Positions 1 to 34,064 of a stretch of 34,064 bases of DNA are shown here, in pieces (the stretch's first letter is position 1; every line of letters begins with the position of its first letter). This stretch comes from a virus, in the IMG/VR virus record IMGVR_UViG_3300032278_000056, positions 1 through 34,064 of that record; one strand, given 5' to 3'. A program made the translations under genes and the position numbers. The notes under the pieces are model-generated. The model had not been told where the DNA came from, searched no databases, and worked only from the letters and a program-made list of their open reading frames with translations.

Positions 1-201
1 TTTGTAACAGACGCAGCAACAGAAATTGGTGGAAGCTCTGCTGTTAAAGCTGCAAAAATGGTTGCTTCGCCAGATAATCTATGGTCAGTTGCTCAGAAGG
101 CCGTAGAAGTTGGTGGTTGGGGGCTTGTTCTTTTTTTCATTGTGCCCATAATTTTGGGGTGGATACTACCGGGTCCGACACAACTAAACAGAAAGAAATG
201 A
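1..201 (+). CDS. Membrane protein, C-terminal part (5' end outside window)
   Basis: Frame 1 is open from the first base to a TGA at 199-201, giving 66 residues with no start codon needed inside the window. The C-terminal half has one strong hydrophobic segment (WGLVLFFIVPIILGWIL) followed by a short polar, basic tail ending NRKK, so it is a membrane protein with a positively charged, probably cytoplasmic, end. The stop overlaps the start of the next gene (ATGA), which indicates translational coupling. Its place upstream of the scaffold gene would fit a holin-like or head-associated membrane protein, but no family is recognised and the missing N-terminus prevents a firm call. Confidence 0.6.
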   Translation, partial: FVTDAATEIGGSSAVKAAKMVASPDNLWSVAQKAVEVGGWGLVLFFIVPIILGWILPGPTQLNRKK

Positions 202-389
202 GCATACTAGGGAACATATCAGATAAATGGCGTGCTTTCTGGAAACCAATACCCCCGGTAGACGATGTCTATGTAAAATGGGAACTCAGGCCAGTTAATT
301 ATCGTCTGACGTCCCATGAAGATGGGCGAATAACTTGGGCAAAAGTAGAGCCTGAAGATGAGATAAACAACTACGGAGGTACTGATTAG
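198..389 (+). CDS. Small hypothetical phage protein (63 aa)
   Basis: The frame is open further upstream, but the ATG at 198 overlaps the previous stop as ATGA and avoids running 120 bases inside the membrane-protein gene, so it is taken as the start. The product begins MSILGNISDKW, contains many aromatic and acidic residues (several Trp and Tyr) and ends NNYGGTD. It has no membrane segment, Cys motif or recognised domain. It lies in a tight rightward string between the membrane protein and another small gene and is probably co-expressed with the capsid genes. Function unknown. Confidence 0.55.
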   Translation: MSILGNISDKWRAFWKPIPPVDDVYVKWELRPVNYRLTSHEDGRITWAKVEPEDEINNYGGTD

Positions 390-392
390 CGC

Positions 393-671
393 ATGGATCA
401 AAAGTCAGCATTGAGGGTGCTCGATACGCTGGAAAGATCGAAGGGGTGGGTATACGTTAAAGACGTAATGAACGAGGAAATACTGACCGCTGCGGCACAG
501 ATAGCCGAGCATAGAAAAATGGATATTGATGAGATCAATTTCCGACGAGGAGCAATTTGGGCTGCACGACAATTGCTCACATTACCTGATCGACTGAGAC
601 TCCGTCTGGAGAACGAGGTCGCTCTAACTTCCGCTAAGGCCGAAATGGAGAAACCAAATGGCACAGACTGA
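393..671 (+). CDS. Small hypothetical protein upstream of scaffold (92 aa)
   Basis: It starts at ATG 393 with GGAGGT at 375-380, a rather long 12-base spacing, and its stop at 669-671 overlaps the scaffold start by 14 bases. The protein is mostly helical and charged. Its C-terminal half (around RRGAIWAARQLLTLPDRL) reads like the short proteins that precede scaffold genes in many podovirus-type clusters. No enzymatic motif is visible. Context suggests a head-assembly accessory protein, but that is inference from position only. Confidence 0.6.
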   Translation: MDQKSALRVLDTLERSKGWVYVKDVMNEEILTAAAQIAEHRKMDIDEINFRRGAIWAARQLLTLPDRLRLRLENEVALTSAKAEMEKPNGTD

Positions 672-1695
672 GAGTAAAGAAGAACAGATGGCAAACGTAG
701 ACCGCATGGCTGCGGCCAGAATGGGTGTTGAACCAGCAACACCGTCAACAAAACCCGATCCTCTGGCAGCCACTGAAGACAAGGATCGCCCCACAGCCCA
801 AGAGAAGGCCGCCTCAGAAGGCGCACCTGAAACAGAAGCTGACAAGCAAAAGAAAGATCCCGTCATTTATGATGTTGAGTTTGGGGAGAATGACACACGC
901 AAACTAACCCCCGGACAAATCAGCGGTACATTCAACCGTTACAGGGATATGAACTACAAACATCAACAGCTAAAACCTGTGATGGATGTAGCTAATGTTC
1001 TGATGGAAAGATTCGGTGGGGATGCTGGTGACGTAGCAAAAGCTATGATAGAAGCAGCAAAAGCAGAGGAATCAAAACAGCGTGGCGAAGTTGGTTCAGA
1101 TACAAATCCAGCAGTTCAGGATGATGTTGGAAATGACTCGCTTAAAGTATGGGAAGACGAAAACGCAGTTAAGCTCCCACCCGGATATAGGGATATTGCT
1201 CAGAACATGCAGGCGCTGCAACAGATGCAACTCCATACACAGCAAATGATGCAGGAAGTTGTTGCAGGCTCACAAGCTGTTGGAGATGCTGCTCGCGCAA
1301 GCGTTTCTGGTGCGAATGACCAAGCTGAAATGGCGTCCAGACAACAGATTGCCAACAATCTTGATCGTGCCCAGCAACACCTGAATCTGCCGGACGAAGC
1401 TGGTCCTGAGTTTATGATGTTTGCTACTGAGATGGGCTTCACACCAGAAGATTTTGTAGATCCTGATCTTACTGTCCGCATCGCAACTGCATTTCGTGAC
1501 TCCCTTCAGTCTGGTGAATACCAGAGAATGAAGGCTATCAACGAACGACGAACAGCCTATACCGGATCAATGGGCGCAGCTCCAACCACAGCCACTACAT
1601 CTGCCGAACCGACAGAAGAAATGGATGACACTTTAGACCGTCTGGCCGCTGCAACTCTGGCTTCGAGGAACCAAGGACTAGACGGAACAGTTTAA
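658..1695 (+). CDS. Scaffolding (capsid assembly) protein
   Basis: The 345-aa product is acidic, rich in Ala, Glu, Gln and Met, and has no hydrophobic core, as expected for a coiled-coil scaffold that organises the capsid shell and then leaves. Residues 1-70 are low-complexity (Thr, Pro, Glu, Lys). A conserved-looking segment (DPVIYDVEFGE, about 68-78, then LTPGQISGTFNRYRDM, about 83-98) is typical of podovirus scaffold-like proteins. A long Gln/Met helix with many QQMQ-type runs follows at about 175-250. The gene sits immediately before the major capsid gene, the classic scaffold position. A second in-frame ATG at 688 is an alternative start. The assignment rests on composition and gene order rather than catalytic residues. 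Confidence 0.75.
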   Translation: MAQTESKEEQMANVDRMAAARMGVEPATPSTKPDPLAATEDKDRPTAQEKAASEGAPETEADKQKKDPVIYDVEFGENDTRKLTPGQISGTFNRYRDMNYKHQQLKPVMDVANVLMERFGGDAGDVAKAMIEAAKAEESKQRGEVGSDTNPAVQDDVGNDSLKVWEDENAVKLPPGYRDIAQNMQALQQMQLHTQQMMQEVVAGSQAVGDAARASVSGANDQAEMASRQQIANNLDRAQQHLNLPDEAGPEFMMFATEMGFTPEDFVDPDLTVRIATAFRDSLQSGEYQRMKAINERRTAYTGSMGAAPTTATTSAEPTEEMDDTLDRLAAATLASRNQGLDGTV

Positions 1696-1697
1696 TC

Positions 1698-1764
1698 GAA
1701 TCGGCTCCGGCCCTATTCTCTTCACCCCGCGCTCCCTCCTCCGTGGATGGGTCGGGGCCGATTC
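1698..1764 (+). terminator. Long-stem hairpin after scaffold gene
   Basis: Three bases after the scaffold stop, bases 1698-1713 pair with 1749-1764 over 16 consecutive positions (two G-U wobbles, the rest Watson-Crick). The 35-base loop is pyrimidine-rich. The 3' side is followed by ACTTTT, a weak U-run. It could be a leaky terminator or an RNA-processing site that sets the scaffold:capsid ratio. The loop is long for a simple rho-independent terminator, so the function is inferred. Confidence 0.5.
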
Positions 1765-1774
1765 ACTTTTAGGG

Positions 1775-1867
1775 ACGAAAAATATTTCGTAAGGGTGTTA
1801 AATCACCACATCAGGCGCTACGGCTCCTGAGTTAAGCGTTCCCGAAACTGCGACGGACATTCCGCAG
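1775..1867 (+). promoter_or_regulatory. Structured leader of the capsid gene: three short hairpins
   Basis: Three inverted repeats lie in the gene-free stretch before the capsid gene: ACGAAA/TTTCGT (1775-1790, 4-base loop), TCAGG...CCTGA (1811-1830, with an inner GC pair and a TACG loop) and CTGC..GGA/TCC..GCAG (1848-1867, three-base bulge). Nothing in 1696-1918 is a convincing ORF. A promoter for the capsid gene could also lie here, but no clear -35/-10 pair was found. Confidence 0.35.
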
Positions 1868-1910
1868 ACGGCAAATCGCAAACTAAACCGTTTAACCTTT
1901 TAACTTTTTT

Positions 1911-1927
1911 AGGAGACCATGATTATG
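1911..1927 (+). promoter_or_regulatory. Strong ribosome binding site deciding the capsid start
   Basis: AGGAG at 1911-1915 follows a T-rich stretch. The first ATG (1919) is only three bases away, too close for normal initiation. The in-frame ATG at 1925 is nine bases away and is preferred. Confidence 0.6.
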
Positions 1928-3106
1928 GCTGCTATCCAAGGTTTACGGGGCACTGGCGAATTTGGCGTCGACTTCCGCCCCAAAAACTACCGTGAGCTAT
2001 TCACGTTGCTGGAGCCAAATGGCACAGCACCGTTAAATGCTCTACTCGCTATGACTCAGGGTGAAGCTACTGACGACCCAGAGTTCAAACACTTCCGTGA
2101 TGAAATGCCAGAGCGGAAGATGAAGATCAATATGTCAGGAACCACCGCTGCAGGTGTAACTGCACTAGTCGTCGATTCATCCGACACGACCAAATTCGTC
2201 GTTAATGGCGCAATTATCGTGAACGTGAATAGTGGCGAAGTTATGCAGGCATCTGCTGACGCATCGTCTCTAACGGCGATTACTGTTGCACGGAATATTG
2301 GGGGCACGACTCTCACTATTGCCGACAATGATGATCTGATCGTTGCAGGCTTTGCAGCTCAAGAAGGTGCCACCAGCCCGACAGCCGTATCATTTGATGC
2401 GGTGGCCGCGTCCAACTATACGCAGATTTTTCGTACAGCTTTCAAAGTGACGGAAACCTTGCGTGCGACGTACCTGCGGACTGGTGACAAGGAAGACGAA
2501 GTAACTCAGAAAGGTCTCAAACTCCACATGAGCGATATTGAACGCGCCATGTTCTGGGGTAAGAAGCACGAGGCCAGTGGTTCCACTGCTCAACCTACTC
2601 GTTACACCGGCGGACTTCTGAATTCGATGACCACCGTACTAGATGCTGACGCGTCTCCGTATGGTTCTGGTGGTATCACCGAAGACGAGTTCGACCAAGC
2701 GTTGATCGAGACCATTTTTGCTTTCGGCTCCAAGCAGAAGATCGCCTTTTGTGGCGCTCGCGTCTGCTCGCTGATGCAGAAGATGGGCAAAGATCGATGG
2801 GCACCGACAGTTGTCGACGGTTCTTATGGCGTGTCTATGACTCGTTATGCAACCTTCGCAGGCGACTTGATGGTCCATCTGCACCCACAGTTCCGTCAGA
2901 TCCCCGGCATGGCCAATTCAATGGTAATTGTTGACCTGCCTTGGGTCCGGTATCGCTACCTTAAAGGACGCGACACTGCCCTTCTGAAAGGCCGTCAGGC
3001 TCCAGACGAAGATGCAGTGAAGCATGAGTACCTGACCGAATGTGGTCTGGAACTCATGCAGGACAAAGTGCACGCGCACATCAAAAACTGGACGGCTCTA
3101 GCTTAA
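1925..3106 (+). CDS. Major capsid protein, SU10/DUF5309 type
   Basis: This 393-aa protein (395 if started at 1919) forms the icosahedral shell. The order of segments matches the DUF5309/SU10 major capsid family of HK97-fold proteins. An N-terminal region (FRPKNYRELFTLLEPNG) leads to target residues near GTAPLNALLAMTQGEATDD. A beta-rich inserted domain (about 80-150) contains a SGEVMQASA strand and an EGATSPTAV exit. A long helix region (GLKLHMSDIERAMFWGKK, GGLLNSM) follows, then the C-terminal block YRYLKGRDTALLKGRQAP followed by EYLTECGLEL. It lies directly after the scaffold and is followed 36 bases later by a strong terminator, so it can be made at high level as its own unit. Family assignment is from recognised segments, not a database search. 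Confidence 0.9.
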   Translation: MAAIQGLRGTGEFGVDFRPKNYRELFTLLEPNGTAPLNALLAMTQGEATDDPEFKHFRDEMPERKMKINMSGTTAAGVTALVVDSSDTTKFVVNGAIIVNVNSGEVMQASADASSLTAITVARNIGGTTLTIADNDDLIVAGFAAQEGATSPTAVSFDAVAASNYTQIFRTAFKVTETLRATYLRTGDKEDEVTQKGLKLHMSDIERAMFWGKKHEASGSTAQPTRYTGGLLNSMTTVLDADASPYGSGGITEDEFDQALIETIFAFGSKQKIAFCGARVCSLMQKMGKDRWAPTVVDGSYGVSMTRYATFAGDLMVHLHPQFRQIPGMANSMVIVDLPWVRYRYLKGRDTALLKGRQAPDEDAVKHEYLTECGLELMQDKVHAHIKNWTALA

Positions 3107-3142
3107 TATAGGGACGACCTTACCCAGCTTTTTGGGCTTAAT

Positions 3143-3178
3143 AAGGGTCACGGCATCTTCGCCGTGGCCCTTTTTTTA
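3143..3178 (+). terminator. Rho-independent terminator after the capsid gene
   Basis: A 12-bp stem (AAGGGTCACGGC at 3143-3154 with GCCGTGGCCCTT at 3161-3172, one G-U wobble) has a six-base loop ATCTTC and runs into seven T residues at 3171-3177. This is a textbook intrinsic terminator and would separate capsid expression from the tail genes. Confidence 0.9.
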
Positions 3179-3190
3179 TGAGGAATGAGC

Positions 3191-3412
3191 ATGACAGCGG
3201 AAAAATCTATAGCACCCGAACAGCCTACTGAAGTTAAATACATCTCGAAAGAAGCCGAGCCGATCAGGTTTGATGTTTCTTATATCGGTGGTGGCTGGAC
3301 ATGTGATGAGAAACAAAACGATGGTCGATTAATTTGGACCGTCCCATCAGATCAAGCCGTGCACTTCGAGAGACATCACTTCTTTAAGATTGGTCGGATC
3401 GTGAGAAAATAA
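3191..3412 (+). CDS. Small hypothetical head-tail region protein (73 aa)
   Basis: ATG 3191 is chosen over ATG 3185 because GAGGA at 3180-3184 touches the first ATG but is six bases from the second. The product has a disordered N-terminus followed by a compact basic and aromatic region (FDVSYIGGGWTCDE, then HFERHHFFKIGRIVRK) likely to be a small beta fold. It lies between the capsid terminator and the adaptor gene, ending three bases before the adaptor start. Position suggests a head-completion or decoration role, but no family is recognised. Confidence 0.6.
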   Translation: MTAEKSIAPEQPTEVKYISKEAEPIRFDVSYIGGGWTCDEKQNDGRLIWTVPSDQAVHFERHHFFKIGRIVRK

Positions 3413-3415
3413 GTA

Positions 3416-3934
3416 ATGGCAGAAGACCGGATTCTAAACCCGCATATACCGGGTACATATAGTCCTCTAGAATCACTGACCATGTCAGCATTGAGACGAT
3501 TCGGCGATTTCCACCCATCAAGTTCGGATGGTGACGTAATCCTGATGTTTCTAGAATTTGGCAACCAGACAATAGACGAAGTCCGAAACCATCCTTATTG
3601 GGACGGCACCGAACTTGATTACTATCGCCACCCACAGGATATAAGAGAAGTAAACGACAACATAATTATTCAAGGTCTGCTTATGCAGTACGCAATACAG
3701 CAGGGCAGCGCTAATGTACAAATTTATGCGCCAGCGTATTACCAGACTCTGAATAAGGAACTTTGGGATCTGTTAAATCGCAAAGATACAGTAAATGGTG
3801 GAGGGGGTGGGAATACAGCGATCAAACTCAGACGGGTCGATGAGTCGGTCCTCAATACCACTAGATCTGGCGCAAAGAAAACGAGTCCTATAACCGGACT
3901 TGATCTAAAAACCACCACTACATCTTCTAGTTAA
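3416..3934 (+). CDS. Head-tail adaptor-like protein
   Basis: This 172-aa protein follows the capsid gene and overlaps the next gene by one base (TAATG), the usual place for the ring protein that joins portal to tail in short-tailed phages. It is helical in its first 115 residues (MSALRRFGDFHP, FGNQTIDEVRNHPYWDG, LLMQYAIQQGSA) and has a KELWDLLNRK helix. The C-terminus is a flexible tail with five consecutive Gly followed by many Thr and Ser. No catalytic motif is present. The adaptor role is inferred from size, order and helical pattern, as in gp4/gp11-like proteins. Confidence 0.6.
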   Translation: MAEDRILNPHIPGTYSPLESLTMSALRRFGDFHPSSSDGDVILMFLEFGNQTIDEVRNHPYWDGTELDYYRHPQDIREVNDNIIIQGLLMQYAIQQGSANVQIYAPAYYQTLNKELWDLLNRKDTVNGGGGGNTAIKLRRVDESVLNTTRSGAKKTSPITGLDLKTTTTSSS

Positions 3935-5439
3935 TGGCATCAAGAATAAAATCCCGATCTGGGGTTGCCATAGAGACGTTCGCTTATGAAACATTCTCTG
4001 GCCTAGATAGCTCTAGAGACGTTCGTTCTCAAGACACCCAGAAAAACCAGTCTTTAATTCGTCTGGACAACGGATATTGTGATTGGCGCGGACAGATCAT
4101 TAGAGATCCGGGGGCAGAGCATCGTGTAGGAACCCATCAAGTAAACCACATTACATTCTATAGCCCTGATAAAACAGCATGGGCAGAAAAAACTGGTGGG
4201 GAAGTAGCTTTTAATACGGATGATGGTATCCGTACTGCCGTTTACCCCATATCAGCTAAAGTAGCCAGCACTGTATTTAATCGGAAGGTTCACTTCGGAG
4301 CTGCCGCCTTACCGATGTACAGTTTTGACGGAGCTAAATGGGAAGCTACGAAATCCCCATCACTTGCTGCAATGGGTCCAGCTTACTTTGCTTCTATTCA
4401 ACGCCGTCTAGCTGTAGCCGGTATGCCGGGTAAGGAAACCGAGGTACACCTCTCTAGAGTTGATAACGATCAGATATTCCCAGATGACGAAGATGATGAT
4501 GAAGTCAGTGTATTAAGAGCTGGCTATATAAACATAGCTAATATCCTAGGAACTGCAGATCAAATCACTGGGATAGCGAGCTTCGAACAAAATCGTCTGG
4601 CTATTTTTACCCAAGACAGGACGTTTATTTATGCTGTAGACCCCAGTATTAATAACTGGTACTTGGACGACAGGGCCAATATAAACATTGGAACCATCTC
4701 CCATAACAGCATTGCCCATGCTGGAACAGATCTATTATTCTGCTCAAGATCAGGTATTCACTCTATAAAAAGATCTGAGGATAACGGAATCCTTGTATTT
4801 AGTGAGTCCATGTCGGGTCGTGTAGAGATTACATATCGAGAACTCGTTTCTCAGGTGGAAGATGTTGAGACAATTTCCGCAGTGTTCGACCAAGACGAAG
4901 GCCAGTACCATGTGTTCTTTCCAATAGCAGGCGGAGAAGATACTAGGCGTTTAACGCTAACTATGAATCCAGAAACTGGCGGTCAAGCACCTAGGTGGAG
5001 CACTGGTGACTTTGTTAAAGGACGATGCGGTGCTTTTCTTGGAGGACAATTTGTACTAGGCACACCGGGTGGTGTTTATGATGTTAAAAAAGTAGAAGAC
5101 ACCACAGATATTGCCCCAGAGATGGTGGTACAAACCCCAATACTCTGGTGTGGTTCTCTTACCAATACCAAAGATTGCTACAGTATATCTATTCAGGCCC
5201 AAGGAACTGGCAATCTTAATATTGAAATGATCGACGAAAATGGCAGGGATTTAGGTTCCTTATTCTTTGATGTTGAGCCATCAGGCGCGGACGACACATT
5301 TATAGGTAGCGTGCCATTATCCGCCCAGTATGAAAGAAAATTGGACATCAGATTCAGAGGCATTCAACTCAAATTTACGACTCAGGCGTCGGGCCTATTC
5401 CGTCTGATCGGATTCGCTATAAACGTACGCGAGACATAA
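3934..5439 (+). CDS. Tail stem/nozzle protein with beta-propeller-like repeats
   Basis: The 501-aa product is beta-rich and built of repeated blade-like segments such as [20 protein letters not shown] and [20 protein letters not shown], each a short hydrophobic strand, a turn and a charged strand. This resembles tail stabilisation/nozzle proteins of podoviruses (P22 gp10-like or tubular protein B-like) that extend the tail tube below the adaptor. An acidic loop (DDEDDDE) lies at about residues 187-193. It overlaps the adaptor by one base and ends one base before the fibre gene, so the three are co-translated. Exact family not confirmed. Confidence 0.65.
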
Positions 5440-5440
5440 T

Positions 5441-7492
5441 ATGGCAAGACTTAGACAACAGTACCCGCAGAACTATGGGTCTACGGGCAATATCAACACC
5501 GAATTTGAGAATATCGTCAGGTATGTAAATGCCGCCGAATTAGGAGATAAGACGGTTGGCGAGCTTCTCGATATATTGTTTACCGAAGCAGGGGTTTTTG
5601 ATGGCCCAATAGAACTAAGGAAAGATTCAAGTGCTGGTATTCAATATAGAGTGGGCACATATTCTGATGCAGAGACAGGCTGGATAAATCTAGTAACTCT
5701 TTCTGAAATTACTGGCGCAGCAGGATCTGTAGTCGGAGAGATCGGTGCTCCTATATTTCATGGGCGAGCCGACTATATTGCGACAGCAAGTCAAACAGCA
5801 TTTGATTATGCCCATGATTCTACCGACACCTTGCTTGTATATGTAGGTGGTGTATTAAAAAGAGAAGGTGCTACTTACGACTACACTACCAGTTCTACAG
5901 GAGGAACCGGCAGCGCCGGAGTTGTTACTTTTAATGCTGGCTTATCTGTAAGTACACTGGTAACTGTTTTCAAAGTAAGAACTACAGCAATAACTGGATA
6001 CACGCGTACAGATTATGTAACTACTGGGGCGCAATCTGTTTTCGCGTTTACCCACGACGAAGATACACAGCTCAATGTATACAAGAATGGCATCCTCCAA
6101 AGAACCGGCGGGTCATACGACTACACCTCTAGCAGCACCTCAAACACTGTCACATTTAATTCTGCTGTAGCTACTGGCAATACAGTAACAATACTGACTG
6201 TAGAGAATGTTGCATCACAGGCTGTAACCGGGATCATGCTGCAGGCTGGTTTTTGTGATACAACTACTGGGTTGGTTGATTTTGGCAAGATCACAATAGA
6301 CAACAATGAGATCCCACAAGGTAAAGTAAATTCTCTAACTACTGATCTTGGATTAAAAGCAAAATTAACAGTCTCTGGAACGACCCCATCTGCTCCATCA
6401 ACTGGAGACTTATGGCACGATTCTTCGACCTCGCCGAATAAACTTAAGTTCTATGATGGGACGCAATGGCTAACTACAAGTCCTGAGTCGTCCTTACCAA
6501 GTTTTTCTGCAACCAACGCATCACAAGCTCTGCACGTAAACGGCACAGGAACTGCTCTTGAATATAAAGCAGTTGATCTTACCAGTGTTGTTGCGGTCTC
6601 AACTAAAGGCGTAGCAAACGGTGTCGCTTCCTTGGATTCAAGTGCACGAATTCCGATTGCTCAGTTACCAGCAGATGTCAGCTCTGAGTCATTTCACGCT
6701 CACCCCAAAGGAACTACAACTGTCAATCAGATGATATTAGAAACAGGTGGCGAAGGATACTCCTCTGCTCCTTCCATAACATTCACTGGTGGTGACGGCT
6801 CTGGTGCAGTTGCAACCACCACTATTAGCGGAAAAGTAGATACTGTAATAGTTAGTGCTGGCGGGTCTGGTTATACCAGCGCACCAACTATTGGATTTAC
6901 TGGCGGCGCTGGTTCTGGTGCTGAAGCAACTGCCTATGTTAATGGCGGAGTAATTATTGGAATAGAAGTCACAAATGGCGGGTCTGGATATACATCCAAA
7001 CCAACTGTAACAATTACTGGCGGCGGCGGATCTGCTGGTGCTGCAATCGTAACAGCAACACTTGGGTTTGTTGATTCAATAACCCTAACTAATGGCGGCG
7101 TTGGATTCACCTCTGCGCCTGTAGTTACTTTCTCCGCGCCTCCAACTGGCGGTACTCTTCCAACAGCCAGAGCACTTATGTTGCATGATCCAACTGCTGC
7201 GAACATTGTAAGGAACGGCAGTTACGATATTAAAACAATCTACAAACAAAAAATAAACTTAGACGCTATACACATCGCACTAACATCTGGCACTTGTGTT
7301 GTCCAGGTTACTGTTGATGGCGCTACCGTTGGAACAACGTACTCTGCTTCTTCTGCGGGTATAACAGCAGCTTTTGCTTCTGCTATAGCAGTTGATTCGA
7401 CATCGTCTGCAAAGAAAATTGGATACGTCATTACAAGCGCATCTAATCCGTCAGACCTAGCAGTCACAATAGCTTCAACTAGACAGAACTAA
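5441..7492 (+). CDS. Tail fibre protein with two repeat families
   Basis: This is a 683-aa fibre likely to bind the host surface. The first 100 residues are the probable virion-attachment region ([13 protein letters not shown], with helices to [13 protein letters not shown]). Residues about 108-263 hold two tandem ~78-residue beta repeats with [13 protein letters not shown] and [13 protein letters not shown] at equivalent positions, a module common in phage fibres. Residues about 434-565 hold four Gly-rich repeats (GG-x-G-Y/F-[TS]-S-x-P pattern). The last ~110 residues ([20 protein letters not shown] onward) are a different beta domain, possibly the receptor-binding tip. The stop overlaps the next start (TAATG). 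No chaperone or autocleavage motif is seen. Confidence 0.85.
5762..6230 (+). repeat. Two tandem ~235-bp fibre repeats
   Basis: Approximate copies lie at 5762-5998 and 5999-6230. Both encode a segment that begins with DY, has an F(D/A)(Y/F)(A/T)HD turn, the LxVYxxG(V/I)L core, a Y-D-Y-T-(T/S)-S-S-(T/S) strand and a VTFN strand before the joining TG. They are alike mainly at protein level. Confidence 0.75.
6746..7150 (+). repeat. Four Gly-rich ~39-residue repeats in the fibre
   Basis: Units begin at 6746, 6860, 6977 and 7094, giving periods of 114, 117 and 117 bases. Each starts GG-x-G-Y/F-[ST]-S-[AK]-P. In the first three units this is followed by a TGG-x-GS(A)GA-type loop and a valine/isoleucine strand; the fourth is shortened after the S-A-P. 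Confidence 0.85.
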
Positions 7493-7974
7493 TGACTGGC
7501 GATATAAAACTCATCGATATGCAGATCGAATTGGCGTGCGGTGATGAGGACGCAATTCAATTTTGTCGGATTATTGGACATATGATGCGTCTTGCCGATG
7601 ATCTTGTTGATGGTGAATCTGAGGATCTCAGTTCATCTATGTCCGAACTGTTATACCGAGTATGCGTAGATCTACAGCTCAATCCGTTTTACTTGAAACA
7701 CAGAGAAGTGCTTACTGCTACAGCAGGGGTAGACATCTTGCTTTGGGATGTCAGTAATCACTGGGCAAAGAGTTCAGTTCCCAAGGAGCAGGTTTTTGGT
7801 TTTGTTTATCGCATGGCTGTGAACACGTTTATTACAGTAGGAATGATCTGCGGAGGGATGAGCCATGCTCGTAATATGATCAAGAGAATTTTTGAATTTA
7901 ATCAGTTCCGAGACAATGAAGAGCAGCTTGAAGATTGGATAAAGGAACACCACGAGCTTAGAAAAGAGGCTTAA
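7492..7974 (+). CDS. Small all-helical hypothetical protein after the fibre
   Basis: This 160-aa product is predicted almost wholly helical from its pattern of hydrophobic and charged residues, with no signal peptide. It includes a negatively charged motif ADDLVDGE (about 36-43), a Trp pair in the middle and a charged C-terminal helix (EEQLEDWIKEHHELRKEA). It overlaps the fibre stop by one base and ends two bases before the next gene, so it belongs to the tail/internal-protein translation unit. Possible roles are a fibre chaperone or a small virion or lysis accessory protein, but nothing in the sequence decides this. Confidence 0.6.
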   Translation: MTGDIKLIDMQIELACGDEDAIQFCRIIGHMMRLADDLVDGESEDLSSSMSELLYRVCVDLQLNPFYLKHREVLTATAGVDILLWDVSNHWAKSSVPKEQVFGFVYRMAVNTFITVGMICGGMSHARNMIKRIFEFNQFRDNEEQLEDWIKEHHELRKEA

Positions 7975-7976
7975 TT

Positions 7977-9794
7977 ATGGGCATGTATGGCGGCAGCAAG
8001 AAAAACGATCCTTGGGATACGCAAGAAGAGAAAAACGCATGGCTTACTGGTACAGGTAGGACGCAGGCAAAGCAATCTCTTTCTGGGGGTATAAGCGATT
8101 GGAATCGAGAAGCGGGTCAATACAATACAATGCTTGGAAATATAAGCGGACAAGCCTCAAGCGCTAAAGATAAATTAGCCGATCTTGATTACACTGCTAA
8201 TTTATCTAATCTTCAAGGATATGGTTCTAATGCACAATCTAGATTAGACAGTCTCAGTGGTTTAACTAGACCTAGTGGGGCAAGGCCACAAAGAAAGAAA
8301 ATAGTTGATACTCCTTGGGGGACTAAACATCAATTTGATTTTACAAGCGACTTTGATCTTACGGACCCCCGTAGTGATTATGGTGCAATCAGTAGAATGG
8401 TCTCAGGAAACTTAGGAAGAGCTACATCTCTTGGTGAAACTCACGAAACAAAGAAAAGCGCATGGCAAAAGTTTAGAGATCAGCAGAATACAGATTTTTC
8501 AAATCTTCAAAAGGCTTATGGAAAATACGACATTTCAGACGCTCTAAAAGGCGGTGGCGTCTATTCATCTTTAGGCGATCTAGGTACTGAAGAAAGTCAA
8601 ACTGCACAATTTGGTAATAATTTATTTATGCCCTCCGATTGGCAAGGCAAGAAAAAAACCGCCTATGCCGGACTAGATAAAAAACTTGACCAGTTAATTG
8701 CTGACCGAGTAACAGAAGAAGGCCGCATAAAAACATGGGGTAGTGATTTAACAGGAAGACTAGAGGGGTATGAAAAATCCCTAGGCGGTTACGACATACG
8801 CAATCTTTCAGAACTTGAAGCTATGGAAGACAGCCTCAAGAAAGAAGAAAGAGATGCTGCAGCCTTTAGTTCGTTACTCCCATTTGATTTCTCAACCCAG
8901 AAACAATTTGGTACTGACATTGGTGCAGATGTAACAAGTCTTTTGCAAGATAGAGAAGATGAACTAGACCGTATTTCAGACGCACAATCAGATTACTACA
9001 ACGAAGCGATGCAAGCAAAACGCGGTGGTCGTTATTTAGATACCCGCAGTTTAGCAGGTATCGAAGAACTTGAAGATGAGTACGGAGACATAAGCGGTGA
9101 TATTTCCGGCTTCAGTTCTTTATTGCCTACAGATTTTTCCAGAGCCTTGGGTGTTCTTGGTGATGTAGACACAAGGACAAAGGCATTACGAACAGATCGC
9201 AAAAGCGAACTTGATGCTTTAATCGCAAAAGCAGGAACTTACTCGGACAAGATCTCTGGAACACCAATATACGAAGAAGATCTATTAGATAGATTGTTAT
9301 CCGAGATAGAAAATAAGAGACGTGGCGCAGCAGAGTACACCGGCGGTCGAGCAGGTGAAGCAACTGGAGCCTTTGATACGCAGTCCGAAGCGGTACAAGG
9401 AAGACTTGGAGACCTGCTATCCAAACGGCGCTCTCTTGAAAGTAGGGCCAAGAGTATGCTCAACCAATCCCGTCTGGGCTACTACAATACTGGCTCTCTT
9501 GATGCCAGTGCTGATGCTCTAGAACGGCTCCGTGGCGACATTGATATGTACGGCGCTGAAGGAGCTTATGATGAACTCGATCTAATTCTGGCACAACTAG
9601 AAAAAGAACGAGGTCGATTAGGATCAGAACGAGACGCTAGAAGCGCAGCTCAAAAAGCATCAGACCGGCGCGTATTACCAAGGTCATTTGGTCTCAAGGG
9701 ACCAATGACTGAGGCAGAATACGCTGCTCTCATCGCGAAAAAACGAGACGACGAACTACCGACATCCGGCAGCGCATTTGGTTCACTCGTTTAA
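7977..9794 (+). CDS. Internal virion-like protein with three tandem 82-residue repeats
   Basis: The 605-aa protein is highly charged and helical, without membrane segments. Residues about 215-465 hold three imperfect repeats whose (F/L)-(M/L)-P-x-D-(W/F) motif places Pro at 219, 302 and 384. Each continues through an (A/Q/T)DR-x-x-E segment to an acidic L-x-x-(I/M)E-x-x-x-D/E helix. The N-terminal part is Gly/Ser-rich (YGGSKKNDPWDTQEEK) and the C-terminus ends in a flexible SGSAFGSLV. It lies first in the block of long structural proteins downstream of the fibre, matching the place of ejected internal proteins in podoviruses. The specific role is unknown. A GAGG within the preceding codons serves as ribosome site. 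Confidence 0.6.
   Translation: MGMYGGSKKNDPWDTQEEKNAWLTGTGRTQAKQSLSGGISDWNREAGQYNTMLGNISGQASSAKDKLADLDYTANLSNLQGYGSNAQSRLDSLSGLTRPSGARPQRKKIVDTPWGTKHQFDFTSDFDLTDPRSDYGAISRMVSGNLGRATSLGETHETKKSAWQKFRDQQNTDFSNLQKAYGKYDISDALKGGGVYSSLGDLGTEESQTAQFGNNLFMPSDWQGKKKTAYAGLDKKLDQLIADRVTEEGRIKTWGSDLTGRLEGYEKSLGGYDIRNLSELEAMEDSLKKEERDAAAFSSLLPFDFSTQKQFGTDIGADVTSLLQDREDELDRISDAQSDYYNEAMQAKRGGRYLDTRSLAGIEELEDEYGDISGDISGFSSLLPTDFSRALGVLGDVDTRTKALRTDRKSELDALIAKAGTYSDKISGTPIYEEDLLDRLLSEIENKRRGAAEYTGGRAGEATGAFDTQSEAVQGRLGDLLSKRRSLESRAKSMLNQSRLGYYNTGSLDASADALERLRGDIDMYGAEGAYDELDLILAQLEKERGRLGSERDARSAAQKASDRRVLPRSFGLKGPMTEAEYAALIAKKRDDELPTSGSAFGSLV
8628..9360 (+). repeat. Three tandem ~247-bp coding repeats
   Basis: Unit landmarks are the P-x-D-[WF] codons: Pro at about 8631, 8880 and 9126, so periods of 249 and 246 bases. 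Similarity is clear in protein (FSSLLPFDFS versus FSSLLPTDFS) but diverged at DNA level, suggesting old duplication. Confidence 0.65.
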
Positions 9795-9816
9795 GCCGGG
9801 TCAGAGGAACTAAATC

Positions 9817-11247
9817 ATGGGCTGGGCATCGATCATCCCCGCAGTCATAAGCGGCATCGGCACATTTGCGTCGATGAAGCAAGCTAATGCTTCTCAAGCA
9901 CAGCTTTACGATCTCATATACAAAAATCGCTCACTAGGCGCAAACGCGCTGACTGGTATGTATGACCAGTTAGAGCTAGACAAATGGTACAAGGCGCAAC
10001 AGATGCAGAACGACGAACTGAATCGTCGTCTATCATTAGAAGAACGCTCGTACGGCAGAGATCAAGACAGGAGATACAGAGATCAAAAAGTAAGAGAACA
10101 AGACTGGATGAAGGGGAGACAAGCGACTCTTGACCAAGTAGCAAAACAAGAGCGAGCCTTCCAGATACAACAGCTTATTCAGAATCAGAATCTTTCTAAG
10201 CAAGAAAGAACATTTGCAATGTCACAACTTCAGCAGCTTAAAAATGAACTGAGTGGTGAGAGAGTTGACGATACGAGACGACTTACTGATTACCATACTA
10301 AACTTGCTCAAGAACGTGGATTCGATGTTAATCAATTAAGGGGCGCTCAAGACATAGCCCGGAAAGAACGAGACCTTGAACTTAAATTACGCGGATCAAT
10401 GCTTGATCGAACTCAAGCGCTTTCGCAAGACATGGAATTAGCCAGACAAGAACTTGGCCCTGCTAAAACAGCACGCTTCTTTGATATGTCTGATGTAGAG
10501 CATGAAGCGCTCAAGCGTAAGGCGGGTTATGATAAATCTCTAGATAGAGCAACAACAAGAATGATGTCTGAGGAAGTTGCTGGGTTAATGAGTCGAGGGC
10601 AATTTGGCGATACCATTGGAAGCGACGAATTCAGGCCGGGATCTGTTGCAGAAGATACTCTGGCAAGAATAACTGCCAAAGCCGCAGGAGAATACGCTTC
10701 AACATACGATAGAGCTTTCGACGAAGCTATGCAGTATATAACTGGCGGTCAAGAGATGTCGCAAAGGACTCTATCCCAAGATATGGCCAAACGTAATCAG
10801 ACTTTGGATGAAGTCGCAAAGACATACTCATCATTACCGTATGAAATCCAAGCTGCTGGTCTCAACACCGGAAGTGCTCTCTACGATAGGGATCTTGTAA
10901 GTGCCGCTCATCGAGGAGAGGTTTCTTCTGCCGCAGGTTATGCACCATACATGAACGTACAGTCCGGTCTATACGATAACATCAACCCCGGAAGAGGCAT
11001 AGGAAGCACACTCAACATTCCGTCAGCGGCTTACGCAGGCAAAGCTCCATCTGCAGTATATAAAACATCCTCGATCAATGCTCCGGGTCCAGCCATCTTT
11101 GGCCAATTGGCATCCAGTTTGTTTAGCGGCGGACTCAGCGCATCCGGTACTCAAGCTACTAACTGGATGAACCTTGCCCAGAAATCTGGCGAAGGCTTCG
11201 GTACAGCGCTTAGTAAGATTGATTGGGATACGTTGTTAGGCGGCTAG
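9817..11247 (+). CDS. Internal virion/ejection protein with N-terminal hydrophobic segment
   Basis: This 476-aa protein starts at ATG 9817 with GAGG at 9804-9807. The first 20 residues (WASIIPAVISGIGTFASM) form a membrane-compatible helix. It is followed by about 180 residues of extreme Arg/Gln/Asp-rich coiled coil (for example YGRDQDRRYRDQK), then a less charged, Gly/Ser/Ala-rich C-terminal third. This layout is like T7 gp14-type ejection proteins, which insert into the outer membrane to begin the DNA channel. It sits second in the internal protein series. The analogy is by order and architecture, not clear homology. Confidence 0.6.
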   Translation: MGWASIIPAVISGIGTFASMKQANASQAQLYDLIYKNRSLGANALTGMYDQLELDKWYKAQQMQNDELNRRLSLEERSYGRDQDRRYRDQKVREQDWMKGRQATLDQVAKQERAFQIQQLIQNQNLSKQERTFAMSQLQQLKNELSGERVDDTRRLTDYHTKLAQERGFDVNQLRGAQDIARKERDLELKLRGSMLDRTQALSQDMELARQELGPAKTARFFDMSDVEHEALKRKAGYDKSLDRATTRMMSEEVAGLMSRGQFGDTIGSDEFRPGSVAEDTLARITAKAAGEYASTYDRAFDEAMQYITGGQEMSQRTLSQDMAKRNQTLDEVAKTYSSLPYEIQAAGLNTGSALYDRDLVSAAHRGEVSSAAGYAPYMNVQSGLYDNINPGRGIGSTLNIPSAAYAGKAPSAVYKTSSINAPGPAIFGQLASSLFSGGLSASGTQATNWMNLAQKSGEGFGTALSKIDWDTLLGG

Positions 11248-11269
11248 GATTGAGGTTAATTAACAAATA

Positions 11270-13537
11270 ATGTGGATACTAGGTGCAGTCGGCAAGGGGT
11301 GGGCAGAAGCGAATGAAAAGAAGCTCGCTGACGCAAAAGGCATTGCCGGTAAATTTGCTACACAGCTAAAACAGAATCCGAATTGGACTGTTGAAGATAT
11401 GAAGCTGGCGCGTAATGCGCTTGCTGGTGGCAACTCCAGTCTTTTAGAACTGCTCCCAAGCGATCAACGTCTTGGTGAAATAGCTACTCGAAATAAAGAA
11501 GAGTACGATTTTAAGAAAACAGGGGACGTAATAAACCGCAGACAAACACTCCAAGAGGAACTCGATAGGCGTTATAACGAGTATATGGATACCAGTTCAA
11601 CTGGCAATCCAGAAAAAGATTACGAAGCATTAGTAGAAATACGAAATTCATACGTAAATGAATCTGGAATAGATCAAGCCAATACTGTATGGAAGGGGCT
11701 AAGATCTCTTGGCTCACCTGCAACCGGAGATGCCGGAACTCTTTTTAGATTCGCCAAAAACATAGGCGAAGAAAAAGTCACGGGGCGTCGAGCAGCAGCA
11801 CGTTCAGAGTGGAGAAATATCCTTGAAGGAATGAAGGACGAGAAAGGCATCGTAGATATAGCTAACTGGGAATCTGCCAGACAAAAATTCAAATCAACTT
11901 GGGGAGAAAGATTAGGCGGGGATAGTGTATGGAATACATTTTTTCAGAGCAGACAACAGTTAGAAAACATCAACAAGCAGATAAAGGAAGACAGAGTAGC
12001 CTCCGACCAAGATAGAGCATACACACTATCAGAAAGAAATCGTAAACAGGCAGAGTTAGAAAATAATACTTGGCTTAAAAATCTACAGACATACAAAGAT
12101 GTAGATACAGCAGCAAAAATCACTGCAGAAATGTTGAACTATGAAGGAGATGCTGCCACTGAATTACAAGCCAGACTAAAACAGCAGAATACAGCACCGA
12201 TACTAAGTGAGATTGCCAACAATGCGCTGACAAAAAATTGGCATACGATTAAAGATATGATCATCAGTGCAAACGGTGAAATAGACGAGAAGATATTAGC
12301 CAATCAACTTGGATTCAAGAATGAAGAGCTTGTGTCTATGGTCAAAAAATTCGCCAAGCAGAGATATGATGACGAGCAATCTGAATCACTATCTGAGCAA
12401 AAGCGTGCTCTGGAAGGTCTGGTAAAAGACTCAACCAGTTGGGCTTATTTCAATAGTGCAACTATCCCGCCGGAAGAAAAACTTGCTGAGTACAAGAGAC
12501 TCGCAGAACTGGCCAATCTTCCTAATGCTTCTGCAATAAAACCATCCGACATGTGGTCACATCTTAATGCAGTTCAGAAAGGCGTCTTTGCAAAGGGCCG
12601 TCAAAGTTACACAACTGACTACACTGGAGAATACAGCACTCAACGAACAGCTATTGAAAAAGAATTAGACTCAGACGAATACAAATCACAAATTACTGCA
12701 CATCTTAGTCTTGACGACGAAGCCTTTGATCAAAGATTCAAGGATGATGAACCATATCGAGCCGCAGTACAGAGAGCAATCCTTCAATTATTTGCTTCTG
12801 GCGGCGTCTACCATTTTGATTTAGCTACTGGAAGTAATCGATATATCCAAGCGTTAGTAGATTATGCTGCGAGTAATAAAGAAGCTATTGTTGGCAAGGG
12901 CGAATCAGTAAATACAATGGCTGTTACAAACCACTTGCAAAGCGCAGCGTCAGGTGTCTTTCAAAACGCAGCGTTAGAAATGCAGCGGGTAACTGGCGCA
13001 GCCCCACCACTACCTAAAACTCAAAGCGCCTATGTATCAAGTGAATCGAATCGAAGAGCTATATCAATTATCGGTCCTGAGTATATAGATTCAGGTACAT
13101 TTGAAGATGACACGGACTTAATGCTTCAGCAAACTAGTAGTGCTGTTCAAGCACTGTCAACAAAAGCAACTAGTCTAGCTAATATGGGAGAAGAATTTAC
13201 AGTAGCTATGGATGCAACGCACCGTAAACCGCTTGCTAGAGAGCTATTAACAACCAGAACTCAACTACAACAACTAGCACAACAAATTCAAACGTATGTT
13301 AGTGCGCCGCATAGATATGGCGGGAAACTTGAAGATGACAGAACCGTTCAATTACGCAAGTATCTAAAAGAAATAAACGAAGGATTGGCAGAGATAGAAA
13401 AAATTGCTGAGATTATTCGAGGCGCTACACCACACGAAGTACAACCGGGTAGCGATTCAACCGTAACTGATCCAGATAATAACAACACAAGAACACGACG
13501 TTACCGCGCACCTACACAAGTTATAACGGGTAGTTAA
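11270..13537 (+). CDS. Internal virion-like protein (755 aa)
   Basis: A long helical, charged protein starting MWILGAVGKGWAEANEKK, with an N-terminal amphipathic helix and no Cys clusters or catalytic motif. The central part has repeated helices of 20-30 residues rich in Gln, Glu, Lys and Ala. The C-terminus is polar and disordered (DPDNNNTRTRRYRAPTQ). Size and position directly before the giant gene resemble T7 gp15-type ejection-tube components. The ribosome site is weak (GAGG at 11252, 14 bases upstream), so translation may depend on coupling with the previous gene, 22 bases away. Confidence 0.6.
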   Translation: MWILGAVGKGWAEANEKKLADAKGIAGKFATQLKQNPNWTVEDMKLARNALAGGNSSLLELLPSDQRLGEIATRNKEEYDFKKTGDVINRRQTLQEELDRRYNEYMDTSSTGNPEKDYEALVEIRNSYVNESGIDQANTVWKGLRSLGSPATGDAGTLFRFAKNIGEEKVTGRRAAARSEWRNILEGMKDEKGIVDIANWESARQKFKSTWGERLGGDSVWNTFFQSRQQLENINKQIKEDRVASDQDRAYTLSERNRKQAELENNTWLKNLQTYKDVDTAAKITAEMLNYEGDAATELQARLKQQNTAPILSEIANNALTKNWHTIKDMIISANGEIDEKILANQLGFKNEELVSMVKKFAKQRYDDEQSESLSEQKRALEGLVKDSTSWAYFNSATIPPEEKLAEYKRLAELANLPNASAIKPSDMWSHLNAVQKGVFAKGRQSYTTDYTGEYSTQRTAIEKELDSDEYKSQITAHLSLDDEAFDQRFKDDEPYRAAVQRAILQLFASGGVYHFDLATGSNRYIQALVDYAASNKEAIVGKGESVNTMAVTNHLQSAASGVFQNAALEMQRVTGAAPPLPKTQSAYVSSESNRRAISIIGPEYIDSGTFEDDTDLMLQQTSSAVQALSTKATSLANMGEEFTVAMDATHRKPLARELLTTRTQLQQLAQQIQTYVSAPHRYGGKLEDDRTVQLRKYLKEINEGLAEIEKIAEIIRGATPHEVQPGSDSTVTDPDNNNTRTRRYRAPTQVITGS

Positions 13538-13543
13538 TATAAT

Positions 13544-16500
13544 ATGAGTGAACTAGACCTTTTACTCCAAGAGTATGATCAAGCAGATCCCAATCGGGAT
13601 AAGTGGGACTATGACATTGAGTCAATAGATCCATCAAAGCTCTTAGCAGACCCCAGATTTCTGGCTGACTTGCGTCGCCTGTATGAAATAGAAGGTGGCA
13701 AGTTTGACTCAGACGAGGACATGGTCAACGACTGGTATCGTGGTCAAGCAGGTGCTGATGTAAACCTTGTGATGGCTGGTCGTCTGGCAGCAGAAACAAT
13801 AGGCGATGATGTAGAAACAAAGCGTATTAAATCTCGTCTGGCGAGAGCACGACAGCACATGCCTAACCCGTGGGAAGAAGGCTCTCCGGGCTGGTGGGAA
13901 TGGTCAAAGGGATACGTCGGTCACGCAGCGTGGGACCCGACTAACTTTATACCAGTTGCTTGGGGTGTAAAAGGGGTTCGTACTGCAGCGCTATTAGGAC
14001 AAGTTACTAAGGGACAAATTGCTAGATCTGCAGTCGGCAAAGAAGTCGCAAAAAAAGCTGCGATAACAGAAGGCACAATCTCTGGCGGTCAAGAAGCTGG
14101 ACTAGAAGCTCTACGCCAACAGAGAGATATAAGTATTGGCCGCCAAGACGGATTTAGTGTTGGAAGATTAGCTGCCCATACAGGTATTGGTTTTGTTGCT
14201 GGATCTGGAATAGGCTATGCGATAGCACAAGGAGCGACTTGGTTCGTTGGAAGACGTGCTCTGATGAACATCGACAAGCTCAAGAAGCTCGGCTGGCACG
14301 AGGAAGACATTGCCAAGCTCGGAGAAAAAGAGTTCAAGCACGCATGGAAAACTGGGCAAACCGCTCCGCATGTCGAGCGAACCCCAGAAGGCGAGACCAT
14401 CGATATATTCCCCGGAGACCCCAGCCATGCTGAAGGTGTCCCAAGTGGCCGAGCACTAAATCCAGACGAGCTTGAGGCGCTAGGCAGAGAGCCACACTAT
14501 GGGCGTACTACAAGCGTAGATGAGAGATTAACGCCGGAGGGGGAACAAGTAGACGTTGCTGTTAATGAAGAACTCCGTCTGGCGGAACAAGCAGAAGTAG
14601 CAAGAGCTGCTGGTGTTGAGGTTCCCGCCCCGGTAGATAACGCAGGGGAAAGAATACTAGCTGATCAACAGCGTCAACTGGAAGAACATCTAGTCTCTCT
14701 TCGAGCCGATAAAGAAGGCAAGCTATCAGATCCAGAAAGCGGTCTTTGGGATCAGATAGAAGCTGCAGCAGTAGAACTAGCTAACGTACGCAAACTGCGA
14801 AACTGGCGAGCAAGGATAGAACGCGAACAAGTTGAGATAGATGAACTTCTCGCATCCAATGATCCGGGGAAAATTGCAACTGGCCGTAGACGAGCAATTG
14901 ATAATGCCAAGACACGCGCAGAATATGACACATTAATTGATCGAGTCATAAGAGATCCGTCTGAGCTTGAGAAACTAGACGCTGAAACAATCTCAGCTCT
15001 AGAAGCCTCTGGAGAACCTTTAGCTACAAGGTCATTCCCAGAAGGGCAAGATCAACCTGATATGGTGCAACCGGGAGATGATGGCGGGACAGTAATAGAT
15101 GCTGGATTCCGAGAAGGCGGTAAGGATCTAGACCCAACAGGCGAAGCCACTGGCGCAGACGCTGCAGCTCGTGATGCCAAAGGCGAAGAAGTACCTGATA
15201 CATCTGGCGAAGCAGCAGACGCGGATACAGGCACAACCGAAACAACTACGCCTGAAACAACCACGACCGAAACTAAGGGCGGTCGCCCACCAATAGTATT
15301 AACTCCAGAACAAAGATCTGCTCTTAGCGATGCTGGTATTTCTAATGCACAGATGGATGGAGACCCAACAACTGGGACCAAAAAAGTAAGGCCGTCTCGT
15401 TTGGCTGCAGTTCTCGCTAATAAAGCAGGCATAGATACAAAGAATGCAGACGGGTCTAAAAAATCCACACAAGAAATACTCAACGAGTGGGATGATTACA
15501 ACACTACAGTAACTGAGGATGCGTCTTCTGTTGCTGCTGGTGATGCCCCAGTTGGTGAAGCTCCAGTAGTACATATTGATGACGAAGTATCTGTAGCACT
15601 AGCAGAACTTAGCGAGATCATAACTGCATCGAACCCAGAGTTATTCCTAGATAAAGGTATTGTCTTTACCCACATAGAAACCAATGGCCGGTCGAAAGAA
15701 GTACAAGACCTGATGAAAGATAAATGGTTGGCTATGATGGATACCGAGCCAACATCTAAAAGCTATCTTGAAGGTTTGAGTGAGGCAGACGCCAAGTGGA
15801 TTGAGCGTGAAGTAAACAAACGCTGGAAAGAGATGGAGAAAAATGCGAGCCAGATGCTTATGGCTCATCCCGCCATGAGAGAGATGTATGGATCTCTTGA
15901 GGGATTCTATGCAAAAGCTCGGCCAAATTTAGAACGACAAGTGCGAGCAGATTTCTTAGAAGGACGCATTGGCCCACGAAAACGACAGACTGGCGCAACA
16001 CAACGAGCAATCGATAAGGTCGAGGGAACGCTTGGCCAAAGAACAGAAGAACAAATTAGTGACGCTGAACGTATCGCTGAAAGTTTCCGCATCGCAAGAG
16101 AAGCCCGTGATAAATCTCAGCTTGCTAGAGCCTTCAAACCAAAAGATATTGACGAAGCCCCCACCACTGGAGAGAGCATAGAAGGGGAGCTACAAGTCAG
16201 GGCGTATGCAGATTTAACCGGCACACAAGCACCAATTAAATATAAAGCACTTGGATCTGAGGAACTAGCAGATACAAAACGAGTTGATGCTGAGAGCGTA
16301 GACGCCAGACGAGAAAGAGAAGATGCTCTGGCTGAAGCAGAAGCCCTAGCGTTTAGCGGTAGAACCAAAGCTCAAAGAGCTGCTGCTGCCAATAAAGCCA
16401 TTGAATTAAAAGAAGAAGGGGAGAGGATCTGGAAGAAAGCATACGCTTCTCGTGGCAAGGAAGTATGGTTTGACCCCGTCACACAGAAGACGTACTCGAA

Positions 16501-19500
16501 TAGAAACAACATTAACGTCGCTCACAAATCAGTAGACGATGTAGATCTCGGCCCTAAAGTAACTGCACAAGAAGCGCACAGTGCTGCTAGAAACAGGCGA
16601 AGAATAGAACTTGCTCAGAAATTAGCTGCTGTCAAACAACGTGGTGCGCGTGGCACAGAAGCAGAAGAGATGGATGGGTGGCAAAGAGAACTAGATCATC
16701 TCGATGCTGAAGTCGGAGCAGAGGTCCGGGCAAGAGCATCTGAAGACTTTGCTGAAGGAGATCAGACAATCTCTGATATTTCCGCAAGAGCAGAGGAATT
16801 AAAGGAACGCAGGCGTGCCCTAGGAGAGCCAGACGATCAGTATTATGACGATCTGGTAGAGGCTGCTGGATCTGGGGCAGCGAAAGAAGAAGATGCGCTA
16901 CTGGCTATGAACAGAGCGCTATATGATTCTGATGGTGCCGAGCACATGATCTCAAGCGATCCAGAAGGGTACGAGTTCACACCCACTGGCCGCAAGAAAG
17001 TAGTAGACGAAGACGGTGATGAAGTCATAAGCGATGCGGTAGCTAGAACGGCAGAAGAGCATACCGATGCAATAAATAAAGCCTTCTCTGAGTTCCAAGA
17101 AACCCAGAACCCACAAGCATTCCAAGATGCCATACGCGCAATTAACGAAGACTTTGCCCTTGATGGCACAGATGCAGCCTTACCAGAACCACCAGTCAAA
17201 GCTGGTGTTAGGGGCCAAGATCGAATAGTTGCGATAGTCAAACGTGATGGTGATCTGAGTGAGAAGAAAAATATCCGTGTCATTTCCCAGAAGCAAATTG
17301 ATCAGGGCAAGGGGCATAGAGATCTACTCGGTAAGTCAAAAGAAGAAGACTGGATAGTTGGTTCTATACCACGAGGCGTTAGCAAATCTGATCCAAGTTT
17401 CTCCGAGAAGTTCGTACCTGATAGACCGGATGATGCTGCTGCCGTAGCAAAAATTCCAGAAGGAACAGCGGGTTCTTCTCATACACCACTGGACGATTTT
17501 AATCGACAGACGTTTGAGCTTGTCATTGGACCTAAAGGCGGCGGCAGAGTATTCACTGGCCCGTTCGCAGATATGTTTGAACAGATTAACTTTGTTAGCA
17601 AACATAAGGCATACGGGGAATTCTTTGACGATGCCGCCTTCAAGGAAGGCAAGCTATCTATTACTGGCAAAAACTTAGACCAGTTAGTAGTAGACCTAGG
17701 GCATGGGTATCCAAATTCCAAGACCGGGGTATTCGCAAACACTGCGGGTGATCATGCTGATCGAATTCAGATGCTTGAAACAATGCTCGAAGTCCGTCGC
17801 CAAGTTGCACCTAACGGCATTAGACGACCAGACGAGGATGTCAAAGTAGTTACTGATAGGTTGGTTACTGAGATATTCTCAGAGGCAGACGAGGCAACTA
17901 AGGGAGTCGCAAGAGATATACTGAATCGAGTATCTCTAGCATACAAACATGCACCGGGTGGAACTGCTAATCGCGCTCCGATTGTTACTGAAGGCGGACG
18001 AGGATTTGAGTTTGGCCACAATACCAACGAGATACATGTTGGTGAGATTGGACAAGGCTTCCAACCCGATGCAAGCAGATTGATCCATGAAGTTGGGCAC
18101 TGGTCATGGGACAACATTCTTACGGACGCAGACAAGATCGAATATCTCCAGATCCTCAGTAAGTATTATGACGAAGCTGGGAACCTTGATCTAACTGCTT
18201 TGAAGGGCAGGACTATAGACGGAGACACCATTAAGTCGAACGCACTTGAGTCCCCCGGAGAATTTTTTGCCAGTCAGTTAGAACGATGGGCAACACAAAA
18301 TGTTTACAGGAATGAGATAGGTGACGATCATTTCTGGAAACGAATGATCAACTATATGAAGGCAGTATTTGATCGCTACATGGATGGCCGTCGAATTGAC
18401 CCGGACATGGAAAGATTGTTCAAGAAAGTTTTACCCGCAAACGAAGCTAGAGCAGCAGCAGAGCGTGGCCCAACAACTAGGGCTGGAACTAAAACTGGCC
18501 AAGCTGTTCTAAATAGAGCATGGGCGCTTGACGATATTATGGACAGGGTCAACGCCACCTTAGTTGGCGAAGACATGCTTGAACAACTTAACTCGCCTGC
18601 AGATCTTATGCACTACTTATGGTCTATTGGTGGTGGGCACATGGGCAAGAACCCATTGAACGCAGTCTCAAAAATAAAAATGGAGATTGTCGGGGCTTCT
18701 CGGAAATTAAAAGAAGCATTGAAGATTCCAGAGGGATTAGACCTTGAGAGATCTAGGGAAGTTATCGCGGACATCGCCCCAGATTCAGCAGAATTTGAGA
18801 GACGGGCTAACCTTGTTAAACGTCTGATGACAGAAGCACCGGAAGGTGAGAGATCTATTAATGAGGTAGTCGAAGACATCAGACGACGTTTGGCTAAGGC
18901 ATTTTACAATGCTGAAGGCGAACATTACCGGCCAGATAATATGCCGGAATCTGTTAAGAAATACGCCTATCGAAATAGCGCTGGAGAATTTCGCGCCCCC
19001 GGAGCTAGTCGCAGTAATAAGGGAAAGATGTATGCAGCCGCCAAGAAGCAGCAGGACAGGCGGAAGGCACGGGTAGAACAAGACCTAGAAAAAATAGCTA
19101 AAGCACAGCGTGTTGAATCACCCGGAGAAGCACCAGCTCCTAATGTCAGTCTTAAAAAACTGTCAGACGAAGACTTGCTTAGACTTTGGGGAGAAAATAA
19201 TACCGGCAAGTACGGTAAACAAATTGCAAACGAATACTCTGCCAGGGTCAAGGCAATGCCATTGCCTGCTAGAGCTGTAGAAGTATCAGACGAAGTATTC
19301 AACACCTCTACGAAGTCATTGCTATCCAATGCTCGCGATTCTTGGCGAGCTGGCGATAAGAAAATGATGGATCAATATCTGTACGAATACAGTCGACGTG
19401 CTTTCAACAAGAACAACCCTGACAAGAAGGTAAATGCTGTTCGGAGCAAAGTTGTTATAGATCTGATCCGAAGAGAAGTTGCTGACACCATTGGCGATGA

Positions 19501-22500
19501 AGCAGATGATGGCATCCCAGCAAATGCTAGGGCTAATGTCAGAGAAATACTATCTCATGTAAGCAACCGTAACCCAGAGCGGCAATTATCAGAGAGACGT
19601 ATGATGTATCGTCTGCTTGCTCTGGCTGGACGAACTCAGCCGGGAGCTGAACATGAGAATCTTGTAACCATTGGAGACATCTATCGTCTGGGGCGTGGTG
19701 ATGCGATAAGCGGGTTCAGGGAAAGTCCAAGACCACACCACCCTGATTCAGTATTCAGCGATTACAATGATCCAGAGTTCAAACATTTAAGACGAACCGT
19801 AAGGGAACTCTCAGAGATGTTAGATAGTGGAGAACCTGACGCAATTCAATCTGGTGTAAGTATGATTATCAGATCTGGCATCTTATCTAAAGATGACATG
19901 TCATCACTAATGCGTGAGTACAAACCATTTGGCAAGGAATTTGATCAGGGTGCCAAGAGAATGTACTACAAGAATGTTGGACGCATTGCAGACCTTAGAT
20001 CGTACCCAGAAGAGCAAGAAGACGCGGCAATTCATTGGCTTGCTTCGGATACTTATGCGCTACTTGATAACAAAGGATCAGAGATTGCTGACCCCGGTTT
20101 AATAAATATACAAGACAGAGTAATAGAAGGACTCGCCTATTTGTTTAATGGTGAATTAAAGAACGCGGCAATGAAAGAACAATTCACCATGTTAGATGCG
20201 TATGGTGACATGTTCATGCCACTCAGAGTAGGCGGACAGCACCCACTACTAGATGTAATTGGTAGGCGTACTGCAATACCATCTGAGTATTCCGTTGATT
20301 ATGTAGGACAGCTTTTAGAGTCCATGCACCCAGATAGATTCGACGCGATGATGTCGTTCATCGGTCGTGGCATAGGAAGATCTAGAGGCGGCGCTCCTTT
20401 AATCCACTGGCACGGCACTGCAAGCGGATCTATAGAGGCAAACCCGGATTTCACAGTACATCTTTCAGCAGCAGATGCACAATACGGCCCCGGCTTTTAT
20501 GTAGCTAGTGGGCCTAATGCTAGAAAAGCTGCCGCTATATATTCCACAGGATCTGCGTCACCGAGAAGCTACGAGTTTAGAATTTCCGATGCGATCAAGC
20601 GGGGAACATTAACAGAAGAGCAAGGCGCTGAACTTCTGGGTGTTTCAATGGATATGCTTGAATCCAGACGGATGATCAAGCTGAACAACACTTGGATAAG
20701 AGAAGTTAAGCGTGGGGAATATTCAGAAGGACATCCTTGGATTGAAACTAGGTTCGAGCCTGCTGATGAAGAAGCTGTGCGTATAGCTCAGTACACATCT
20801 AATATACGAAATGCTAGAGATGTAGAAAGATTTGCAACACAGGTACTACAAGAAAACGGTATCGGTGATGAGCCGCATGTTATCCCTATGGTTATTAGAT
20901 TAAATAACCCAGCAGACTTTAGAACAAATATTTCGTATGACAGCGCGAGTCCACTGATACTGGAGATAAATAAAATAGGCGGAGCATCGGGAGCATTAGA
21001 TAGCCATGCTCTTCGTATGTTGAACTCCCAATTATCAGAACCGAAAGACGGGGTTGCTACATATAAAGCATTAGTCAAGGCATTCGCGGCAAACGAAAAT
21101 TCTTTAGGGACTCCCAACGCTAAACAAAGACTGGCACAGTTCCTAGAAGATGAGATGGATTTTGACGGGATGATGTTTACTCATGGTATCTCAGAAGAAG
21201 ACGGTCTACCAAAACACTTTGATGGGGCATTAGTTTGGAACAAGAATCAAGTAAAGGCAATTACCGCAAAAGAGTTTGACCCATCGTCTGATCACTTTAG
21301 TCAGAGCGTTCTTCGACCACGTGGCGATGTCGTTGATGGCGTATCTCCCAACGGGGTACTGATGTCAGCGCATATTGCTAACGCAAGAGCTGGCAACAAG
21401 GGTGCTAACTTTGCTCCAATGGGCACAGTCCTTGAAGAAGGCGGCGTTCCTCCGCGTACGGTTGATGCAATGCGTAACATGCTCAAGGGTAAGAAGGCTA
21501 CTGATACCGACCTCAGAGAAGTAAGGAAGTTCAGCCCAATGCTCCAGCTAAGAACTAACTCTGCTCGTATGAGAGCATGGGGCGCAGACTGGTTTGCCGA
21601 TTGGGTATCCCCAATAGACGGTCATGGGTTTTACGAGACGCACCACGTATCTTTGGCTGGCAAGATTATGCCGATCATTAAAAGTTTGAATAAGATCTCG
21701 TCTGGCCACGGCTCGAAAGGAGCTATGGCACGATGGATGTCCCGTTCAAATCCGCTATCTAGGAATATGTCTGCAGCAGAAGAGAACATAACTAGAGCAC
21801 TTCGTCGAGCACCGGGAAACTCTTACGAGAAAAAATTATCCGCCGAAGGCCAAGCAACGCTCGCGGATATAAGGGCGATGTTTGCCAATGAGATACGGGA
21901 AATGGAGAAGGCCGGGATCATAACCGGAAAGATAGAAAACTATTTTCCCCAAATTTGGAGTGTTGAGAAGATCCAGGCAAACATGGACTCTTTCAAAACG
22001 AGAATGGCCCAGTATTTTGTGCACGAAGCAAATGATCGTGGGGAGAAGATGGATATGGGCAATGCCGTTATTCGTGCAGACGGCATGATAGAGAACCTTC
22101 TATCAGAAGATGGCATCAATCTACCCCCAGTTGGTGGAGGCAGCAGAGATAAAGTTACTGACCATATTGATTACCAGAGATTGATTCGTCTTGACCAGTA
22201 TCCTGAAATGCTTGAAGCGCTGGAGCCGTTTCTTGAGAGCAACCTGAGAGATGTCCTAGTTAAATACCTTGATGGTACGACATCACGAATGGTGTTCCAC
22301 AACAAATTTGGCGTGAAAAACCACGGGTTCTACGCCTACAAAAAAGTAATTCAGGAAGGGGAGAGCGGTATAGCAGATCTTCTATCGTCTGACTCTATAA
22401 AACTCAGGCCAATCAAGGGAAGGATCGGCGGAGAAGGCGTCATCGAACACGCCAACTTCAAGCACAGAATTATCAAAGCTCCATACTCGTCTGACCGCAG

Positions 22501-24064
22501 ACAAGAAGCAGAAGCTGCAGCAGCAGAAGTTCTGAGACTGTATCGTGATCGCGGGAAACTGGCGGCAAGGAGATACTTAGAAGACCTAGTAGAAGAACCT
22601 AATCCAGAATGGAGCAAACGAGCCGAGGCAATATCTGAAGGGGTACGCATTGTAAACGATGATGCCGTTATACACGCAGGCGAGCTTGATCACATGGAAG
22701 GCACCTTCAATGCTCTCCAAAGAAAGCCAGTTGATGGTGGCAGTCGGTTCTTTGAGTCGCAGCACAAATTCTCTAAAGCCGCCCGTAACTTTACAGCAGT
22801 AACACTACTAGGCTGGACAGCTTTAACATCTACCACTGACCCAGTATTGCCGATGATTAGATCAGGCAGTATGAAGGCATGGTATCGAGGGATAAGGGAC
22901 TGGGCCAAGAATCCAAACTACCGAGACATGATACGAGAGTCTGGTATCGCTATAGAAAACCTCGTGCATGAACGTCTGGTACACCAGTATGGAGTAGACG
23001 GATCTAAATTAGCCACGTCGTTCTTTAATGCTACGATGCTTACCCCGTGGACTCAGATGCAACGTGAGTGGGCTGGTCTGATAGGATTTAACTGGCTGAA
23101 GGCAGAACAAAAGAACTACTGGCAATACGGTAAGGAACACCGCCTAGGTAAAAAAGCATTTAGGATTCTCAAGTCTTACGGCTTGGATCATCTCACCCGT
23201 GACGGCGCGTATCAGCTAGACACGCCTGCAGACATTGGCAAAGATGATGCACTAAAGATGGGCTTGATCAAATTCTCCAACCAGTCTATATACACACCGA
23301 ATCCAAATGACATACCACTATGGGCGCAGACACCAATAGGGGCAATGATGTTCCAGCTCAAGTCGTTCCCCATGATGATGGGTCGCATGGTCGGTGGCCG
23401 CAATGAAACCAGAGGCATCATACAAGAAGCATTTTCTAAAAAAGATGGTGCCCGTAATGTAACTCCGTTACTCTACTTCTTAGCAATAGCTCCGTGGTTT
23501 GGTGCAGGCTCACTGGCTTCAAAGGACTACGCGCAAATGCGTGGCGGCGAAGACCAGAGAAGCTCGGCCCTGAGAGATCGTAGGCTGTCAAAGAACCTCG
23601 AACATCTAGGCGTCGATGACATTACGATAGACGAAATTGCTGACCTCCTTGGATACAACCCCGATCTTCACCCAGACCGAGACGCATGGCTAGGTCATTA
23701 CGTTGAAGGCTTTGGTCATCTTGGGGGTCTATCCCTTGTCGGTGAACTGATGCACAGTGCCGCCGCTAACGCTGATAACGGTGCTTACGGATTGAATCGA
23801 ATGATGTCTATGGTTATGGGGCCGTCATTCGGACATCTGATTGGCTTCGGTACAGCCTTCCAAGGACTACATTCTACGTTAGTTGGTGATGAAACCACCG
23901 GAGAAAGACGCGCTGGAGTTCGGGAAGTAGCCGCTCGCATACCCGTCTTGGGTGGCGTAAGAGCCTTCAGAGAAGGCATAACAGATATGATAGCTGGACA
24001 ACCAACCAAGAAGAGCGGTGGCTCGTCTAGTGGTTGGGGAAGTTCTTGGTCAAATAGCTGGTAA
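13544..24064 (+). CDS. Giant polyvalent virion protein: metallopeptidase and ADP-ribosyltransferase-like domains
   Basis: 3,506 codons without a frame break, nearly a third of the window. In order: an N-terminal conserved region (about 1-240) with a hydrophobic helix near GIGFVAGSGIGYAIAQG; a charged helical stretch; a Thr/Glu-rich linker (about 560-580); more helical linker; then a zinc-peptidase motif HEVGH (1515-1519) with a likely third ligand in GEFFASQ (Glu 1573). An ADP-ribosyltransferase-like segment starts WHGTASGS (His 2290), has YGPGFYVAS (Tyr 2319) and ends near FDGALVWNKNQVKAI (about 2560). The last 900 residues carry ENYFPQIW and two hydrophobic patches, and the protein ends in a Ser/Trp tail (SGWGSSWSNSW). 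Position and size match the largest ejected protein of podoviruses. No RNA-polymerase motifs were seen. Enzymatic activity is inferred from motifs. Confidence 0.8.
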   Translation: MSELDLLLQEYDQADPNRDKWDYDIESIDPSKLLADPRFLADLRRLYEIEGGKFDSDEDMVNDWYRGQAGADVNLVMAGRLAAETIGDDVETKRIKSRLARARQHMPNPWEEGSPGWWEWSKGYVGHAAWDPTNFIPVAWGVKGVRTAALLGQVTKGQIARSAVGKEVAKKAAITEGTISGGQEAGLEALRQQRDISIGRQDGFSVGRLAAHTGIGFVAGSGIGYAIAQGATWFVGRRALMNIDKLKKLGWHEEDIAKLGEKEFKHAWKTGQTAPHVERTPEGETIDIFPGDPSHAEGVPSGRALNPDELEALGREPHYGRTTSVDERLTPEGEQVDVAVNEELRLAEQAEVARAAGVEVPAPVDNAGERILADQQRQLEEHLVSLRADKEGKLSDPESGLWDQIEAAAVELANVRKLRNWRARIEREQVEIDELLASNDPGKIATGRRRAIDNAKTRAEYDTLIDRVIRDPSELEKLDAETISALEASGEPLATRSFPEGQDQPDMVQPGDDGGTVIDAGFREGGKDLDPTGEATGADAAARDAKGEEVPDTSGEAADADTGTTETTTPETTTTETKGGRPPIVLTPEQRSALSDAGISNAQMDGDPTTGTKKVRPSRLAAVLANKAGIDTKNADGSKKSTQEILNEWDDYNTTVTEDASSVAAGDAPVGEAPVVHIDDEVSVALAELSEIITASNPELFLDKGIVFTHIETNGRSKEVQDLMKDKWLAMMDTEPTSKSYLEGLSEADAKWIEREVNKRWKEMEKNASQMLMAHPAMREMYGSLEGFYAKARPNLERQVRADFLEGRIGPRKRQTGATQRAIDKVEGTLGQRTEEQISDAERIAESFRIAREARDKSQLARAFKPKDIDEAPTTGESIEGELQVRAYADLTGTQAPIKYKALGSEELADTKRVDAESVDARREREDALAEAEALAFSGRTKAQRAAAANKAIELKEEGERIWKKAYASRGKEVWFDPVTQKTYSNRNNINVAHKSVDDVDLGPKVTAQEAHSAARNRRRIELAQKLAAVKQRGARGTEAEEMDGWQRELDHLDAEVGAEVRARASEDFAEGDQTISDISARAEELKERRRALGEPDDQYYDDLVEAAGSGAAKEEDALLAMNRALYDSDGAEHMISSDPEGYEFTPTGRKKVVDEDGDEVISDAVARTAEEHTDAINKAFSEFQETQNPQAFQDAIRAINEDFALDGTDAALPEPPVKAGVRGQDRIVAIVKRDGDLSEKKNIRVISQKQIDQGKGHRDLLGKSKEEDWIVGSIPRGVSKSDPSFSEKFVPDRPDDAAAVAKIPEGTAGSSHTPLDDFNRQTFELVIGPKGGGRVFTGPFADMFEQINFVSKHKAYGEFFDDAAFKEGKLSITGKNLDQLVVDLGHGYPNSKTGVFANTAGDHADRIQMLETMLEVRRQVAPNGIRRPDEDVKVVTDRLVTEIFSEADEATKGVARDILNRVSLAYKHAPGGTANRAPIVTEGGRGFEFGHNTNEIHVGEIGQGFQPDASRLIHEVGHWSWDNILTDADKIEYLQILSKYYDEAGNLDLTALKGRTIDGDTIKSNALESPGEFFASQLERWATQNVYRNEIGDDHFWKRMINYMKAVFDRYMDGRRIDPDMERLFKKVLPANEARAAAERGPTTRAGTKTGQAVLNRAWALDDIMDRVNATLVGEDMLEQLNSPADLMHYLWSIGGGHMGKNPLNAVSKIKMEIVGASRKLKEALKIPEGLDLERSREVIADIAPDSAEFERRANLVKRLMTEAPEGERSINEVVEDIRRRLAKAFYNAEGEHYRPDNMPESVKKYAYRNSAGEFRAPGASRSNKGKMYAAAKKQQDRRKARVEQDLEKIAKAQRVESPGEAPAPNVSLKKLSDEDLLRLWGENNTGKYGKQIANEYSARVKAMPLPARAVEVSDEVFNTSTKSLLSNARDSWRAGDKKMMDQYLYEYSRRAFNKNNPDKKVNAVRSKVVIDLIRREVADTIGDEADDGIPANARANVREILSHVSNRNPERQLSERRMMYRLLALAGRTQPGAEHENLVTIGDIYRLGRGDAISGFRESPRPHHPDSVFSDYNDPEFKHLRRTVRELSEMLDSGEPDAIQSGVSMIIRSGILSKDDMSSLMREYKPFGKEFDQGAKRMYYKNVGRIADLRSYPEEQEDAAIHWLASDTYALLDNKGSEIADPGLINIQDRVIEGLAYLFNGELKNAAMKEQFTMLDAYGDMFMPLRVGGQHPLLDVIGRRTAIPSEYSVDYVGQLLESMHPDRFDAMMSFIGRGIGRSRGGAPLIHWHGTASGSIEANPDFTVHLSAADAQYGPGFYVASGPNARKAAAIYSTGSASPRSYEFRISDAIKRGTLTEEQGAELLGVSMDMLESRRMIKLNNTWIREVKRGEYSEGHPWIETRFEPADEEAVRIAQYTSNIRNARDVERFATQVLQENGIGDEPHVIPMVIRLNNPADFRTNISYDSASPLILEINKIGGASGALDSHALRMLNSQLSEPKDGVATYKALVKAFAANENSLGTPNAKQRLAQFLEDEMDFDGMMFTHGISEEDGLPKHFDGALVWNKNQVKAITAKEFDPSSDHFSQSVLRPRGDVVDGVSPNGVLMSAHIANARAGNKGANFAPMGTVLEEGGVPPRTVDAMRNMLKGKKATDTDLREVRKFSPMLQLRTNSARMRAWGADWFADWVSPIDGHGFYETHHVSLAGKIMPIIKSLNKISSGHGSKGAMARWMSRSNPLSRNMSAAEENITRALRRAPGNSYEKKLSAEGQATLADIRAMFANEIREMEKAGIITGKIENYFPQIWSVEKIQANMDSFKTRMAQYFVHEANDRGEKMDMGNAVIRADGMIENLLSEDGINLPPVGGGSRDKVTDHIDYQRLIRLDQYPEMLEALEPFLESNLRDVLVKYLDGTTSRMVFHNKFGVKNHGFYAYKKVIQEGESGIADLLSSDSIKLRPIKGRIGGEGVIEHANFKHRIIKAPYSSDRRQEAEAAAAEVLRLYRDRGKLAARRYLEDLVEEPNPEWSKRAEAISEGVRIVNDDAVIHAGELDHMEGTFNALQRKPVDGGSRFFESQHKFSKAARNFTAVTLLGWTALTSTTDPVLPMIRSGSMKAWYRGIRDWAKNPNYRDMIRESGIAIENLVHERLVHQYGVDGSKLATSFFNATMLTPWTQMQREWAGLIGFNWLKAEQKNYWQYGKEHRLGKKAFRILKSYGLDHLTRDGAYQLDTPADIGKDDALKMGLIKFSNQSIYTPNPNDIPLWAQTPIGAMMFQLKSFPMMMGRMVGGRNETRGIIQEAFSKKDGARNVTPLLYFLAIAPWFGAGSLASKDYAQMRGGEDQRSSALRDRRLSKNLEHLGVDDITIDEIADLLGYNPDLHPDRDAWLGHYVEGFGHLGGLSLVGELMHSAAANADNGAYGLNRMMSMVMGPSFGHLIGFGTAFQGLHSTLVGDETTGERRAGVREVAARIPVLGGVRAFREGITDMIAGQPTKKSGGSSSGWGSSWSNSW

Positions 24065-24080
24065 GAAAGACAACGAAGAT

Positions 24081-24116
24081 AAAAACGATTTCGGCTTTGC
24101 CGCTTTAATGATCGTT
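24081..24116 (-). terminator. Terminator of the leftward operon
   Basis: On the minus strand AACGAT and ATCGTT (24111-24116 with 24084-24089) enclose a CGGC-AAA-GCCG hairpin (24092-24102) and run into five T residues. It lies in the 40-base gap between the convergent giant gene and leftward operon. The plus-strand side has no U-tract, so it acts mainly on leftward transcripts. Confidence 0.5.
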
Positions 24117-24374
24117 CTGATTCTCGCTATCCCCCTTGTCCTTGTCTTCTGGGCTAACTGTATTCTTTTGGGCGAGGTCTGCTAACTTCTGGTTATGATC
24201 CTTTAACCACTCCTCGTATTCGTAGAGCGTCATACCAAACTTATCTCTAAACCATTGAGGCCAAGTTACGCCTAGCTTGGGAGTTCTCTCGTATCTATGT
24301 TTACGTGCAAACCTAGCGGCATGGTGCCTTATACGCATTTGATCACGGTCGTATTCTTCCTGATCAAATGACAT
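24105..24374 (-). CDS. Small hypothetical protein, last gene of leftward operon
   Basis: This 89-aa product has a basic, His/Arg-rich N-terminal half (RIRHHAARFARKHRYER), a Trp-containing middle (WPQWFRDKFGMTLYEYEEWL) and a very acidic, disordered tail ending ENQNDH. The middle resembles short DNA- or protein-contacting helices, but no family is recognised. It overlaps the gene before it by 11 bases, so the two are coupled. Being last in the recombination operon suggests an accessory DNA-metabolism role, which is inference. Confidence 0.6.
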   Translation of the reverse strand: MSFDQEEYDRDQMRIRHHAARFARKHRYERTPKLGVTWPQWFRDKFGMTLYEYEEWLKDHNQKLADLAQKNTVSPEDKDKGDSENQNDH

Positions 24375-24681
24375 GCTTCATCTTAAATCCCCACGCTTCC
24401 CGTGCGCTCGGCTCTTTCAGCAATACTTCTGCATCCAGATCTTCTAGCTCCTGCTCGGTCTCGCTTCTATTTCTCAGCAAGTGTCTGATCTTGTCTCTTG
24501 CCTTCTGGACCTGATCATCGTGTTTCCCGTTTGCAAGCCATTGTATTCTGGCCATAACACTATCAATCTCTACACGTAAGACCGATAACTCTTTCCGTTT
24601 GTTTCGTCTGGCAATGATAGATTCATTCCAGTCGTCTATATAGTTCTGCACGTCTTCTTTCTTATCTGTTTTTGAGAACAT
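24364..24681 (-). CDS. Coiled-coil hypothetical protein in recombination operon
   Basis: A 105-aa product starting MFSKTDKKEDVQNYIDDW, dominated by one long charged helix (residues about 25-90, Arg/Glu/Lys with leucines at heptad-like spacing), so probably a dimeric coiled coil. Its start overlaps the nuclease stop by one base (TAATG), showing translational coupling. No catalytic residues or Cys motif are seen. A partner subunit for the nuclease is a reasonable guess from context, not from sequence. Confidence 0.6.
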   Translation of the reverse strand: MFSKTDKKEDVQNYIDDWNESIIARRNKRKELSVLRVEIDSVMARIQWLANGKHDDQVQKARDKIRHLLRNRSETEQELEDLDAEVLLKEPSAREAWGFKMKHVI

Positions 24682-25490
24682 TATTCTTTCTCCAATGGGT
24701 AGTACGGCGCATACTCAGAACAAGTTTCTTCTGCTGGAACATCGTGCGCCAAACACCACCACTTTTTATGACTGTTAGGCTTATCCACAGGCACGGAGTT
24801 TTCACAAGTGACACATGATTTAGGAATATCAGACGGGTTCCAGCAAACATTTCTGCGGAAACACATCTTGCAACGCCAGTCGTCTGGGTTATCTGATATT
24901 TTCCTAGCTTGGTTACGCATCACTATGTCTACTTTGTGTTGTAGATTTGCGTAAAAGAATTCATCGAACTTAATAAATTCAACGTGGTATTCAGATGTGT
25001 TCTTGTTGTAAGCAATAAAGAACGCCGTCTCAAAACCACCTAGGCCCATCATCATCTGACATTGGGCCACGTATTTAGGGTGGCTCTTGGCCACACCATT
25101 CTTCTTAAAACTTTTCCAGTTGCGATCATTCATGGACTTAACTTCTAACAAATAAAGCTCGTCATCAAGCACAACCTGACCATCTGTGTGTGCTCGCAAA
25201 TGACCACCGCGATCTGTTAATTCGTACTGGCGGCCAGTTAAATGATCTTTCTCTAGTACATCTAGCCCTGACGCTTTGAGATCTTTGATTACAAGGTCTT
25301 CAATCTTGTGGCCGAGAGCAAAAATTCTGAGGGTCTTGGGGCGTATAGTATCTTCCGGGTATCCGCGAAGCGAGTACGCTAAGTAGGCTTCACAGTCGGT
25401 CCCAACAATTGAAGCCCCTATATACTGACGAGGCGCGGATTTCCGCGCCTCAATCAGATCTATTTTCTCTATGATTTTTTCTATAGGCAT
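24681..25490 (-). CDS. Cas4/RecB-like PD-(D/E)XK nuclease with extra Cys cluster
   Basis: This 269-aa protein has the RecB-family exonuclease signature: His61/Glu64 in GHKIE, Asp103 in HTDGQ, Glu116-x-Lys118 in LLEVKSM, and a Q motif near YVAQCQ (140-145). Cys33 (VGTDCEAY) plus Cys207, Cys210 and Cys216 (CKMCFRRNVC) match the four-cysteine iron-sulphur staple of Cas4/AddB-type nucleases. Four more Cys (226, 229, 246, 257) form a probable zinc finger at the C-terminus, beyond the usual fold. It would process DNA ends for Sak4/DUF669 recombination. The start ATG follows a run of seven T with no ribosome site, and no other standard start codon precedes the conserved fold. Confidence 0.8.
   Translation of the reverse strand: MPIEKIIEKIDLIEARKSAPRQYIGASIVGTDCEAYLAYSLRGYPEDTIRPKTLRIFALGHKIEDLVIKDLKASGLDVLEKDHLTGRQYELTDRGGHLRAHTDGQVVLDDELYLLEVKSMNDRNWKSFKKNGVAKSHPKYVAQCQMMMGLGGFETAFFIAYNKNTSEYHVEFIKFDEFFYANLQHKVDIVMRNQARKISDNPDDWRCKMCFRRNVCWNPSDIPKSCVTCENSVPVDKPNSHKKWWCLAHDVPAEETCSEYAPYYPLEKE
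25430..25451 (-). repeat. Perfect 9-bp hairpin inside the nuclease start region
   Basis: GAGGCGCGG (25430-25438) and CCGCGCCTC (25443-25451) are perfect complements around a four-base ATTT loop. The element lies in codons 14-21 of the nuclease gene, about 40 bases after its ATG. No T-run follows on either strand, so it is not a terminator. It could hinder or pause translation or protect the RNA. Confidence 0.6.
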
Positions 25491-25518
25491 AAAAAAATGG
25501 GGGCGGCGAACCGCCCCC
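25491..25518 (-). terminator. Terminator with UUCG loop abutting the nuclease start codon
   Basis: On the minus strand GGGGGCGG pairs with CCGCCCCC (plus 25499-25506 and 25511-25518) around TTCG, followed by A and seven T. It starts six bases after the DUF669-like gene's stop, and the last T is directly next to the nuclease ATG. It is a very strong intrinsic terminator by structure. Confidence 0.85.
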
Positions 25519-25523
25519 GTGGT

Positions 25524-26033
25524 TTAGGCGAAATTTAATTCGTCATTGAATAGATGCGAATCATCATCAGGCGAGGAGGAGACGCCAGATGACGTAGGAG
25601 GTATCGCACCGTTCGCCTTGAAATACTGCTTAACTTCTCGCTTAGGCCCGTAAACTGTTCCAGTTCTTGGATCTTTGCGTTCCTTACTCATACCAACAGC
25701 AACACCAACACGTAATCCAGCCAAGGATGTAATGTCTCCCGGCTTGTTGGGGTTTTCGTGCCCACCAAATTCTAAGATGGCCTTGAGTTTCTCTCGGCCA
25801 ATTTTCTGGGCGATGTCACTTTCGTTCTGGATATTAAGCCAGTCAGTTATCGAACCGCCACCGCTCTCATCTCTGAACTCGACCTTCAGTTGCCTGCCCT
25901 TACCGCTTTTCGTCTTCACGATCTCAGCGTTCGTCAACTGGCAACTATAGTTACCGGGTTCCAGAATAGCACTACCACCACGTACATCTACATCCGTAAG
26001 ATTCAAATCTGCAAACGATGTCCACTCACTCAT
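25524..26033 (-). CDS. DUF669-like single-stranded DNA-binding protein
   Basis: This 169-aa protein matches the phage DUF669 pattern: a conserved N-terminal WTSFADLNLTDVD, LEPGNYSCQLTNAEI strand, SGKGRQLKVEFRD, and a central helix IGREKLKAILEFGG, then AGLRVGVAVGMSKERKDP. The end is a Ser/Pro-rich linker and acidic tail DDDSHLFNDELNFA, like the tail by which single-strand binding proteins recruit partners. It overlaps the ATPase gene stop by four bases (ATGA). It would coat ssDNA made by the nuclease and be loaded with the Sak4-type protein. The next gene downstream is in the same frame, 33 bases after its TAA. Confidence 0.8.
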   Translation of the reverse strand: MSEWTSFADLNLTDVDVRGGSAILEPGNYSCQLTNAEIVKTKSGKGRQLKVEFRDESGGGSITDWLNIQNESDIAQKIGREKLKAILEFGGHENPNKPGDITSLAGLRVGVAVGMSKERKDPRTGTVYGPKREVKQYFKANGAIPPTSSGVSSSPDDDSHLFNDELNFA

Positions 26034-26866
26034 GCCGCTTTCTCCTGTTTATGTTTGCGTTTTTGCGCTTCGACGACTTTGCGCTTTGCCGTTTCAACCC
26101 ATTTCTCGTATTCGTCATCAGGCATAGCCATCCGATCAAACAGAGACATGATGTTATCGCACCGCTCTACTGGCCGTAATCTATTCCGAGGATCTCGGAC
26201 CTTACCATGCCACCCCTTTACTTCTTCGGTAATTATAAAGCGTTCTACCTGTACTTGTGGGGGATCACCGGATGTTCTACGGATACCACACAGCACGTGA
26301 TCAAACAGGGCGGGGACTTGTTTAGCCACCTTCTTTGACTTCAACAGTGGCCAGTAATGTGTCTGATCATTATCATCTTGCTCTTCTGCGGCAAGTGCAG
26401 TCACATAAATGTGCATCGGCAAATCTCGGACATACTTCATTGCCCCAATTATTTGTGTGCTGTGTGCCCCGTACTTCTCAAACCCGTTGCTCCCGAATTC
26501 TTCTTCGGCCCAAGCCATACACCTGTCCGATAACTCAGTCAGGCTATCTATACAAAGCCACTTGTATTTGTGCTTCTTGAATTCCGGGGTGTTGATCATC
26601 TTGATAATACCCTTAAATGAGTACACACCATTTTCCGGGTCATGCGGATTACCCCTCTCTCCGTCCCAAGTGGAGAAATCAAGGTAATCAATCCCACAAT
26701 CTTCGATTGATTTAAGACCCGCCTCACCACTTATGATAAATCCGGGGCCGAGAGATTCCTGCAAATATCTACACTGATATGTCTTGCCGAACCCATGATG
26801 GGATATAAGTAATGTTTTTGATGCTGACGCTACACTGCCGTCATTCGCTTGCTTCGGTTTGAACAT
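26030..26866 (-). CDS. Sak4-like RecA-fold ATPase (recombinase)
   Basis: This 278-aa AAA/RecA-core protein has Walker A as SHHGFGKT (22-29, Lys28/Thr29), Walker B at WLCIDS (Asp107), and a following LTEL loop. The family is that of short phage Sak4-type single-strand annealing proteins that work with a ssDNA-binding protein, here the DUF669 protein encoded immediately downstream with a four-base overlap. The C-terminus is a basic helix (KRKVVEAQKRKHKQEKAA) that could contact DNA. AGGAG lies five bases upstream of the ATG. Walker A begins with Ser-His-His rather than Gly, a mild deviation. A related role in loading helicase is possible, but the neighbour order supports recombination. Confidence 0.8.
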   Translation of the reverse strand: MFKPKQANDGSVASASKTLLISHHGFGKTYQCRYLQESLGPGFIISGEAGLKSIEDCGIDYLDFSTWDGERGNPHDPENGVYSFKGIIKMINTPEFKKHKYKWLCIDSLTELSDRCMAWAEEEFGSNGFEKYGAHSTQIIGAMKYVRDLPMHIYVTALAAEEQDDNDQTHYWPLLKSKKVAKQVPALFDHVLCGIRRTSGDPPQVQVERFIITEEVKGWHGKVRDPRNRLRPVERCDNIMSLFDRMAMPDDEYEKWVETAKRKVVEAQKRKHKQEKAA

Positions 26867-26874
26867 GTATGCTC

Positions 26875-27318
26875 CTACATTTTTTGAACCGAGACTTTTG
26901 CCCCGGCTCTGGTGACGGACAACGCGGCTTTCAAATCGTCTTTCGCTTCCTTATCGAGCTTCTCATACGCCGTCCTTGAAATCGTATAGGTTTTCTTGAT
27001 AAACGCGGGTGGCTCAACGCCATACATATCACGTAGAATTCTTGTATCCCACGCCCACCTATCGCCCCGCTTGAGAGTAACTAGATACCCATCGTACTCT
27101 TGTATGTATTCCCCTATATCTGTGGGGAACTCTTCTACTAATTGGCGGTCTATCTCTTCTAGTCTTTCGGTTGCTACCTTGATCCCCGTGGCTACGTTGA
27201 TTCTTTCGTGTGCTAATTTAGCAACCGGATCTGCCAATGTCGTTGGTGCTGGTTCTGGGGGTTTTACCGAGGCCGCTTCTGGCCGCTCCAAATAACCCCA
27301 GTCTTCTTCGTCGTGCAT
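26875..27318 (-). CDS. Hypothetical first gene of the recombination operon
   Basis: The start at 27318 is preferred over ATG 27336 because GGAGGGAAG precedes it with ideal spacing. The 147-aa product begins with an acidic and Pro-rich arm, followed by helical segments (RLEEIDRQLVEEF) and a C-terminal half with KKTYTISRTAYEKL and a closing AGAKVSVQKM. This resembles unnamed phage proteins encoded just before Sak4/DUF669 recombination genes; no fold is claimed. It ends eight bases before the ATPase start and is the first gene after the divergent control region, so it is likely expressed early. Confidence 0.65.
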   Translation of the reverse strand: MHDEEDWGYLERPEAASVKPPEPAPTTLADPVAKLAHERINVATGIKVATERLEEIDRQLVEEFPTDIGEYIQEYDGYLVTLKRGDRWAWDTRILRDMYGVEPPAFIKKTYTISRTAYEKLDKEAKDDLKAALSVTRAGAKVSVQKM

Positions 27319-27343
27319 GGCTTCCCTCCAAACCATATTGTGG

Positions 27344-27379
27344 ATGACATTTTACTTGCAGCAGTGTATCATATACCGA
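27344..27379 (+). promoter_or_regulatory. Rightward promoter for the repressor/replication arm
   Basis: ATGACA (27344-27349, 5/6 of the -35 consensus), a 17-base spacer, and TATCAT (27367-27372, 5/6 of the -10 consensus). The predicted start site near 27379 leaves a leader of only about eight bases before the repressor ATG at 27387, which lacks a Shine-Dalgarno sequence, so translation would be almost leaderless. Confidence 0.55.
27356..27376 (-). promoter_or_regulatory. Leftward -10 element and operator-like dyad
   Basis: On the minus strand TATGAT (27368-27373) is a good -10 for the recombination operon, with a poor -35 upstream. It shares five bases with the rightward -10. A dyad GTAT-cat-ATAC (27366-27376) covers both, a natural site for the Cro-like protein encoded next door. 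The leftward leader would be about 40 bases with a good ribosome site. Confidence 0.35.
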
Positions 27380-27386
27380 ACAAGAT

Positions 27387-27623
27387 ATGAAGAAAAAGAT
27401 TTTTAATGTTGCGCGACTGGTGGCAGATATGGGGGGAGCCGCCACCATCTCGGCTCTCATTGGCACCCCTCGAACAGCTCCGTACAGGTGGATTAGGCAC
27501 CGATATATATCAAGTCGGATGCTCGAAGCATTGAAATTCCACTACCCACACTTAAACTTTGACGATTATTTCGAGGAAGACTATGGCAATGACGAGCAAG
27601 ACGGAACCAGAAACCTCCATTGA
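27387..27623 (+). CDS. Cro/CI-type helix-turn-helix repressor
   Basis: This 78-aa protein begins MKKKIFNVARLVADMGG. It has one helix-turn-helix with the pattern AATISALIGTPRTAPYRWI (about 18-36), where the second helix should read the operator. The tail is acidic and His-containing, possibly for dimerisation. It is the first rightward gene after a divergent control region with a dyad, the usual arrangement for an autoregulated phage switch. Its reading frame overlaps the start of the replication gene by about 40 bases. No peptidase domain is present, so it is Cro-like rather than a LexA-like cleavable repressor. Confidence 0.75.
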   Translation: MKKKIFNVARLVADMGGAATISALIGTPRTAPYRWIRHRYISSRMLEALKFHYPHLNFDDYFEEDYGNDEQDGTRNLH

Positions 27624-29520
27624 AACACTAGATTCAGCACTTGAATATCTTGAGCGGGGATGGTCCATCATCCCCGTCCGCGTCTCTGGTCAGGGCAAAA
27701 AGATACCACACATCAAGTGGAAAGAGTTTCAGAACAGAGCGCCCACGCCAGAAGAAGTAGAGAAATGGTTTGAGATGTGGCCAGATACAGGGATAGCCCT
27801 AGTAACTGGTAAGATCTCCGGCATATATATAGTCGATTGTGACACTATAGAAGCACAAGAAGAAGCGGAACGCCTTGGCCTTCGTACGCTGATTAAATCC
27901 CGCACACAGCGTGGCAAAGAAGGGTGTCATCTCTACTTCGAGCACCCCAGAGATGAGAAGATCCGTGGTAATCGAGTTGGAAGTAACGCAGACGGAATAA
28001 ACTGGCCAAAGATAAATGGCTTAGACTTCAGGGGTGACGGCGGTTACGCATTATTACCGCCCTCTAAGGGTTACACGTGGGACATCCCGTCTGGCATTGA
28101 CTCAGACGACATGTCGATCTGGAAAGATCCTCAAAACCCCACCCCCGCCACCTCCTCCACCACCGCCTCCACCGTTATAGACATCGCTACTGGGGAAGAG
28201 TTCGATCTATCTTCCTTAGACCTGTCTGACATTTCGGCCAAGAACCACATACCTGAGTGGGATAAGACACATGACTATGTCCGAGAGAGCTTCCCAAGCA
28301 CTCTAAAAATACCATCGGGACAGGGTAACGCTAGGAACGACCGTGTCATGCGACACATCAGCGACTCTATTTTGCGTGGCTTTTGGGGGGACGAACTTCG
28401 GGCCAAGGGTCGATCATTCATGCGGGAATTCTTTGAAGACCCCCTGCCGGAAGCGGAGTTCCTTGCTACGGTTGCCAGTATGGAGTCGGCAGAACGTAGG
28501 AATCACCCGGAGAGATTAGAGAAGCACGAGACTACGGCACCCCCAAGCTCTGACGTAACTCTATTGTCAGAGATAGATGCGTCACGCCTTATCGCGGAAG
28601 CATCTAGCCGAGCCTATATAGTTGAGCCGTGGTTGTGGCCGGAATCCATCACCCAAGTCCACGGTTACTCTGGCTCTGGTAAAAGTATGTTTCTTCAACA
28701 CGTTCTATACGCAGTATCCACGGGACAAGATCGGTTCGGCCCCTTCTTCCTAGGGCGCAGAGCTAGAGTGTTGTATCTGGATTTTGAAATGGGCCGTGGA
28801 ACTATTGGGTCTAGGCTACAGATATTGCAGAGTATGTATGGTTCTAGCAACAACACCTATCAAGTATGGGCACCGTTCTCTGATGAAGACATGGATCTCA
28901 AGAAGAGAGAGGGGTTGAACAGGCTAGATTCTGTAATAAGAACAGCCAATCCAGAAATTGTCGTTGTTGACACCAATCGCTCGGCCTTCGTAGGGTTGGA
29001 AGAGAACAGCGCAGAGGGATGGTCATACGTTAATCGAGTGTTGCTTCGCTTGAGGGATATGGGACTGGCCGTAATCTCTGTGCACCATAGCAATAAGCCG
29101 GGTGAATCTGGACTAGGTCGGGAAGCCGGATCAACCGGACAACTGGCTATACTAGACACACAGATAAGAGTTGCCCAAGTATACGAAGATGAAGCAACTG
29201 CCAAGCAAAACGCAGGGATCTGGGACTCTTCATATACCAGTCCTGTATTCCCTGCTATGGCTAGATCATTGCCGGAAGGATTTGATTTGCAGATGGTATT
29301 GGAACTGCGCTACCGTAAGGTCCGTGAGTGGACGGAACACCATGAGTGGGGGCAATGGGTTGGTTTTGCTGTGAACCACCAAGATGGTAGCCGAATCGTA
29401 GTCGGCAGTCGTAGCCCAAGACAGAAGGCTCAGGCGTTAGCGTCTCAGGGGATGGTGCCTGCAGAAATTGCACAAACTTTGCACAAACCCATGAAGGCAG
29501 TGAAGGAGTGGATCAGTTGA
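27583..29520 (+). CDS. Prim-pol / RecA-like helicase replication protein
   Basis: The start ATG 27583 has GAGG six bases upstream; the frame is open back to a TTG at 27559. The N-terminal third is a primase-polymerase domain: Asp85 and Asp87 in IVDCDT, His116 in GCHLYF, and DFRGDGGYALLPPS around 148-161. The middle is a RecA/RepA-type ATPase with Walker A GYSGSGKS (361-368), Walker B EIVVVDT (Asp463) and a sensor VISVHHSNK. The last 35 residues form a helix-turn-helix (AEIAQTLHKPMKAVKEWI). Total 645 aa. This single protein can prime, and probably unwind, DNA at the phage origin. It overlaps the repressor gene and is followed directly by a small zinc protein. No DNA polymerase gene lies in the window. 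Confidence 0.85.
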   Translation: MAMTSKTEPETSIETLDSALEYLERGWSIIPVRVSGQGKKIPHIKWKEFQNRAPTPEEVEKWFEMWPDTGIALVTGKISGIYIVDCDTIEAQEEAERLGLRTLIKSRTQRGKEGCHLYFEHPRDEKIRGNRVGSNADGINWPKINGLDFRGDGGYALLPPSKGYTWDIPSGIDSDDMSIWKDPQNPTPATSSTTASTVIDIATGEEFDLSSLDLSDISAKNHIPEWDKTHDYVRESFPSTLKIPSGQGNARNDRVMRHISDSILRGFWGDELRAKGRSFMREFFEDPLPEAEFLATVASMESAERRNHPERLEKHETTAPPSSDVTLLSEIDASRLIAEASSRAYIVEPWLWPESITQVHGYSGSGKSMFLQHVLYAVSTGQDRFGPFFLGRRARVLYLDFEMGRGTIGSRLQILQSMYGSSNNTYQVWAPFSDEDMDLKKREGLNRLDSVIRTANPEIVVVDTNRSAFVGLEENSAEGWSYVNRVLLRLRDMGLAVISVHHSNKPGESGLGREAGSTGQLAILDTQIRVAQVYEDEATAKQNAGIWDSSYTSPVFPAMARSLPEGFDLQMVLELRYRKVREWTEHHEWGQWVGFAVNHQDGSRIVVGSRSPRQKAQALASQGMVPAEIAQTLHKPMKAVKEWIS

Positions 29521-29717
29521 GACTAGCCCATGCAGACTTTGCACGTGGCGCAAGGTATGGGAACCTCAGTATTGTGAGAAGATGCTCGGCCCCAAAATCA
29601 GTTGGGGCCAAGCGTGGAAAGAGATACTGGCTGTGTCGTTGTGACTGCGGGAAGACTGTCGTTACTCGTACAGATCAGCTAACGAGTGGCAGAAAGACAT
29701 CCTGCGGGTGTACATAA
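29517..29717 (+). CDS. Small zinc-ribbon protein (CxCxC...CxC)
   Basis: TTG 29517 overlaps the replication stop (TTGA) and has AGGAG eight bases upstream; GTG 29508 is an alternative start. The ~66-aa product has a basic middle (KRGKRYWLCRCDCGKT) with Cys at C-x-C-x-C, then SCGC near the C-terminus, a probable zinc-binding module like those seen in phage zinc-finger and HNH-associated proteins. No HNH catalytic motif is visible. It may bind DNA or RNA as an accessory of the replication operon. Confidence 0.6.
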   Translation: MRLAHADFARGARYGNLSIVRRCSAPKSVGAKRGKRYWLCRCDCGKTVVTRTDQLTSGRKTSCGCT

Positions 29718-29725
29718 CTGCCACA

Positions 29726-29842
29726 CTAAATGCCACCCCTTGTTAGAGCGAACATAATAACCGCTCCGATTACTACTCCCAGATAGAACTTCTTACTTGT
29801 TACTATTCTCTTCAGTACATTTGGTTCATCGTAGCTTGTCAT
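29726..29842 (-). CDS. 38-aa single-span membrane microprotein
   Basis: ATG 29842-29840 (minus strand) has AGGAG six bases upstream, partly inside the preceding gene's stop region. The sequence is MTSYDEPNVLKRIVTSKK followed by one membrane helix (FYLGVVIGAVIMFAL) and a short tail TRGGI. The positive residues before the helix predict N-terminus inside. It is the last of four leftward small genes and ends eight bases from the convergent zinc-ribbon gene. Size and topology fit a holin-, antiholin- or exclusion-type peptide, without further evidence. Confidence 0.6.
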   Translation of the reverse strand: MTSYDEPNVLKRIVTSKKFYLGVVIGAVIMFALTRGGI

Positions 29843-29851
29843 AAGATTCTC

Positions 29852-30034
29852 CTATGATGTTGTGTATGTTTCCCGCCTTGCTTCTACCTCTTTCTTTTTC
29901 CTGACAGCTACAGAGGCACAACTTATACAGATAGGCATCTGCCCCGGCATTGTCTTTTGTCGTCCAAAGGCAGAGGTATGTCTGTCTCTCCCACATTTCC
30001 GACACTTTTTAGTCCACCCCATAGTAGACGCCAT
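29852..30034 (-). CDS. Zinc-ribbon microprotein (60 aa)
   Basis: The sequence shows Cys pairs CRKCGRDRHTSAFGRQK ... CISC, a CxxC-(n)-CxxC zinc ribbon like small phage proteins with the SxF-G-K spacer. The C-terminus is basic (RKKKEVEARRETYTTS). ATG 30034-30032 has GGAGA about eight bases upstream and overlaps the lipoprotein stop (TAATG). The tight coupling with a lipoprotein gene upstream and a membrane peptide downstream is unusual for a nucleic-acid-binding fold. Confidence 0.7.
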   Translation of the reverse strand: MASTMGWTKKCRKCGRDRHTSAFGRQKTMPGQMPICISCASVAVRKKKEVEARRETYTTS

Positions 30035-30195
30035 TAACTTGTCTCCGATGAGTTATCGACGGTGGATTCATCGTGGTTGTCACCACACTCAGTAGTATCT
30101 CCAGTGCATACATCGACACCAGATGTTGAGTCACCCACTTCAACACACCCGCCAAGAAACATCACCCCAAGACACATAAACAGAAGATACTTCAT
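30034..30195 (-). CDS. 53-aa lipoprotein
   Basis: The sequence starts MKYLLFMCLGVMFLGGC: a short signal peptide with a lipobox LGGC, so lipid-modified Cys17 is predicted. The mature part is small and very acidic (about 9 Asp/Glu), Ser/Thr-rich, with two further Cys (CTGDTTEC) that might form a disulphide. GAGGA lies six bases upstream of the ATG at 30195-30193. It overlaps both neighbours (ATGA and TAATG), showing one translation unit. Small phage lipoproteins act as outer spanins or superinfection-exclusion factors; the lack of a Pro-rich region argues slightly against a spanin. Confidence 0.75.
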   Translation of the reverse strand: MKYLLFMCLGVMFLGGCVEVGDSTSGVDVCTGDTTECGDNHDESTVDNSSETS

Positions 30196-30359
30196 TGCTT
30201 GTCCTCAAAGTTTACTGATAATAGAAAGCCATCTTGCCCAACTCTGGTGTGCATAGAGCACCCCTCAAGAAGAATAAGAATGACAATAAGAATAACCACA
30301 CCAAGCCAAGAACCTACTATTCCCGGCCAACTGGCAAACCAAGATAAGAATTTACTCAT
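30192..30359 (-). CDS. 55-aa membrane microprotein, first of leftward mini-operon
   Basis: The start ATG 30359-30357 has a strong GGAGG site four bases upstream. One long, almost purely Leu/Ile/Val helix (WLGVVILIVILILL) follows an aromatic N-terminus (SKFLSWFASWPG) with one Lys. After the helix come EGCSMHTRVGQDG and a short polar tail. LEGC resembles a lipobox, but Glu at -2 makes lipidation doubtful. The stop overlaps the lipoprotein start. The product could be an inner-membrane partner of the lipoprotein. Confidence 0.75.
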   Translation of the reverse strand: MSKFLSWFASWPGIVGSWLGVVILIVILILLEGCSMHTRVGQDGFLLSVNFEDKQ

Positions 30360-30379
30360 GCTCCCTCCGATTTGAAGGC

Positions 30380-30492
30380 TCGAAAAGCCGTGTAACTGTT
30401 ACATCTGTTTAACTGTAGATCGTTCCGGCGACCCCAAAGGGGAGTCGGAACACAGGTACTGCTCCCTGCTGTAGCTCCTAACGGCTTTTCGA
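30380..30492. ncRNA. Candidate structured RNA or cis element closed by a 12-bp inverted repeat
   Basis: TCGAAAAGCCGT (30380-30391) and ACGGCTTTTCGA (30481-30492) are perfect complements 89 bases apart. Inside lie a hairpin GTTCCG/CGGAAC with an inner CCCC-AAA-GGGG (30422-30451), a CAGG/CCTG stem (about 30453-30468) and a near-palindrome TGTAACTGTTACA (30391-30403). The plus strand continues ATTTTG, a weak U-tail. It sits between the start of the leftward microprotein operon and a rightward gene, so on the minus strand it would be the 5' leader of that operon. The left arm can also form a local GGCT-CGAAA-AGCC hairpin, giving a possible switch. No known RNA family was recognised. Confidence 0.5.
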
Positions 30493-30546
30493 TTTTGCCC
30501 GAACACTGGCCACCAGTCAACCTTGGGTGCTTTCCCCTGTATTTTC

Positions 30547-30555
30547 TGGTATTAT
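30547..30555 (+). promoter_or_regulatory. Extended -10 promoter for the HTH/zinc gene
   Basis: TGG-TATTAT at 30547-30555 matches the TGn-TATAAT extended -10 pattern (5/6 in the hexamer). No good -35 lies 16-18 bases upstream. A transcript starting near 30562 would leave only about five bases before ATG 30567. Confidence 0.45.
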
Positions 30556-30566
30556 TCGCGCCCAAG

Positions 30567-30872
30567 ATGCCCAAGAAGATCATGGTTACAGACCATGATA
30601 TGCAGTGGTTGCGAGATAACCATAAAAATTACCGCTACCCAGAGTTAGCCGACAAGATCGGCGTATGTACTGATACCCTGAAGAGAATATTAGTAAGAGA
30701 AGGATTACAAGATTTCGCAGGCGCTAAGTATCAGGTCAGTAGAGCAAGTAAGGCGAACCAGAAATGGGCGCGTCCTTGTATGCGTTGTAAATCCATCCGC
30801 CCCCGCCCCAAGTGGCAGTATATCTGCGACAAGTGTAAATCCCACGACAGCTACGACCCGTGGCTAGACTAA
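30567..30872 (+). CDS. HTH / zinc-ribbon small regulatory protein
   Basis: ATG 30567 or ATG 30582 is the likely start; the frame is open to a TTG at 30495 that would read through the structured element. The 101-aa product has a helix-turn-helix (ELADKIGVCTDTLKRILV, about 28-45) and a zinc ribbon CMRC ... CDKC near the C-terminus. Together they suggest a small DNA-binding regulator. It is the first gene of the rightward early block and overlaps the nuclease gene by 13 bases. No Shine-Dalgarno sequence is clear. Confidence 0.7.
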   Translation: MPKKIMVTDHDMQWLRDNHKNYRYPELADKIGVCTDTLKRILVREGLQDFAGAKYQVSRASKANQKWARPCMRCKSIRPRPKWQYICDKCKSHDSYDPWLD

Positions 30873-31372
30873 CAGCTCGCGGATCTAAGGCTAAAGGGGA
30901 TCGCTTCGAGCGAGAACTGGCCACCTATATCAACGAATCAGTAGGTACTAATGCAGTACGTGCACCATTGTCTGGCGGCGGGTCAGTCTTTGCCAGTGGC
31001 GGCGCGGATCTACTCGGTGTCCCCGGTATGTTTATAGAGGCCAAGCGGGTCGAGCGTCTGAACTTCCATGACGCCATCAGACAGGCCGAAAGAAACAAAG
31101 CAGCCACTGGCTGCCCAGATATTCCTGTTGTTATTAACCGCAAGAACCATCAGACGACCGGAGAATCTCTATGTGTTCTTCGATTGGACGACCTGCTGAA
31201 CCTGTATCGTTACTATCTACAAAGGGACGTGGACTACTCGGAGAACAAGGAAGATGCGGTCATTGAAGTTAGTGGACACGGGCGACAAAGTAGTAGGAAG
31301 GATTTTGAACCAAAACGAACAGGTCGCCGGGTCAGCACTTTGTATGATCGACGATCTCAGGGAGCAGATTAA
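30860..31372 (+). CDS. PD-(D/E)XK nuclease / resolvase-like protein
   Basis: GTG 30860 starts inside the previous gene. The N-terminus (RGSKAKGDRFERELA) has the first acidic residue of the fold. The catalytic core is GGADLLGVPGMFIEAKR (Asp in GADLL, then Glu-x-Lys in IEAK), a pattern of phage PD-(D/E)XK endonucleases related to Holliday-junction resolvases. The last 40 residues are basic and disordered and share their DNA with the start of the next gene. No ribosome site precedes GTG, so translation probably depends on coupling. About 170 aa. Confidence 0.75.
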   Translation: MARLTARGSKAKGDRFERELATYINESVGTNAVRAPLSGGGSVFASGGADLLGVPGMFIEAKRVERLNFHDAIRQAERNKAATGCPDIPVVINRKNHQTTGESLCVLRLDDLLNLYRYYLQRDVDYSENKEDAVIEVSGHGRQSSRKDFEPKRTGRRVSTLYDRRSQGAD

Positions 31373-31529
31373 AGATGGGGAGATTAAAGGAGTTGCTGTT
31401 GTCGTTATCAATCAGGATGGAAGCACCGCATCTTGCTGGTCCTCTGGCTGTGCTAAGGAAAGCTACAAAACAATCGCGGCTTTTGATTTCCTCAAGATGC
31501 GATTCATGGAAACCATGTTTGATTACTAA
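31254..31529 (+). CDS. Small hypothetical protein overlapping the nuclease gene
   Basis: ATG 31254 gives a 91-aa product with LREQIKDGEIKGVAVVVINQDG, a helix-beta pattern like a short phage protein family with an E-I-x-G-[IV]-A core, then two Cys in SCWSSGC. The frame overlaps the nuclease by 119 bases. If translation began at ATG 31344 the overlap would be much smaller, but the N-terminal helix looks genuine. The stop overlaps the next start (TAATG). Function unknown. Confidence 0.6.
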   Translation: MRSLKLVDTGDKVVGRILNQNEQVAGSALCMIDDLREQIKDGEIKGVAVVVINQDGSTASCWSSGCAKESYKTIAAFDFLKMRFMETMFDY

Positions 31530-31897
31530 TGGAGAAGTGCAAAGAGAAACACCCATTGGTATGCGTCGAGTGGGTAGATGCAGATCAACAGTCAGGGTGG
31601 TCTGAGTATGATCCTAAAGAACCAGTATGGATAATGTACACGTATGGATTACTTGTCGATAAAACAAAGCACTGGATTGTACTGGCCGACACCCACTTAC
31701 CGCCAGACAGTTGGGGTGGGATTAACAAAATCCCAAGAAGATCTGTTAAAAAGATCGAATCAATCTTGCGATCCGCAACATGCTATCGCGAGTTATCGGT
31801 GGTTAGGGATAAAAACATTGGAGGCTCATCAGACGAGCCACCAGTTGAGCCACCAGTTGAACCGTCTAAGGGATCTAAGGGATTCGTGGCCCCCTGA
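31529..31897 (+). CDS. Small hypothetical phage protein (122 aa)
   Basis: The product has a compact beta-rich region (VCVEWVDADQQSGWSEYD, WIMYTYGLLVDKTKHW, IPRRSVKKIESI) of a type common in phages as a small unnamed protein. A Pro/Glu-repeat tail follows (EPPVEPPVEPSKG). No catalytic residues. TAATG coupling with the upstream gene places it in the same early unit. Confidence 0.6.
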   Translation: MEKCKEKHPLVCVEWVDADQQSGWSEYDPKEPVWIMYTYGLLVDKTKHWIVLADTHLPPDSWGGINKIPRRSVKKIESILRSATCYRELSVVRDKNIGGSSDEPPVEPPVEPSKGSKGFVAP

Positions 31898-31969
31898 ATG
31901 GCTCCTGAAACACCTGCATCTATCAGACGATGGGAACACTTCCAACAGATGCTGAACAGTTTATGCTAA
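31898..31969 (+). CDS. Possible 23-aa microprotein
   Basis: ATG 31898 directly follows the upstream stop (TGAATG) and encodes MAPETPASIRRWEHFQQ and a short end. The segment looks like a small amphipathic helix. It is too short to be certain and has no ribosome site of its own. It could be a remnant or a coupled microprotein. Confidence 0.25.
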   Translation: MAPETPASIRRWEHFQQMLNSLC

Positions 31970-32040
31970 TAGAGCATGTCAGACGACGATGTATCTTAGA
32001 GGAAAGGGATGATAATATTTCTTATATAAGGATAATATAA
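31930..32040 (+). CDS. Possible 36-aa microprotein overlapping the previous one
   Basis: ATG 31930 in another frame encodes MGTLPTDAEQFMLIEH, then a basic VRRRC and acidic helix LEERDDN, ending in YIRII. A stop lies just upstream, no good ribosome site is visible, and it runs across the AT-rich promoter-like area before 32047. It may be real or a broken gene together with the 31898 ORF. Confidence 0.3.
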   Translation: MGTLPTDAEQFMLIEHVRRRCILEERDDNISYIRII

Positions 32041-32048
32041 TTTATTAT
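32021..32048 (+). promoter_or_regulatory. AT-rich palindromes and possible -10 before the 32047 gene
   Basis: CTTATATAAG (32021-32030) is a perfect 10-base palindrome; ATAATA (32032-32037) pairs with TATTAT (32043-32048) across the start codon. TATAAT at 32036-32041 is a perfect -10, but no -35 is seen. If used, transcription would begin at or next to the ATG 32047. Confidence 0.35.
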
Positions 32049-32727
32049 GGCAGGATACGGCAGTGCCCCACCAGACGAGAGCACAGGTACGCCCGGAACT
32101 TTTGGTCAGGGCTGGGGTCAGACGCTTTATAATCTACACAACACCAGCAAAGATGCGCTGGGAGAAGTTGGTAAGGCCGTCCAGTCAGTATACGAAGTCG
32201 GGTCTGGCCTAGTCTCTGAGTACAAGCAACCAATAGTAAAGTCAGTAAAGGAAGGGTGGGGTAAGCTAGTATTCGGGGTGGGTGTCGCTACTGTAGGAGC
32301 AATGGACATGCTTAATAATAGTAGAACAGAACTAGGTGGTAAGTGGGGAGATGCGTGGGGTAATACAAAGAAAACTTTTAGTGGTTCCGCCGACAACCCA
32401 CTTGGCATAAGGATACCGGACAATATCCGTTTTCAACAGGCACTGGATCACAATGACAGATTGCGCCACAGAAATTACCCCGGCGGTGACAGTGGTGGTC
32501 AGATGGGTAACTTCCCAGAGTGGAATCCAGACCCATCAATGATGGAGTACCGTGGTCAAAACATACCACGCGAGCCAGTAATTCCGGCGGGTGTTTACGA
32601 CGTTAGAAAACCGCTCGAAGATGAGCGCAACATAAGGTCAGACATAGCGGGCTATGCCACTGGCCGTAGCGGTAGCTTCCCCTTGGGGTTAGGCAGGGGT
32701 AAGCGTTCGGGGAATATAAAGTATTAG
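32047..32727 (+). CDS. Hypothetical Gly-rich protein (226 aa)
   Basis: It starts MAGYGSAPPDESTGTPG, a flexible Gly/Pro-rich arm, followed by an amphipathic or weakly hydrophobic region (SVKEGWGKLVFGVGVATVGAMDML, about 66-89) and then a Gly-, Arg- and Pro-rich disordered second half ending RGKRSGNIKY. No enzyme motif. It may be a small structural or membrane-active protein; its position in the early block does not decide. No ribosome site is close to the ATG (AAGGA is 14 bases away). The stop lies inside a hairpin. Confidence 0.6.
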   Translation: MAGYGSAPPDESTGTPGTFGQGWGQTLYNLHNTSKDALGEVGKAVQSVYEVGSGLVSEYKQPIVKSVKEGWGKLVFGVGVATVGAMDMLNNSRTELGGKWGDAWGNTKKTFSGSADNPLGIRIPDNIRFQQALDHNDRLRHRNYPGGDSGGQMGNFPEWNPDPSMMEYRGQNIPREPVIPAGVYDVRKPLEDERNIRSDIAGYATGRSGSFPLGLGRGKRSGNIKY

Positions 32728-32744
32728 GGGTTAGCCACCCCTAA
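32724..32744 (+). repeat. 8-bp hairpin containing the stop codon
   Basis: TTAGGGGT (32724-32731) pairs perfectly with ACCCCTAA (32737-32744) around TAGCC. No T-run follows, so it is more likely an RNA-stability or translation element than a terminator. Confidence 0.55.
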
Positions 32745-32758
32745 ACTGGGTAACTCAG

Positions 32759-33031
32759 ATGAGACACCCACTCTTCCCATACGATGTCCTCCCAGAGCCA
32801 ATCTCTGGCGAGATGGAGAAATATATTTCGATGGCGTTACCGAAACCGAAGCCGCAGATGATGAGTGCACCTGAACTGCAGGCCCGACTCTTAAACGCCA
32901 AGACTAAATCAGACGCCATAGATGCCTTTGCAACATGGGCATCTCAGACGGGAGCTTTTTCTGATATTGACCGTAAGTTGTGGGACAAGCTCCAGACATG
33001 GCGCTCGCCGAGAAAAGCATCGGGGAGTTAG
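32759..33031 (+). CDS. Small hypothetical protein (90 aa)
   Basis: MRHPLFPYDVLPEPISGEM is followed by KPKPQMMSAPELQARLLNAKTK and a helical, charged C-terminus (DRKLWDKLQTWRSPRKASGS). It overlaps the start of the next nuclease gene by 34 bases. No domain recognised; the clustering suggests coordinated expression with the nuclease. Confidence 0.55.
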   Translation: MRHPLFPYDVLPEPISGEMEKYISMALPKPKPQMMSAPELQARLLNAKTKSDAIDAFATWASQTGAFSDIDRKLWDKLQTWRSPRKASGS

Positions 33032-33423
33032 GAGAGCTTCGCTTCTGTGCCAATGCTCTTGAAAGAGGCATTGTCGTTTGCACTCCGTTCGGAGACAACT
33101 GTGCGTACGATGCCATCACAGAATACAATGGCGTCACCAAGCGCGTACAAGTAAAGGCGTCTACGAAACGCGATATGTCTAAACGTAACTCAGATCTTAC
33201 AGACTATTGGGGGTTTACAATAACGAAGGGGCTTTCGGGGAAGGTTGATTACAGCGCAGACGATTTCGATGTGCTTGTAGCGTACATCATCCCGCACAAC
33301 ATCACGTTCATCATCCCATCGGATGATCTATTCGCGAGCGTAAGGCGCAAGCTGTCGTTAAATCTATTGACGGAATCGAAATGGGCGGGGTACAACGAGG
33401 CGTGGGAACATCTGAAGATGTAG
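32998..33423 (+). CDS. PD-(D/E)XK nuclease-fold protein (PDDEXK_5/group-I homing type)
   Basis: ATG 32998 is preferred over an upstream GTG at 32980. The 141-aa product has EKSIGELGELRFCANA with an N-terminal Glu, then PFGDNCAYDAITE with Asp, and RVQVKAS supplying the x-V-K strand, the Glu/Asp/Q-x-K arrangement of the PDDEXK_5 family that includes I-SspI-like endonucleases. The C-terminus is a helical pair. There is no evidence for an intron here. It is the third PD-(D/E)XK-fold nuclease in the window. Confidence 0.7.
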   Translation: MALAEKSIGELGELRFCANALERGIVVCTPFGDNCAYDAITEYNGVTKRVQVKASTKRDMSKRNSDLTDYWGFTITKGLSGKVDYSADDFDVLVAYIIPHNITFIIPSDDLFASVRRKLSLNLLTESKWAGYNEAWEHLKM

Positions 33424-33674
33424 GTTGTGAATGCAACGGCGCTTGTTGCAAGCGCATCAACCTAGAGACTAACGAAGTAGAGGCGTGTCATTACCTGACA
33501 GACGATAACCTATGCTCGATCTATGAAGATCGCCCCATCGCCTGTCGCATTGCCGAGTACAACACATCTGAAATGACAGCAATGCACTGTTACTTGTGCA
33601 CGCTGTCACTAAAGATGCGTGTACCTGTGCCGGTATTGTTAGACCATCTGAAACAATCAGACATCACCAACTAA
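33381..33674 (+). CDS. YkgJ-like cysteine-cluster metal-binding protein
   Basis: This 97-aa protein has CECNGACCKR, then CHYL ... CSIY, RPIACR and CYLC: the CxxxCC plus later Cys pattern of the YkgJ family, thought to bind zinc or iron-sulphur. The start ATG 33381 overlaps the nuclease gene by 43 bases. Two of the Cys lie in YEDRPIACR, typical of the family. Metal type and function cannot be told from sequence. It converges with the gene on the other strand, overlapping by 18 bases. Confidence 0.75.
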   Translation: MGGVQRGVGTSEDVGCECNGACCKRINLETNEVEACHYLTDDNLCSIYEDRPIACRIAEYNTSEMTAMHCYLCTLSLKMRVPVPVLLDHLKQSDITN

Positions 33675-34064
33675 TCGGCCAAACTCTGGCCAATCAATGT
33701 CGTCTGACAGAGAATAATCAGCTTTGGGTGTCGGATGTTCCATACCTTTCGGCAACGGGCCTAACCCTCCGGTACTGGCTGTATGTACTGGCTCCCAATG
33801 GGGGCGTGGCGAACTAATCACATCTTCGACAACATCAATCATGTTATCTAAGACGTGTATGTGGCCCCGGTCATCCGGCTCCTCGCCTGTCCAAGTCATT
33901 TCGCCTTCTAATGTGTAGCCCCACGGCTCCATAAAGTTTTTAACTATGTACTGTAGCCATAGATGCCACTCGTAAAACTTCTCCCCTTCATCCCACTCAA
34001 TCGCTTTCCCATTTGCTGTGGGAATCCAGTGACACCACAGTCCGGGCTGAGTATGTGGAGATCT
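33657..34064 (-). CDS. Conserved phage protein, 5' part beyond the window
   Basis: The frame is open from the stop at 33657 through 34064, so the gene continues past the window end; 135 codons are visible. The segments GLWCHWIPTANGKAIEWDEG, EKFYEWHLWLQYIV, FMEPWGYTLEGEMTW and EEPDDRGHIHVLDNMIDVV match a widespread small phage protein of unknown function whose C-terminal core is W-G-Y-x-L-x-G-E. The last 40 residues are Pro/Gly-rich. It converges on the YkgJ-like gene. An internal ATG (33932) would drop the conserved N-terminal half and is not the true start. Confidence 0.7.
   Translation of the reverse strand, partial: RSPHTQPGLWCHWIPTANGKAIEWDEGEKFYEWHLWLQYIVKNFMEPWGYTLEGEMTWTGEEPDDRGHIHVLDNMIDVVEDVISSPRPHWEPVHTASTGGLGPLPKGMEHPTPKADYSLSDDIDWPEFGRLVGDV

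Follow-up and report, generated by a model that had tools for sequence, protein, structure and literature searches.

A giant phage protein with predicted zincin and ADP-ribosyltransferase domains between ends resembling the T7 gp16 ejection protein

The giant protein encoded in the window, by which we mean the whole 34,064-nucleotide stretch of viral DNA analysed here, is probably a gp16-type ejection protein in which a T7-like scaffold is interrupted by a zincin and ADP-ribosyltransferase (ART) payload that would be delivered into the host. Computation shows the arrangement of its domains, homology, the conservation of catalytic residues, ends like those of gp16 and a complete absence of cysteine in the protein (Table 1).

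Table 1. Positions in the window of the giant protein, its domains and residues, and the proteins encoded upstream of it
Feature	Coordinates	Strand	Remarks
605-aa protein, possible member of the ejected set	7977..9794	+	0 Cys
476-aa protein, candidate co-ejected	9817..11247	+	0 Cys; weak match to phrog_805 (internal virion protein) in 2 of 11 relatives
755-aa protein, candidate co-ejected	11270..13537	+	0 Cys; gp15-like position
Giant ejection-type protein	13544..24064	+	3,506 aa, ATG to stop; 0 Cys
N-terminal scaffold domain	13544..14323	+	Residues 1-260; hydrophobic stretches rich in glycine around 136 and 209
Zincin-like metallopeptidase domain	17891..18463	+	Residues 1450-1640
HEVGH zinc-binding helix motif	18086..18100	+	Residues 1515-1519
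GEFFASQ, with E1573 as probable third zinc ligand	18257..18277	+	Lost with HExxH in five relatives
ADP-ribosyltransferase domain, ART-PolyVal type, with helical insert	20243..21265	+	Residues about 2234-2574
ART His H2290, strand 1	20411..20413	+	Conserved in 41/47 relatives
ART Tyr Y2319 of GPGFY, strand 2	20498..20500	+	Conserved in 44/48 relatives
ART Asp D2541 of FDG, strand 5	21164..21166	+	Conserved in 48/49 relatives
C-terminal T7-gp16-C-like ejection module	21341..24061	+	Residues 2600-3506, all-helical; hydrophobic stretches 3265-3475

An intact reading frame in a CRP-810-type phage

An earlier note on this DNA had described one unbroken frame with conserved-looking ends, and both features hold. 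The protein is encoded by a single ORF, and its C-terminal 860 residues show the strongest conservation in the family, with a mean column identity of 41% in the family alignments, compared with 29% in the ART and 25% in the zincin region. An assembly artefact can be dismissed as the origin of the frame: independent contigs carry a single 3,450-residue homologue that is 59% identical over the whole length, and 35 non-redundant relatives possess single ORFs of more than 3,000 residues.

The window, a 34-kb virus record, encodes an SU10-type capsid protein and has a replication block comprising Prim-Pol, Sak4-like and Cas4-like genes. Its gene order is that of Roseobacter phage CRP-810, the type member of a marine phage family with a global distribution (PMC11288001), and it shares the CRP-810-type core order of capsid, Prim-Pol, AAA ATPase, PD-(D/E)XK nuclease and internal virion protein D; portal and TerL are not on the window. 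The phage is a marine one of the CRP-810 type and probably short-tailed. Positions 7492-7974, among the structural genes, encode a 160-residue protein (phrog_21390) whose CRP-810 counterpart is annotated as a GNAT acetyltransferase, possibly another virion-linked modifier.

Two alignment-driven scans of IMG/VR yielded more than 100 loci, which were reduced to 51 non-redundant proteins. A common layout of N-terminal domain, zincin, ART and C-terminal domain is found in some 50 relatives and in the isolate CRP-810, and the usual form in the family is a single ORF of 2,900-3,900 residues. CRP-810 itself encodes the protein as three genes, the payload being a separate gene, gp35; the N-terminal piece, gp36, is annotated as 'internal virion protein D' and the remaining pieces as 'hypothetical protein'. 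The published account of this phage family names only gp36 and makes no mention of ADP-ribosylation (PMC11288001). The giant protein is also in pieces in L064 and L112, so that, with CRP-810, a single chain is evidently not needed. The breaks fall between the domains of the giant gene in L002 (16412-26052), L064 (2649-12505) and L112; those in CRP-810 and some contigs may be real splits, or may reflect frameshifted expression or sequence errors.

Terminal regions related to T7 gp16

T7 gp16 spans the phrog_342 profile ('internal virion protein with endolysin domain') from position 4 to 1228. This profile matches the C-terminus in 15 of 51 relatives (up to 2.2e-22) and the N-terminus in 10 of 34, the N-terminal match being seen in relatives and not in the window protein; a virion structural family matches the C-terminus in 49 of the 51. 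Taken in order, the family matches to phrog_342 cover profile positions 321-419, from the N-terminal domain of a relative, and 517-1209, from the C-terminal domain, with the payload lying between them. The window itself has matches at 21728-22021 (profile 529-644, E 2e-5) and 23270-23380 (profile 1032-1069, E 5e-5), in a search that also detected its controls.

For an AlphaFold model of the C-terminal 907 residues (pTM 0.75), the four best structures are all of the gp16 type, namely 8vb2 (Z 10.2), 9jyy (Z 9.3), 9vvp (Z 8.6) and 7eyb (Z 8.6), the core proteins of PhiM1, T7, E1004 and T7 again; the next row falls to Z 6.2, and values of 8.6-10.2 are modest for a mostly helical model. A BFVD search with the same model lists many internal virion proteins. 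The informative structure comparisons for this and the 1,191-residue payload model described below were those made with VIA-align 2, Foldseek against the PDB returning nothing significant for either because long helices fill its lists. Alignment by hhalign with T7 gp16 alone was weak for the C-terminus (score 40, probability 21%) and not significant for the N-terminus.

Of the 280 strongest hydrophobic windows across the family, 190 lie in the first 300 or the last 320 residues, for which length alone predicts about 53; those of T7 gp16 likewise lie in its two membrane regions. The window protein ends in a Trp-rich tail (24032-24061, GWGSSWSNSW) with a W-x3-W-x3-W pattern that is conserved in the family. 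T7 gp16 too has an essential C-terminal tail, although a charged rather than a Trp-rich one.

No N-terminal lytic transglycosylase was matched in the window protein; on contigs L124 and L116, part of the phrog_342 profile (13-185 and 37-154) is found in another ORF. Because P22-type gp16 homologues also occur without a lytic transglycosylase (PMC8954989), this domain does not define the family. As judged from sequence and model, a payload of about 2,300 residues is inserted between TMH I-like and gp16-C-like parts.

The ADP-ribosyltransferase domain

The ADP-ribosyltransferase proposed in the earlier note is well supported. Relatives match PF18760, the His, Tyr and Asp positions are conserved, the model is PARP-like, and the ART is of the HYD type. 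The WHGTASGS and YGPGFYVAS motifs that the note had picked out are present at residues 2289-2296 and 2314-2322; DFDGMM occupies residues 2539-2544 and FDGALVWNKNQVKAI residues 2559-2573. D2541, the Asp of an '(F/Y)DG' motif, is the invariant acidic residue of the ART. The Asp of FDGALVW was rejected for this role, as it varies among relatives (K, T, E, D). The same three residues, His, Tyr and Asp, have been described as making up the active site of polyvalent ARTs (PMC5512222). The His is missing in 7-8 of 50 relatives; in the tree these losses fall on a number of scattered branches, some of which are long and weakly placed, and may represent more than one event.

PF18760 (ART-PolyVal / Tox-ART-HYD2) matches 32 of 50 aligned homologues, with a best value of 3.2e-11. 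CRP-810 matches it in two pieces of 18.8 and 13.1 bits, below the cut-off, and the window protein gives no match at the curated cut-off. Thus, a profile search with ART-PolyVal, as the note had proposed, succeeds with the relatives and fails with the window protein itself, whose copy is too diverged for Pfam; since only relatives match, the window ART is assigned to ART-PolyVal by homology and not by its own score.

An AlphaFold model of residues 1420-2610 (1,191 residues, mean pLDDT 78, pTM 0.41) covers both enzymes. Model positions 814-1155, corresponding to about residues 2234-2574, match the catalytic domains of PARP1 (Z 6.3) and PARP2 (Z 5.8), which are modest values in the right place, and the His and Tyr are placed on modelled strands 869-873 and 899-903.

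The zincin-like metallopeptidase domain

HEVGH was found at exactly the residues reported earlier, with GEFFASQ downstream (residues 1572-1578). The zinc metallopeptidase proposed on that basis is supported as a gluzincin-like zincin by the conservation of HExxH and the downstream Glu, and by the predicted helices. About 40 of 45 relatives retain HExxH together with a Glu 58 residues past its first His. Indeed, conservation in alignments of 45-50 diverse relatives takes the motifs far beyond chance. In the model, three strands are followed by HEVGH on helix 90-105 and by E1573 of GEFFA on a later helix, 152-168. Structure prediction, suggested beforehand for both enzyme regions, thus gave PARP matches for one and this order of strands and helices for the other; no zincin appears among the structure matches of the 1420-2610 model, a comparison that barely covers the zincin part.

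A few relatives match metallopeptidase families (DUF6782 at 1.2e-5; Peptidase_M91), and MPTase-PolyVal (PF18818) gives a weak match in two of 45 homologues and none in the window protein. The N4 and RPP1 proteins are likewise without a PF18818 match, which argues that this profile misses the branch. Given the weak support from the libraries, we regard the zincin assignment as good but less firm than that of the ART.

All three zinc ligands have been lost together in L051, L079, L081, L082 and L087. These five phages form one clade in the tree, so a single loss event would account for them. The zincin region of this clade has a dN/dS of about 0.12, which is not raised, dS being mostly saturated; relaxed selection was considered and rejected, as it is not seen. 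The zincin-dead domain is possibly a conserved pseudo-enzyme. Since five relatives are zincin-dead and 7-8 lack the ART His, there must be hosts in which one or the other activity is dispensable. Mutually exclusive loss of the two active sites is not claimed, the counts being too small. In L124, the giant protein has two zincin-like matches (residues 1375-1522 and 2306-2437), which suggests a duplicated zincin domain.

Cysteine depletion and a precedent inside an ejectosome

Judged by the rest of the window, about 20.6 cysteines would be expected in the 3,506 residues of the window protein, which contains none (P about 1e-9). Across the family, 10 cysteines occur in 149,478 residues (0.067 per 1000), against 4.7 per 1000 in the remaining ORFs of these loci, a difference of about 70-fold. 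T7 gp15 and gp16 and N4 gp50, gp51 and gp52 are also Cys-free; the absence of cysteine has been noted for N4-like vRNAPs, where it was linked to injection and passage through the tail and periplasm (PMC3715699, PMC3915230). Of the proteins encoded upstream, those of 476 and 755 residues are Cys-free across the family as well, with one cysteine in 30 proteins, and on composition the upstream Cys-free proteins are a candidate co-ejected set.

The best structural match of the payload model is 9k3a_B (Z 9.0), from the pre-ejectosome of cyanophage A4. This chain is gp27 of Anabaena phage A-4L (L129, 20116-25269), annotated only as 'tail protein', which has an ART-like region with YHGT at 1425. Aligned by hhalign with the family ART profile, gp27 scores 49.7 as against 23.2 for the best unrelated ORF; its value against PF18760 is 0.0035. 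Since 9k3a_B is A-4L gp27 and its ART aligns with that of the family, a homologous ART-bearing protein has already been seen inside a virion ejection complex. Thus, gp27 shares with the window protein the character of an ejectosome protein with a homologous ART region, here resolved in the virion, but at 1,717 residues it is without HExxH and is unmatched by the C-terminal scaffold profile of the family. The earlier note's proposal that this is a polyvalent virion protein that is ejected would therefore stand, given the gp16-type ends, the ejectosome structures of gp16, the ART protein of the A4 pre-ejectosome and the absence of cysteine. The note went on to suggest that the protein disarms host proteins as a candidate anti-defence or take-over effector, a role that it may have.

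Discussion

From these features we infer packaging, ejection, topology, activity and host targets as follows. The protein would be stored in the head, as part of the core, with two or three of the upstream Cys-free proteins. At infection it would thread out as unfolded beads, and both scaffold ends would insert in the inner membrane by analogy with T7 gp16. A published model places what follows TMH I of ejected T7 gp16 in the cytoplasm (PMC8954989); because this stretch, up to gp16-C, lies there, the payload may be expected to refold on the cytoplasmic side, where the ART would modify and the zincin would cut host proteins during DNA entry. Entry of both enzymes into the bacterium would then precede or accompany that of the viral DNA. 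The annotation of CRP-810 includes no RNA polymerase gene, which makes it plausible that ADP-ribosylation alters host transcription early in infection, as T4 Alt does.

It is unlikely, in our judgement, that the zincin instead processes its own chain into scaffold, ART and C-terminal pieces, in the head or after ejection, leaving the ART as the sole effector. Self-processing has been proposed for the MPTase domains of polyvalent proteins (PMC5512222), and the modules are clearly separable, having their own genes in CRP-810 and L064. However, the zincin-dead clade kept a single long ORF after losing its three ligands, so that self-cutting is not required for assembly, and the phages in which the modules are already separate (CRP-810, L064 and L112) keep an intact HExxH; both points make self-processing less likely as the main task of the zincin.

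Improbable, too, is a mainly structural or degenerate role, in which the inserted domains pack the core stack or bind to host factors but catalyse nothing. Catalytic residues are indeed missing in 5 of 45 relatives for the zincin and 7-8 of 50 for the ART, and the zincin region of the dead clade is still under constraint; yet most lineages retain them at distances that leave the remainder of each domain at only 20-30% identity, and the three zinc ligands decayed as a set. More improbable still is that the enzymes act in the periplasm or the envelope, perhaps on envelope proteins while the channel is being formed. The N-terminal domain does precede the payload, and the topology is taken from T7 gp16, but the payload occupies the interval that is cytoplasmic in gp16 and the NAD+ required by an ART is a cytoplasmic metabolite.

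If delivery by a gp16-type carrier is right, two enzymes act in the first seconds of infection, before any phage gene expression. The reading would also account for 'hypothetical proteins' that are conserved throughout this worldwide family of marine phages, their carrier being a T7-type ejection protein. ARTs were found in about 3% of podoviruses in a survey (PMC9503650), whereas nearly every member of this family carries one in its ejection gene. It is tempting to generalize further, with the gp16 slot of short-tailed phage ejectosomes as a general cargo site, the enzymes of this family being placed after the first segment in the inner membrane and before the cytoplasmic ring, the channel doubling as an effector-delivery device and each enzyme being separately switched off by lineage; we would give this wider view slightly less than an even chance. 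Naturally zincin-dead and ART-dead relatives provide ready controls, and the absence of cysteine offers a cheap marker for other ejected proteins.

Comparison with known systems

Polyvalent injected proteins with MPTase and ART domains (PMC5512222) and the vRNAP of N4 are already known. What is new, as far as the literature compared here shows, is the gp16-type carrier with enzymes at the membrane-to-cytoplasm junction and its occurrence throughout a family, together with the finding that each active site has been lost separately, and the application of the cysteine marker to the family. The window protein itself found no match in Pfam or among PDB sequences, profiles built from the alignments of the zincin, ART, middle and C-terminal regions gave chance matches only in the PDB, and LPD38 (PF18857) was unmatched, as it was in the controls.

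The core proteins of T7 (gp16), PhiM1 and E1004 share the gene position of the window protein, last in the structural run after Cys-free proteins. Compared with T7 gp16, the window protein is 2.7 times longer and has the zincin and ART insert, and no transglycosylase was found in it. The vRNAPs of N4 (gp50) and RPP1 (Schitoviridae) are likewise Cys-free giants of 3,500-3,760 residues and third ejection proteins, N4 having an HExxH domain and RPP1 HExxH motifs and an ART. No RNA polymerase module was detected by Pfam or PHROG polymerase matches to the whole window protein, and hhalign of the zincin and ART profiles against the RPP1 vRNAP gave nothing significant, the profile comparisons covering the window protein outside residues 300-1400; from these alignments, the domain sets of the two proteins look independently assembled, or too diverged.

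T4 Alt is also a head-packaged, injected ART, but it is not part of the ejection channel, and its ART clade is R-S-E, not H-Y-D (PMC5512222). With the polyvalent proteins bearing ART-PolyVal and MPTase domains (Iyer et al. 2017), the window protein shares an ART of that family, a zincin and a predicted route by injection. It differs from them in that the Pfam models miss the window copy, and in possessing a gp16-type carrier and a layout that is kept vertically throughout the family.

Follow-up and report, generated by a model that had tools for sequence, protein, structure and literature searches.

The window analyzed here, a stretch of 34,064 nucleotides of viral DNA, carries two 12-base arms that are exact complements of each other and lie 89 nt apart. 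The original prediction took them to be the closing stem of a new structured RNA, possibly a leader switch, and allowed that the site might also act as DNA. Which of the two it is, and what such an element would do where it stands, are the questions raised by this locus. As set out below, we put folding at the DNA level at about two in three. Our preferred reading, to which we give slightly less than an even chance, is that the DNA itself folds back here, within the control region of a phage replication module, and acts there as a switch.

Inspection of the window bore out the exactly complementary arms (the outer stem, P1) as well as the predicted multi-branched fold, in which internal stems form a central hairpin with weaker hairpins on its flanks (Table 1). 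RNA folding of positions 30380-30492 gives −48.7 kcal/mol on the plus strand (z −5.86; 0 of 200 shuffles as good) and −41.7 kcal/mol on the minus strand (z −3.73), and folding with DNA parameters gives z values of −5.73 and −4.45 for the two strands. The best inverted repeat near the HTH gene scores 30 in the window, where 20 mononucleotide shuffles reached no more than 26; by itself such a score is only moderately unlikely, and the comparative evidence is the strong part. The DNA of the element is present once in the 34,064-base record. No Rfam match was found for it, either in the window or in the elements of the relatives, and models of tRNA and tmRNA gave no match at the element, the one tRNA detected being an unrelated one in the phage isolate CRP-810 described below. 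We found no published description of the element in the open-licence literature.

Table 1. Features of the window at and around the foldback element (positions count from the first letter of the window)
Feature	Position	Strand	Remark
Foldback element (P1 outer stem and internal hairpins)	30380..30492		Homologous element in the same place in relatives
P1 left arm, TCGAAAAGCCGT	30380..30391		Letters changed in L002 and L029, pairing still perfect
P1 right arm, ACGGCTTTTCGA	30481..30492		Final base is the final base of the leftward −10
Central GC-rich hairpin with asymmetric internal loop	30422..30451		Triloop AAA (+) / TTT (−), not GNA here
Leftward sigma70-type promoter, TTGACT-N17-CAAAAT	30492..30520	−	Kept in L002 and L029
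Near-palindrome ACTGGCCACCAGT inside leftward promoter, operator-like	30505..30517		Seen directly
First leftward gene past the element (55 aa; SD GGAGGGAG)	30195..30359	−	Membrane/lipoprotein-like by eye
Rightward extended −10, TGGTATTAT (TG-G-TATTAT)	30547..30555	+	Seen directly
HTH + zinc-ribbon protein gene, adjoining the element	30567..30872	+	
Holliday-junction resolvase-like PDDEXK protein gene	30860..31372	+	
Prim-Pol/AAA helicase gene	27559..29520	+	Replication gene across the element

The predicted setting was likewise confirmed. The element sits upstream of a leftward operon of small genes, the first of which has a Shine-Dalgarno sequence and an ATG at 30359 on the minus strand, and to the left of a rightward promoter whose extended −10 ends 11 bases ahead of the ATG of the HTH gene, an arrangement which suggests that the message of this gene may be leaderless or carry a very short leader. 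In the relatives L002 and L029 the rightward −10 ahead of the HTH gene looks similarly arranged. Two smaller sequence features had been pointed out as possible binding sites. The 13-base near-palindrome is present and overlaps the leftward promoter-like site. The direct repeat TAACTGT is also there (30393-30399 and 30410-30416), but with its second copy one base away from where it had been placed, and since it is absent from the closest relative we gave it no weight.

From left to right, the window thus reads Prim-Pol/AAA helicase, small leftward genes, element, HTH/zinc-ribbon gene and resolvase-like gene, and other genes of the neighbourhood encode SSB-like, Sak4-like and Cas4-like exonuclease proteins and one or two resolvases. 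The predicted structure of the HTH protein (mean pLDDT 77.9) has three helices followed by a Cys4 region. Pfam has no match for this gene or for most of the leftward genes, a Foldseek search with the HTH model returned a best E of 1.1, and the 55-aa leftward protein of the window has no PHROG match. About a third of the record is a single open reading frame of 3506 aa (13544-24064, plus strand), similar in length to the N4 virion RNA polymerase although a relation to it was not detectable by sequence search; neither Pfam nor PDB has a match for this virion protein, and PHROG has just a weak virion-structural one near its end.

Using the HTH gene, we found relatives in IMG/VR as a set of 23 loci and then as the best 80 of 231, the best 80 of 278 and again the best 80 of 278; the resolvase gene as query gave 8 further loci, overlapping the HTH-derived sets. 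Because these sets overlap and hold the best 80 of longer lists, the loci are not independent viruses and clusters alone are counted below: 253 regions upstream of HTH-gene relatives, two of which were dropped as shorter than 200 nt, yielded 82 sequence clusters. The prim-pol gene is 35-83% identical across ten loci and the viruses are therefore diverse, and the collection also includes L002-L005, which with 0-2 differences per 3900 bases are practically one virus. In the nearest relatives of the window (L002-L005 and L029) the closing stem is kept while letters are changed on both arms. Searches for the element at the nucleotide level came back empty (no match among annotated phages, the element DNA not found in the records of 18 relatives and an exact 19-base pattern not found in viral contigs), presumably because its letters have diverged too far.

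One annotated isolate carries the same HTH gene, Roseobacter phage CRP-810 (L114, OR671924.1), described as a member of a phage family that occurs worldwide and keeps its gene order (PMC11288001); in the accessible portion of that paper we found no description of the foldback element. Judging from the sequences compared, the element is family-wide in phages of the CRP-810 type. In the CRP-810 record the HTH/zinc-ribbon gene (8001-8288, plus strand) and the leftward small gene (7438-7752, minus strand) are both unannotated. The sole match to the HTH family in a bacterial genome is on the chromosome of a Mesoflavibacter MAG (L113, CP051228.1), in which no comparable element was found. In the distant loci L009, L012, L013 and L014 an apparent rightward intrinsic terminator separates the HTH gene from the element.

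A comparable long-range stem (score at least 23, span at most 140) is held by 55 of the 82 clusters, and the 27 clusters that fall outside, without a strong P1, are mostly more distant ones. Since the best of 20 shuffles of a region often scores 21-26, the stem score alone is weak, and position and covariation carry the claim. As to position, in 47 of the 55 clusters a leftward sigma70-type promoter points into the element with P1 overlapping or abutting its −10 (promoter score at least 9, −10 at most 9 nt from the stem start), versus 147 of 1100 random positions; 8 of the 55 have no good promoter alongside. The offset between P1 and −10 varies from −8 to +9, P1 merely abutting the −10 in the window. 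In the commonest layout, that of 25 of the 47 clusters, the stem starts exactly three bases ahead of the −10, at the place of the TG of an extended −10.

These 25 elements were aligned over 11 P1 pairs. All cells of the alignment are paired (266/266), 63 of them are double-changed, none shows a one-sided change, and changes on both sides occur in 9 of the 11 pairs. Covariation, the check named along with the original prediction, is strong in P1, which scores 0.623 where shuffles give 0.141 and slid versions no more than 0.152; as P1 stems were picked as the best Watson-Crick repeats, these counts and those of stems and promoter overlaps in the family are partly selected. The only P1 count free of stem selection is a promoter-anchored test, which took from 67 of the 82 clusters (promoter score at least 10) an 11-base arm with its first base three ahead of the −10 and sought a partner 70-150 nt downstream, with half credit for wobble and with the stem unused for the choice. 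A complete Watson-Crick partner (11/11) was found in 24 of the 67 clusters, one of 10 pairs in 3 and one of 9 in 3, and mismatch-free partners including wobble occur in 28 of 67 versus 105 of 3350 shuffles. The window, L002 and L029 do not count among these 24, since in them it is the final base of the −10 that opens the stem. When the wider region is folded as single-stranded DNA, the best fold contains P1 in 41 of the 47 clusters with a promoter. The inner helices are out of register between members with triloops and members with tetraloops.

That so regular a structure acts as an RNA, be it a 5′ leader ahead of the leftward operon or a small RNA made from the leftward promoter, with the outer stem and hairpins controlling translation or termination, we consider rather unlikely. 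A conserved promoter does fire into the element, a leftward ORF starts close to P1 in 43 of 55 clusters, the end of P1 is close to the Shine-Dalgarno sequence in the window and in L002, and the inner part holds a TGAGTT motif in 13 of 55 regions versus 1.8 expected. Against this stands the place of the 5′ arm. Transcription from sigma70 promoters usually starts about seven bases past the −10. In the commonest layout, seen in 25 of 47 clusters, the only conserved promoter has its extended −10 inside the 5′ arm, which spans about −15 to −4 and would be missing from a transcript started there; in the window the arm is at about −7 to +5, and an RNA could hold part of the stem.

The composition of P1 points the same way. 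Structured RNAs commonly have about a tenth of their pairs as G.U, but wobble is almost absent in P1, where Watson-Crick pairs change to Watson-Crick pairs without wobble intermediates, and it is still rare in the promoter-anchored test, where it is hardly penalised. Among 39 located close variants, 28 are all-Watson-Crick and the same as their representative; the other 11 contain unpaired positions, which for the most part are already unpaired in the cluster representative. Paired sites within clusters show 4 G.T, 4 A.C, 15 other single-sided and 3 double-sided mismatches and 4 compensated changes, substitutions too few to separate the strands, and close relatives carry no informative arm changes. 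The perfect arms might be aided by template-switch correction in replication, which would itself be a DNA-level process.

Neither strand folds better than the other once composition is corrected for: the mean z is −6.09 on the minus and −5.99 on the plus strand, the minus strand being lower in 25 of 55 clusters (p 0.89). In contrast, SRP RNA genes treated identically (the 25 loci with full flanks, out of 30) give −1.78 for the sense and −0.27 for the antisense strand (21/25, p 3e-5). With P1 left out, the inner parts again fold equally well on the two strands, with RNA and with DNA parameters (mean z about −3.4). Before correction, however, it is the minus strand that has the lower RNA folding energy in 41 of 55 clusters (mean −2.9 kcal/mol, p 9e-5), which speaks for an RNA; the shuffle-corrected z removes this bias, yet a minus-strand RNA would show such a bias too. 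Finally, GNA triloops have a special stability bonus in DNA. Triloops of the GNA/TNC type make up 22 of the 35 triloops within the elements and 26 of the 235 outside them in these loci (p 9e-11); read on the minus strand, 15 are GNA and 7 TNC, and since both occur they fit the folding of either DNA strand, which together with the missing Rfam match argues against an RNA. Taken together, what stands of the original prediction is a conserved, strongly covarying, multibranched structure without an Rfam match. What is not supported is that it is chiefly RNA, in view of the arm in the −10, the absent wobble and the strand-symmetric z; strand symmetry and absent wobble favour instead the DNA-level action that had been suggested beside it.

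The genes to the left also vary. No leftward ORF starts close to P1 in several more distant clusters. Where one is present it often encodes a small protein with a common NRRKYPE..VDEVR..FPDAKV motif, recognized by eye. In L046, L101, L104 and L263 it encodes a RuvC-like Holliday-junction resolvase (best PHROG E 3e-17 to 1e-32), and L070, L203 and L213 are RuvC-like through similar sequence; SNase or SET domain proteins are single cases. The SET-domain gene follows the element of a marine phage (L029, 4167-4493, minus strand). In three RuvC-bearing loci (L046, L070 and L101) the ORF starts just before the left arm, so that the arm forms the first codons, and the stem is still perfect. Through all this the gene product changes, and the constant parts are the element and its promoter. 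Because the type of leftward gene varies or the gene is missing, the element is not the leader of one gene, and a leader switch is not supported, the 5′ arm lying over the extended −10 in 25 of 47 clusters. Where a RuvC-like leftward gene and the right-hand PDDEXK resolvase are both present, two resolvases would flank junction-forming DNA.

Matching arms could also arise at the level of duplex DNA. If one repressor were to bind both arms as paired operator half-sites and loop the DNA between them, the common reader would keep the arms matched, and the two arms of one genome are indeed identical while those of another genome differ; they also overlap a promoter and adjoin a gene for an HTH protein, in regions that contain GTAT-N8-ATAC sites (13 versus 0.26 expected). 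However, the arm spacing ranges over 69-122 with no helical phase (R 0.06), and the inner part folds by itself far above chance on both strands, with the mean z given above; we rejected looping operators as the whole story on these two grounds and regard such a pair as improbable. A short segment between perfect inverted repeats, in a family with an integrase gene in CRP-810, likewise recalls an invertible segment, whose inner part would be turned over by recombination at the arms, the arms staying identical as a result. Yet 0 of 122 cluster members are inverted, and common 9-mers are found 532 times in the same and 49 times in the reverse orientation. With both orientations not found, an invertible promoter segment was rejected as highly improbable.

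An element with a conserved place and promoter, a covarying perfect stem over the −10, strand symmetry and DNA-type triloops could, we infer, fold in vivo, affect transcription and have some role in replication. In the DNA-level switch that we prefer, the melting segment of the leftward promoter (about −15 to +5) would double as one arm of the perfect long-range stem, its partner lying about 70-120 bases downstream with stable hairpins in between. Negative supercoiling, or single-strandedness in an R-loop or at a replication fork, would let the strand fold, and the stem would then capture the −10/start region and exclude normal sigma70 initiation. As the DNA to be melted is one arm of the fold, folded and transcribing states should exclude each other. 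To extrude about 110 bp out of a duplex takes much energy, and single-stranded DNA is the easier setting. The folded strand would offer a branched junction to the phage Prim-Pol helicase, the HTH protein and the Holliday-junction resolvases; the region would toggle between leftward transcription and a replication/recombination state, and may be an origin. Given the neighbouring replication and recombination genes, a role of this kind would be natural for the element. The full version, a junction foldback that controls the replication module through competition between promoter opening and folding and whose folded strand is an origin or recombination entry site recognised by Prim-Pol, HTH protein and resolvase, we put forward only tentatively.

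An overlapping proposal makes the element a replication origin proper, its single-stranded fold serving as the loading or priming site of the Prim-Pol helicase or host RNA polymerase supplying an R-loop primer; on the sequences at hand this would be possible but doubtful. The element lies between the Prim-Pol and HTH/resolvase genes in 10 loci with listed ORFs, and AGGTGT/ACACCT repeats abound, 32 of 55 regions having them (52 sites versus 5.7 expected); these and the GTAT-N8-ATAC sites stand on the flanks of the element in many clusters. A precedent of a related kind is a phage Prim-Pol that begins at a particular 8-base sequence of its template (PMC8775771). On the other hand, the GC skew has no break at the element, and the repeats lie beside the −35 and may be operators.

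Were the preferred switch to hold, the element would offer a natural model in which promoter melting and DNA folding compete, and a candidate origin of phages with a Prim-Pol helicase. To our knowledge, conserved regulatory DNA folds have rarely been proven, and comparative screens usually presume RNA. Here tens of diverged marine-phage copies allow fold, promoter and their overlap to be read together, with CRP-810 as an isolated member. Our results suggest that strand symmetry, missing wobble and GNA/TNC loops, used with controls, are a practical way to separate DNA from RNA structure in genomes.

Several known systems resemble the element in part. Riboswitch-like leaders in Rfam are likewise multibranched, have a closing stem and lie between promoter and gene; the present element, in contrast, has no Rfam match, has an arm within the promoter, is strand-symmetric and lacks wobble. 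The sso and ssi sites of rolling-circle replicons are single-stranded DNA sites at which RNA polymerase or primase synthesizes primers (PMC5714925), as the folded element might be; no rolling-circle initiator showed up among the genes searched here. The promoters of the N4 virion RNA polymerase are hairpins that supercoiled DNA extrudes, in the cell through the action of gyrase, and an N4 hairpin placed between the −35 and −10 of rrnB kept that sigma70 promoter shut until gyrase was inhibited (PMC4496689). They share with our element DNA hairpins, extra-stable three-base loops with a sheared G:A pair, and letters that are free as long as pairing holds (PMC4496689). As to the N4-type loop (C-GNA-G), GNA triloops are enriched in the family and absent from the central hairpin of the window. 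The element differs in its size of about 110 bp, its long-range stem and its sigma70-type promoter; an N4-like polymerase system was rejected, as a virion RNA polymerase of this type was not detected by sequence search. That folded single-stranded DNA can recruit RNA polymerase is known from Frpo of conjugative plasmids (PMC9849209), which like the element is non-coding DNA that folds when single-stranded and holds a −10 in a stem (PMC9849209). The Frpo fold, however, rebuilds both −10 and −35, and here the single-stranded DNA fold pairs the −10 in 38 of 47 clusters and the −35 in just 17 of 47, which led us to reject a single-stranded promoter of the Frpo kind; unlike Frpo, the element has a normal promoter in its duplex form.
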